48,074 bases of DNA from Pseudooceanicola lipolyticus (GTDB lineage Bacteria > Pseudomonadota > Alphaproteobacteria > Rhodobacterales > Rhodobacteraceae), in the NCBI RefSeq assembly GCF_002786325.1, contig NZ_PGTB01000015.1:1-48074 (forward strand), read 5' to 3'. Shown one piece after another: positions 1 to 48,074 of the stretch; the first letter of the stretch is position 1; each line of letters begins with the position of its first letter. The position numbers and the translations under genes are program-made. Under the pieces are notes generated by a model. That model was given only the letters and a program-made list of their open reading frames with translations, was not told where the DNA came from and made no database searches.

Positions 1-876
1 GGCGCCGCCCGCGCGCCGCTGGCGCGCCGGTTCGGCCCGGCGCTGATGCTGCGGCTGGACCAGGCGCTGGGCCATCTGGGCGAAGAGATCTCGCCGCTGG
101 CCGAACCGCCGCATTACGGCGTGCGCCTGACCCTGCCGGACCCGATCGGCCTTTATGATGACGTCATGGCCGGCACCTCCCGCCTGCTGGACCAGCTCTG
201 CGCCCGGCTCAAGGCGCAGGAAACCGGCGCGCGAAAGCTGTGCCTGACCCTGCGCCGGGTCGATCAGGACAGCCAGACGGTGGAACTGCGCCTGGCCCGG
301 CCGCTGCGCGACCCGCACCGCATCCTGCCGCTGTTCGACCGCGGGGTGAAAGAGATCGAAGCCGGGTTCGGCATCGACCAGATGCGCCTGGAGGCCACCC
401 AGGTCGAACCGCTGCCGGTGCGCCAGCTCAGCCATGTGAGTTCGGGGCAGAAGGGACAGCTGGACGATCTGATCACGCGCATCGGCACCCGCATCGGGCT
501 GGAGAATATTCGCCGCTTCCTGCCCGCCGACAGCCATATTCCCGAACGCAGCTTTCTGGTTGTTCCGGCGGCCTATTCCGACCCGGAAGGCCCCTGGGTG
601 GCCCTGCGCCCGCGCCCCCTGCGCCTGTTCCCGCCCGAACCTATCGCCGGCTCTGGCGCCCGCCCGCCCGGCCGGTTCCGCTGGCGGCGCATGTCGTTCA
701 GCACCGCCCGCGCCACCGGGCCGGAACGCATCGCCCCCGAATGGTGGCTGGAGGATGACAACTGGCGTTCGGGGGTGCGCGATTACTGGCAGATCGAAAC
801 CCGGCAGGGGCGGCGGTTGTGGCTCTATTATACGCCGCAGGCCCCGGGCTGGTTCGTGCAGGGGGAATTCGCATGA
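1..876 (+). CDS. imuB: ImuB-like Y-family polymerase homologue, C-terminal part (5' end outside window)
   Basis: The reading frame is open from the first base, so this is the last 291 residues of a protein normally near 500 residues. The visible part matches the little-finger and C-terminal region of ImuB / DNA polymerase Y-family proteins (for example RFGPALMLRLDQALG near the start, and the SHVSSGQKGQ region). In ImuA-ImuB-DnaE2 mutasomes ImuB is a catalytically inactive adaptor that links DnaE2 to the beta clamp during SOS mutagenesis. The catalytic palm region lies outside the window, so inactivity cannot be checked here. The stop TGA (874-876) overlaps the dnaE2 ATG (873-875), giving translational coupling. 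imuA is expected just upstream. Assignment rests on family resemblance plus the diagnostic dnaE2 neighbour. Confidence 0.9.
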   Translation, partial: GAARAPLARRFGPALMLRLDQALGHLGEEISPLAEPPHYGVRLTLPDPIGLYDDVMAGTSRLLDQLCARLKAQETGARKLCLTLRRVDQDSQTVELRLARPLRDPHRILPLFDRGVKEIEAGFGIDQMRLEATQVEPLPVRQLSHVSSGQKGQLDDLITRIGTRIGLENIRRFLPADSHIPERSFLVVPAAYSDPEGPWVALRPRPLRLFPPEPIAGSGARPPGRFRWRRMSFSTARATGPERIAPEWWLEDDNWRSGVRDYWQIETRQGRRLWLYYTPQAPGWFVQGEFA

Positions 877-3800
877 ATGCCCCCGCAACCTCTCCCAGCG
901 CAGAAACCGGCGGCCCGGCCTATGCCGAGCTGTGCGTGACCACCAATTTCACCTTCCTCACCGGTGCCTCGCATCCCGAGGAACTGGTGGTGCGCGCCGC
1001 CGAGCTGGGGCTGGCCGCCATCGCCATCACCGACCGCAATTCGCTGGCCGGGGTGGTGCGCGCCTATCGGGCGCTGAAGGAGCTGTCGCGCGAGGCGGAT
1101 GCGGCGGTGCAGATCCGGTCGCAGCACCGTGTCGACAATTGTTCGCGGCTTGAAATCGGCGCGCCGCAGGACATCGCCCGCCCCGTTGCGCCGCAGCTGC
1201 CCAGGCTGATCGTCGGCTGCCGGCTGGTGCTGCGCGACAGCCCGGTGCACTGGCTCGCCCTGCCCCGCGACCGGGCGGCGTATCAGCGGCTGACCCGGCT
1301 GCTGACGCTGGGCAAGCGGCGGGCGGAAAAGGGCGACTGCCATCTCGACCTGAAGGACATGATCGGCGCCTGCACCGGCATGATCCTGATCGCGCTGCCG
1401 CAGGGGCGGCTGGGCGAGGCCGCCGGCCATATCCAGCAGGTCCAGCGCCGGTTTCCCGGCCATGTCTTCCTGGGCGCCGCGCCGCGTTATGACGGGTCCG
1501 ACCAGGCCTGGCTGGCCGCCTGCGCCCGGCTGGCGCATCGCAGTTCGGCGCCGATGGTGGCGGTGGGCGACGTGCTGATGCACCGCGCCGCGCGCCGCCA
1601 GCTGGCCGATGTGCTGACCTGCATGCGCGACCATATCACCATCGACCAGATCGGCACCCGCGCCCTGCCCAATGCGGAACGGCGGCTGAAGGGGCAGGCC
1701 GACATGGCGCGGCTGTTCCGCGATCACCCGGCGGCCCTGCGCCGCACGCTGGAGATCGCCGCGCGCTGTTCCTTCTGCCTCAGCGAGCTGAGCTATGAAT
1801 ACCCCGACGAGATCGCGCAGGACGAAACCCCGCAGGCCCGGCTGGAGCGGCTGGCGCGCCAGGGGCTGGAACGGCGCTATCCCCAGGGCGCGCCCGACCG
1901 GGTACACGCCCTGCTGAAGAAGGAACTGGCGCTTGTCGCCGACCTGGGCTTTCCTGCCTATTTCCTCACCGTCTACGACATCGTCGAATATGCCCGCTCG
2001 ATCGGGATCCTGTGCCAGGGGCGCGGATCGGCGGCCAATTCCATCCTGTGCTACCTGCTGGGCATCACCGATGTCGCGCCCGACCAGATCGCCATGGTGT
2101 TCGAGCGTTTCATCTCGAAATACCGCGGCGAGCCGCCCGATATCGACGTCGATTTCGAACATGAACGGCGCGAGGAGGTGATCCAGTGGATCTACCAAAA
2201 ATACGGCCGCGACCGCGCCGGGCTGTGCGCCACGGTGATCCATTTCCGCTCGCGCGCCGCGATCCGCGAGGTGGGCAAGGTGATGGGCCTGTCGCAGGAC
2301 GTGACCGCCGGGCTGTCGGGCCAGATCTGGGGCATGTCCAATGGCGGCGCCGATCCCGAGCGCATCCGCGAACTGGGCCTCGACCCCAGCGACCGGCGGC
2401 TGGCCCAGACCCTGCGCCTGATCGGCGAAATCATCGGCTTTCCCCGCCACCTGTCTCAGCATGTCGGCGGCTTTGTCATCACCAAGGGGCGGCTGGACGA
2501 GATGTGCCCGATCGAGAACGCGGCGATGGAGGACCGCACGGTGATCGAATGGGACAAGGACGATATCGACACGCTGGGCATTCTCAAGGTCGATGTGCTG
2601 GGCCTGGGCATGCTCAGCTGCATCCGCAAGGCCTTTGACCTGATGCGCGATCACGAGCGCCGGACGCTGACCATCGACACCGTCCCGCAAGAAGACAAGA
2701 CCACCTATGACATGCTGCAAAGGGCCGATGCGGTGGGCGTGTTCCAGGTGGAAAGCCGGGCACAGATGAATTTCCTGCCGCGGATGAAGCCGGCCACCTT
2801 CTACGACCTGGTGATCGAGGTCGCCATCGTCCGCCCCGGCCCGATCCAGGGCGGCATGGTCCAGCCCTATATCCGCCGCCGGCAGGGGCTGGAACAGCCG
2901 GAACCTTTCGGCCCGGAACTGGAGGCGGTGACAAAGCGCACCCTGGGCGTGCCGCTGTTCCAGGAACAGGCGATGCAGATCGCCGTGGTCGGCGCCGGCT
3001 TCAGCGCGGAAGAGGCCGACCATCTGCGCCGCTCGCTGGCCTCGTTCCGGCGCATGGGCACCATCGGCAGCTTCCGCGACAAGTTCGTCGCCGGAATGCG
3101 GGCCAACGGCTATGGTCCCGAAGTGGCCGACCGCTGCTTCGGCCAGATCGAGGGCTTTGCCGATTACGGCTTTCCCGAAAGCCATGCCGCCGCCTTCGCC
3201 ATGCTGGCCTATGTCTCGGCCTGGCTGAAATGCCACCACCCGGCGATCTTTGCCTGTGCGCTGCTCAACTCGCAACCGATGGGGTTTTACGCCCCGGCCC
3301 AGATCGTGCGCGATGTGCGCGAACACGGGGTCGAGGTGCGGCCGATCTGCGTGAACAACAGCGATTGGGACAACACGCTGGAACGCCGCGCCGACGGGGC
3401 GCTGGCGCTGCGGCTGGGCTTTCGGCAGATCAAGGGGTTCAAGCAGGAGGATGCCGAATGGATCGGCAAGGCCCGCGGCAACGGCTATCGCGACCCCGAG
3501 TCGCTGTGGCTGCGCGCCGGCATCTCGCCCCCGGTGCTGGAGCGGCTGGCCGAGGCCGATGCCTTTGCCGATATGGGCCTGACCCGGCGCGACGCGCTGT
3601 GGCAGGTCAAGGCGATCCGCGGGCAGGCGCCATTGCCCTTGTTCAACGACCCGATCGACGGCGAAAGCATTCGCGAGCCGGAAATCACCCTGCCCGCCAT
3701 GCATCTGGGCGAAGAGGTGGTCGAGGATTACGTCTCGATGCGGCTGACCCTGCGCGCCCACCCGATGGAACTGCTGCGCCCGTCGATCCCCGGCCTGACC

Positions 3801-4223
3801 CCGCATGACAAGCTGGCCGAGGTGCCCCTGAACCGCACCCGCGTCTGCGGCCTGGTGATCACCCGGCAGCGCCCCGGCACTGCCTCGGGGGTGATCTTCC
3901 TGACGCTGGAGGATGAAACCGGGGTGTCCAACGTGGTGGTCTGGCCCAAGGTCTATGAACGCTATCGCCGCGCCGTCATGGGCGGGCGGCTGCTCTGCGT
4001 CACCGGCCACCTGCAGCGCGAGGGCATCGTGGTGCACCTGATCGCGCAGCAGATCGAGGATATGTCGCACCGCCTGACCGATCTGGGCCACCCGCTGGAC
4101 GAGGCGGTGGGCATCACCCGGCCCCAGGCCGACGACGCCCCCCGCCCGCGCCGCCAGCCCGCCCGCGCTATGCACCCGCGCGAACAGGCCAAACGGCTGT
4201 TTCCCAGCCGCGACTTTCACTAG
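873..4223 (+). CDS. dnaE2: Error-prone DNA polymerase DnaE2 (mutasome polymerase)
   Basis: This is a C-family DNA polymerase of 1116 residues that performs translesion synthesis in the SOS mutasome. Domains in order: an N-terminal PHP domain (FTFLTGASHPEEL near residue 30), the palm with catalytic aspartates in PDIDVDF (D423, D425, D427), the fingers (GFADYGFPESHAAAF, typical of DnaE2), and a C-terminal OB-fold region. The length fits DnaE2, slightly shorter than replicative DnaE1. I chose the ATG at 873 because it overlaps the imuB stop as ATGA; an in-frame start at 819 would lie inside imuB. The gene carries no sign of damage. A LexA box would be expected upstream of imuA, outside the window. 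Confidence 0.95.
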   Translation: MNAPATSPSAETGGPAYAELCVTTNFTFLTGASHPEELVVRAAELGLAAIAITDRNSLAGVVRAYRALKELSREADAAVQIRSQHRVDNCSRLEIGAPQDIARPVAPQLPRLIVGCRLVLRDSPVHWLALPRDRAAYQRLTRLLTLGKRRAEKGDCHLDLKDMIGACTGMILIALPQGRLGEAAGHIQQVQRRFPGHVFLGAAPRYDGSDQAWLAACARLAHRSSAPMVAVGDVLMHRAARRQLADVLTCMRDHITIDQIGTRALPNAERRLKGQADMARLFRDHPAALRRTLEIAARCSFCLSELSYEYPDEIAQDETPQARLERLARQGLERRYPQGAPDRVHALLKKELALVADLGFPAYFLTVYDIVEYARSIGILCQGRGSAANSILCYLLGITDVAPDQIAMVFERFISKYRGEPPDIDVDFEHERREEVIQWIYQKYGRDRAGLCATVIHFRSRAAIREVGKVMGLSQDVTAGLSGQIWGMSNGGADPERIRELGLDPSDRRLAQTLRLIGEIIGFPRHLSQHVGGFVITKGRLDEMCPIENAAMEDRTVIEWDKDDIDTLGILKVDVLGLGMLSCIRKAFDLMRDHERRTLTIDTVPQEDKTTYDMLQRADAVGVFQVESRAQMNFLPRMKPATFYDLVIEVAIVRPGPIQGGMVQPYIRRRQGLEQPEPFGPELEAVTKRTLGVPLFQEQAMQIAVVGAGFSAEEADHLRRSLASFRRMGTIGSFRDKFVAGMRANGYGPEVADRCFGQIEGFADYGFPESHAAAFAMLAYVSAWLKCHHPAIFACALLNSQPMGFYAPAQIVRDVREHGVEVRPICVNNSDWDNTLERRADGALALRLGFRQIKGFKQEDAEWIGKARGNGYRDPESLWLRAGISPPVLERLAEADAFADMGLTRRDALWQVKAIRGQAPLPLFNDPIDGESIREPEITLPAMHLGEEVVEDYVSMRLTLRAHPMELLRPSIPGLTPHDKLAEVPLNRTRVCGLVITRQRPGTASGVIFLTLEDETGVSNVVVWPKVYERYRRAVMGGRLLCVTGHLQREGIVVHLIAQQIEDMSHRLTDLGHPLDEAVGITRPQADDAPRPRRQPARAMHPREQAKRLFPSRDFH

Positions 4224-4224
4224 G

Positions 4225-4243
4225 CTGGGCAAAGATCGCCCAG
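4225..4243 (+). terminator. Weak hairpin just after dnaE2
   Basis: CTGGGC (4225-4230) pairs with GCCCAG (4238-4243) across a 7-base loop, starting two bases after the dnaE2 stop. There is no T-run, so termination is uncertain. Confidence 0.3.
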
Positions 4244-4391
4244 TGCAGACACCTGACCAATGCCCAGGGGGCGGAACGGGGCCGCCGGAACAAGCCGGTC
4301 AAACGCCCCCGGTCCAACACACCAGCTCTCTAACCCGGTCACCGCGGTGAACTGCCCCTTTCATCCAACCGCACATGACGCTATGTGACCG

Positions 4392-4413
4392 CTGCCGGGC
4401 AGAACCCCGGCAG
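4392..4413 (+). promoter_or_regulatory. Leader hairpin directly upstream of the asd ribosome-binding site
   Basis: CTGCCGGG (4392-4399) and CCCGGCAG (4406-4413) form a perfect 8-base-pair stem with a 6-base loop. It ends four bases before the GGAG (4418-4421) that serves the asd ATG at 4429. It could insulate the leader or modulate translation; a role is inference. Confidence 0.45.
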
Positions 4414-4428
4414 AATTGGAGAAACAAT

Positions 4429-5451
4429 ATGGGTTACAAAGTTGTCGTTGCCGGCGCCACGGGCAATGTGGGCCGCGAAATGCTGAACATCCTGGCCGAG
4501 CGCCAGTTCCCGGTCGACGAGATCGCCGCGCTGGCGTCGCGAAAATCGCTGGGAACCGAGGTGTCGTTCGGCGACAAGACACTCAAGACCCAGGATCTGG
4601 ACAGCTTCGACTTCACCGGCTGGGACATGGCGCTGTTTGCCATCGGCTCGGACGCGACCAAGAAATACGCCCCCATCGCCGCCAAGGCCGGCTGCGTGGT
4701 GATCGACAACAGCTCGCTCTATCGCTACGACCCCGATGTGCCGCTGATCGTGCCCGAGGTGAACGCCGATGCGATCGAGGGCTATTCCAAGAAGAACATC
4801 ATCGCCAACCCGAACTGTTCCACCGCGCAGATGGTGGTGGCGCTGAAGCCGCTGCACGACCGCGCGCGGATCAAGCGGGTGGTGGTGTCGACCTATCAGT
4901 CGGTCTCGGGCGCCGGCAAGGCCGGCATCGACGAACTGTGGGACCAGACCAAGGCGGTGTATAACCCGGTCGACGAAAAGCCGCCGGTGAAATTCACCAA
5001 GCAGATCGCCTTTAACGTCATTCCCCATATCGATGTCTTCATGGAAGACGGCTCGACCAAGGAAGAATGGAAGATGGTCGCCGAAACCAAGAAGATCGTC
5101 GATCCGTCGATCAAGGTCACCGCAACCTGCGTGCGGGTGCCGGTCTTTGTCGGCCATTCCGAGTCGATCAACCTGGAGTTCGAGGATTTCCTGGACGAGG
5201 ACGAGGCCCGCGACATCCTGCGCGAGGCGCCCGGTATCATGGTGATCGACAAGCGCGAGGACGGCGGCTATGTCAGCCCGGTGGAATGCGTCGGCGATTT
5301 CGCCACCTTCATCAGCCGCATCCGCCAGGATCCCACCATCGAGAACGGCCTGAACCTGTGGTGCGTCAGCGACAACCTGCGCAAGGGCGCCGCCCTGAAC
5401 GCGGTGCAGATCGCCGAGGTGCTGGGCACGCGGGTGCTGAAAAAAGGCTGA
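4429..5451 (+). CDS. asd: Aspartate-semialdehyde dehydrogenase
   Basis: The 340-residue enzyme reduces aspartyl phosphate with NADPH to aspartate semialdehyde, the shared precursor of lysine/diaminopimelate, threonine and methionine. The N-terminal GATGNVG binds NADP. The catalytic cysteine is C130 in NPNCSTAQ. SVSGAGKAG and the VGHSESINLEF segment, carrying the active-site histidine, are present. The start at 4429 is preceded by GGAG at good spacing and gives the usual family length; a frame-open start at 4375 lacks support. The gene is flanked by a leader hairpin upstream and a strong terminator downstream, so it is probably monocistronic. Confidence 0.97.
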   Translation: MGYKVVVAGATGNVGREMLNILAERQFPVDEIAALASRKSLGTEVSFGDKTLKTQDLDSFDFTGWDMALFAIGSDATKKYAPIAAKAGCVVIDNSSLYRYDPDVPLIVPEVNADAIEGYSKKNIIANPNCSTAQMVVALKPLHDRARIKRVVVSTYQSVSGAGKAGIDELWDQTKAVYNPVDEKPPVKFTKQIAFNVIPHIDVFMEDGSTKEEWKMVAETKKIVDPSIKVTATCVRVPVFVGHSESINLEFEDFLDEDEARDILREAPGIMVIDKREDGGYVSPVECVGDFATFISRIRQDPTIENGLNLWCVSDNLRKGAALNAVQIAEVLGTRVLKKG

Positions 5452-5480
5452 ACCGCGCCTGAAACGGTGATTAGAATGCG

Positions 5481-5510
5481 AAAACGCCCGGGTGATGACC
5501 CGGGCGTTTT
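5481..5510. terminator. Bidirectional rho-independent terminator between asd and the CoA-transferase gene
   Basis: The stem CGCCCGGGT (5485-5493) / ACCCGGGCG (5498-5506) with loop GATG is flanked by AAAA on the left and TTTTT on the right, so it gives a U-run in both directions. It sits between convergent genes. Confidence 0.93.
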
Positions 5511-5538
5511 TCTTTGCGGCCAGACGCAAGGCGCGGCG

Positions 5539-6657
5539 CTATGGCGCGTCATCCTCACCCAGCTTGGGCGCCGGGCGGTGCAGCGCCAGCTCGGCATCGG
5601 AAAACCGGAAGGGCGAACGGATACCCGGCACCCCGTCCAGCTCGATCTGCATGCCGCGCGCGACAACCTGCGGATCGGCCATCACCTCGGCCAGGTCGTT
5701 GATCGGCCCGGCAGGCACGCCCTGGCCTTCGCAGGCCTTCAGCAGGTCGTCCTTGTTCCACCCGGCAGTGGCGCCGTTCAGCCGGGCGATCATCACCCGG
5801 CGGTTGGCGATGCGGTCCTTGTTGCGCAGGAATTCCGGCGCCTCGGCCATATCGTCCAGCCCCAGCAGCCGGCACAGGCGCTGATACTGCCCGTCATTGC
5901 CGGTGGCGATGATGATGAACCCGTCGGCGCAGTCGAAGACCTCGTAGGGGGTGAGGTTCATATGCGCATTGCCCATCCGCCCCGGTGCAGTGCCGGTGGT
6001 GAGATAGTTCAGCGCCTGGTTGGCGGTGACCGCCACCGCCACGTCCAGCAGCGCCATGTCGATATGCTGACCGCGCCCGGTGCTTTCGCGCTGATGCAGC
6101 GCGGCCAGGATCGCGGTAACCGAATAAATGCCGGTGAAGATATCGGTGATCGCCACGCCGGCCTTTTGCGGCTGGCCCTCGGGTTCGCCGGTGATCGACA
6201 TCAGCCCGGACATGCCCTGGATGATGAAATCATACCCGGCGCGATGCGCATAGGGGCCGGTCTGGCCGAACCCGGTGATCGAGCAATAGATCAGCCGCGG
6301 GTTGATCGCTTTCAGGCTGTCATAGTCCAGCCCGTATTTGGCCAGCCCGCCCAGCTTGAAATTCTCGATCAGGATATCGGCGTCCCTGATCAGGTCGCGC
6401 ACCTGCGCCTGCCCCTCGGGGGTGGTGAAATCGGCGGTGACCGAGGCCTTGCCGCGATTGGTCGAGTGGAAATAGGCCGCCGTCACATCCTCGTCCCGGG
6501 TGACGAAGGGCGGACCCCAGGCGCGGGTATCGTCGCCCTTGGGGGATTCGACCTTGATCACCTCGGCGCCCAGATCTGACAGCGTCTGGCCAGCCCAGGG
6601 GCCGGCCAGAATGCGGGCAAGTTCTACGACCTTCAGGCCGGCCAGCGGTGCCGCCAT
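5539..6657 (-). CDS. CaiB/BaiF family (family III) CoA-transferase
   Basis: This 372-residue protein is a family III acyl-CoA transferase, moving CoA between carboxylic acids. The N-terminus PLAGLKVVELARILAGPWA is typical, and the catalytic aspartate that forms the acyl anhydride is D172 in GVAITDIFTG. The C-terminal part carries the usual second CoA-binding region. The ATG at 6657 overlaps the stop of the upstream dsbA-like gene (TGATG), which argues for that start over the GTG one codon earlier. The substrate cannot be deduced: the neighbours dsbA-like and dciA give no metabolic hint. The gene ends against a strong bidirectional terminator. Confidence 0.9.
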   Translation of the reverse strand: MAAPLAGLKVVELARILAGPWAGQTLSDLGAEVIKVESPKGDDTRAWGPPFVTRDEDVTAAYFHSTNRGKASVTADFTTPEGQAQVRDLIRDADILIENFKLGGLAKYGLDYDSLKAINPRLIYCSITGFGQTGPYAHRAGYDFIIQGMSGLMSITGEPEGQPQKAGVAITDIFTGIYSVTAILAALHQRESTGRGQHIDMALLDVAVAVTANQALNYLTTGTAPGRMGNAHMNLTPYEVFDCADGFIIIATGNDGQYQRLCRLLGLDDMAEAPEFLRNKDRIANRRVMIARLNGATAGWNKDDLLKACEGQGVPAGPINDLAEVMADPQVVARGMQIELDGVPGIRSPFRFSDAELALHRPAPKLGEDDAP

Positions 6658-7346
6658 CACTCGCCCAACTCGGCGTCGATCGCCGCGGCGAATTCGGCAT
6701 AGGTCTGGTTCGGGACCTTGCGGCCGTTCAGCACAAAGCTGGGCGTCGCGGTGACCTCGTCAGCCTGGGCGTTTTTCTGGTACCAGGCGACCAGGGTTTC
6801 GGCCCGGGCGCTGTCCTGCAGGCAGGCTTCCAGCGTGTCTTCCTCCAGCCCGGCCAGGCGGCCGATCTTTTTCAGCTCGGCCACCACTTCGGGCGCGCCG
6901 CCGGCGCGCGTCCACTGGTCCTGGCCACGGTAGATCAGGTCGGAGATGCCGAAGAACTTGTCCGGCCCGGCGCAGCGCGCGATCATCGAGGCCCACAGGC
7001 CGTAGCGGTCGAAATAGACCTCGCGATAGATCAGGTGCACCTTGCCGGTATCGACATAGTTCTTCTTGATCTCTTTCAGCGGGCCCTGGTGGAAGGCGGC
7101 GCAATGCGGGCAGGTATACGAAGCGTATTCGATCAGGGTGACCGGCGCATCGGGGTCGCCCATCGTCATTTCGACAATCGACGAGGTGTCGATCTCTTCC
7201 GCGCTCTCGGTCTGGTCAGAGCTTTCGGGCGCCGGTGCGGCGGCGACTTCGGTGGTGCCCGGCGTTTCGGGTTTCAGGACAAAATAGCCGGCGACCGCAA
7301 GCGCGATCACGGCTCCGGCCAGTACGAGGAGGCGGGGCATGGTCAT
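6657..7346 (-). CDS. DsbA-family periplasmic thiol oxidoreductase
   Basis: About 229 residues, with one N-terminal hydrophobic segment (residues 4-24) that acts as signal or anchor. A low-complexity linker of about 35 residues follows, then a DsbA/thioredoxin_4 fold. The redox motif is CPHC (C79-C82), and the cis-proline loop is seen as TATPSFVLNG near the C-terminus. It probably introduces or shuffles disulfides in exported proteins. A second ATG at 7340 (MPRLL) has better spacing from an AGAG motif and may be the real start. The gene lies 9 bases after dciA and overlaps the following CoA-transferase, so the three are likely one transcript. Confidence 0.9.
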   Translation of the reverse strand: MTMPRLLVLAGAVIALAVAGYFVLKPETPGTTEVAAAPAPESSDQTESAEEIDTSSIVEMTMGDPDAPVTLIEYASYTCPHCAAFHQGPLKEIKKNYVDTGKVHLIYREVYFDRYGLWASMIARCAGPDKFFGISDLIYRGQDQWTRAGGAPEVVAELKKIGRLAGLEEDTLEACLQDSARAETLVAWYQKNAQADEVTATPSFVLNGRKVPNQTYAEFAAAIDAELGE

Positions 7347-7355
7347 CTCTTTATC

Positions 7356-7868
7356 TCAGCTTTTGGATTTGATTAGTACGTTCCGGCCCAGACGTTCAAG
7401 AGCGGCCCTCAGCCCCTCATCCGCAACCGGCCTGACCGCGGTTTCGACGCTGGCGATGTCATCCGGTTCGGGCACCGGCGTGGGTTGGGGCGCGGCGGGT
7501 GCAAATTGCGCCTGGCCCTCGGCAAAGCCGGTGGGCGCGGTCTGGGTGATGCGCACGCGGGAAATGGCGTTATAGCCGTAGACGGCATTGACCCGCTCGC
7601 GCAGTGTTTCCTTCTGCATTTCCAGCATCGGCGCCTGTGCCCCGGTGGTCAGCACCGTCAACGTCGCACCAAAGGACCCCCGGCCATAGCTGACCTCGAC
7701 CGGGCGGGCGATGCTGGCGATGTCTTTGCCGGCAATCTCGGCCCAATGGGTCAGCACCCGCGACACCGCGAAACCCCGGCTTTCCCCCGCGCGCCGGATC
7801 TGGTCGCCCAGAACGCTGGCAGTGCGCTTGAAGCCGCGCGTTGTCGAGTGATACCGCGCCATGGGCAT
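7356..7868 (-). CDS. dciA: DUF721 / DciA-family protein (predicted replicative helicase loader)
   Basis: The protein is 170 residues and begins MPMARYHSTTRGFKRTASVL. The central part (LGDQIRRAGESRGFAVSRVL, W-x-EIAGKDIA, then the LEMQKETLRERVNAVYG helix) is the DUF721 domain found in DciA, the ancestral loader of DnaB helicase in bacteria lacking DnaC/DnaI. A proline-rich linker and a short C-terminal tail follow. The ATG at 7868 has GGAG five bases upstream. The open frame extends to 7967, but that would overlap the mutY start on the other strand. It is divergent from mutY across about 97 bases that must hold both promoters. Confidence 0.85.
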   Translation of the reverse strand: MPMARYHSTTRGFKRTASVLGDQIRRAGESRGFAVSRVLTHWAEIAGKDIASIARPVEVSYGRGSFGATLTVLTTGAQAPMLEMQKETLRERVNAVYGYNAISRVRITQTAPTGFAEGQAQFAPAAPQPTPVPEPDDIASVETAVRPVADEGLRAALERLGRNVLIKSKS

Positions 7869-7965
7869 GGAGTCTCCGCTGGTTGGCGTTATCTTACGGG
7901 GCAGATGCCGCGTTACCAGCGAAACCGCAAGCCGGAGGTCATAAAGATTGCGTGACGGGACAGAC

Positions 7966-9006
7966 ATGGAAACACTCGCCCGCGACCTGCTGGACTGGTA
8001 CGACCGCCATGCACGGGTGATGCCCTGGCGCGTCGGTCCGTCCGACCGGCAGCGCGGCCTGCGGCCTGACCCCTATCGCGTCTGGCTGTCCGAGGTGATG
8101 TTGCAGCAGACCACCGTTGCCGCCGTGCGCGACTATTTCCACCGCTTTACCACGCGCTGGCCCACCGTGGAGGATCTGGCCACGGCCGAGGATGGCGCGG
8201 TGATGGGCGAATGGGCCGGTCTGGGCTATTACGCCCGGGCGCGCAACCTGCTGAAATGTGCCCGTGTGGTGGCCCGCGACCATGGCGGCGTGTTCCCCGA
8301 CAACCGCGAAGACCTGCTCGCGCTGCCCGGCATCGGCCCCTATACCGCCGCCGCGATCTCGGCCATTGCCTTCGACCGGCCGGAACCGGTGATGGACGGC
8401 AATGTCGAACGGGTGATGGCGCGGCTGTTCGACATTCACACGCCGCTGCCCGCCGCCAAGCCCGAGCTGGCCGCGTATGCCGCGATGCTGACGCCGCAGG
8501 AGCGGCCCGGCGATTACGCTCAGGCGGTGATGGATCTGGGCGCGACGATCTGCACCCCGAAATCACCCGCTTGCGGCATCTGCCCGCTGCGCCCGCCCTG
8601 CGCCGCCCGCGCGGCAGGTACCGCGGCGGAATTGCCGAAGAAGACCCCGAAAAAGCCCAAGCCGACGCGGCGCGGCATTGTCTATCTGGCGCAGCGCGAA
8701 GACGGCGCCTGGCTGCTGGAGCGGCGGCCGGATCGCGGATTGCTGGGCGGCATGCTGGGCTGGCCCGGCAGCGACTGGGGCGAGGCGCCTGTCGAGGCGC
8801 CGCCGATTGCAGCGGACTGGGCCATGCTGCCCGCCGAAGTGCGCCACACCTTCACCCATTTCCACCTGATCCTGAGCGTGCGCCATGCCGTGGTTCCGCT
8901 GGGACAGGCGCCGCACAGCGGCCATTTCGTGCCGCAAAGCGCGTTCCGCCCCTCGGACCTGCCCACGGTGATGCGCAAGGCGTTCGACCTGCTGCGCGGG
9001 GCCTGA
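7966..9006 (+). CDS. mutY: A/G-specific adenine glycosylase
   Basis: This 346-residue base-excision-repair enzyme removes adenine mispaired with 8-oxoguanine. Catalytic E43 lies in SEVMLQQTT and D144 in VMDGNVERV. The helix-hairpin-helix is LPGIGPYTAAAI (residues 120-131). Four cysteines (C196, C203, C206, C212) in C-x6-C-x2-C-x5-C spacing bind the [4Fe-4S] cluster. The C-terminal third is the NUDIX-like domain that recognises 8-oxoG. The ATG at 7966 has GGGA five bases upstream; a TTG at 7948 is less likely. Length is normal for the family. Confidence 0.97.
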   Translation: METLARDLLDWYDRHARVMPWRVGPSDRQRGLRPDPYRVWLSEVMLQQTTVAAVRDYFHRFTTRWPTVEDLATAEDGAVMGEWAGLGYYARARNLLKCARVVARDHGGVFPDNREDLLALPGIGPYTAAAISAIAFDRPEPVMDGNVERVMARLFDIHTPLPAAKPELAAYAAMLTPQERPGDYAQAVMDLGATICTPKSPACGICPLRPPCAARAAGTAAELPKKTPKKPKPTRRGIVYLAQREDGAWLLERRPDRGLLGGMLGWPGSDWGEAPVEAPPIAADWAMLPAEVRHTFTHFHLILSVRHAVVPLGQAPHSGHFVPQSAFRPSDLPTVMRKAFDLLRGA

Positions 9007-9081
9007 GCGCACGATGGGAAAAGACATAGTTTACGCCTAATTTATATGTAGATTTCCGTTCAGACCGATACGGAGCCCGCC

Positions 9082-10215
9082 ATGACCGCGCCCGACACCC
9101 TTGCCCGCTGGCAGACTGCCCTGCCCTTCGCGACATCCTTCCTGCTGGTGCCGCTTGTCTGGTACTGTGCCGTTCAGGGTGGCTGGATCATCCTGCTGAT
9201 CCCGGTCCTGACCTGGAACACCTATTCGGCGCTGGACAAGGTGCTGGGGCTGAACACCCAGAACGCCGATCCGGAGACCAGCGAGGACGATCTGTTCTGG
9301 TACAAGCTGATCACCTGGGCCTGGACGCCGATCCAGTTCGCCACGCTGTTCGGGGTGATCTGGTATGTCGCCCGCACCGACCACCTGTCGGCGCTCGAAC
9401 AGATCGCGCTGTTCTTCGGCGTCGGCGTGATGACCGGCGGCATCGGCATCAATTACAGCCACGAGCTGATGCATCAGAAATCCCGCTTTGAACGGGGGCT
9501 GGCCGATATCCTGCTGGCGATGGTGCTGTATTCGCATTTCCGCTCGGAACATCTGCTGGTGCATCACCGCTATGTCGGCACCCCGCGCGATGCGGTCACC
9601 GCGCGGTACAACGAGAATTTTCACCGCTTTTTTCCACGCGTGCTGAAAGAAAGCCTGATCTCGGCCTTCCAGGCGGAAAAGGCGATGTTGGCGCGCAAGG
9701 GGCTGCCCTGGACCGACCTGTCGAACCCGTTCTTCCGCTATTGGGCCTTGCAGGCGGCGACGCTGCTGCTGGCGCTGGGGCTCGGTGGGCTGGCCGGGCT
9801 GGCACTGTTCCTGTTCCAGGCGCTGGTGGCCATCTGGCACCTTGAGCTGGTCAACTATGTCGAGCATTACGGGCTGACGCGCAAACATCTGGGCGATGGC
9901 AAATACGAACGGGTTCTGCCCCGGCATTCCTGGAACGCGGCGCACAAGGCGACGAACTGGTTCCTGATCAACCTGCAGCGCCATTCCGATCATCACTACA
10001 AGCCCAGCCGCAGGTTTCCCCTGCTGCAGAACTATACCCAGGACGAGGCGCCGCAATTGCCCTATGGCTATGCGGTGATGACCACATTGGCGCTGATCCC
10101 GCCGGTCTGGCGGCGGATGATGAACCCGCGGGTGCGCAAGTGGCGGGCGATGTATTATCCCGAAATCACCGATTGGAAACCTTATACCAAGGCGTCCACG
10201 CCGATGCCGCGATAG
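9082..10215 (+). CDS. alkB: AlkB-type alkane 1-monooxygenase / membrane fatty-acid desaturase-fold hydroxylase
   Basis: A 377-residue integral membrane di-iron enzyme predicted to hydroxylate the terminal carbon of alkanes, with electrons from rubredoxin. The histidine boxes are HELMH (127-131), EHLLVHH (156-162) and LQRHSDHH (298-305), with the additional EHYG motif at 261, as in AlkB. Several hydrophobic helices precede and separate the boxes. GGAG stands eight bases before the ATG, and the 75-base upstream gap is AT-rich, as expected for a promoter. No rubredoxin or regulator lies beside it, so the substrate range (alkane, fatty acid or other) is open. Confidence 0.88.
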   Translation: MTAPDTLARWQTALPFATSFLLVPLVWYCAVQGGWIILLIPVLTWNTYSALDKVLGLNTQNADPETSEDDLFWYKLITWAWTPIQFATLFGVIWYVARTDHLSALEQIALFFGVGVMTGGIGINYSHELMHQKSRFERGLADILLAMVLYSHFRSEHLLVHHRYVGTPRDAVTARYNENFHRFFPRVLKESLISAFQAEKAMLARKGLPWTDLSNPFFRYWALQAATLLLALGLGGLAGLALFLFQALVAIWHLELVNYVEHYGLTRKHLGDGKYERVLPRHSWNAAHKATNWFLINLQRHSDHHYKPSRRFPLLQNYTQDEAPQLPYGYAVMTTLALIPPVWRRMMNPRVRKWRAMYYPEITDWKPYTKASTPMPR

Positions 10216-10284
10216 CGCGGGAACGTTTCCTTAATCCCTCGCTGTCATGCTGCGGGCGAAGAGTCCGTAGGCAAGGGGGCCGGG

Positions 10285-10674
10285 ATGACGCAACACGCCC
10301 AGAGATGCCTGATCGTCGATGACAGCAGCTTTGACCAGCGGATGATGGCCCGCGCGGTCAGCAAGCTGGACCGCCCGGTCGACATCCTGTTCGCCGCCAC
10401 GCTGGACGATGCCCGCCAGGTGCTGGCCCTGGGCGAGGTTGCGCTGATCCTGCTGGACAATACCCTGCCCGATGGCAAGGGCGCCAATTTCGCGCTGGAA
10501 CTGGCGGAACATGCGGATTGGGCGGAAATTCCGGTGATCATCGTGTCGGACTGGCCATCGCCCTTCATGTGGCAAAAGGCGAAACAGGCCGGCGTGGCCC
10601 ATGTGGTCAACAAATCCGAATTCGGCCCCGACTTGGTGGCGCGGATGTTGCCGGAACCGGCGGTGATGCAATAG
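10285..10674 (+). CDS. Single-domain response regulator (CheY-like receiver)
   Basis: The 129-residue protein consists of one receiver domain and no output domain. The acidic pocket is formed by D12 and D13 (LIVDDSS), the predicted phosphoacceptor is D58 (ILLDNTLPDG), and the conserved lysine is K110 (VVNKSEFG). No histidine kinase is nearby, so it is an orphan that probably works by protein-protein contact. The ATG follows a G-rich stretch (GGGGGCCGGG). It faces the minus-strand ccrM terminator. The pathway is unknown. Confidence 0.85.
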   Translation: MTQHAQRCLIVDDSSFDQRMMARAVSKLDRPVDILFAATLDDARQVLALGEVALILLDNTLPDGKGANFALELAEHADWAEIPVIIVSDWPSPFMWQKAKQAGVAHVVNKSEFGPDLVARMLPEPAVMQ

Positions 10675-10711
10675 CCACCCCGCGCCGGCAGCGCCGCAAG
10701 GGGCCGCTGCC

Positions 10712-10745
10712 GCAAGAAAAGGGCCCCGCCGGGACGGGCGGGGCC
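10712..10745 (-). terminator. Rho-independent terminator of ccrM
   Basis: On the minus strand a 9-base-pair stem (10737-10745 with 10722-10730, loop 10731-10736) is followed by CTTTTCTT. It lies 60 bases past the ccrM stop. Confidence 0.85.
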
Positions 10746-10804
10746 AGTTGCGTGCCATGTGTCAGGCCACAGGCACCGGCGGTAACTTGGAATTCTGTCT
10801 GCTG

Positions 10805-12002
<1,198 letters not shown>

Positions 12003-12004
<2 letters not shown>

Positions 12005-12635
12005 AATCGCTTATCGTTTTCGCTTGATACAATATATGGTGGACCGGCTTAAAAGAACGTCTATGATGTGGGGTCACACCGAGATTTTGAAGCGCCAATC
12101 TGTGGCTTTTTGACGGGTATCCGGCATTGGTCTCCCAGCCATATCCGGGGTGCTGTTGCGCCAAGTCCACCATGATCGCATCGCGTGCGGTTTTTGCCAC
12201 GATCGACGCCGCCGCAATCGAAACCGACCGGGCATCGCCCTTGACCACCGCCTCGGCGGGAAGGGCCAGATCGCGGGGCAGCAGGTTGCCGTCGATCAGC
12301 AGGAAATCGGGCGCCGGATCCAGCGCGGCGACGGCGCGGCACATCGCCAGGTGGCTGGCCCGCAGGATGTTCAACTCGTCGATCTCGGCCACGCTGGCAT
12401 GGGCGATGGCCACCTGGGCCTGGGCATGGATCACTTCGGTCAGACGGTCGCGCACCTTTGGCGACAGCCGCTTGGAATCGTTCAGCCCCGCGGGCACCGC
12501 CTCCAGGTCCAGCACCACCGCGGCGGCGGTGACCGGCCCGGCCAGCGGGCCGCGCCCGACCTCGTCCACGCCAGCAATCCGCAGGAAGCCGCGGGTGCGG
12601 GCAGAGCGTTCCAAACTGTCATCGGGTCCGACCAT
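12003..12635 (-). CDS. rnhB: Ribonuclease HII
   Basis: A 210-residue endonuclease that removes ribonucleotides from DNA and RNA primers from RNA-DNA hybrids. The family signature [14 protein letters not shown] holds catalytic D24 and E25. Further acidic residues are D115 (LLIDGN) and D134 (VKGDARS). [12 protein letters not shown] and the C-terminal [11 protein letters not shown] segment are conserved. The ATG at 12635 gives the normal length and has a G-rich AAGGGG just before it; the frame stays open 51 bases further, but that extension is not family-like. rnhB next to ccrM is a common order in Rhodobacterales (recalled, not checked). Confidence 0.95.
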
Positions 12636-12683
12636 GCCCCTTGCTGGCCGATGCGGGAAACCGGCGCAAGGGCCTAACCCGCG

Positions 12684-12718
12684 CAAAAAAACGGGGAGGG
12701 CCGTTTCCGGCCCTCCCC
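12684..12718 (-). terminator. Strong rho-independent terminator of the small secreted-protein gene
   Basis: An 11-base-pair perfect stem (12693-12703 with 12708-12718, 4-base loop) is followed on the minus strand by GTTTTTTT. It ends transcription from the gene at 12738-13205 before rnhB. Confidence 0.92.
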
Positions 12719-12737
12719 CTGCTCGATCTTTGCCCCG

Positions 12738-13205
12738 TTAACCGGCGATACGATACCCACGCTCGCGCAGGCAGACCGGTTCATACCCGGTGTGTCTGCC
12801 ACGCCGATCGCTGAACTGATACTGGCAGGCATAGGGCAAGGACCGCGCATGGCGGTAATTGCGATTGAGGCAGCCCGCTTCGACCAGCCGGATGGTGCCC
12901 CGGTTGACGGAATAGCTGCGCAGGCAGTGCCGCGGCAGGTTGTACCGCGAGACCGCCGGCGGCACCGGGCGCGGGGTGACATAGCGCGGCGGCACCGGCT
13001 GATAGCGCGGCGGGGTCTGATAGACATGACGGGTGACGGTGCGGTCGTCATCATTATGGTCGCTGATCGCCTTGCCGATGATGGCCAGCGCGGCGATGCC
13101 CGCCAGCACTTTGGCGATATCGTCGGTATCGGCGCGGGCGGGCGCGGTCAGGCCGGTGACCGCGACGGCGACGGTGATGATAAGTGCGATGAACTTGCGG
13201 TGCAT
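12738..13205 (-). CDS. Small secreted protein of unknown function
   Basis: I do not recognise the family. The 155-residue product starts with a clear Sec signal peptide (MHRKFIALIITVAVAVTGLT, cleavage probably after APARA, residue 25). A short hydrophobic segment follows (AKVLAGIAALAIIGKAI), then a Pro/Tyr/Arg-rich linker (residues 64-90). The C-terminal basic domain has four cysteines (C94, C112, C127, C145), enough for two disulfides. It is probably periplasmic or envelope-associated. It is alone on its transcript, with its own terminator, and divergent from the next gene across a region that carries a perfect inverted repeat. Confidence 0.8.
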   Translation of the reverse strand: MHRKFIALIITVAVAVTGLTAPARADTDDIAKVLAGIAALAIIGKAISDHNDDDRTVTRHVYQTPPRYQPVPPRYVTPRPVPPAVSRYNLPRHCLRSYSVNRGTIRLVEAGCLNRNYRHARSLPYACQYQFSDRRGRHTGYEPVCLRERGYRIAG

Positions 13206-13308
13206 GGTCCTGTTCCTTTCGGTCGGGTCTGAGTCGGGTCACCGGCCAGTGCAGCCGGGCGATGTCCCAACTTTCGACCCGCCCCCGCAAGACAGGCAAT
13301 ATCGCCCC

Positions 13309-13327
13309 GCTGTTATCCGATAACAGC
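13309..13327. promoter_or_regulatory. Perfect inverted repeat in a divergent intergenic region
   Basis: GCTGTTAT (13309-13316), spacer CCG, ATAACAGC (13320-13327): an 8-base perfect dyad between two divergently transcribed secreted-protein genes. It fits an operator for a dimeric repressor. The regulator is unknown. Confidence 0.5.
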
Positions 13328-13382
13328 CGCGCAAAACCCTGTGGTTATTGAATTTCCACCCCTGCCCGCGCAATGTGAGCGC

Positions 13383-13673
13383 ATGAGACATCTTTTGCTG
13401 ATCCTTGCCCTGATCACCGGCCTCGCGGCGGCACCGCCCGCCGTTGCGGCGGAGTGTTACGCCGATTACAAGGCCAAGCAGGACGCGCCGCTGCGCCTGC
13501 ATTACGGAGTTATCGCCCTGCAGGGCCCGTGCCGGCGCGGCGCGGCCAATGCCGAGGTTGCAGAGCGGCTGGCGGCCAATGGCTGGACGCTTTTGAACGT
13601 GCTGTCGGTCTTCGGCCCGGAGGGGCTGCAGCAAAGGAGGGCCAATGCAGGAGCCTACTTTCTCCGGTTCTGA
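13383..13673 (+). CDS. Small secreted protein of unknown function
   Basis: The 96-residue product has a Sec signal peptide (MRHLLLILALITGLAAAPPA, cleavage after AVAA) and a mature part of about 73 residues with two cysteines (ECYADYK and QGPCRRG) that may form a disulfide. I cannot assign a function; the compact mature domain with LHYGVI-L and VAERLAANGWTLLNVLS suggests a small folded envelope protein. The ATG at 13383 is chosen because it begins the signal peptide; a longer open frame from 13341 would spoil it. Its last 29 bases overlap the next gene, whose ribosome-binding site lies inside this one, implying coupled translation. Confidence 0.75.
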   Translation: MRHLLLILALITGLAAAPPAVAAECYADYKAKQDAPLRLHYGVIALQGPCRRGAANAEVAERLAANGWTLLNVLSVFGPEGLQQRRANAGAYFLRF

Positions 13674-14349
13674 GGCAGCGCGCCCGGGCAACCGGATCGC
13701 CTTGGTGGGCATCGCCGCCATCGTGCTGATCCTGGCGGCGGCAGGTGCGATGCTGTTGCTGACATTGCCCGATGCCAATGCCTTCAATGAACGTGTTGAA
13801 CAACTGTTCATCGAAAACGACGACCTGACCGCGCAGGCCGAAATCAAGCTGCTGGAGATTCTGGCGCAGTCCGGCACCGCCTTTTCCGACACGCTGGCCA
13901 GCTATCGCATGGTGATTTTCGTGCTGCTGGTCTTTGCCGCGGCGGTGCTGGTGGCGGCGCTGGTGTTTCTGGTGATGCTGACCGCGCTGAACCGGCGCAT
14001 GGCCCAGATCGAACGCCAGGGGATACAGGTGAATTCGCTGCTGATCAGCCGCGAGGAAAACACCGTCTGGCTGAACAACCTCGATTTCAAGCTGACGGCG
14101 GCGGCGATGGAGACTCTCGCCGCACTGGCCGAGGCGCGGATGGACGACGAGGTGCTGTCAGGCGCCGAGATCGAGGCGGTGATCTCGGGCCGCAGCGCTG
14201 CGGATTGCGAAGAGGCGGCCGGCGCCACCCGGATCAAGCGGCTGCGCGACACGCTGGGCAACCAGATGGTCAGCGAGCTGCTGGTCAAGAATATCGCGCG
14301 GCGGGGCTATATGCTGGCCATCGACAAGGACGTGATCCGGATGGTGTGA
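13645..14349 (+). CDS. Membrane-anchored protein with a C-terminal winged-helix-like domain
   Basis: 234 residues. Two transmembrane helices (about 18-41 and 89-113) enclose a roughly 48-residue segment predicted to be periplasmic. A short basic stretch (LNRRMAQIERQ) puts the C-terminus in the cytoplasm. Residues 135-225 resemble the OmpR/PhoB winged helix: a beta strand with VWLNNLDFKLT, helices, RIKRLRDTLGNQ (196-207) in the place of the recognition-helix signature, and the terminal hairpin RRGYML (219-224). If correct it is a one-component membrane regulator; the alternative is a degenerate winged helix used for protein contact. A strong AAAGGAGG ribosome-binding site precedes the ATG. Confidence 0.65.
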   Translation: MQEPTFSGSEAARPGNRIALVGIAAIVLILAAAGAMLLLTLPDANAFNERVEQLFIENDDLTAQAEIKLLEILAQSGTAFSDTLASYRMVIFVLLVFAAAVLVAALVFLVMLTALNRRMAQIERQGIQVNSLLISREENTVWLNNLDFKLTAAAMETLAALAEARMDDEVLSGAEIEAVISGRSAADCEEAAGATRIKRLRDTLGNQMVSELLVKNIARRGYMLAIDKDVIRMV

Positions 14350-14418
14350 CCGGCAGGGAATGGACCCCGCGCCTTTCCGGGCTTGTTCCGAAGGGCTAAA
14401 ACCGGCATCGCTCAGGAC

Positions 14419-15090
14419 ATGACAGCGCAGGATCTTCCCATGCCCCACCGGCCCCGTTTGTGGCTTCCGCTGCCGCTGCTGGTTGTTTTCCTGGGCTTGC
14501 CGGCGCTGATCGAATTGCTGCTGATCGCCGGCGATCTCGGCTGGCTGCCGTTGCGCGGGGTGCGGTCGCTGGCCTATCAAAACGGCGCCTTCTGGGCCGG
14601 GCTGTTGGATAATTGGCGGCCGAATTACGCGGCGCAGCCCTGGCTGATGTTTCTGACCTATTCCTTCCTGCATGCCGGGTTCGGGCACCTGGTCGGGAAC
14701 ATGGTGGCGTTGGTGGTGCTGATGCAGCTGGTCGCGCGCCGGCTGACCGCCTGGTCTTTCACCGCGGTCTACCTGATCTCCGCCATCGGCGGCGGGCTGG
14801 GCTTTGCCCTGCTGGGCCAGGCGGTGAACCCGATGGTGGGCGCCTCGGGGGCCCTGTTCGGAATTGCCGGCGCCTGGAAATGGATCGACTGGCAAAGGGT
14901 TGCCAGCGGACCCGCCCGCGCTTGGATGATCCTGCGGGATATCGCCCTGCTGAGCCTGCTGAACCTGGTGATCTGGGTGACCGAGGGCGGCGCGCTGGCC
15001 TGGGAGGCGCATCTGGGCGGCTTCCTCGCCGGGCTGGCGGCAATGGCGGTTCTGGACCGGCGGGCCGGACCCGGCCCGCGCGGAGGGTGA
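14419..15090 (+). CDS. Rhomboid-family intramembrane serine protease
   Basis: A 223-residue polytopic membrane protease. The catalytic serine is S143 in GASGALFG and the catalytic histidine is H198 in EAHLGGFLAG. The HAGFGHLVGN segment supplies the conserved histidines (H85, H90) and the oxyanion-hole N94. Six or so hydrophobic helices are visible. It presumably cleaves single-span membrane proteins; the substrate is unknown. The start is uncertain: ATG at 14419 follows CAGG, while ATG at 14440 (MPHRPRLW) also has an upstream CAGGA. It is convergent with the tyrosine-kinase gene. Confidence 0.88.
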   Translation: MTAQDLPMPHRPRLWLPLPLLVVFLGLPALIELLLIAGDLGWLPLRGVRSLAYQNGAFWAGLLDNWRPNYAAQPWLMFLTYSFLHAGFGHLVGNMVALVVLMQLVARRLTAWSFTAVYLISAIGGGLGFALLGQAVNPMVGASGALFGIAGAWKWIDWQRVASGPARAWMILRDIALLSLLNLVIWVTEGGALAWEAHLGGFLAGLAAMAVLDRRAGPGPRGG

Positions 15091-15095
15091 TGGCA

Positions 15096-15113
15096 CCGGG
15101 CGTCAGAGCCCGG
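15096..15113. terminator. Hairpin between convergent rhomboid and tyrosine-kinase genes
   Basis: CCGGGC (15096-15101) pairs with GCCCGG (15108-15113) across loop GTCAGA. Position between two convergent stops suggests termination, but there is no T-run. Confidence 0.5.
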
Positions 15114-15121
15114 CGCGCGGC

Positions 15122-15985
15122 TTAGTAATACTCGTTCTCATAGCCATGCGCGCCGCCGGTATAGCGGCACTGGTTCAGAACGATGCCCAGCACGTTGGTC
15201 AGCTCCGACAGCTGCCGTTCAGCAACGTCGATGCGATCCATCGGCGTATGTTCCGCCGCGGCGATCAGCAGCGCGCAATCGACCGATTGCAGAAACCCCT
15301 GGCTGTCGTCGCTGACCATCAGCGGCGGCGTGTCGAACAGCATCAGGTCGGGCTGGTACATCGCTTCCAGCTCGTCCAGCACCTCCATGGTGACCGGGCT
15401 TTGCAGCAGTTCCGACGGGTTCTGCACGCGCTCGCGGTTGAGGCCGAACACCACGTTGCCCTCATGGCAGATGCCATGTTCGGCAAAGGGCACCCGGCGT
15501 TCCAGCACGTCGGCCATGCTGTGCGCGGTCTTGTGTTCCAACAGCCGCGCCAGCCCCATGCGGCGCAGGTCGAAATCGAAGATCATCGTGCGGCGGTCGC
15601 GCATCCGGCCAAAGCTGAAGCCCAGGTTGGCGGTGACCGTCGTCTTGCCCGAACCGCTTTCGGGCGAGACCAGCGCGATACGCTTCCAATTGTTCTTGCG
15701 CGTCTGCTGAATGATCTTGGTGCGCAGCATGTCGAAGGGGATCGCGCTTTCGCCGGTGGCATAGGCAATCAGGCGATTGCGCTCCACCGTGCGATCGGAC
15801 AGCTCCAGCTGGGCGAACTCGCTCCAGTTGGCAGCGACCTCGGTGGCGCTTGCCGCGCCACGCCGGGCGCGGTCACGCCCTGTTCGCGGTGCCGTGCGGG
15901 CGGCACCGGGATCGCGATAAGCGCCCGTTTCGACATCTTCGCGCTGGGTGCGCGCCTTGCTGATGGCCTGTTGCAATCTGTCCAT
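15122..15985 (-). CDS. CpsD/CapB-family bacterial tyrosine kinase (polysaccharide co-polymerase kinase)
   Basis: The 287-residue cytoplasmic ATPase autophosphorylates on tyrosines and controls polysaccharide export together with a Wzz partner. Walker A is PESGSGKTT (108-116), Walker A' is TMIFDFDLRR (133-142) and Walker B is LMLFDTPPL. The C-terminus ends in a tyrosine cluster (YTGGAHGYENEYY) that fits the phosphorylated tail. The first 75 residues are a basic, disordered linker. The kinase is a separate protein from its Wzz partner encoded just upstream, as in exosortase-linked loci, not fused to it as in Wzc. The ATG at 15985 has GGAG nine bases upstream. Confidence 0.92.
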   Translation of the reverse strand: MDRLQQAISKARTQREDVETGAYRDPGAARTAPRTGRDRARRGAASATEVAANWSEFAQLELSDRTVERNRLIAYATGESAIPFDMLRTKIIQQTRKNNWKRIALVSPESGSGKTTVTANLGFSFGRMRDRRTMIFDFDLRRMGLARLLEHKTAHSMADVLERRVPFAEHGICHEGNVVFGLNRERVQNPSELLQSPVTMEVLDELEAMYQPDLMLFDTPPLMVSDDSQGFLQSVDCALLIAAAEHTPMDRIDVAERQLSELTNVLGIVLNQCRYTGGAHGYENEYY

Positions 15986-16025
15986 CGTTACCACTCCGTT
16001 CCGGCCAGCAGGATCGCGACGCGCG

Positions 16026-17564
16026 TCACCACCGGACTCCGATTCTGTTCATGATTTTCTGGGCCAGGATATCCAGCGGCAGATAGTATTCGTGGATCGC
16101 CCATACCCCGACCGGCACCACGATCAGGATCGCGATGATCAGCGCGATCTTGCGGCTGCGCTGCACGATCATGTCATGCCGGGTGCGGGTATAAGGGATC
16201 GTCGCCATCGGCCAGACGCCCAGTTTCTTGATGATGTCTTCGGGCCGGCGCGGAGCACGGTTCAGCAGTTCCAGCAGGAACACCACCGCCACGCCCAGCA
16301 TCAGGCCCAGGAAGGTGCCGCCGCCGGCAATCATCATGCGATTGGGCTTGGTCGGGCGGCTGGGCACCGTGGGCTGGTCGATGATGGTGACGCGTTCGCC
16401 CTTGGACAGCACCTCGATCTTCTCGCCGGTCGAGGCTTCGGCCTGACGGGCAACCGCGGTGTTATACTGCTGCTGCAGGTTGTTATAGCCACGCTGCAGA
16501 TCTTCCAGGACGATGGCGTTCTCCGGGGTTTCGTCGATGGTCCTGCCCACCGCCTCGATCCGCGAATTCAGCCCCTCGATCTGGCCCTGCAGGGTTTCAA
16601 CCCGCGCGTCGATCTCGGCCAGCCGCAGGTCCAGCGCCGAATTGCCGGTTTCCTCGGTGCCCTCGGCCTCCTGGCTTGCGCGCTCTTGCTCCACCGCTTC
16701 TTCCAGCAGACCGACCCGCGCCTGCAGCAGACGCACCTTGGGGTTGGTTGCGGAATAGACCAGCAGCGCATCCTGCAGCTCGGTCCGGGTTTCGTCCAAC
16801 TGGATCTGCGTGCGGCTTTTCGGCAGGCCGGCGGCCGCGGCATCGCCGCCGGCGCTGGCGATCTCGATCAACTGCTGACGCTGGGTGCGCAGGTCGTAGA
16901 TGTCACGCTCGGCCTGTTCCAGCCGGTCCTGCAGCGCCGAGCGCTGGCGCTGGCGGAAATCCAGGCTGTCGGGCAGTGCGTTGATATGCGCCTTCTTGAA
17001 TTCGAGGATCTTCTCGCTCTGCGCGCTCAGCTCCTCGCTCAGACGACGCACCTCGATGTCGAAGAAATCCAGCGTATCGGTGGCGCTGCCGGTACGGATG
17101 GTCACGTCTTCCTGCTGGATCAGGCTGACATATTCGTTCAGCACGCCCGCCGCGATTTCGGCGGTCCGCGCCTCAAAGGTGATCTGCATGATCGTGGCCT
17201 GGTTGCGGCCGCCGCTGGTGCGCATCCCGGTGCGCGACCGCATCGCGTTCACGATCTCGTCGGGCGACATCTGCGACTGGTTGGGCAGCGCGTTGAACCG
17301 TTCGGCAATATCCAAGAGCACGGGCCGGGTCAGCAGCCGGTTCTGGATCACCTGCAGGCGCTCGACACTGGAGATCTGCACGGTGCTGGGGGCAAGCGAG
17401 TCGGGGATCTGCGAGGATTCCACCATCAGCCGCGCATGCGATTCAAACTCTGGCGGCAGCTTGATGGCAACGATCACCGAAACCGCGGAAACCAGCGCCG
17501 AGACAAGCACGACGATCGGCAGCCTGCGGATAAACAGGGAAAAATAGTACTGGAGTTCAGACAT
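16026..17564 (-). CDS. Wzz-type polysaccharide chain-length determinant / co-polymerase
   Basis: 512 residues. A transmembrane helix near residues 14-34 is followed by a periplasmic domain with long coiled coils (about 155-390, many E/R/Q heptads). A second transmembrane helix follows a proline-rich PSRPTKPNR motif, typical of Wzz/GumC proteins. A third hydrophobic segment (KIALIIAILIVVPVGVWAI) lies close to the C-terminus. It likely sets polymer length and forms the inner-membrane side of the export complex. The ATG at 17564 (MSELQYYF) overlaps the stop of the upstream ATPase gene by 8 bases. The tyrosine kinase follows 40 bases downstream. Confidence 0.9.
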   Translation of the reverse strand: MSELQYYFSLFIRRLPIVVLVSALVSAVSVIVAIKLPPEFESHARLMVESSQIPDSLAPSTVQISSVERLQVIQNRLLTRPVLLDIAERFNALPNQSQMSPDEIVNAMRSRTGMRTSGGRNQATIMQITFEARTAEIAAGVLNEYVSLIQQEDVTIRTGSATDTLDFFDIEVRRLSEELSAQSEKILEFKKAHINALPDSLDFRQRQRSALQDRLEQAERDIYDLRTQRQQLIEIASAGGDAAAAGLPKSRTQIQLDETRTELQDALLVYSATNPKVRLLQARVGLLEEAVEQERASQEAEGTEETGNSALDLRLAEIDARVETLQGQIEGLNSRIEAVGRTIDETPENAIVLEDLQRGYNNLQQQYNTAVARQAEASTGEKIEVLSKGERVTIIDQPTVPSRPTKPNRMMIAGGGTFLGLMLGVAVVFLLELLNRAPRRPEDIIKKLGVWPMATIPYTRTRHDMIVQRSRKIALIIAILIVVPVGVWAIHEYYLPLDILAQKIMNRIGVRW

Positions 17565-18417
17565 TGGTACGTGTCTCCTCGCGACGATCTTCGGTCCAGA
17601 AGAACGTTCCGTCATCCAGAACGGCCTGAATGCTCTCTTTCTGAACCTCACGAACATCGTCGGTCCAGCTGTAGAGCAGCCCGAAATCACATAACTGATT
17701 AATCAACCGCGGAACGCCGCCCGTGGCCTCGTAAACTAGGTCAATCGCCTCGGCCGAGAACTCCTGCCCGGAGCCGCCGGCGGTCTTCATTCTATGATGG
17801 ATATACGCCCCTGTCCCCTCTCGATCCATGCGGTTGAGGTGAAAGCTGGCCGCGACGCGCTGGGCCAGCTGATTCATTCTTGGGTTGCGGATCAGATCGC
17901 GCAGTTCCGGCTGGCCCACCAGCACCAGCTGGATCAACTCGTCCTTGTTGGAGTTGATGTTGGTCAGCAGGCGCAGTTCCTCCAGCCCCTCGACCGAGAC
18001 GTTCTGCGCCTCGTCGAACACCAGGATCACCCGGCGGCCCTGGGCATATTCATCGACCAGGAAATCCTGCAGGGTCTGGAAATTCTCCACATAGCTGGCC
18101 TGCTGGTCGTATTCGACGTTCAGCGCGTTCAGCACCCATTGCAGGATCTCGCCCCGATTGCCCTGGGCGTTGGACACCAGGCCGATGGTCACGCCCGGTT
18201 CGACCTGCGCCAGCAGCTTTTGCAGCAGCGTGGTTTTGCCGGCGCCGATCTCGCCGGTCAGGACGGTGATCGGTGCACGGGACATGATGCCGTATTCCAG
18301 AACGGCATAGCCCTTGCGGTGCTGTTCGGACCAGTACAGGAACTCTGGATCCGGCAAAAGTGTGAAGGGCCGCTGCTCGAGCCCGAAATATCCTAGGTAA
18401 AACTCGTTCACTGTCAT
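17557..18417 (-). CDS. ExeA-like AAA ATPase of the exosortase/polysaccharide locus
   Basis: A 286-residue ATPase starting MTVNEFYLGYFGLEQRPF, the typical start of ExeA/GspA-type and exosortase-associated ATPases. Walker A is GEIGAGKTT (55-63) and Walker B is VILVFDEAQN with D135 and E136; a sensor-like LVGQPELRD follows. The C-terminal part (ATGGVPRLINQLCDFGLLYS) is the usual helical lid. It is thought to energise or organise assembly of the export apparatus. The start at 18417 has GGAAG just upstream; the open frame continues to 18561, but that extension is unlike the family. First gene of the leftward operon. Confidence 0.88.
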   Translation of the reverse strand: MTVNEFYLGYFGLEQRPFTLLPDPEFLYWSEQHRKGYAVLEYGIMSRAPITVLTGEIGAGKTTLLQKLLAQVEPGVTIGLVSNAQGNRGEILQWVLNALNVEYDQQASYVENFQTLQDFLVDEYAQGRRVILVFDEAQNVSVEGLEELRLLTNINSNKDELIQLVLVGQPELRDLIRNPRMNQLAQRVAASFHLNRMDREGTGAYIHHRMKTAGGSGQEFSAEAIDLVYEATGGVPRLINQLCDFGLLYSWTDDVREVQKESIQAVLDDGTFFWTEDRREETRTNV

Positions 18418-19036
18418 CTTCTTCCGAGGGCCGGACGCGTCGCCAGACCTGTTTCTGTCCTGAGAGCCGCTGCCGGCCCGGGAATCGGGGCAAGGCGGCG
18501 CCCAAACGAACCCGCTGTCGTCTTTTTCGTACTCTTCAACCGCAAACTGAACCACTGGCAACGACCATCAAAGAGGGCGAGTGAACCCGCAAAGTTACAA
18601 TCCTGTATATTTGTGGCGATTCCAAGCAACTCTCGAGCCTCCGATTGTGACTTTTGCAGATCCGCAACTTTTGGTTGATCAGTTTAAGCACCTCGGACCA
18701 GCGCAAAAACCTTGATCGGGCCAAGAATTATTGGGCCAATCGAAAATTGATTGAAATTTAACGTCTGCAATTTGCCGATCCCGGCCGAAGCAGGGCAAAA
18801 TACACCCATAGGTTGCATTGGTTCACGCCCCGTCAACAATAGGCATTTCAAGGCGTAACCATCTCCCAAATAGCCCAAAATTAACCCGAATCGGTTGCCA
18901 AGAATCGGTTTTTGATCCACGGTTCAAGGCGTCGATCAGCGTAAAGTGGCCGGAATAAGGCTACATCGTCCAATCATTGAGAGTACTTTTGGGCACAGTG
19001 TTTTGGTGCTTCATCCCACGGTAGTTAGTGAGAAAA
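18418..19036. promoter_or_regulatory. AT-richer divergent control region of the XrtD/polysaccharide operons
   Basis: About 620 bases with no credible gene, clearly less GC-rich than the flanks. It must hold promoters for the leftward ATPase-Wzz-kinase operon and the rightward sugar transferase-TPR-XrtD operon. I see two nested direct-repeat pairs: TTCAAGGCGT at 18847-18856 and 18923-18932, and GAATCGGTT at 18888-18896 and 18902-18910. The GAATC in each copy of the latter is a CcrM site. A short dyad CAATC/GATTG spans 18737-18753. A possible sigma-54-like TGGC-N10-GC element lies at 18947-18962. Confidence 0.6.
18888..18910. repeat. Tandem 9-base direct repeat GAATCGGTT, period 14
   Basis: Two identical copies (18888-18896, 18902-18910) with a 5-base spacer, bracketed by two copies of TTCAAGGCGT. 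Candidate regulator-binding sites; each copy contains a GANTC sequence. Confidence 0.55.
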
Positions 19037-19726
19037 ATGACGTTACAAGTGAATGATTTGGACCATCGGGACGCCACACAAGTCGTCGGTTCGTACAACA
19101 AGTCGGGGAGCGGACAACCCAATCTGTATCGCGCATTCGGGAAACGGATGCTGGATATACTCCTGGTGGGTATGGCTGCGCCTTTTGTGGTACCACTCGT
19201 CCTTGCGATGGCAGCCTTGGTGGCTTTGGACGGGCACAACCCCTTCTACCTACAGGAGCGGGTTGGCCGGAACGGCCGCGTGTTCCGAATCTTCAAGCTG
19301 CGCACGATGGTTCCCAACGCAAAAGCGATGTTGGAAACCTACCTGGCACGCGACGGCGATGCCCGCGCCGAATGGGAAGAAACGCAGAAACTGCGCCACG
19401 ACCCCCGCGTCACGCGGATCGGCCAGATTCTGCGGGCAACCTCGCTGGACGAACTGCCCCAACTTCTCAATGTGCTGAAAGGCGACATGTCCCTGATCGG
19501 TCCCCGGCCGATGATGGTGGAACAGACCGATCTTTACCCCGGCTCCGCCTATTACAAACTGCGTCCCGGAATTTCCGGCTCGTGGCAGGTTTCGGACCGA
19601 AATGGTACCACTTTTGCCGCACGCGCGACATATGATACCGAATACTACCAGTCGATGTCTCTTTGGCTGGATGTAAAAATCATGGTACTCACAGTTGTTG
19701 TCGTCTTGCGGGGCACCGGGTGCTGA
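19037..19726 (+). CDS. Initiating sugar transferase (ExoY/WcaJ-like polyprenyl-phosphate phosphotransferase), copy 1
   Basis: The 229-residue enzyme moves a sugar-1-phosphate from a nucleotide sugar to undecaprenyl phosphate, the first step of repeat-unit synthesis. One membrane helix or hairpin (ILLVGMAAPFVVPLVLAMAA) is followed by the family core: FRIFKLRTM, TSLDELPQLLNVLKGDMSL, IGPRPMM, LRPGISGSWQVSDRN. The small size is typical of ExoY-type enzymes without the N-terminal extra helices. Start is ATG at 19037; a GTG at 19028 is possible. It leads the operon with the TPR lipoprotein and XrtD. A close paralogue lies at 26721-27395. Confidence 0.92.
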   Translation: MTLQVNDLDHRDATQVVGSYNKSGSGQPNLYRAFGKRMLDILLVGMAAPFVVPLVLAMAALVALDGHNPFYLQERVGRNGRVFRIFKLRTMVPNAKAMLETYLARDGDARAEWEETQKLRHDPRVTRIGQILRATSLDELPQLLNVLKGDMSLIGPRPMMVEQTDLYPGSAYYKLRPGISGSWQVSDRNGTTFAARATYDTEYYQSMSLWLDVKIMVLTVVVVLRGTGC

Positions 19727-19778
19727 ACCCGGTCCCGGTCTAAAAAGTCGAGTAAGTTTCGTGTCTAAAATTGGTGTG

Positions 19779-22250
19779 ATGGGCGATGCGCCCATCCGTA
19801 TATTGAATCGTTCGGGCCTGCTTCTGGCCCTTTGCATGTTTCTGCTGGTGCTTGCCGGGTGCAAAAGCTCGGAAGAGCGCGCCGAAGAGCATTATCAGAA
19901 CGGGCTCGCCCTGATCGAACAGGGCGATGTCGACCGCGCGTTGGTCGAATTCCGCAATGTTTTCCGGTTGAACGGGAGCCATCGCGATGCCCGCTTTACC
20001 TATGCGCGGGTACAGCGTGACCGCGGCGCCTATAGTGACGCCTATGGCCAGTTCCTGCGCCTGATTGAACAATATCCAAACGACCTTGAAGGCCGGATCG
20101 CCCTGTCAGACATGGCGCTGGACCAGGGCAACTGGGACGACCTGGAACGCCACGCGTCACGCGCGGCATCCATTGCGCCGGACAACCTGAAGGCGCAGTC
20201 GCTGACCAACATCCTACTGTATTACAACGCCGTTCAGGACGAGGACGAGGCAACCCGCAAGCAGGCGGTGGACCAGGCCGCCAGCCTGTTGGCGCAAGAC
20301 GAGTCGCTGCTTGCCTCCTATCGCGTGGTGATCGACGATCTGACCCGTCAGGCGCGTTGGGACGAGGCGCTGAAAAAGCTGGACGCCGCCATCGCCCAGT
20401 CACCGGACGATCTGTCTTTCTACCAGGGCCAACTGGCCGTGCTGTACGAGTTGGACGACACCCCGGCGATCCGCGCGATGCTGGAAGAGATCAGCCAGCG
20501 TTTCCCCGAGAACGAGGCGATCAAGCAAAGCCTGGTGGCGTTCTACGTCGAAGAACAGGATATCGATGCCGCGGAAACCTTTCTGCGGAGCGAAGCCGAC
20601 AACTCGGACGAGATCGAGGAATCGGCCCGGCTGGTGATCTTCCTGCAGCAATATCGCGGCAATGATGCCGCCCGGGCGGAACTGGAACGCCTGATTGCCG
20701 ACAATCGCCTGTCGCCGCTGCCGTTCCAGGCGATGCTGGCCCAGTTGAAGTTTCAGCAGGGTGATCAGGACGGCGCCATCGCGGATCTCGAAGCGGTGGT
20801 CAAAGATGGCGCACGCAATGCCGAGCTGCGCGATATCGAGGTCGACCTGGCACAGCTGCATTTCCAAAAGGGCAACCTCGTCGAGGCGCGGCGCCTGGTC
20901 GAACAGGTGCTGGACGAAGACGCCACCCACCCCGGCGCGGTCAAGCTGAAGGCCTCCTGGCTGATCCAGGACGATGTCACCGGCGATGCCATCGTGCTGC
21001 TGCGCAACGCGCTCGGCCAGTCGCCGCGCGACGCCGAGCTTCTGACCTTGATGGCGCAGGCGCATGAGCGCGAAGGCAACCGCAAGCTGATGACCGACAT
21101 GCTGTCGCTGGCGGTCGATGCCTCGGGCTATGCCCCCACCGAGGCGATCCGCTATGCAAGCGCCCTGGCCTCTGATGACAAGCTGCGCGCGGCCGAAGAC
21201 GTGGTGAACGACGCGCTGCGCCTGGCCCCGGGCAACACCGACCTGCTGGGTGCGCTGGGCTCCCTGTATATCCGGATGGAGAACTGGACCCGCGCCAACC
21301 GGGTGGTCGATGAGCTGATGGCCCTGGATACCGATAACGCCAAAACGCTGGCGATGAGCCTGAGAGCGCAATCGCTGTCCGGCCAGAACCGCAACGACGA
21401 CCTGTTGTCGCTGCTGGAAGGCATCGCCGAGAACCCCGACACCAAGAAACTGGGCGAAAGCGCCATTTTCCGCGCCCGGCTGCTCGAAGGCGGGCCACAG
21501 TCGGCGCTGAACTATGTCGACGGTCTGCTGGCGCAAGTTCCGGGTGATGCCGATTATCAGTTCCTGCGTGCCGGCGCGCTGGCCATGCTGAACCGTACTG
21601 ACGAGGCCGAAACCATCTTTCGCAAACTTGCCTCGGATCAGCCCGACAGCACCGGCGTGTGGATCGCGCTGTACCGGCTGAAGCTGATCCTGGGCGAGCC
21701 CGACGCCGCGGCAGAGGTGCTGCAGGAAGCGCTGCAGGCGCTGCCCGACAACCCGGCCCTGCGCATGGTGCTGGCCGATCAGTCGCAGGCATCGGGCCAG
21801 TTCGAGGATGCGATCGCCATCTATGCCGCGCTCTACGAAGACAATCCAAGCTCGCTGGTGGTGGCCAACAACCTGGCCAGCCTGCTGGCCGATCAGCGCA
21901 GCGATGCCGCCAGCCTGCAACGGGCCCATACCATCGCCCGCCGGTTCCGCGATGCCGAGATACCGGCGCTGCAGGACACCTATGGCTGGATTGCCTACCG
22001 CATGGGGAACTATGCCGAGGCGCTGCCTTATCTGGCAGGCGCGGCCGAGGGCCTGCCCGAGGACCAGCGGGTGCAGTATCACTATGGTGCGGCCCTTGCC
22101 GCCGCCGGACAACGGGACGCGGCCCTGGCGCAGCTGAACCGCACCGCCGAGGCAATTGCCAGCCAGCCGCAACCCCCCGAATTTGCCGGCGCGCTGCAGG
22201 CCGAGATCGACAAGCTGACCCAGGCCAGTGCCGCGCAACCGCAGGATTGA
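19779..22250 (+). CDS. TPR-repeat lipoprotein of the exosortase system (PrsT-like)
   Basis: A protein of about 823 residues with a lipoprotein signal peptide; the lipobox ends VLAGC with C28 as the lipidated residue. The rest is helical tetratricopeptide-like repeats, for example AEEHYQNGLALIEQGDVDRA and NNLASLLADQ-type units near the C-terminus. Large TPR lipoproteins of this kind accompany exosortases and are proposed to help export or hold polysaccharide or sorted proteins at the outer membrane. The start is uncertain: GTG at 19761 is an alternative, and a frame-open start at 19695 overlaps the sugar transferase. XrtD follows after 33 bases. Confidence 0.85.
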   Translation: MGDAPIRILNRSGLLLALCMFLLVLAGCKSSEERAEEHYQNGLALIEQGDVDRALVEFRNVFRLNGSHRDARFTYARVQRDRGAYSDAYGQFLRLIEQYPNDLEGRIALSDMALDQGNWDDLERHASRAASIAPDNLKAQSLTNILLYYNAVQDEDEATRKQAVDQAASLLAQDESLLASYRVVIDDLTRQARWDEALKKLDAAIAQSPDDLSFYQGQLAVLYELDDTPAIRAMLEEISQRFPENEAIKQSLVAFYVEEQDIDAAETFLRSEADNSDEIEESARLVIFLQQYRGNDAARAELERLIADNRLSPLPFQAMLAQLKFQQGDQDGAIADLEAVVKDGARNAELRDIEVDLAQLHFQKGNLVEARRLVEQVLDEDATHPGAVKLKASWLIQDDVTGDAIVLLRNALGQSPRDAELLTLMAQAHEREGNRKLMTDMLSLAVDASGYAPTEAIRYASALASDDKLRAAEDVVNDALRLAPGNTDLLGALGSLYIRMENWTRANRVVDELMALDTDNAKTLAMSLRAQSLSGQNRNDDLLSLLEGIAENPDTKKLGESAIFRARLLEGGPQSALNYVDGLLAQVPGDADYQFLRAGALAMLNRTDEAETIFRKLASDQPDSTGVWIALYRLKLILGEPDAAAEVLQEALQALPDNPALRMVLADQSQASGQFEDAIAIYAALYEDNPSSLVVANNLASLLADQRSDAASLQRAHTIARRFRDAEIPALQDTYGWIAYRMGNYAEALPYLAGAAEGLPEDQRVQYHYGAALAAAGQRDAALAQLNRTAEAIASQPQPPEFAGALQAEIDKLTQASAAQPQD

Positions 22251-22283
22251 CGCGGCTTAAGGCCGAGCCAGAAACGGACGCTG

Positions 22284-23876
22284 ATGGAAAAGACCTTTGA
22301 CAGCCCCAAAGCGACGCTGCCGGCCACCGATCTGGCCGGGCTGAGCATCTTCACCTTCGCGGTGGTCGCGGCGGTGCCGGTGTTCTGGCTCGGCCTTACT
22401 TCGCTGGCCAGCGCCTGGACCACGCCGGAATACAGCCACGGGCCGCTGATCCCGCTGATCTCGCTCTACCTGTTCCTGCGCGAATTGCGGCACCGACCGC
22501 TGCCCGACCTCCGCGTCACCGACCGCTGGCCCGGCGTGCTGGTGATGGGCTTGGCCCTGCTGCTCGGCATCTTCGGCAATCTGACCCGCATTCCCGATAT
22601 CGTGACCTATGCGATCATCATCTGGATCGGCGGGCTGGTGCTGGCGGTGTTCGGCTGGCAACGCGGCCGCACCCACCAGTTGCCGGTGCTGCACCTGGTC
22701 TTCATGCTGCCGCTGCCCCAGTTCGTTTACTGGAAACTGACGGTCTTCCTGCAATGGGTCTCGTCGGTTCTGGGCGTGTGGTTTGTCAGCCTGGCCGGCG
22801 TGCCAGTCTACCTGGAAGGCAACGTGATCGACCTGGGCATTTACAAGCTGCAGGTGGCCGAGGCCTGTTCCGGCCTGCGCTATCTGTTCCCGATCCTGTC
22901 CTTTTCCTATCTCTTCGCGATCCTCTATCGCGGCCCGTTCTGGCACAAGGCGGTGCTGCTGCTGTCGGCGGCGCCGCTGACCGTGTTCATGAATTCGGTC
23001 CGCATCGGCGTGATCGGCATCCTGGTCGACCGGTACGGCATCGAACAGGCCGAAGGTTTCCTGCATTTCTTCGAGGGTTGGGTGATCTTCCTCATCTGCG
23101 TCGCGCTGCTGTTCGGGCTGGCGATGCTGCTGCAATACATGGCGCCGAACCCCAAGCCGCTGAGCGAGGTGATCGACCTGGATTTCGAAGGTTTCGGCCG
23201 CATCTCGGCCCGGATCCTGGCCATCCGCCCCTCGCTGGCGCTGGCGGTGGGCGGGCTGCTGACGCTGGCCGCATCGGTGGGCTGGATGACCATGGGTAAT
23301 ATCCAGGGGCGCGAGATCGACCGCACACCCTTCGCGATCTACCCGCTGACGGTGGGGGATTGGCGCGGTTCGACCTATCGGTTGGACGAAGATGTGGAAT
23401 CCGTGCTGGCCGCCTCGGACTATCTCAACGCCGCCTATGTCAACCTCGACGACGGCAGCAATGTCAGCCAGTTCGTCGCCTTCTACGAAAGCCAGACCGA
23501 AGGCAGCGGCATACACTCGCCCGAGGTTTGCCTGCCGGTGGGCGGCTGGGAAATCTTCAGCCTCGAACCCTATCAGGTGGACATGACCGGCACTGCCTAT
23601 GGCACCTTCACGCTGAATCGCGCGGTGATCCAGAAAGGAGTTTCGCAACAGCTGGTCTATTACTGGTTCGAACAGCGCGGCAAACGCTTTGTCAACGACT
23701 TCAAGGCCAAGGCCTCGGTGATCGTCGACAGCTTGCGGATCGGCCGTACCGACGGCGCCCTGGTGCGCTTTATCACCCCCATCGGCGAAGATGAAACACC
23801 CGAAGCCGCCGATGCCCGCCTGCAGTCGTTCATGCGCCAGTCGCTGCCCAGCCTGCCGCGTTTTGTACCGCTTTAG
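22284..23876 (+). CDS. xrtD: Exosortase XrtD with fused EpsI domain (VPLPA-CTERM type)
   Basis: 530 residues. The N-terminal 300 residues are a polytopic exosortase, a predicted transpeptidase that cleaves C-terminal sorting signals of exported proteins. Catalytic residues are visible as C195 ([10 protein letters not shown]), R240 (NSVRIGV) and H261 (FLHFFEGW). After a last helix near 305-325, the C-terminal 200 residues form an EpsI domain with the family motif [13 protein letters not shown]. The fused architecture is the one known for XrtD, which sorts VPLPA-CTERM proteins in Rhodobacteraceae. No protein with such a C-terminus is encoded in this window, so its substrates must be elsewhere. 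Confidence 0.93.
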
Positions 23877-24009
23877 AGAAACCAGAAACCCAATCGGGGC
23901 CTTGCGTTTATGCCGCAAGTGACCTTAACAGAACCTGGCTTGCTGTGAGCCGTACAACCCGCCAGAGGCTGATGCTATTGTTCGAAACTCTGACAAAGGC
24001 GCGCTGACC

Positions 24010-24483
24010 ATGTCACAGACCCGAGTCATGGCCGTCGCTTCGGCGGGGGGGCACTGGGTGCAGTTGCTGCGGCTGCGTCCCGCCTGGAAGGGCATGGATG
24101 TCACCTATGTTTCGACCGATCCGGGCCTGAACGCGATGCTGGCCGAGAAATGCGGCCCCGAAAACGGCTGGCGCTTCTTCGCCGTGGTCGAGGCCAACCG
24201 CTGGACCAAGCTGCGGCTGGTGCGTCAACTGTTTCAACTGCTGCGGATCGTGCTCAAAACACGCCCCGATGTGATCGTCACCACCGGCGCGGCGCCGGGC
24301 TATTTCGCGATTCGGATCGGCAAGCTGCTGGGCACGCGCACGATCTGGGTGGACAGTATCGCCAATGCCGAGGAATTGTCGCTGTCCGGTGAACAGGTCG
24401 GTCATCACGCCGATCTGTGGCTGACGCAGTGGAGCCACCTTGCCCGGCCCGATGGACCTGACTATCGGGGCTCGGTCATATGA
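24010..24483 (+). CDS. PssD/Alg14-like glycosyltransferase membrane subunit
   Basis: The 157-residue protein matches Alg14/PssD, which anchors and completes a two-protein GT-B glycosyltransferase. Visible are the N-terminal ASAGGHWVQLLRL, the central RPDVIVTTGAAPGYFAIRIGK, and GTRTIWVDSIANAEELSLSG. It has the acceptor-binding half of the enzyme; the donor half is the next gene, with which it shares ATGA (24480-24483). The pair most likely adds the second sugar to the lipid-linked intermediate. In rhizobial PssD/PssE that sugar is glucuronic acid, but the donor here is not determined by sequence. Confidence 0.88.
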   Translation: MSQTRVMAVASAGGHWVQLLRLRPAWKGMDVTYVSTDPGLNAMLAEKCGPENGWRFFAVVEANRWTKLRLVRQLFQLLRIVLKTRPDVIVTTGAAPGYFAIRIGKLLGTRTIWVDSIANAEELSLSGEQVGHHADLWLTQWSHLARPDGPDYRGSVI

Positions 24484-24998
24484 TTTTTCTGACCGTCGGA
24501 ACGCAGGGGCCGTTCGACCGGCTGACCAGGGCGGTGGACGCCTGGTGCGCAGCCGGCACCGGACCCGAGATCTTCGGCCAGATCGGCGCATTGTCGCACG
24601 GGAATTACAAGCCGCGGCATTTTGAATGGGTCGAACGTTTGTCGCCGCATGATTTCGACGAACGCTTTGCCCAGGCCGAACTGATCGTGTCCCATGCCGG
24701 CATGGGGTCGATCATCTCGGCGCTGCAGGCCGGCAAACAGATCGTGATCATGCCGCGGCGCACCCATCTGCGCGAGCACCGCAATGACCATCAGGTCGCC
24801 ACGGTACAGAAAATGGCCGACCGGTCGGGCGTGCATGTCGCCCAGGACGAAAATCAGATTGCCGCCTGTATCGAACAGGCCCTGGAACGGATCGCCACCC
24901 CCTCCAATCAGCGGATTGGCGAATTTGCCGACGAAACCCTGATCGATGCCCTAAGGACATTCATCCTGGGAAAGCAGGAACGGGCGCCCCGAACCTGA
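24480..24998 (+). CDS. PssE/Alg13-like glycosyltransferase catalytic subunit
   Basis: The 172-residue partner starts MIFLTVGTQGPFDRL and contains the GT28 C-terminal nucleotide-sugar site: LIVSHAGMGSIISALQAGKQ, IVIMPRR and the HRNDHQV segment. Together with the preceding PssD-like protein it forms a complete GT-B enzyme at the membrane. The start overlaps the pssD stop by four bases, so the two are translated in a coupled way. A long hairpin covers the last codons and the stop. Confidence 0.9.
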   Translation: MIFLTVGTQGPFDRLTRAVDAWCAAGTGPEIFGQIGALSHGNYKPRHFEWVERLSPHDFDERFAQAELIVSHAGMGSIISALQAGKQIVIMPRRTHLREHRNDHQVATVQKMADRSGVHVAQDENQIAACIEQALERIATPSNQRIGEFADETLIDALRTFILGKQERAPRT

Positions 24999-25012
24999 CT
25001 TCGGAGCGCCCG
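24981..25012 (+). terminator. Strong hairpin over the pssE-like stop codon
   Basis: Two arms, CGGGCGC-C-CCGAA (24981-24993) and TTCGG-A-GCGCCCG (25000-25012), pair with a single C/A mismatch across a 6-base loop. There is no T-run. It lies before the co-directional nucleotide-sugar dehydrogenase, so it may be a 3'-end stabiliser or partial terminator. Confidence 0.55.
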
Positions 25013-25050
25013 GACCAGACAGACGAGCCGAAGAACACCCGTAAACCCGC

Positions 25051-26394
25051 ATGACCGCGACATCGCCCCCCCTGGCACCCCTGCTGGAGAAGCTCGACAG
25101 ACGCAGCGCCCATGTCGGGGTGATCGGGCTGGGCTATGTCGGCCTGCCGCTGGCGGTAACCTGCGCCCAGCGCGGGTTGCACGTCACCGGTTTTGACATC
25201 GACCCGCCAAAGATCGACAAGCTGCGCAACGACGACAGCTATATCGACGCGGTGGACCCGGCCGAGTTGCGCAGGCTGAACACCGGTGGGCGCACCCGCT
25301 GGACCTCGGATTTTTCGGCACTTGCCGAAATGGATGTGATCGTCATCTGCGTGCCGACGCCGCTGTCCAAGAACCGTGATCCGGATCTGTCCTTTGTCGC
25401 CACGACCGCAGAAACCATTGCCCGGTACATTCGGCCCGGCAGCTTGGTGGTGCTTGAATCCACCACCTATCCCGGCACCACCATCGAATTGCTGAAACCG
25501 ATCCTGGAAAAATCCGAGCTGGTCTGCGGGCAGGATATTTTCCTTGGGTTCTCGCCCGAACGGGAAGACCCCGGCAACGCCACCTATCGCACCGCAACCA
25601 TCCCGAAAATCGTTGCGGGCGACGGTGACGATGCGCGGCAGGCGGTCACCGCCTTCTACCGGATCGCGGTCGACAATGTCGTGCCGGTGTCGACGACGCA
25701 GACCGCCGAAGCAGTGAAAATCACCGAGAATATCTTTCGCGCGGTCAATATCGCGCTGGTCAACGAGTTGAAGGTGATCTTCGACGCGATGGGGATCGAC
25801 ATCTGGGAGGTGATCGACGGCGCGGCGACCAAGCCGTTTGGGTTCATGCCGTTTTATCCCGGTCCCGGCCTGGGCGGACACTGTATCCCGATCGACCCGT
25901 TCTATCTGACCTGGAAGGCGCGCGAATACGATCTGACCACGCGGTTCATCGAACTGGCGGGCGAGATCAATTCGAACATGCCGCAATATGTCGTGTCTCG
26001 CCTGCGGGAGGTGCTGGACCGGGCGACGGGCAAGGGGCTGAGCCAATCGCATATCCTGATCGTTGGCATGTCCTACAAGAAGAATGTCGCGGATATGCGC
26101 GAAAGCCCCTCGGCCCGCCTGATGGAGCTTTTGCTGGACCAGGGCGCGCAGGTCGATTTTCTGGACCCGCATGTCGCCACGATTCCGCCGATGCGAGCCT
26201 ATCCGCAGCTGCTGAACCGCAGCGCGATTGCACCGGATCAAGTTGCCGCCGCCGGGTTTGACGCCATCCTAATCGCCACCGACCATGACGCGATCGACTA
26301 TGCCGCGCTGACCGCGCTGAACATCCCGATCATCGACACCCGCAACGCGATCGCCCGGCGGGATCTTGCCATGGACAACGTCACCAAGGCCTGA
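25051..26394 (+). CDS. UDP-sugar 6-dehydrogenase, WbpA/TviB type
   Basis: 447 residues. The enzyme oxidises C6 of a UDP-sugar (probably UDP-GlcNAc or a derivative) to the uronic acid with two NAD. The Rossmann motif is GLGYVGLPLA (27-36). Lysine K223 and asparagine N227 lie in VKITENIFRAVN, and catalytic C278 is in GGHCIPIDPFYL. The central GFSPERE-PG motif is typical of the WbpA/TviB branch over UDP-glucose dehydrogenase proper. The product would supply an acidic sugar for the polymer and a possible donor for the PssD/PssE pair. It follows the hairpin after pssE by 38 bases. Confidence 0.9.
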   Translation: MTATSPPLAPLLEKLDRRSAHVGVIGLGYVGLPLAVTCAQRGLHVTGFDIDPPKIDKLRNDDSYIDAVDPAELRRLNTGGRTRWTSDFSALAEMDVIVICVPTPLSKNRDPDLSFVATTAETIARYIRPGSLVVLESTTYPGTTIELLKPILEKSELVCGQDIFLGFSPEREDPGNATYRTATIPKIVAGDGDDARQAVTAFYRIAVDNVVPVSTTQTAEAVKITENIFRAVNIALVNELKVIFDAMGIDIWEVIDGAATKPFGFMPFYPGPGLGGHCIPIDPFYLTWKAREYDLTTRFIELAGEINSNMPQYVVSRLREVLDRATGKGLSQSHILIVGMSYKKNVADMRESPSARLMELLLDQGAQVDFLDPHVATIPPMRAYPQLLNRSAIAPDQVAAAGFDAILIATDHDAIDYAALTALNIPIIDTRNAIARRDLAMDNVTKA

Positions 26395-26720
26395 ATTTCG
26401 TTCGCCACGCGCAGGCGCCGTTGCGGTGCTCGGCGAGCAACTCCGCCAGAACGTTGAGCTTTTTTCACTCAATTCAATGCATGGTTGTTCCGGGGTGGCG
26501 CCTAATCGGGCAATGCGGTCAAGCTGCCTCAATTCTGCCACAATCGAAAGGAAATGCGGCCATTTTGCGTTTGCAGCAAGGCCGGATGATGGTACCTGTT
26601 CGGCATTAAGGTCCGTAACGTAAACTCTGCCAATTTAAGTGTTACGGTTGCCAGTTTTTGGGGGGTTAAGACACAGGCGTGATGTATCGAGCAGCGGCGT
26701 GTCTTTAGAAGGACTATTTT
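26395..26720. promoter_or_regulatory. Intergenic control region before the second sugar transferase
   Basis: 326 bases, less GC-rich than the flanks and without a credible gene. It holds a 7-base perfect inverted repeat (26613-26647) and a GGGGGG run at 26660-26665. A possible TGG-N10-GCA element lies at 26590-26605. AAGGA precedes the ATG at 26721. It separates the XrtD-to-dehydrogenase gene set from the second initiating sugar transferase. Confidence 0.5.
26613..26647. promoter_or_regulatory. Inverted repeat CCGTAAC / GTTACGG upstream of sugar transferase 2
   Basis: CCGTAAC (26613-26619) and GTTACGG (26641-26647) are perfect complements separated by 21 bases, two helical turns. This fits a two-half-site operator about 75 bases upstream of the ATG. 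Confidence 0.45.
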
Positions 26721-27395
26721 ATGACGGTTCCTTTTCGTGAAGCGTACAAAACCAAATCGTCCATTGTCGAACATCCGAATTATCCGACGGGGTTTTACCG
26801 TGCCCGTGGAAAGCGTTTTCTTGATCTGATAATTATCTTTGCGTCACTTCCCTTTGTTCTGCCAATGATCGCCCTGCTGGTGCTGGTGGTGGCGCGCGAT
26901 GGCGGCCAGCCCTTCTTCACGCAAAAGCGTGTCGGGCGGCACGGTCGCACCTTCCGGATGGTCAAGCTGCGGTCGATGGTGCCAGATGCCGAAGCTCAGC
27001 TGCAGGCCTATCTGGAACAGAACCCGCAGGCGCGCGAAGAATGGAACCGGACGCAGAAACTGAAATCCGATCCGCGCATCACTCGGGTCGGCCGCTTTCT
27101 GCGCCGGTCGTCGCTGGATGAACTGCCGCAGCTGTGGAACGTGCTGAAGGGCGACATGTCCCTGATCGGTCCGCGCCCGATGATGATCGACCAGGTCAAA
27201 CTGTATCCGGGCGATGCCTATTTCAGCCTGCGGCCGGGCATCACCGGTCCCTGGCAGGTGTCCGAGCGCAACGAAACCGAATTTGCAGATCGCGCCCGGT
27301 TTGATTCCGGCTATCTTAAAGAACTGTCGTTCCGGACCGATTTGAACATCCTGGTCCGCACCTTCGGCGTGGTGATGCGCTGCACCGGCTATTGA
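26721..27395 (+). CDS. Initiating sugar transferase (ExoY/WcaJ-like), copy 2
   Basis: The 224-residue paralogue of the protein at 19037-19726 has the same core: FRMVKLRSM, SSLDELPQLWNVLKGDMSL, IGPRPMM, LRPGITGPWQVSERN. One hydrophobic stretch lies at residues 33-58. The C-terminal 30 residues and the N-terminus differ most between the copies. It may start a second polymer or use a different sugar-1-phosphate. It stands alone with its own control region and faces the SDR gene. AAGGA sits eight bases before the ATG. Confidence 0.92.
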   Translation: MTVPFREAYKTKSSIVEHPNYPTGFYRARGKRFLDLIIIFASLPFVLPMIALLVLVVARDGGQPFFTQKRVGRHGRTFRMVKLRSMVPDAEAQLQAYLEQNPQAREEWNRTQKLKSDPRITRVGRFLRRSSLDELPQLWNVLKGDMSLIGPRPMMIDQVKLYPGDAYFSLRPGITGPWQVSERNETEFADRARFDSGYLKELSFRTDLNILVRTFGVVMRCTGY

Positions 27396-27403
27396 TCGCA
27401 CGC

Positions 27404-27441
27404 CGCCGCGCGCGGCGCCCGGTCAGGCCTTATGCGGCCTG
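27404..27441. terminator. GC-rich dyads between convergent sugar transferase 2 and SDR genes
   Basis: A 14-base perfect palindrome CGCCGCGCGCGGCG (27404-27417) is followed by CAGGCC/GGCCTG (27424-27429, 27436-27441) overlapping the SDR stop. Location suggests termination; no clear T-run. Confidence 0.4.
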
Positions 27442-28458
27442 TCTGGCAGGTGGGGGCAGATCGCCGCTGGCCCGATAGGCGGCGATGATATCGACGATTT
27501 CGCCGGCAAAATCGGTTCGCGGTTCGTAGCCCAGCAACTTGCGAGCCTTTGAAATGTCGAAGGCGCGGTTTTTCAGAAAGAACGACACCCGGCGCGGGAA
27601 CAGCGGCGGTTCGATGCCAAAGGGCTTGCACACCGCCTCGGTCACATGCGCCAGCGCCATGATCGGCCCCACGGGCAAATGCAGCTTGGGTTCGGGCACC
27701 TCCAAGGCCTTGGCGATCTGGTGCACGTCCTGTTTCAGCGTGCTGTATTCCTTGCCCGCGATCAGGAACGCTTCGGCATTCAGCTCGTCCTTGAGCATCC
27801 CCAGTTCGAAGGCGCGTGCCAGGTCGCGAACGTCCAGCCAATGCGTCAGGGCCTCGCCCTTGCCGATATAGAAGAACTTGCCGTTGGCGACCATCTTGAA
27901 CAGTTTCAGGATGCGCGTATCGCCCGGCCCGTAGATCATTGCCGGGCGGATGATCACGCCACGGATCTTTTCCTGTTCGAAACAGGACATGACGATCTTT
28001 TCGCCCTCCAGCTTCGACACCTGATAGGCATCGCTGGGATTGAAGGGCGCGGTCTCGTCCGCGGGCGGGTTGGCAATATGGCTGTGCACGCCATTGGTCG
28101 AACAATGGACAAAGCGTTTCACCCCGGCGGCAATCGCCGCGTCCAGGATGTTGCGGACGCCCTGCACGTTGACTTCGTCAAAGGCGCTGTCAGGCACGCC
28201 GGCGGTGCGGAACAGCGCCGCGATATGATAGATGCCATGCACGCCCGCCACCGCCGCGTTCAGCGTGTCGGGTTTCTGCAGGTCGGCGATCACCACCTCT
28301 TCGACCAGATCGCGCAGCGGTTCGGCCTGTTCCGGCTTGCGCACCATGATGCGCAGGCGCTGGCCCTGGGCCGCAAGGTGGCGCACCAGGTGCGACCCGA
28401 CAAAACCGGCCGCCCCGGTCACAAGATAAAGGGGGCTGGCGCCCGTGGCCTCGGTCAT
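27430..28458 (-). CDS. NAD-dependent epimerase/dehydratase family protein (extended SDR)
   Basis: 342 residues. The Rossmann motif is GAAGFVG (15-21), the serine/threonine pair S120-T121 lies in HCSTNGVHS, and the catalytic pair is Y145-K149 (YQVSK). FIRPAMIYGPGD-like sequence (IRPAMIYGPGD) follows. The C-terminal half has SDR-a substrate-binding helices. It likely modifies a nucleotide sugar or a lipid-linked sugar for the glycan made by this operon, but dihydroflavonol-reductase-like members of the family act on other substrates, so the reaction is not fixed. It is the last gene of the minus-strand operon, 18 bases after the degenerate GT2. Confidence 0.85.
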   Translation of the reverse strand: MTEATGASPLYLVTGAAGFVGSHLVRHLAAQGQRLRIMVRKPEQAEPLRDLVEEVVIADLQKPDTLNAAVAGVHGIYHIAALFRTAGVPDSAFDEVNVQGVRNILDAAIAAGVKRFVHCSTNGVHSHIANPPADETAPFNPSDAYQVSKLEGEKIVMSCFEQEKIRGVIIRPAMIYGPGDTRILKLFKMVANGKFFYIGKGEALTHWLDVRDLARAFELGMLKDELNAEAFLIAGKEYSTLKQDVHQIAKALEVPEPKLHLPVGPIMALAHVTEAVCKPFGIEPPLFPRRVSFFLKNRAFDISKARKLLGYEPRTDFAGEIVDIIAAYRASGDLPPPARQAA

Positions 28459-28476
28459 TCTGCGATGCCTGCCTTC

Positions 28477-29490
28477 TCAATCGTCATCCGTCTGCGGGAT
28501 CTCGCGCGCGGTCTTGCCGTCGCCCTTGATGATCTTGCTGACCTTGTACTGCTTGATCTGGCGGCTGTTGGAGAAAATGATGATTTCGCCCACCAGGCCC
28601 AGTGCGATGATCTGCACGCCCAGCACGATCATCAGCACGCTGAAGATCAGCGCCGGACGGTCGGCAAGCGGCACATCCAGGAACAGGCGTCCGAACAGCA
28701 ACGCCGCGGTATAGATCGCGCCGATGAGGAAGATCGGCAGGCCGATCGAACCGAAAAAGCGCAGCGGGCGATACAGGAACTTCAGCACCACGAACAGCGT
28801 CACCGCGTCGAACAATGCCCGCAGGTGGCCCATCGGCTTGAACACGAATTTCGGCGCCTCAACCTCGCCGGAATAGGCTTTGACCTGCGATTCCGTCACC
28901 CGATACCCGCGCGAGGCGGCGATCACCGGGATAAAGTGCTGGCGCACCCCAAAGCCGCCGATTTCTTCCAGAACATCCCGGCGGCACAGGCGGACGCGGC
29001 AGAACACGTCCGAAACGGTATGGCCGAAGAACAGGCGGAACGATCGCTGCATCAGCGCCTGGCGGGTGCCGCCGATCGGCTGGTTGTCGCGGGCGCAGAC
29101 CACCATGTCCTGCCCGTCGATCGCGTCGAACAGCTTGTTCAACTCTTCCGGCGCCAGTTCCGGCCATTCCGGCAGGGTCAGGACCAGATCGCCCTTGGCC
29201 CGCTTGTAGGCGGTGGCCAATTCGCCATCTTCGCCACTCCATGGGCGGCGTTCGAATACCGTCAGCTCCGGCCAATCGGCGGTCAGCTTGGACAAGCCGG
29301 CCAGCGCCTCGGTGGCATCCGGGTTGGTCATGCACAGAATTTCATAGGACAGGTCGAGCCCGTCCAGCACGACGCGATAGGTCTTGATCGCCTCGGCCGC
29401 CTTGGGATTGCGCGATACGGCGACAACAACCGACAGCTTCATCGCCGCTTCGGTATCGCCCTTGATGGGGTGCACATTTGTGGCCTGCAT
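28477..29490 (-). CDS. GT2-like membrane protein lacking the catalytic motifs (GtrB/DPM1-like, probably inactive)
   Basis: 337 residues with the layout of DPM1/GtrB polyprenyl-phosphate glycosyltransferases: an N-terminal GT-A domain (KLSVVVAVSRN onwards) and two C-terminal transmembrane helices, ending in LGLVGEIIIFSNSRQ like the GtrB tail. However the nucleotide motif DDGS is replaced by MTNPD (54-58), and the metal-binding DxD position reads LPEWPE (106-111). Both are intact in the adjacent GT2, so this protein is likely a non-catalytic partner or has another chemistry. AAGGA precedes the ATG at 29490; a second ATG at 29442 is possible. It lies 12 bases after the active GT2. Confidence 0.8.
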   Translation of the reverse strand: MQATNVHPIKGDTEAAMKLSVVVAVSRNPKAAEAIKTYRVVLDGLDLSYEILCMTNPDATEALAGLSKLTADWPELTVFERRPWSGEDGELATAYKRAKGDLVLTLPEWPELAPEELNKLFDAIDGQDMVVCARDNQPIGGTRQALMQRSFRLFFGHTVSDVFCRVRLCRRDVLEEIGGFGVRQHFIPVIAASRGYRVTESQVKAYSGEVEAPKFVFKPMGHLRALFDAVTLFVVLKFLYRPLRFFGSIGLPIFLIGAIYTAALLFGRLFLDVPLADRPALIFSVLMIVLGVQIIALGLVGEIIIFSNSRQIKQYKVSKIIKGDGKTAREIPQTDDD

Positions 29491-29502
29491 CGAAAAAATT
29501 CC

Positions 29503-30432
<930 letters not shown>

Positions 30433-30590
30433 GAATACAGTCCTTTCGCCTCGTCCGGGCGCCACCCTTGACGACTTTCTTGATGCTGCGTCGCCGCGAT
30501 GATGATCAAGAGAATTCGCCTTAAACGGTCATAGACCCCAATTTATGTCCAACTTTAGTGCCCAATACGGCCCGGGCACAGCCAATTGTT

Positions 30591-31781
30591 TCAAGTTGCA
30601 CCCGCGGCAGACGCCCGGCGCCGCAACCGCGGGATAATCTCGTTCTCCAGAAATCCGGTCAGCTTGCGCCGATAGGCCGCCGGGCTGAATTCGGCCCGCA
30701 CCCGTTCGGCCGCCTGCCGTGCCAGCCGGTCGCGCAGGTCCGGATCGGCCAGCAGCGCGCTGATGCCCCGGGCCATATCCTCGGCGGTGGGGTCGACCAG
30801 CATGGCGATATCGTCGTCCAGCACCTGGGTATGGGTCGGCAGTCGCGTCGCCAGCAGCGGGCGGCCACTGTCGAGGTAGGAATAGACCTTCATCGGCGTG
30901 TTGCGCCCCTGGGTACGGGGCGAGGCAACGATGGTGGCCTGCGCCATGTACCGCGCGATTTCCTCCACCGGGCGCGGCCCGGTAAAGGTGATCTTGTCCC
31001 CGGCGCCGGTACGGTCGGCAAGCGCGCGATGAGTCTCGATGGTGTCCGGCGTGCCGCCGATCACCACCAGATGCGCCTCGGTGCCGTCGGCCACCGCCTT
31101 GGCAAACCCTTCGATCAGCAGGCCGACCCCCTGATAGCCTTCCAGATTGCCGATATACATCAGCACCGGTGATTCATAGGACCAGCCTTCGGGCGGCGCG
31201 GTTTCGGCGTCGAACTCGACCAGGCTGACATCTTCCAACGTCTGCACCGGCAGGGTCGGGGCATAATCGCGCACGATATCGCCCAGCGCCTGACAGCAGG
31301 GGATCGCACCGATGCTGCCGCGCACAGCCGTCCGTTCGGCCGCGGTCAGCGCCGTGTTCAGCCAGGACGGCAGGCCGAACTTGTCGTTGATCTGTTCGGG
31401 GATCGAACTGTCGATGTCATAGATATAGGGCACCCGGAAGAACGGCTTCAGCACCAGCGTCATGAACGCCGCCTCTTCCACCGCGATCACCAGATCATAG
31501 CGATGGCGCAGCAGCCGCCAGGCCAGCATCGGGAACATCGCCGCATCGACCAGAAGCTTTTTCAGCGAGAACCCGGGCGGCATGCCCTTGGTGCCGGGAA
31601 CGCGCGGCGCGCGGATCACCTGCACATTGGGCAGGTCCACGTCCTCGCCCTCGGGGAAGACGATGGCATCACAGCGATGCCCGGCCTCGCCCAGCGATTG
31701 CAACAGCATACGCACTGCAATCGGGGTTCCGCGCTGGATGAAGAACGGTTGTGGGGCAACAACCAGTATCTTCAGACTCAT
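30591..31781 (-). CDS. Family 4 glycosyltransferase (GT-B)
   Basis: 396 residues with a GT-B layout: an N-terminal acceptor domain starting LKILVVAPQPFFIQRGTPIA and a C-terminal nucleotide-sugar domain with LMYIGNLEGYQGV, a GxxP turn in TFTGPRPVEEIARYM, and PRTQGRNTPMKVYSYLDSG in the place of the E-x7-E motif. The first glutamate of that motif is not obvious, a variation seen in some GT4 groups. It is cytoplasmic and membrane-peripheral by expectation and adds an internal sugar to the lipid-linked unit. Its start overlaps the preceding methyltransferase stop by four bases (ATGA). Confidence 0.88.
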   Translation of the reverse strand: MSLKILVVAPQPFFIQRGTPIAVRMLLQSLGEAGHRCDAIVFPEGEDVDLPNVQVIRAPRVPGTKGMPPGFSLKKLLVDAAMFPMLAWRLLRHRYDLVIAVEEAAFMTLVLKPFFRVPYIYDIDSSIPEQINDKFGLPSWLNTALTAAERTAVRGSIGAIPCCQALGDIVRDYAPTLPVQTLEDVSLVEFDAETAPPEGWSYESPVLMYIGNLEGYQGVGLLIEGFAKAVADGTEAHLVVIGGTPDTIETHRALADRTGAGDKITFTGPRPVEEIARYMAQATIVASPRTQGRNTPMKVYSYLDSGRPLLATRLPTHTQVLDDDIAMLVDPTAEDMARGISALLADPDLRDRLARQAAERVRAEFSPAAYRRKLTGFLENEIIPRLRRRASAAGAT

Positions 31782-32536
31782 TTGGGTAACCTCTGGGCTC
31801 GAATAATCACCGGATTACCCATGCGCGACGCAAACGGCGAAAATATGGCCTCACTGGCACGCGAGATTGGCACGTTCTTGATAAAACGGTGAAACGCCAT
31901 CGGCACCACGAACTGGCCGACATGGGCATCCGGGTCGAAGCCATTGTCGCGAAAGGCGGTGGTGACCGCCTTATGCGGCAGCCGCGTATAGGTGCGCGTG
32001 TCGGTCTCGATCGCCTTCTTCAGCCCGAAGAGAAGCGGATACAACCGGTGAATGCCGCTGACCAACGGGAAATCGACGATCACCGCCTTGCGGGCCACCC
32101 GGCAGGCCGAGGCCAGGAAAAGCTCCCAATCGGCGACATGCGCCATCATCCGCATCGCGATCACGATATCATAGCTATGGTCGGGTTGTTCCAGCTGCTC
32201 GACGCTGCCCAACACGTAGGGAGCGGTGCCGCCGCTGACCCGGTTCAGCCGTGCGGCGGCCTCTTCGCAACTGACCAGGGCAGTCACCTCGCGGCCCTGC
32301 GCCATCAGATGCGGCGTAACCTGCGCATGGCCGCCGCCGACATCCAGAATGGTGCCGCCCCCGACATCACGCAGCAGGTCGTCAATGGCCTGTGTCTGCA
32401 CCGACAACATCCATTCACCCGCGGTGCCGGCGAATCGCTTGGCATAATCCTCGGTCGAGGACACGATATCGGGGGATGTGGAAACGGACACGGGCTGCAG
32501 GTCGGACTGGGGCGTTTCTCGATACAATTCACTCAC
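31778..32536 (-). CDS. Class I SAM-dependent methyltransferase
   Basis: About 252 residues. The SAM-binding motif I is ILDVGGGHAQVTP, the acidic loop and motif II follow as YDIVIAMRMMAHV, and VIVDFPLVSG is motif III. The last 100 residues carry a longer region typical of small-molecule or sugar methyltransferases. It probably methylates a sugar or lipid carrier in the operon. No ATG start exists for this frame: GTG at 32536 or 32539 is my choice, TTG at 32578 and GTGs at 32491 and 32464 are alternatives. It is the first gene of the minus-strand glycosylation operon, divergent from the GT-C gene. Confidence 0.8.
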   Translation of the reverse strand: MSELYRETPQSDLQPVSVSTSPDIVSSTEDYAKRFAGTAGEWMLSVQTQAIDDLLRDVGGGTILDVGGGHAQVTPHLMAQGREVTALVSCEEAAARLNRVSGGTAPYVLGSVEQLEQPDHSYDIVIAMRMMAHVADWELFLASACRVARKAVIVDFPLVSGIHRLYPLLFGLKKAIETDTRTYTRLPHKAVTTAFRDNGFDPDAHVGQFVVPMAFHRFIKNVPISRASEAIFSPFASRMGNPVIIRAQRLPK

Positions 32537-32831
32537 CACATACAAGACAACAGAAACACATTCGCGACGCCCCGCCAATTATGCCGGATGCTTGTTTTCC
32601 GGGCAGGATATCACGCTAAAAAACGGCTTCGGGCTATCCCGGTTGGCCCTTAAAATCAATAAAAAAGGTTTTTTGCGCCCAGACGATTGCCTATGCCGGA
32701 ACTCGAACATTCAATATCCAAGCCAGGTGCGTGCCGTCGCGGCAATTCTGCCCGATTCTGCAGCGTCACCAGGTCCGGGGCAGCCGCCAGGGACCGAGGC
32801 TATTTGAGTTATAAGTGCCGGGTCTGAGCAC
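32537..32831. promoter_or_regulatory. Divergent promoter region with an A6-GG-T6 element
   Basis: About 295 bases between the methyltransferase and GT-C genes. The middle (32650-32675) is AT-rich and contains AAAAAAGGTTTTTT (32661-32674), a likely intrinsically bent or nucleoid-protein site. No gene is credible here. Confidence 0.45.
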
Positions 32832-34418
32832 ATGAGCGAATTGCAGATGCAACAAAGCGCGCGGGCGGTCTCGCATCGGGCGTTGGTGATTTTGACCGGA
32901 CTGCTGATTGCGCTTGTCGCGCTGCTGTTCCGCACCCAGTCGCTGAACGGGATCGAACGCTTTGACGAGTTCTATCACCTGCTGGCGGCGCAGGGCTGGC
33001 TCGACACCGGCGCTCCGACCATCCTCGACGGGCAATATACCCGGACCCAGCTGTTTACCGGCGCGGTGAAAGAACTGTTCCGGCTGACCGGCAGTGAAAC
33101 GGTTGCCACCGGGCGGATGCTGGCGGTGGCGGCGGGCGCGCTGCTGCCCCCGGTTCTGTTCTTTTGGGTTCGCGCCCGCGCCGGTTGGCTGGCCGGGTTG
33201 GTCGTGGCGGCGCTGGCCATCCTGTGGCCGCATGGCATCGAAGAGGCGCAGACGCTGCGGTTTTACACCTGGCATGTGCTGTTCGTCACGGTGGGTGCGC
33301 TGGCGATTTTCGAGATGGTCGAAGGGCGCGCGGGCTGGGGCGGCCTGGCGCTGTTGGCCTTCCTCGCGGCGATCTATCTGCAGATCACCTCGGTTATCGC
33401 GTTTGCCGGCGTCCTCCTGTGGCTCTGCCTGGCCCATGTCCTGCCGTGGATGTGGCAGCACCGGATGCGCTGGCGGCTGATCGGCGGCACGCTTGTTGCC
33501 GCCGCCGCCGCCGGTGCCGCCGCCTGGGCAGCCGGTATTCTTGAGGCCCTGTGGGCGCAGTACCGCTGGGTGCCGGGCTGGGGCGAGTTGAACCAGAACA
33601 ACGTGACCTTCTACCACAAGCTGCTGCGTGACTATTACCCGATGCTGTGGGGGCTGTTCCCGTTTGCGGCGATCTTCGCCTTCGTGTTCCGGCCGCGGCT
33701 GGCCTCGTATGCGGCGGTGCTCTTCATCGTCATCCTGGTCGGCCAGAGTTTTGGCGGCATGAAGGCGGCGCGCTATTTGTCCTATGCGATGCCGTTCTTC
33801 TTTATCGTGTGGGCACTGGCGCTGGCCGGGCTGGCCCGGGCCCTGCGCGGGCCGGTTCTGGCCGGGCTGCGGCCGCTGGATCCCACCGGGCACGGCTGGC
33901 TCGCCGGGGTGGCGGTGGCGGTGGCGGCGCTGTTCGCGCTGTCGGTCAACCCGTTCTTCGAACGCTCGGTCGATACGCTGCGCGGCAAGCCGTTCCTGTC
34001 CTGGCCGGTGATCGACTGGTATCCGCTGCATGATGTGGTCGGCGACTGGGCCGAGGCGCCCTATCGCGTCACCACGCATGAATTGCACACGATCGCGGCG
34101 CTGGGCGATTTTGACGCCCTGTTCAGCGCTGGCCGGTTGACCGAATTGCCGCCTTTCACCGAATTTGTCACCGACCCGCGCACCGGGCGGCCGGTCTTTG
34201 GCCAGCCCGGCAGCTTTGCCGCCATCCTGCGCTGCCATCCCGAGGGCCTGTTCGTGACCGAAACCCGCGAATGGGACAAAGACCTGAAAACCGCGCTGAT
34301 GCCGGTCTTCGACGCCTCCGGCCGGCGGATCGCGATCCGCGACAAGGACGGGCTGCTGGCACTGCACTGGAGCGGCGCAGGTGTTTCCGAAGCCGCTTGC
34401 GCCGCCCTGCCGGGTTGA
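32832..34418 (+). CDS. GT-C-fold membrane glycosyltransferase (ArnT/PMT-like)
   Basis: 528 residues with roughly nine to eleven hydrophobic helices in the first 375 residues and a soluble C-terminal domain of about 150 residues. The first periplasmic loop carries the acidic pair D45-E46 in IERFDEFYHL, as required in PMT/ArnT-type enzymes, which move a sugar from a polyprenyl-phosphate donor on the periplasmic face. The DPM1-like GT2 on the opposite strand could provide that donor. It is followed after 15 bases by the HxH hydrolase-like gene and is probably the first gene of that operon. The acceptor is unknown. Confidence 0.82.
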   Translation: MSELQMQQSARAVSHRALVILTGLLIALVALLFRTQSLNGIERFDEFYHLLAAQGWLDTGAPTILDGQYTRTQLFTGAVKELFRLTGSETVATGRMLAVAAGALLPPVLFFWVRARAGWLAGLVVAALAILWPHGIEEAQTLRFYTWHVLFVTVGALAIFEMVEGRAGWGGLALLAFLAAIYLQITSVIAFAGVLLWLCLAHVLPWMWQHRMRWRLIGGTLVAAAAAGAAAWAAGILEALWAQYRWVPGWGELNQNNVTFYHKLLRDYYPMLWGLFPFAAIFAFVFRPRLASYAAVLFIVILVGQSFGGMKAARYLSYAMPFFFIVWALALAGLARALRGPVLAGLRPLDPTGHGWLAGVAVAVAALFALSVNPFFERSVDTLRGKPFLSWPVIDWYPLHDVVGDWAEAPYRVTTHELHTIAALGDFDALFSAGRLTELPPFTEFVTDPRTGRPVFGQPGSFAAILRCHPEGLFVTETREWDKDLKTALMPVFDASGRRIAIRDKDGLLALHWSGAGVSEAACAALPG

Positions 34419-34433
34419 GGACAACAAGACCGA

Positions 34434-35213
34434 ATGACAAACGAAACGACACATAAGCTGGTGGTGGACGGCCATGTCCACCTTTACCCCTGTTTCGACA
34501 CCGCGCGGTTCCTGACCGCGGCCCAGACAAACCTGGCCGTTGCGGCGCACCGCTATGGCGCCGGCGCCGGCGCGCTGCTGTTCACCGAAACCGCCCGCGA
34601 CAACGCCTTCGACGCGTTGAAAGAGGGCTCATTGCTGCCCCCCGGCTGGCAGGCAGACGGCGCTGCGGACGATCCGGCGCTCTTGCTGCGCTCGGAGCAG
34701 GGCGGCCTGCCGCTGATCATCGTGGCGGGACGGCAAATTCAGACCCGCGAACGGATCGAAGTGCTGGCCTTGGCCAGCGATGCGCCGGTCCCGGCCGATG
34801 GCACTGCACTGGCCGAGGTGCTGGCCGCGCTGGCCGCCGATGGCGTGCCCGCGGTCCTGCCCTGGGGTGTTGGAAAATGGATGGGGGACCGCGGCCGCGT
34901 CGTCACCCAGACCTTCGCGCAGACCCCCGGTCTGCTGGCCGGGGACAATGCCGGGCGCCCGGTGGGTTGGCCCGCGCCGGCGCTGTTTGCGGGTCACCCG
35001 GTTATCCCCGGCACCGATCCGCTGCCCTATTCCGGGGCCGAAACCAATGTCGGGCGCTACGGCTTCGTTCTGGAGGCGCCGGTGGCGCTGTCGCGTCCCG
35101 GGGCGGCAATCCGGGCCTGGCTGGCCGGCCTCACCGCATCGCCGCCCAGCTTTGGCCGCCGCGCCGGCCCGACCGGCTTTGCCGTCGGACAGGCGCGGAT
35201 GCGGATGGGCTGA
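34434..35213 (+). CDS. Uncharacterised HxH protein resembling metal-dependent hydrolases (amidohydrolase/PHP-like)
   Basis: 259 residues. The start VVDGHVHLYPCFD contains H14 and H16 as in the first metal-binding motif of amidohydrolase and PHP proteins. Further patterns are LPWGVGKWMGDRGRVV (about 142-157), LLAGDNAGRPVGWP (about 167-180) and GTDPLPYSGAE (about 194-204), the aspartate of the last being a possible metal ligand. I recognise no named family. No signal peptide is visible, so it is cytoplasmic. It sits between a GT-C enzyme (15 bases) and a GlpD-like flavoenzyme (6 bases), which makes a joint pathway likely. The reaction is not assignable. Confidence 0.75.
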   Translation: MTNETTHKLVVDGHVHLYPCFDTARFLTAAQTNLAVAAHRYGAGAGALLFTETARDNAFDALKEGSLLPPGWQADGAADDPALLLRSEQGGLPLIIVAGRQIQTRERIEVLALASDAPVPADGTALAEVLAALAADGVPAVLPWGVGKWMGDRGRVVTQTFAQTPGLLAGDNAGRPVGWPAPALFAGHPVIPGTDPLPYSGAETNVGRYGFVLEAPVALSRPGAAIRAWLAGLTASPPSFGRRAGPTGFAVGQARMRMG

Positions 35214-35219
35214 GAACCG

Positions 35220-36815
35220 ATGCAGCGCGCCTCCCTCGATACCCTGACTCAAACCTCCTATGACGTCCTAGTTGTCGGCGGCGGCATTTATGGCGTCATG
35301 GCGGCGCGCGAGGCGGCGGGGCGGGGATTGCGGGTCGCGCTGATCGACAAGGGCGATTTCGGATCGGGCATCTCGCATAATTCGATGAAGGTGATGCATG
35401 GCGGCATCCGCTATGTGCAGCATCTCGATTTCTCGCGGCTGCGCGATTCCGCGCGCGAGCGCAGCTTTTGGCACAGCTGCGCGGCAGACCACATCCGGGC
35501 GCTGCCCTTCCTGATCCCGATGTTCGGCTATGGCATCCGGGGGCCGCTGGCCTTCGGCGCCGCGGCGCAGCTGTATAACCTGCTGTCGCGTGACCTGCGC
35601 CGGTCGGACTACCCGGCCGCCCGCGCCATCGGCCCCGCGGCCGCCCGTGCGCAACTGGGCGATTACGCCCCGCCCGGGCTGACCGGCGGCGGGTTGTGGA
35701 GCGATGGGCAGATCCGCGATGCCAACCGCCTGATGCTGGCCTGCCTGGCGGCCGCGGACGCTGGCGGCGCGGATCTTGCCAATTATGTCGAGGCGGTTGC
35801 GTTCACCACCGATAACGGGCGCGTCACCGGCGCGCGGGTGAAAGACCATGTCACCGGCGCCGCGGGCGATATCCGCGCCACCGTCACGCTTTCGTGCACC
35901 GGGACCGCGGCGGCGCGGCTGGCCCGGCAGGCGGCGCCGCAGATCCCGCAGGACCGGTTCCCGCAATTTGCCCGCGCGATGAATATCGTGGTGCGCCGCG
36001 CGCCGCCCAAGATCGGGCTGGGCGTGGTCAGCACCAGCCGCTCGGACGCGGTGGTCGACCGGGGCGGACGGATGTATTTCCTGACCCCCTGGCAGGGCCA
36101 GACCATCATCGGCACCTACGAAGCGCCCCATGACGGCAGCGAAAGCTGGAGTCCAACCTCCGAAGACATCGCCGCCTTCGTGGCCGAGATCAATACCGCC
36201 TGCCCCAAGATGGCGCTGACCACCGACGAGGTGATCCATTGCTATGGCGGGCTGATCCCGGCCGATGTCGACGATGCCGCCGGGCCGAAACGGCAGACGC
36301 GGGGCACGCTGCTGGACCATTCCGCCACCGACGGGCTGGATGGGCTGATCAGTTCGGTCGGGATCAAGTACACCACCGCCCGGCTGATCGCCGCGCGCAG
36401 CATCGACTTGGCGCTGGCGCAGCTGCCGGGCCGGGTGCCACGCCCGTTCGACAGCCTGCAGACCGCGCTGCCCGTTGTCGGCGACCCCAGCTTTGACCCT
36501 GATGATTCGGCGGCGCTGCAGGCTCGGGTCCACGCGGCGGTGACCCACGAATTTGCCGTGACGCTTGAGGATGTGGTGCTGCGCCGCAGCCGCCTGGCCG
36601 AAACCGGCGGGTTGGCGGGCGGCAAGGGGCTTGCCCGGCTGCAAGCGATTGCAACCGTGATGGCGGGCGAATTGGGCTGGAACGCCGAGCGCCAGGCGGA
36701 CGAGGTCGCCCGGACGGCGCGAAGGTGCGGCATGGAGTCCGCAGCCACCGGGCCGGAATGCCGGGGTGACACCGCAAAAAGCTTGCCAGAACAAGCCGGG
36801 TCATGTTCCGATTAA
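35220..36815 (+). CDS. GlpD-like FAD-dependent oxidoreductase
   Basis: 531 residues. The FAD-binding motif is VVGGGIYGVMAAREAA near residue 17, and the glycerol-3-phosphate dehydrogenase signature continues with SMKVMHGGIRYVQ and ARERSFW. GxKYTTAR-like sequence (VGIKYTTARLIA) closes the DAO fold, and the C-terminal DAO_C helical domain (LEDVVLRRSRLAETG) is present. It is therefore a relative of aerobic glycerol-3-phosphate dehydrogenase, but its placement six bases after an HxH protein inside a glycan locus, with no glp genes, suggests a different polyol-phosphate or sugar substrate. A true GlpD cannot be excluded. Confidence 0.82.
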   Translation: MQRASLDTLTQTSYDVLVVGGGIYGVMAAREAAGRGLRVALIDKGDFGSGISHNSMKVMHGGIRYVQHLDFSRLRDSARERSFWHSCAADHIRALPFLIPMFGYGIRGPLAFGAAAQLYNLLSRDLRRSDYPAARAIGPAAARAQLGDYAPPGLTGGGLWSDGQIRDANRLMLACLAAADAGGADLANYVEAVAFTTDNGRVTGARVKDHVTGAAGDIRATVTLSCTGTAAARLARQAAPQIPQDRFPQFARAMNIVVRRAPPKIGLGVVSTSRSDAVVDRGGRMYFLTPWQGQTIIGTYEAPHDGSESWSPTSEDIAAFVAEINTACPKMALTTDEVIHCYGGLIPADVDDAAGPKRQTRGTLLDHSATDGLDGLISSVGIKYTTARLIAARSIDLALAQLPGRVPRPFDSLQTALPVVGDPSFDPDDSAALQARVHAAVTHEFAVTLEDVVLRRSRLAETGGLAGGKGLARLQAIATVMAGELGWNAERQADEVARTARRCGMESAATGPECRGDTAKSLPEQAGSCSD

Positions 36816-36883
36816 GGTTAGCGTTCTGTGGGTTAGGCGAACGCGGTGTGTAAGTGACGATTGTTCAGGAGTAACGATATACC

Positions 36884-37678
36884 ATGGCTGATATCCAGTA
36901 TAATGCGCTTGCCGAGTCGCCTGACGCAGATGGGGAGAGCGCATCGCCCAACAAGGATCACGTGATCAAGGCGCTGTCCGAACCCGGTTCGGCGCTGGAG
37001 AAATACAGCACCTTCTTTGTCGGCCGACCCGGCTGGAGGCCCTTCCTGCGCTATGAGCTCGCCATGTTGCTGGCACAGAACACTGCCGGCGCGCTGGGCT
37101 TTCAACTGCGCAAGATGCTGTTCCCCGGGTTGTTCGGCGGGGTTGGCGGCGGGGTGAATTTCGGGCGCAACATCTCGCTGCGCTGTCCCAGCCGGATGAC
37201 GCTGGGCGATCATGTCACCATCGACGACAACTGCGGCCTGGACGCGCGCGGCGGCAAATCGGCCGCTGATTTCACCATCGGCGACCGCACGCTGATCGCG
37301 CGCGACACGGTATTGGCGGTCAAACAGAATTTCCTGCGGATCGGCAAGGATTGCTCGATCGGCAGCCAGTGTTTCCTTGGCGCGGTATCGGGCATTGAGA
37401 TCGGCGATCATGCGATCATTGCGGGCCAATGTTATATTGGCGGCGGACGCTACAAAACCAAGCTGGGCGCCGGGCCGATGGTCGAGCAGGGGCTTGAATC
37501 CAAGGGCCCCATCCTCATCGGCTCGGATGTCTGGATCGGTGCCGGGGTGCAGGTGCTGGATGGTGTCCGCATCGGCAATGGCGCCATCGTCGGCGCCGGT
37601 GCGGTGGTCACCAAGGACGTGCCGGACAATGCCATCGTCGGCGGTACACCGGCCAAGGTCATCGCGATGCGCAGCTAG
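36884..37678 (+). CDS. Hexapeptide-repeat (left-handed beta-helix) acyltransferase
   Basis: 264 residues. After an N-terminal helical part of about 85 residues come two blocks of hexapeptide repeats: FGRNISLRCPSRMTLGDHV and on, then IGKDCSIGSQCFLG, and the terminal IGSDVWIGAGVQVLDGVRIG with GGTPAKVIA, as in LacA/CysE-type acetyltransferases. It likely O- or N-acetylates a sugar of the polymer or its precursor. Cytoplasmic, trimeric by family knowledge. It follows the GlpD-like gene after 68 bases, with AGGAG upstream of the ATG at a long distance. Confidence 0.87.
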   Translation: MADIQYNALAESPDADGESASPNKDHVIKALSEPGSALEKYSTFFVGRPGWRPFLRYELAMLLAQNTAGALGFQLRKMLFPGLFGGVGGGVNFGRNISLRCPSRMTLGDHVTIDDNCGLDARGGKSAADFTIGDRTLIARDTVLAVKQNFLRIGKDCSIGSQCFLGAVSGIEIGDHAIIAGQCYIGGGRYKTKLGAGPMVEQGLESKGPILIGSDVWIGAGVQVLDGVRIGNGAIVGAGAVVTKDVPDNAIVGGTPAKVIAMRS

Positions 37679-38037
37679 GGCAGCCGCCGCCAGTGTCTGC
37701 GCCGTCGCGTGAAACTGGCCGCGTATCCTGATCGGCAGCCGGTCCGGGGTGACCGGTTTCAACAGCGCAGCACCCGACCCGCCGATTCAGGTCTGCACCA
37801 TTTCGATCAAATTGCCGTTCACGACATTGATGTCGGAATTTTCAACACCAACGCCGTTGTTTTTCAGGCGGCGCTGCAAGGAACCAAAGCGATGCAAGGC
37901 GCAATGCCGAGGCGAGTAGAAAACGTGGGCCATGCGTGTCAGGCCCTGACGCGCGGACTGGCCCCAATGCGCCTGGCCCTTGCCGATAGGATCGGCACAT
38001 CGCGGTGGTACCCTGTTGCGGGGAGGGAGGCCGGATC
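37679..38037. other. Intergenic stretch of 359 bases with no clear gene on the plus strand
   Basis: No plus-strand coding signal is convincing. The minus strand holds a 48-codon frame with protein-like composition (37787-37933), listed separately. A GGGAGGGAGG ribosome-binding site at the right end serves the gene at 38038. The stretch may be gene debris plus a promoter. Confidence 0.5.
37787..37933 (-). CDS. Possible 48-residue protein or remnant
   Basis: The minus-strand frame starts with ATG at 37933 and ends with TGA at 37787. The product begins MAHVFYSPRHCALHRFG and includes RRLKNNGVGVENSDINVV. The composition is more protein-like than shadow frames in this GC-rich DNA, with AT-ending codons in about a third of positions. 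The frame stays open upstream of the ATG across the 38038 start region, so it may be the tail of a decayed gene. The ribosome-binding site is weak. No family recognised. Confidence 0.25.
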   Translation of the reverse strand: MAHVFYSPRHCALHRFGSLQRRLKNNGVGVENSDINVVNGNLIEMVQT

Positions 38038-38970
38038 ATGCCCGCAACCTTAGGCCATATCGCGCTCCAGGTGCCGCTGGGCCGGGTCTTGCGGCAGGAT
38101 ATCGACACCAAATGGCTACTGGCCGGATGTATCATTCCCGACCTGCCCTGGATCCTACAGCGGCTTGCCGGTGCAACCGGGCTGGTCGCGGCACTGGACC
38201 TGCGGGCCTATGCCATCGCGCAAAGCGCGCTGGCGGTCAGCCTGCTGTTCTGCGCGCTGCTTGCCGCCTTTGCCCTGCGGCCGATGCTGATCTTTGCCGT
38301 GCTGTCGCTCGGCTGCCTGGTGCACCTGCTGCTCGACGCGTTCCAGACCAAATGGGCCAATGGCGTGGCGCTGGCCGCGCCGGTCAGTTGGGAGCTGACC
38401 AGCTTTGGTTTTTTCTGGCCCGAGGACTTCACCAGCCTGTTCCTCCTGGCGCTGGGCACCTTCGTGGCCATCCGGCTGTGCTGGATCGCGCCGCCGTCGG
38501 GCGCCGACCTGGTCCGCCCGGGGGCTGGCCGCCTGACACTGGCCGGGATCTGCCTTGCCGCCTATCTGGTGCTGCCGGTGCCGATGATGCCCGCGGTCGA
38601 GGCGGCAAATCTGCACGGCGTGGCAACCCTGCGCCAGGTCGCCGACCGGCCCGGCCGTGCCATCGCCTTTGACCGCAACCAGGTCACCGTGGGGCCCCAG
38701 GACACGACCCTTGCCGCCTGGACCGGTGAACAGTTCCGCCTGACCGGCGCCGTACCCGCCCAGGACGGGCTCTATTCGCTCAGCGGCCGGTTCATCAGCG
38801 CGACCGAAGTCGAGGTGCTGGCCAGCCATCGGCATGCCGGGCCGCTGCGCGACATCGCCTCGTATCTGGGACTGCTATTTGTGTTGCTTTGGTGGGCAGC
38901 CAGCCTGTGGGACAGGATCAAACAACCAGAACGTGCAGGTCGACTTGCGACCAACGATGGTAGAAAATGA
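38038..38970 (+). CDS. DUF457/YdjM-like inner-membrane protein (predicted metal-dependent hydrolase)
   Basis: 310 residues with several transmembrane helices. Conserved polar positions are H7 (TLGHIAL), D35 (IIPDLPW) and the pair H96-D100 (LVHLLLDAF), the spacing seen in DUF457/YdjM membrane proteins annotated as metal-dependent hydrolases. A soluble part (about 190-275) lies between the helix groups and could be periplasmic. The ATG at 38038 follows GGGAGGGAGG at seven bases, a strong site; the open frame to 38005 is not needed. Its stop overlaps the start of the next gene (ATGA). The substrate is unknown. Confidence 0.7.
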   Translation: MPATLGHIALQVPLGRVLRQDIDTKWLLAGCIIPDLPWILQRLAGATGLVAALDLRAYAIAQSALAVSLLFCALLAAFALRPMLIFAVLSLGCLVHLLLDAFQTKWANGVALAAPVSWELTSFGFFWPEDFTSLFLLALGTFVAIRLCWIAPPSGADLVRPGAGRLTLAGICLAAYLVLPVPMMPAVEAANLHGVATLRQVADRPGRAIAFDRNQVTVGPQDTTLAAWTGEQFRLTGAVPAQDGLYSLSGRFISATEVEVLASHRHAGPLRDIASYLGLLFVLLWWAASLWDRIKQPERAGRLATNDGRK

Positions 38971-40076
38971 CCACAGATAGTAATGACACCCGAAGATTCG
39001 CCGACAGATCGCGGCAGCAAACCCCGGCTTACGCCGGCAGAGAGGGCGAGCAGAGCGCAATGGACAAACCCGATATCGCCGCCGCCCGGCAGCGCCGAAG
39101 CAACCTTCGCACAACTCTGACCTGGCTGCTGCGCGCCGCGATATCCTTCGGCCTGATCTTCTATATCCTCTGGGGAACCGAGGTGGGCGAGGTTCTGGCC
39201 GCCATCCGGGTGGCCGACCTTCGCCTGATCCTGCTCGCGCTTGGGTTGCAAATTCTTGGGGCGCTGATCATGGCGATGCGCTTTGGCATATTGCTGGCGG
39301 TCCGCGACACCCGGCCGGGCCTGGCCTATCTGTTCGTGTCGACGATGAGCGCCGCGTTTTTCCGTCAGTTCCTGCCGTCGACCCTGGGTGGCGATGCGCT
39401 GCGGGGGTATGACGCCTGGCGTGCCGGGGCATCGAAGGGCTTTGCCGTGCTGGCACTGTTTGTCGACCGTCTGCTGGGCCTGGCGGTGATGACCGCCTTT
39501 GCGGTTCTGGCCATTGCGTTGTTTGGCAGCGACCGCGGCGACATGTCCGGCGCCTATCGCTGGGCGATTGCCGGGCTGATCCTGGTGATGATCGCCCTCG
39601 GCCTGCTGTTCTATCTGCCGGCGCGGCAGAAAGGGCAGCTGTCCGCGCTGGCCAGCCGCCTGCCCGCCCGCTTGTCGGCCCTTGCCGAAAAGCTGGGGCA
39701 AATCGCGACCACATTTCACGGCAAGGGCGGCGTATTGGCCAAATCAGCGGCGCTGACCCTGGTACTGCAGGTCAATGTGGTGCTGTTTTATTGGGTCGTC
39801 GCGCAGAGCCTTGGGCTGGAGGTCCAGTTCTGGGCCTTTTTTGTCATCGTCCCGGTGACCGTGCTGGTGATGATGGCGCCGATCACCATCAACGGCATTG
39901 GATTGCGCGAGGCGATCCTGGTCTATCTTTTGGGAATATGGGGGGTCAGCAGCGAACTGGCCCTGGCGCTGGCCTGGCTGGAATTCGGCATCACCCTGAC
40001 CTTGGGTTTGATTGGCGGCGTCATCTTTGCGCTGCGCCCGTCACGGTCAGAAATCCTGTCCAGCACCCAGAGCTAG
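38967..40076 (+). CDS. YbhN/UPF0104-family (LPG-synthase transmembrane-domain-like) integral membrane protein
   Basis: 369 residues with about eight hydrophobic helices. The family motifs FLPSTLGGDALRGYDAW and PITINGIGLREAILVYLLG are present. The family includes the flippase part of MprF and is often found with glycosyltransferases, so a lipid or lipid-linked-sugar translocation role is plausible but not shown. The first 30 residues are polar and poorly conserved-looking; a second ATG at 39060 (MDKPDIAAARQ) is a possible start. It overlaps the preceding membrane gene by four bases, implying a coupled pair. Confidence 0.83.
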   Translation: MTTDSNDTRRFADRSRQQTPAYAGREGEQSAMDKPDIAAARQRRSNLRTTLTWLLRAAISFGLIFYILWGTEVGEVLAAIRVADLRLILLALGLQILGALIMAMRFGILLAVRDTRPGLAYLFVSTMSAAFFRQFLPSTLGGDALRGYDAWRAGASKGFAVLALFVDRLLGLAVMTAFAVLAIALFGSDRGDMSGAYRWAIAGLILVMIALGLLFYLPARQKGQLSALASRLPARLSALAEKLGQIATTFHGKGGVLAKSAALTLVLQVNVVLFYWVVAQSLGLEVQFWAFFVIVPVTVLVMMAPITINGIGLREAILVYLLGIWGVSSELALALAWLEFGITLTLGLIGGVIFALRPSRSEILSSTQS

Positions 40077-40096
40077 CAACGGCCAAGGCGTGTTGG

Positions 40097-40122
40097 CCAC
40101 CGGGCCGGGAAAGGCCCGGTGG
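40097..40122. terminator. Hairpin terminator between convergent YbhN-like and TylF-like genes
   Basis: A 10-base-pair perfect stem CCACCGGGCC / GGCCCGGTGG (40097-40106, 40113-40122) with a 6-base loop lies between the two stops. No T-run, so efficiency is uncertain. Confidence 0.6.
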
Positions 40123-40130
40123 CAGATCGA

Positions 40131-40862
40131 TCAGGCGGCGCGCAGGATGAATCCGCGCCCGTTGGCCTGGAAATCGTCCAGCTGTTCAACCCGGTATTGC
40201 GGGCGTTTTTCCAGCCAGTCGGCCAGCGCCTTCTGCTGGCCCAGGCTGCCATCGTCACCATAGCTGAACCAATCGTCGAACAGCAGCACGGTGCCGACAT
40301 CGACATAGCGGTCCAGCCAGTCCATCGCGATGATGGTCGAGGAATAGTAATCGCAATCCAGCAGCACCACCGCTGCCTTCTTGAACGGGTGCGCCTGGTG
40401 CAGCTGGTCGGTCAGGCTGTCTTCGTAATAGCCCTCGATCAGCGTGGCGCGGTCCAGCTTCATGCCGTTTTTCAGCAGGTTGCTTTCCACCTCCTCGCGC
40501 GAACAGGCATATTGCCCTTCGAAGAACCGGGTATCGCCGGCGTCGATCCCGGTGGCTTCGGGCAAACCTTCGAACGAGTCAAAGCCGTACATGCGCACGT
40601 TGTCCAGGCCCAGCTGGTCGAGGATCTGGCTGGTGGCCAGGAAGGTGCCACCGCGGAACAGCCCGAATTCATAGTAATCGCCAACCGGCGCATCGGGCGC
40701 CTTTTCCTTCAGCACCAGTTCAAAAGCCGAACGGATCGCGCCGGGGGCACCGGGGCTGAGCGTCCGGAATTCCGGGTTCATCTTGTGATACACGCGCGAT
40801 CCGAGCCGATAGAGCGGCGGGATGCCGCGCAGCGTGGATTCAATGACCGATTTCAGTCTCAA
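40131..40862 (-). CDS. TylF/MycF-family SAM-dependent O-methyltransferase
   Basis: 243 residues. The SAM site is DYYEFGLFRGGTFLA (residues 62-76), MYGFDSFEGLPEA follows, and the metal-binding acidic region is VVLLDCDYYSST with LLFDDWFSYGDDG, as in macrocin O-methyltransferase relatives. Family members methylate sugar hydroxyls in Mg-dependent fashion, so it likely caps or decorates the glycan. The ATG at 40862 is the only credible start. The 393 bases upstream contain no gene. Confidence 0.88.
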   Translation of the reverse strand: MRLKSVIESTLRGIPPLYRLGSRVYHKMNPEFRTLSPGAPGAIRSAFELVLKEKAPDAPVGDYYEFGLFRGGTFLATSQILDQLGLDNVRMYGFDSFEGLPEATGIDAGDTRFFEGQYACSREEVESNLLKNGMKLDRATLIEGYYEDSLTDQLHQAHPFKKAAVVLLDCDYYSSTIIAMDWLDRYVDVGTVLLFDDWFSYGDDGSLGQQKALADWLEKRPQYRVEQLDDFQANGRGFILRAA

Positions 40863-41255
40863 ATTCAGTTACCTCTCAAACTCGGTTGAAATTCCATACC
40901 ATGGTTGCTGCGGTATCCGCGCCGCTTTGGCGCGCGCGCCGCATGTTGTGTGTTCCCGTTGTCAGCATGGCGTCAGGCCTCCATCGGCGGAAACCCCGTT
41001 GCCCCATCCCCGGCTCCCGAACTCATCACGCTGAGCTTCGGACAGTGACTTTCGCGTCCGGGACAATTGTCCAAAGAACCCCAACGGGGTCAAAGAAAAG
41101 CGTGTAACGCGCCGGTGAAGTTTCGACGTGGTGCCGCCCAAATCGACAAATCGCGCAGCGGCATGGGGCCGTGCCCCCCCGATGCGCGGGCTTGCTGATA
41201 TGATCTGACGCATGCGCATTGTTCTGGGTTGAAGCAATCCTCTCTCTGACGCCCC
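40863..41255. other. Intergenic stretch of 393 bases, no gene seen
   Basis: Frames here are short and shadow-like. Visible structure: a perfect 12-base palindrome GGACAATTGTCC (41061-41072), and a small dyad ACCCC-AAC-GGGGT (about 41078-41090) followed on the minus strand by TTCTTT, a weak terminator candidate for the ABC-transporter gene. Confidence 0.5.
41061..41072. promoter_or_regulatory. 12-base perfect palindrome GGACAATTGTCC
   Basis: A self-complementary site about 200 bases upstream of the TylF-like gene start on the minus strand. Candidate operator; no regulator is encoded nearby. Confidence 0.4.
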
Positions 41256-43058
41256 CTAGGCCGGCTTGGCCATGCTGCGGAACACCGTGTTCTTCTCGAC
41301 CAGTTCATCATAACGGCCGCTGGCACTGACCCGGCCATTTTCCAGCAGGAAGATGGTGTCGCATTGCTGCACCGTGGTCAGGCGGTGGGCGATCATGATG
41401 ATGGTCTTGGCATGGCCCAGGTTCGAAACCGCATCCATCACCGCCCGTTCGGTGATATTGTCCAGCGCGCTGGTCGCCTCGTCCAGGATCAGGATATCCG
41501 GGTCGTGATACAGCGCGCGGGCGATGCCGATGCGCTGACGCTGACCGCCCGACAGGCGGACACCACGCTCGCCGACCCAGGTGCTGTACCCGTCGGGCAG
41601 CTCGGACATCACGAAGTCATGCAGCGAAGCGATCTTCGCCGCGCGTTCCACCTTGGCCTGGTCACGCTTGGCCTCGGGCACGCCAAACGCGATATTGGCC
41701 GCCACCGTGTCATCGGTCAGGAAGATCTGCTGCGGGACATAGCCAACATTGTCCTGCCAGGCGCGGATGTTCTCGGCGGTGATCGCAACGCCGTCGGCGG
41801 TCATCTGGCCGCTGTCCGGGCGCAGCAGGCCCAGCATCACATCCACCGTGGTGGTCTTGCCGGCGCCGGTGCCGCCGACGATGCCCACCGTGGTATTGGC
41901 GGTTATGGTCATGTTCATGCCGTCGATCGCCGCCCGTTCCATATTGGGATAGGCGTATTTGACATCGTCCAGCACCAGCTTGTCCGTCAGCTTGAGCGGG
42001 ACGCGCCCGCCCTCTTCCGGCAGATCGCTGCCGGTCCTGCCCAGCAGGTGCAGGTCGCGATGGATGACATCCAGCACCGCCCGGCCCACGCGCATCGCGC
42101 TGAGCGAATGGTAGACCAGTTGCACCGCCGGCAGCATCCGCAGCCCGGCAACGGCAAACAGGCCCAGGACGGGGATGATTTCCGAGATATTGCCATTGTT
42201 GGCGATCAGCAGCGCCAGCACCAGGATGACCATGCCGCCGAACAGCAGCGCTTCCAGCAGATAGCGCGGCATCTCGACAGCCAGCTGTTCGATCATCAGC
42301 GTCTTGGCATGGGTCAGGGTCGGCTTGCGGAACCGTTTCATATAGTCGCGCTCGATCCCGGCCAGCTTGACCTCTTTCACTCCGCCGATCACCTCGCTGA
42401 TGACACGGAAGCGCTGTGAATTGACCTCCACCAGGGTTTCGCCGACGCGGCTGAGGGTTTTGCGCACGGTGCCGAAAATCACCATATACAGCCCGGCCAG
42501 AACCAGGCCGACCGAAATCGCCACCTTGGGTTCGATCAGCAGCAACAGCAGCAACATAAACGACACGGTGGTCATTTGCGCGATGATCCGCATTGCCGGA
42601 ACCATTGCCGAGCCGACCACGCGGTCGACCTCTTGCATCACCGTCTTGGTCAATTGCGAGCTGTGGCGTTCAAGAAACCAGACATAGGGCTGACGCAGAT
42701 ACCCTTCCAGCAGCCGCGAACTCAGGTGGTACTTGCGCATCTGGCTGAACCGGGCCACCGCATACATGGTGGCCACCTTGACCAGCAGGCTGATCAGCAG
42801 CACGCCCAACACGATGGCCCCAAGAAAGATCAGGAAATTCTGCATGCTGGAGGGCGCCAGCCAGTCATAGATGCCGGACAGGCGGGTGCTGCTTTCGATG
42901 ATCGACGGGTCGGTGACCACGCGCAGGAAGGGCAGGATCACGGCAACGCCGGCCATGTCGAACAGGCCCATCACCAGGATCATGGCGCAGACGATGTAAA
43001 ACTGTTTCCGCTCGCGCCGATCCAGCAAACTGAACAGTTTGCGATACATCTCGATCAT
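41256..43058 (-). CDS. ABC exporter, fused permease-ATPase (PglK/MsbA-like lipid-linked glycan flippase)
   Basis: 600 residues. Six transmembrane helices occupy about 1-320 and the nucleotide-binding domain the rest, with Walker A GGTGAGKTT, Q-loop QQIFLTDD, signature LSGGQRQRIGIARAL and Walker B ILILDEATSALD, then the switch histidine in MIAHRLTT. The start MIEMYRKLFSLLDRRERKQF resembles PglK and related glycan flippases. It may move lipid-linked saccharides across the inner membrane in place of a Wzx flippase, none of which is visible in this window. AGGAG stands seven bases before the ATG at 43058. Confidence 0.88.
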   Translation of the reverse strand: MIEMYRKLFSLLDRRERKQFYIVCAMILVMGLFDMAGVAVILPFLRVVTDPSIIESSTRLSGIYDWLAPSSMQNFLIFLGAIVLGVLLISLLVKVATMYAVARFSQMRKYHLSSRLLEGYLRQPYVWFLERHSSQLTKTVMQEVDRVVGSAMVPAMRIIAQMTTVSFMLLLLLLIEPKVAISVGLVLAGLYMVIFGTVRKTLSRVGETLVEVNSQRFRVISEVIGGVKEVKLAGIERDYMKRFRKPTLTHAKTLMIEQLAVEMPRYLLEALLFGGMVILVLALLIANNGNISEIIPVLGLFAVAGLRMLPAVQLVYHSLSAMRVGRAVLDVIHRDLHLLGRTGSDLPEEGGRVPLKLTDKLVLDDVKYAYPNMERAAIDGMNMTITANTTVGIVGGTGAGKTTTVDVMLGLLRPDSGQMTADGVAITAENIRAWQDNVGYVPQQIFLTDDTVAANIAFGVPEAKRDQAKVERAAKIASLHDFVMSELPDGYSTWVGERGVRLSGGQRQRIGIARALYHDPDILILDEATSALDNITERAVMDAVSNLGHAKTIIMIAHRLTTVQQCDTIFLLENGRVSASGRYDELVEKNTVFRSMAKPA

Positions 43059-43317
43059 GCAGTGTCTCCTGCCTCGGTGCCGCCCGCGCGATCTTGCCGC
43101 TCGAACCCTGTCATTTTTGAGGAAGCAACGCAAATTCGCGCGCTTTTTGATAGCTGTCGTTGCAACAATCCCGCGCCCAGGCCGAAATTTGCCCGATCCT
43201 GTGCAAGGACCCCGTGCATCGCCGGACCACGCCGCGAATACCGGCCTGCCCCGACCGTTTCGGTCGATGGCGGATCATCCTGCAATCGCCTCACTGGCGG
43301 GGATAGCTGGTTCCGCA

Positions 43318-44343
43318 TCACAGCGCCTGTTTCGCATCCAGGATCGCCTGCAGGCGGGTTTCGTTGATTTCAAACTGTTCGAACCCGGTTTCGTCCTGCC
43401 ATTGCTTCTTCGCCCGCAAGGCCTTGGCCGGGTTGGTCAAATAGCGCCAGATCTTGCCCGGAATCCGGGCCAGGCGGGCCGATTTGCTGGATTTCGAGAT
43501 CCGCGCCGGCGGCGCCGGCAGGCTGACCCCGTGATCGATGAAAAACGTGTCATAGCCGCGGCGATAGACATGGCGGATCGATCCTTCGGGCGCGCGCCAG
43601 GGTTTCTGCCGGCCGACAAAATGCAGCAACACCGGGTCGATCCGGTCGACCCATTCCATCAGTGGCTCGATCACCTGGAAATTCCAGCGCAGCGACAGCA
43701 GCCCCAGGTCATCCTTCAAAGCGCCGTTCAGCGCCGACTGGTCATGATGCACCAGCTTTTCATGATTGGCCTGCGCGTAATCCAGCACCCGCTGCATCAC
43801 CTTGGTCTCGGCCGCCGCCTTGGAATCGACCAGCAGAACGCCCGAGTTGCGATAGAAGAACTCGGGCTTCAGACCCAGCGGCCCGGTGTAGTGCTCATAG
43901 GTCTTGTCGGCGCGGAAATCCGCGGCGTCGGGCGCGGCATAGACCGCGTGCTCCATCGGCGCCGCCAGCAGCTCGCCCAGTCCGGGACGGCGCAGGACGA
44001 TGTCGCCATCGACATATAGCAGGCGGTGATAATCGTCTTTCAGCAGGTCGATCACCACCAGGCGCAGATAGGCGGCCGGGGTGATCAGTTCGGAGTTGGG
44101 CAGATCCTCGAACACCATGCCCGGCTCTACTTCCAGATAGCGGATACCGATATCCAGAAGCGGCTCGGGGATGATGGATCGGTCGGTCACGCACAGGATC
44201 ACGTCAAAGTCGCGCTCGCGCTCCATCGCCAGGATCTGATGACCCAGATAGCAGGAAGGCAGCAGCATCCCTGCGTCGCAGGACATGAAAACCGCCTTGT
44301 CAAACTCGGGCGGCGTAGACGACCAGGTAATGCGATGAGCCAT
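43318..44343 (-). CDS. Family 8 glycosyltransferase
   Basis: 341 residues. The retaining GT8 motifs are visible: metal-binding DGD in YVDGDIVL (D112, D114), the NSGVLLVD segment (167-174), HHDQSALN, and HFVGRQKPW (241-249). Known relatives add galactose or glucose from UDP-sugars to LPS or capsule. The C-terminal 80 residues are basic and may bind the membrane. It lies between the ABC exporter (259-base gap) and a GT4 gene (89-base gap). Confidence 0.9.
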   Translation of the reverse strand: MAHRITWSSTPPEFDKAVFMSCDAGMLLPSCYLGHQILAMERERDFDVILCVTDRSIIPEPLLDIGIRYLEVEPGMVFEDLPNSELITPAAYLRLVVIDLLKDDYHRLLYVDGDIVLRRPGLGELLAAPMEHAVYAAPDAADFRADKTYEHYTGPLGLKPEFFYRNSGVLLVDSKAAAETKVMQRVLDYAQANHEKLVHHDQSALNGALKDDLGLLSLRWNFQVIEPLMEWVDRIDPVLLHFVGRQKPWRAPEGSIRHVYRRGYDTFFIDHGVSLPAPPARISKSSKSARLARIPGKIWRYLTNPAKALRAKKQWQDETGFEQFEINETRLQAILDAKQAL

Positions 44344-44432
44344 TGATATTACAACAAGATCTGAAACGAAGCGGAATTGCGAAACCTCTTATACCCGGTT
44401 CTTGGGCTTTTCCATGGCGCGAACAAGACCGG

Positions 44433-45596
44433 TCACGAAACGTTCCCCCGCGACAACACAACGTCCTTGATCCGGGCCTCCAGCTTGCCTGCCATGCGGT
44501 CACTGTCATATTCCAGCGCCCGCGCCCGCGCCGCCTGCCCCATGCGCCGGCGCAGTGCCTCGTCATGGGCAAACTTCAGCATCAGCTTGGCCTGCGCCGC
44601 GACATCGTCGGCTTCGATCAGGAACCCGTTTTCGCCATCGGTGACCTGATCGGGGATGCCGCCCTGCCGCGTGGCGATCAGCGGCAGACCCACCGCCCCG
44701 GCCTCGACCAATGTCACGCCAAAGCCTTCAACCCAGTCCCCCGCGGTGCGCGAATGCTGCAGGAACACATGCGCCCCGGCCAGTTCGGCCGCCACATCCT
44801 CGGCCGCCAGCATGCCGGTCAGGCGCACCCGATCCGCCACCGGGCTGCGGGCGATCCGTGCCCGCAGCTCGGGCATCGCCGGGCCATCGCCGACGATCAC
44901 CAGTTGCGCATCGCGCAACTCGCCGGCGACCCCTTCAAACGCGGCCAGCGTCTGCAACTGCCCCTTTTCGGGCGACACCCGCCCGACGGTGATAAAGACC
45001 AGCGGCGCGCCCTCGGCGCGTTCGGGAAAGGGCAGCGAGGACAGCCAGCCGGTCGGCGCGCCGCAGGGAATGATGCTGCTGTGGCCGGTAAAGCCCAGCC
45101 CGCGCATCACCTCGATCTGGTGGCTGCCCACCGCGATCACATCGGCAAAGCGCGGCAGGCTATGCGCCAGCGCCTGACGGTAATGGGGCCAACGCAGGTT
45201 GGCGCTGACATCGCGGCCATGCACATGGCAGATCACCGGCACATGGTCGCCTGCCGCCTCCTGCACCGCGATGGCGTTCCAGGCGAAATGGCACAGCACC
45301 GCGTCCAGATGGGCGCCGTCCAGCACGCCGCGCAGCCGCTCCATCGTGCCCGGCGACGGCAGCGCCCCCTGCCACAGGCCCATCTTGCGCTGAATTCTTC
45401 GCCAGGGGCTGACCGCGCCATCACGGCCGAACAGGTGTAATTCATAGCCATTCGGCACCGGCAGATTGCCGACGCTGTGAGTTTCGGCCAGGAAAACCGG
45501 CTCGAGATCCCTGAAGGCTGCGGCCTGCCGAAGCGCCCAGACCTCCGAGGGGATCCCGAAATCTGTAAGTACGACCCCCAGTCGCGGCTTTGGCAT
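44433..45596 (-). CDS. Family 4 glycosyltransferase (GT-B)
   Basis: 387 residues. N-terminal acceptor domain starts PRLGVVLTDFGIPSEVWALR; HVHGRDVS is typical of the GT4 N-domain. The donor domain has VGRVSPEKGQLQTL, LTGMLAAEDVAAEL and the E-x7-E motif in EGFGVTLVEAGAVGLP with both glutamates. It is cytoplasmic and probably adds one sugar of the repeat unit. Genes on both sides are glycosyltransferases on the same strand. Confidence 0.92.
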   Translation of the reverse strand: MPKPRLGVVLTDFGIPSEVWALRQAAAFRDLEPVFLAETHSVGNLPVPNGYELHLFGRDGAVSPWRRIQRKMGLWQGALPSPGTMERLRGVLDGAHLDAVLCHFAWNAIAVQEAAGDHVPVICHVHGRDVSANLRWPHYRQALAHSLPRFADVIAVGSHQIEVMRGLGFTGHSSIIPCGAPTGWLSSLPFPERAEGAPLVFITVGRVSPEKGQLQTLAAFEGVAGELRDAQLVIVGDGPAMPELRARIARSPVADRVRLTGMLAAEDVAAELAGAHVFLQHSRTAGDWVEGFGVTLVEAGAVGLPLIATRQGGIPDQVTDGENGFLIEADDVAAQAKLMLKFAHDEALRRRMGQAARARALEYDSDRMAGKLEARIKDVVLSRGNVS

Positions 45597-45633
45597 TGTA
45601 TTTCCTCTTCACTCCGCGCATTCCGCGCGCAGG

Positions 45634-46617
45634 TTATTCCGGCAGTCCCCGCCTGCCGCGGAGTTTCTGACCGATCACCGCAAACAGATCCTGGCGGTTG
45701 CGCGTATCCGCGCGCAGCCAGGACATCAGCCTGCGCACCTCGCCCTTGCGCAAAACGGTCCAGCCATAGATCCGGTTTTGCCGCCGCAGACGCACGATTC
45801 GGTCCTCGAACACTTGCGCCAGGCCGGGCGAAATGTCACCCGCCTGCCGCATCTCGTCGCGCAGCGCCTCGGTCTGGTCGGCGACGCTGTTGTAATTCAC
45901 CGCCGTCACGCTGCCGGGCGAAAACCGGCCGCTGCGGGCGCCGACGCGGGTGGAAAACAGGTAATGCGCCTCGCGCAGCAGCGCAAAATCCACCCCCTTG
46001 CGCAGCACCGAGACATACAGCGCCAGATCCTCGGCATGGCGCACCCCATCCGGATAGCGCCAGACCCTGCGCTGGGCCAGATCGCGCCGGAACACCGGCT
46101 TGAGCAGGCCCAGATCCAACCCGCTCTCCGCGTCCGGACGCAGGAAATCCTCGATCACCAGCCGCTGTACCGCCCCGGAACAGGCAGGCTGCGCCTCTTC
46201 CACCGCGTTGGCGGCAAGATCGAAAAACACCAGCAGGTCGGCGATCACATCCACGCCTTCGGCCTCGGCGACGCCGATCAGCCGGGCCAGCCGCCCGGGG
46301 GCCAAGGCATCATCGGCATCCAGCACCGCAATCCAGTCGCCGGTGGCCGCGGCGATGCCGCGATTGCGGCTGCCGGCCGGGCCCATGTTCTGCGGGTTGG
46401 ACAACGCCGTGATCTGATCGGGATAGCGCGCCGCGCATTCGGCAATCACCTTGGCGGTGGCGTCGGTCGAACAATCATCGACAATCACCACCTGCAAGCA
46501 CCCGATGCCGGTTTGCGCCAACGCCGACTCGACCGCCCGTTCAAGATAACGGCCGGCATTATAGGCCGGGATCACCACCGAGACGGCGGGCAGATCCGTC
46601 GCATCAGCCGCCGTCAC
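45634..46617 (-). CDS. Family 2 glycosyltransferase (GT-A)
   Basis: 327 residues with a complete inverting GT-A domain: VSVVIPAYNAG, VVIVDDCSTDAT (D47, D48), and the metal-binding DADD (D100-D103) in WIAVLDADDAL. The later GTRVGARSGRFS-like segment and basic C-terminus have no transmembrane helix, so it is peripheral. It belongs with the GT4 and GT8 genes in the same run; donor and acceptor are not deducible. Confidence 0.92.
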   Translation of the reverse strand: MTAADATDLPAVSVVIPAYNAGRYLERAVESALAQTGIGCLQVVIVDDCSTDATAKVIAECAARYPDQITALSNPQNMGPAGSRNRGIAAATGDWIAVLDADDALAPGRLARLIGVAEAEGVDVIADLLVFFDLAANAVEEAQPACSGAVQRLVIEDFLRPDAESGLDLGLLKPVFRRDLAQRRVWRYPDGVRHAEDLALYVSVLRKGVDFALLREAHYLFSTRVGARSGRFSPGSVTAVNYNSVADQTEALRDEMRQAGDISPGLAQVFEDRIVRLRRQNRIYGWTVLRKGEVRRLMSWLRADTRNRQDLFAVIGQKLRGRRGLPE

Positions 46618-46691
46618 CCCGCCAGCCTCCTCGCCGCGCGGGCCACACTCGCATCTGCCGGTCCGATCTGCATCACCCTGCCGCTCTATCC

Positions 46692-48074
46692 TCAGACCAG
46701 CGGAATGTCACTGATCACGCCAAAGGCCGCATCCGCCAGTTCGACGGCAATGTCGTTATAGGCATCGACATTGTAATGCAGCGCATCGAAATGATCATAA
46801 CCAATCGGGGACGAGCCGATATAGACGTTGGCATAAGTGTCGGCGATGTCCTGTTGAGCCTGCCGCAACGCCGGGATCGAACTATAGCCGGCGATGTCGT
46901 CCAGCTCCTGGATGAAGATCGGCACATCCGCCCCGAATGTGGTCCAGAAATACTGGAACACATTGGTGGTTGCCTGGATCAGGTATGATACCGCCTCGGC
47001 CTCGGTCAGGTGCCCGCTGACATCCACCGCATAGGCATCGGTTTCGCCTTGGGCCCAGAAAATGCCGTCCAGATCCTCACCCGCGCCCAGGGCCGCCTGG
47101 ATTGCACTGACCGAATCCAACAGGCATTGCCCCGGCTGGTTGGTGTCCAGGTTCCACCAGAACAGATCGGCGCGCGCCTCCTGGTTCGACCCGGAGCCGC
47201 CGGTGGCGGCCTCGATCGCCGTGGTCATCCCGCCGGTCAGCCCCTCCATATGCGCCTCGAAGGCGATGAAGCCCATCGGGCCCTGGCTGTAATCGCCCGC
47301 CTCCCGCGAGAAGTGACGTTCGGCATTGGACTGGCCGGTAAAGGCGAAATAATCGTAATCGGTCAGGTCCAGACCGGTATGAACCGGCGTGCGTTCGCTC
47401 AGGCTGATGGTGTCGATGCGGGCCGGTTCGCCGGCATTGACGATGCCTTGCAGCGCAATGGTATCGCCCGCCGTCAGGTCAAGCCCGAACCGGTGCACCT
47501 CGCGGGTGATCGACGGTTCGCCGCCGGTGCCGATCCACGACCCCACCACCTCGCCATTGACCAGCACCCGGTATTCTGCCGCGCCGTCATGTTCGTTCAA
47601 CCAGGCCACGTCCAACCAATAGGTCCCAGAATCGCCGACAAAGGTTCCGGTCGCGGTGGAGGTACCAGCGCCGGTGGCCTTGATGATCGCGCCGCCGGAA
47701 TACCCAGCCACGGTTTCTACCTGATAGCCGCCGGTCAGATCCAGCGCTTCGGCCTCGGTATCGCCCAGATCGATGATGGCGCCCTGCACACCGACCGTAA
47801 TCGTCACGGTGGCCGAGTCGAAGCCGCCATTGCCGTCCGACACCTCGTAGGTGAAGCTGTCTTCGCCGACAAAGGCCGCGTTCGGCGTATAGGTGAAAGA
47901 TCCGTTCGGGTTCCACGCCAGGGTGCCGTTGCTGACACCGGTCAGAATTTGCGACACGTTCAGCGTGTCGCCATTCAGGTCGTCGTCATTGTCCAGCACG
48001 CCCGGCGCGTTGATCACCAGCGCGGTGTTGAGATTGGTGACATAGCTGTCATCGCCGGCGGTCGGGTCGATATT
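46692..48074 (-). CDS. Secreted multidomain protein: Ig-like repeat, carbohydrate-binding-like domain, SASA esterase (5' end outside window)
   Basis: The frame is open to the last base, so only the last 460 residues are seen. First comes a VCBS/cadherin-like Ig domain (NGSFTYTPNAAFVGEDSFTY). A beta-rich domain of about 130 residues like carbohydrate-binding modules follows (TGTFVGDSGTYWLDVAWL, then DTISLSE). The C-terminal 240 residues resemble the SASA sialate-O-acetylesterase/SGNH family, with FAFTGQSNAE (nucleophile serine) and IFWAQGETDA. It likely binds and deacylates the local polysaccharide after export. No C-terminal exosortase or RTX-type signal is evident at the end (SDIPLV). Confidence 0.82.
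   Translation of the reverse strand, partial: NIDPTAGDDSYVTNLNTALVINAPGVLDNDDDLNGDTLNVSQILTGVSNGTLAWNPNGSFTYTPNAAFVGEDSFTYEVSDGNGGFDSATVTITVGVQGAIIDLGDTEAEALDLTGGYQVETVAGYSGGAIIKATGAGTSTATGTFVGDSGTYWLDVAWLNEHDGAAEYRVLVNGEVVGSWIGTGGEPSITREVHRFGLDLTAGDTIALQGIVNAGEPARIDTISLSERTPVHTGLDLTDYDYFAFTGQSNAERHFSREAGDYSQGPMGFIAFEAHMEGLTGGMTTAIEAATGGSGSNQEARADLFWWNLDTNQPGQCLLDSVSAIQAALGAGEDLDGIFWAQGETDAYAVDVSGHLTEAEAVSYLIQATTNVFQYFWTTFGADVPIFIQELDDIAGYSSIPALRQAQQDIADTYANVYIGSSPIGYDHFDALHYNVDAYNDIAVELADAAFGVISDIPLV

Follow-up and report, generated by a model that had tools for sequence, protein, structure and literature searches.

In Pseudooceanicola lipolyticus an HxH protein and a GlpD-like flavoenzyme are encoded next to each other. 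The two appear to be the most constant part of a gene module that would build or alter a single glycosyl unit in an exported polysaccharide, a reading to which we give a probability of roughly 0.55. The module also comprises a GT4 glycosyltransferase and an SDR, often an acyltransferase and a methyltransferase, and sometimes a YdjM or DUF4184 membrane protein. It was found in Pseudomonadota, Cyanobacteriota, Planctomycetota, Ignavibacteriota, Acidobacteriota and Thermodesulfobacteriota. We are highly confident that this conserved module exists and that its flavoenzyme is not a GlpD, and we consider it rather likely that its role concerns a glycosyl unit. No description of an HxH-flavoenzyme module was found in the literature covered, with subscription papers and preprint servers largely outside that coverage.

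In the window (the whole stretch of 48,074 nucleotides analysed, from an assembly with 5.68% contamination), positions 27430-40076 form two divergent halves that hold HxH, flavoenzyme, GT4, SDR, acyltransferase and methyltransferase, together with ArnC-like GT2s and a flippase-like gene (Table 1). The original prediction had singled out a compact run of four genes at 32832-37678, and its coordinates and gaps were borne out (15, 6 and 68 bases between the GT-C, HxH, flavoenzyme and acyltransferase genes, all on the + strand). These are real genes and chance frames are excluded, since DAO and DAO_C domains, hexapeptide repeats, invariant HxH columns and GT-C homologues were all detected. The GT-C assignment, made by eye, is backed by the predicted ArnT/PMT/OST fold of the model, with ArnT as the best Foldseek match. 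The DUF4184 gene starts 326 bases past the acyltransferase gene on the same strand and, in the other half, the GT4 gene overlaps the methyltransferase gene by 4 bases. The earlier description had missed the DUF4184 and flippase-like genes downstream, as well as the - strand genes at 27430-32578 (SDR, two ArnC-like GT2, GT4 and methyltransferase), whose relatives stand beside HxH in many other loci.

Table 1. Genes and intergenic gap of the HxH region in the Pseudooceanicola lipolyticus window.
Feature	Position	Strand	Support
GT-C type membrane glycosyltransferase, 528 aa	32832-34418	+	aligns with 8 homologues; predicted fold
HxH protein, 259 aa; PHP-fold, uncurated family	34434-35213	+	alignment with 71 relatives
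GlpD-like FAD-dependent oxidoreductase, 531 aa	35220-36815	+	DAO 130.9 bits, DAO_C 39.7 bits
Hexapeptide-repeat acyltransferase, 264 aa	36884-37678	+	Hexapep 67.3 bits; relatives in 46/85 HxH loci
DUF4184 membrane protein	38005-38970	+	PF13803 25.9 bits (cut-off 25); relatives in 6/85 HxH loci
Flippase-like membrane protein (LPG_synthase_TM / TIGR00374)	38967-40076	+	LPG_synthase_TM 130.1 bits; TIGR00374 66.5 bits (cut-off 43.2)
SAM-dependent methyltransferase	31778-32578	-	Methyltransf_11 46.8 bits; relatives in 41/85 HxH loci
GT4 glycosyltransferase	30591-31781	-	Glyco_trans_1_4 69.4 bits; relatives in 63/85 HxH loci
GT2, ArnC-like polyprenyl-phosphate sugar transferase	29503-30465	-	PRK10714 172.6 bits (cut-off 529)
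Divergent ArnC-like GT2	28477-29490	-	PRK10714 72.3 bits (cut-off 529)
Extended SDR (HpnA/OleD-like)	27430-28458	-	HpnA 163.3 bits (cut-off 367.65); 3wj7 E 5.5e-40
253-base spacer separating the divergent halves, presumed to be the promoter region	32579-32831	.	spacing

HxH was present in 92 fetched loci and the window (93 in all), leaving out L001, which is the window itself, and L010 (genome G104), a short and weak match with three internal TGA that was dropped as spurious. Removal of repeats (L002, L004, L006, L007) and short stretches (L003, L005, L008, L009) left 85 loci. Those from the wider contig collection were the best 80 of 152 found via a single peptide pattern, LPWG[VLF]GKW; its nine matches in viral contigs included no relative. 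Among the 52 loci flanked by 8 kb or more on each side, the flavoenzyme was found in 50, the SDR and the GT4 in 40 each, and these three jointly in 38. There is no fixed gene list, because the acyltransferase was present in 35 of these loci and the methyltransferase in 29. Over all 85 loci the SDR occurred in 62, ArnC-like GT2s in 32, flippase-like genes in 25 and GT-C relatives, confined to Pseudomonadota, in 11 (other partners in Table 1). The four genes had been proposed as a unit, which this last count rules out; the wider partners are GT4, SDR, acyltransferase and methyltransferase. The flavoenzyme was absent from ten of the 85 loci, two of them from Kiritimatiellota (L069 and L070) despite long flanks, while in the other eight a contig end cuts at least one side. 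None of the HxH partner genes was found in L060, L067, L069, L070 and L091.

The same association was found at the level of genomes. HxH and the flavoenzyme clade occurred in the same nine of 295 genomes of the family (Fisher p 2.4e-17; three weak flavoenzyme matches elsewhere are unplaced), and over 20 Rhodobacterales loci (L012, L034 and L063 left out) the tree distances of both proteins co-varied with r 0.65, a value reached in none of 5000 permutations. Co-occurrence of HxH with a GlpD-like gene across phyla had been named as a check, and it held. The link with exosortase, another point to be checked, is looser: exosortase was detected in eight of the nine HxH genomes of the family and in 89 of the other 286, and in 17 of the 24 HxH genomes from various phyla in which it was sought, i.e., it is enriched with HxH in the family and not obligatory. 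The window itself resembles XrtA/XrtD (PEP-CTERM) polysaccharide loci, sharing with them an XrtD exosortase above cut-off and PrsT, XrtA-type ATPase and chain-length matches, the latter two, like a WbaP-type match, under equivalog or subfamily cut-offs. However, 20 exosortase loci from family genomes without HxH, searched at the same 50-bit threshold as the HxH loci, had neither HxH nor the flavoenzyme. In them, methyltransferase and GT2 were also absent, and acyltransferase, SDR and GT4 were found in one, two and five, respectively, although four of the stretches were only 12.6-14.9 kb and the partner and fusion HMMs had been trained on genes from HxH loci, so that the counts favour the latter over the controls.

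The flavoenzyme scored 154.5 and 148.3 bits on the NCBIfam GlpD equivalogs, whose cut-offs are 352 and 360. In a quick LG+G4 tree of 103 rows (101 different) a single branch with SH-aLRT 100 separated 83 flavoenzyme rows of HxH loci from 20 GlpD/GlpA references, and a tree of 126 rows repeated the split, with the clade apart from 41 GlpD-side rows. With the GlpD / alpha-glycerophosphate oxidase family the flavoenzyme shares its DAO and DAO_C domains as well as the positions of His50, Arg54 and Tyr55 (81 of 82 clade rows), Lys354 (82 of 82) and Thr356. In contrast, the positions of His233, Leu63, Arg317 and Arg332 are changed. The last two, which we take to be substrate-pocket residues of GlpD, are Arg in 40 of 41 GlpD rows; in the clade the first is Leu, Ile, Val, Thr or Ala in 81 of 82 rows and the second mostly Lys, Thr or Val, with Arg in at most 15%. 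Score, tree and residues together rule out membership in GlpD. The outcome that had been named as fatal to the original prediction, placement of the flavoenzyme within GlpD combined with an HxH gene lacking any conserved association, was not observed.

HxH was matched by no Pfam or NCBIfam model. Its alignment had 75 rows after leaving out L012 (broken HxH frame), four repeat loci and rows more than 80% identical to a kept row, and three more were taken out to give the final 72 (the window and 71 relatives), over which 17 columns are invariant. The predicted structure has a PHP fold (AlphaFold2, pLDDT 96), and its best PDB match was PsfC (7rty). PHP models of Pfam-A matched none of the 72 members at E≤0.1, the alignment used as a profile found nothing among PDB sequences at E≤10, and hhalign gave no usable signal against single PHP proteins; against an alignment of eight of them the probability was 63.5 in global and 17.9 in local mode. 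PHP motif I (H-x-H) is present, with D12, H14 and H16 in 72 of 72 members. The positions facing the His and Glu ligands of the other motifs (TDH, GVE, H, AHP) are E52/T53, Q101, E109 and W144 in this low-confidence alignment. The C-terminal D-x-H pair of PHP phosphoesterases, presumably a ligand pair, is altered in the hhalign register (D195 in 72 of 72, L197 at the His position in 71 of 72). Most canonical PHP metal ligands thus seem to be absent from HxH, and its chemistry should differ from that of known PHP phosphoesterases. A structure prediction had been proposed as the way to see metal ligands; it gave the fold, and the ligands are candidates from a weak alignment. In 12 loci HxH and a methyltransferase are fused in one open frame, and one HxH-GT4 open frame was found. 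An SDR-HxH fusion suspected in L039 and L040 from overlapping stop-to-stop frames was rejected because no HxH frame had an SDR match.

For the glycosyl-unit module we suggest a scheme, doubtful in the order of its steps. The flavoenzyme would oxidise a hydroxyl group on a sugar-like compound that is not glycerol 3-phosphate and, like GlpD, would hand the electrons to quinone; the keto group so formed would be the target of the SDR, the unit would be decorated by methyltransferase and acyltransferase, and the GT4 would attach it. HxH may carry out a methylation-coupled step, probably metal-dependent, in a rebuilt PHP active site. In P. lipolyticus the unit would probably pass to the ArnC-like GT2s, the flippase-like protein and the ArnT-fold GT-C and so reach the periplasm. 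These genes resemble the ArnC/ArnT branch of lipid A aminoarabinose transfer: ArnT is the best Foldseek match of the GT-C model, and for both GT2s the ArnC model PRK10714 gave the highest score, although far under its cut-off (the divergent one had no Pfam match at E≤0.01). An undescribed biochemical pathway, as had been proposed, is plausible. A fuller version, in which the GlpD relative is a quinone-linked oxidase of a sugar or lipid-linked sugar, HxH, with its rebuilt active site and often fused to a methyltransferase, catalyses a reaction new for PHP enzymes and the resulting glycosyl unit is a novel one that is methylated, oxidised or epimerised, is possible, at somewhat less than even odds.

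The best of the alternatives, still an unlikely one, is a pair like the DprE1/DprE2 oxidoreductive epimerase described in the literature. The flavoenzyme would oxidise a hydroxyl on a polyprenyl-phosphate sugar supplied by the ArnC-like GT2s, the SDR would reduce it back with inverted stereochemistry, and the epimer would be transferred in the periplasm by the GT-C, with HxH and methyltransferase acting on the same lipid-linked sugar. The joint presence of flavoenzyme, SDR and GT4 agrees with this, as do the GT2, flippase-like and ArnT-fold genes of the window and the names of the models nearest to the SDR (HpnA, OleD and SdmB), which point to lipid-like substrates. What is shared with DprE1/DprE2 is that one locus encodes both a flavoenzyme and an SDR, in the window next to an enzyme of GT-C type. 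However, the counts of GT-C and GT2 mean that most HxH loci are without these parts within 10 kb, and DprE1 is of a different flavoprotein family.

The original prediction had suggested a polyol-phosphate or oxidised substituent. In a polyol-phosphate pathway of this kind the flavoenzyme would form a keto-polyol phosphate, HxH would be its phosphatase and the product would be attached to the polymer. The GlpD ancestry of the flavoenzyme with its retained His50, Arg54, Tyr55 and Lys354 positions, the phosphoesterases among PHP-fold proteins and the closeness of the GT4 donor half to 3c4q (presumably MshA) and PimA (4n9w) speak for it. Against it, this match is limited to the C-terminal half of the GT4, HxH differs at several of the positions that face canonical PHP ligands, and the idea is weakened by the changed Arg317 and Arg332 positions. 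We consider it quite improbable. It is very unlikely that HxH works in series with the flavoenzyme as a dinuclear iron enzyme like PsfC, a PHP-superfamily metalloenzyme of pseudomonad fosfomycin biosynthesis, and carries out an oxidation that depends on O2. HxH and PsfC are 16-19% identical, no phosphonate genes were recognised beside HxH and, in contrast to PsfC, some lineages carrying the module are presumably anaerobes. Finally, the flavoenzyme might be a normal glycerol-3-phosphate dehydrogenase whose gene sits in a sugar-polymer locus by chance. The presence of DAO and DAO_C and a recognisable likeness to GlpD models would agree with this, but it has a negligible probability given the tree split, the conserved partner genes and two other GlpD-type genes of P. 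lipolyticus that group with E. coli GlpD.

Plasmid records annotate HxH as 'hypothetical protein' and the flavoenzyme as 'FAD-dependent oxidoreductase'. In place of these labels the module offers a pathway that can be tested, with its partner genes identified in named organisms, some of them in culture, and its possible product is a new sugar modification of exported polysaccharides; the flavoenzyme clade should not be taken for glycerol catabolism. In L045, L081 and L088 a relative of the DUF4184 gene immediately follows HxH and has the same orientation.

The HxH gene, which codes for a PHP-fold protein with an H-x-H motif, and the gene of the GlpD-like FAD-dependent oxidoreductase (the flavoenzyme) are found side by side far beyond the Rhodobacteraceae. 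We have compared 85 loci, namely the best 80 of 152 HxH relatives from one genome-contig scan, four from plasmid records (three Rhodobacterales and one Azospirillaceae) and the window. Within 10 kb of HxH, a flavoenzyme relative was present in 75 of the 85, a GT4 glycosyltransferase in 63, an HpnA-like SDR in 62, an acyltransferase in 46, a methyltransferase in 41, a GT2 glycosyltransferase in 32, a flippase-like protein in 25, YdjM in 23, an AsnB-like protein in 18 and DUF4184 in 6. The 52 loci with at least 8 kb on either side contained the flavoenzyme in 50 cases, GT4 and SDR in 40 each, acyltransferase in 35, methyltransferase in 29 and GT2 in 26; flavoenzyme, SDR and GT4 occurred together in 38. 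The two exceptions for the flavoenzyme (L069 and L070) were both Kiritimatiellota, where HxH adjoins a putative gcvP ORF (by-eye likeness) and no module partner is found. As a control we used 20 exosortase loci of HxH-negative genomes of the family (16 stretches of ca. 20 kb and four of 12.6–14.9 kb) at the same 50-bit threshold. Flavoenzyme, HxH, methyltransferase, GT2, GT-C and flippase-like genes were all absent from these 20 loci, and there were two SDR, one acyltransferase, five GT4 and one AsnB-like, although the partner HMMs were trained on the HxH loci themselves and are therefore biased toward them over the controls. The original prediction had placed HxH, GlpD-like, GT-C and acyltransferase genes in one run, and all four are present in the window, with gaps of 15, 6 and 68 bases. 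Across phyla the pairing of HxH with the GlpD-like gene was borne out, but a GT-C relative accompanied HxH in just 11 of the 85 loci.

Genes of the HxH locus and its surroundings in the window
Gene	Coordinates	Position
HpnA-like SDR	27430-28458	divergent from the four genes
Two ArnC-like GT2		divergent from the four genes
GT4	30591-31781	divergent from the four genes
Methyltransferase	31778-32578	divergent from the four genes
GT-C enzyme	32832-34418	four-gene run, + strand
HxH protein	34434-35213	four-gene run, + strand
Flavoenzyme	35220-36815	four-gene run, + strand
Hexapeptide acyltransferase	36884-37678	four-gene run, + strand
DUF4184	38005-38970	downstream of the four genes
Flippase-like protein	38967-40076	downstream of the four genes

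The flavoenzyme gene was on the same strand as HxH in 70 of 75 loci and on the opposite one in five (e.g., divergent in L081 and L035), indicating that the link is more than one inherited operon. Distances among HxH proteins and among flavoenzymes co-vary (r 0.72 over 74 loci), also within 20 Rhodobacterales loci (r 0.65, with none of 5000 permutations as high). HxH and methyltransferase form a single open frame in 12 loci (nine cyanobacterial, three proteobacterial), and at a single locus, L026, HxH shares its frame with a partial GT4. Several cyanobacteria have the module GT4 split into two neighboring ORFs (e.g., L051, 6331-6945 and 6960-7613), and in many cyanobacterial loci a YdjM-family gene adjoins HxH (e.g., L025, 9318-9881). 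A DUF4184 gene lies by HxH in some Rhodobacterales, the window among them. On a Leisingera plasmid (L012, 3686-5181 and 10007-10827) the module looks decayed, since the annotation gives two ORFs for the flavoenzyme and two for HxH.

The window's flavoenzyme carries DAO and DAO_C domains; against GlpD models, whose cut-offs are 352–360 bits, it scores 148–154. A quick LG+G4 tree was computed on 103 rows, of which 101 were different. A single branch (SH-aLRT 100) separated the 83 sequences from HxH loci from 20 GlpD/GlpA references, including GlpD and GlpA of E. coli as well as two genes from the genome to which the window belongs; the flavoenzyme thus falls outside true GlpD. Among 23 further family sequences, 21 were placed with the references (SH-aLRT 100); the other two come from HxH genomes and joined the clade. 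We also aligned 41 GlpD-side and 82 distinct clade sequences and compared residues (E. coli numbering) that we take to form the phosphate pocket. Arg317 and Arg332 are each Arg in 40/41 GlpD rows; the clade has Leu, Ile, Val, Thr or Ala at the former (81/82) and mostly Lys, Thr or Val at the latter. His233 is replaced by Asn (80/82) and Leu63 by Arg (81/82). His50, Arg54 and Tyr55 are retained in 81/82 clade rows each, and Lys354 and Thr356 in 82/82 each. The substrate is probably other than glycerol 3-phosphate.

Within the family, HxH matched at E<=0.001 in 10 of 295 genomes; the match in G104 was judged spurious, leaving nine, the window's own included. Flavoenzyme matches at E<=1e-25, with four candidates per genome scored, were found in 33 of 295. 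All nine HxH genomes have a clade flavoenzyme, versus 0/286 of the others (Fisher p 2.4e-17), taking as absent G057, G039 and G001, whose only matches are weak (90.7–91.2 bits) and unplaced in the tree. The remaining 21 of the 24 HxH-negative genomes with a match hold one grouping with GlpD; G204 has, beside it, a second, unplaced match. Exosortases (PF09721) occur in 97/295 genomes. They are enriched in the HxH genomes of the family (8/9, G286 being the exception, versus 89/286; p 7e-4) and were found in 17 of 24 HxH genomes tried across phyla, so that the link with exosortase is not obligatory.

We infer the order of steps, the substrate and the HxH reaction. On the best reading, the flavoenzyme would oxidize a hydroxyl of a presumably sugar-like substrate, the SDR would work on its product, decoration would come from the acyltransferase and from the methyltransferase, which several lineages have as a fusion with HxH, and GT4 would carry out the attachment step. 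One attractive special case would be a DprE1/DprE2-like pair whose substrate is a lipid-linked sugar; a polyol-phosphate route would be a weaker case. Because the module is also found in lineages that we take to be anaerobes, an O2-dependent reaction of the PsfC type is less probable. Its superfamilies are already known. We found no account of the module itself in the open-access literature, and there its gene combination, like the HxH family and the clade of the flavoenzyme, appears to be undescribed.

The window lies on a contig of 53.9 kb (assembly of 5.2 Mb in 439 contigs, 99.16% completeness, 5.68% contamination), and no tRNA was found in it. In the stretch 15122-23876 its XrtD (VPLPA-CTERM) exosortase (685.2 bits, cut-off 400) adjoins XrtA-type ATPase, chain-length determinant and PrsT genes that score below their NCBIfam cut-offs. 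A WbaP-type transferase of the window is likewise below its cut-off. Two overlapping genes (24010-24483 and 24480-24998) are PssD-like and PssE-like glycosyltransferase halves, each similar to one half of WelK. A CcrM-like methyltransferase gene (10805-11908) is below its equivalog cut-off, and an error-prone DNA polymerase gene (819-4223) is above its cut-off.
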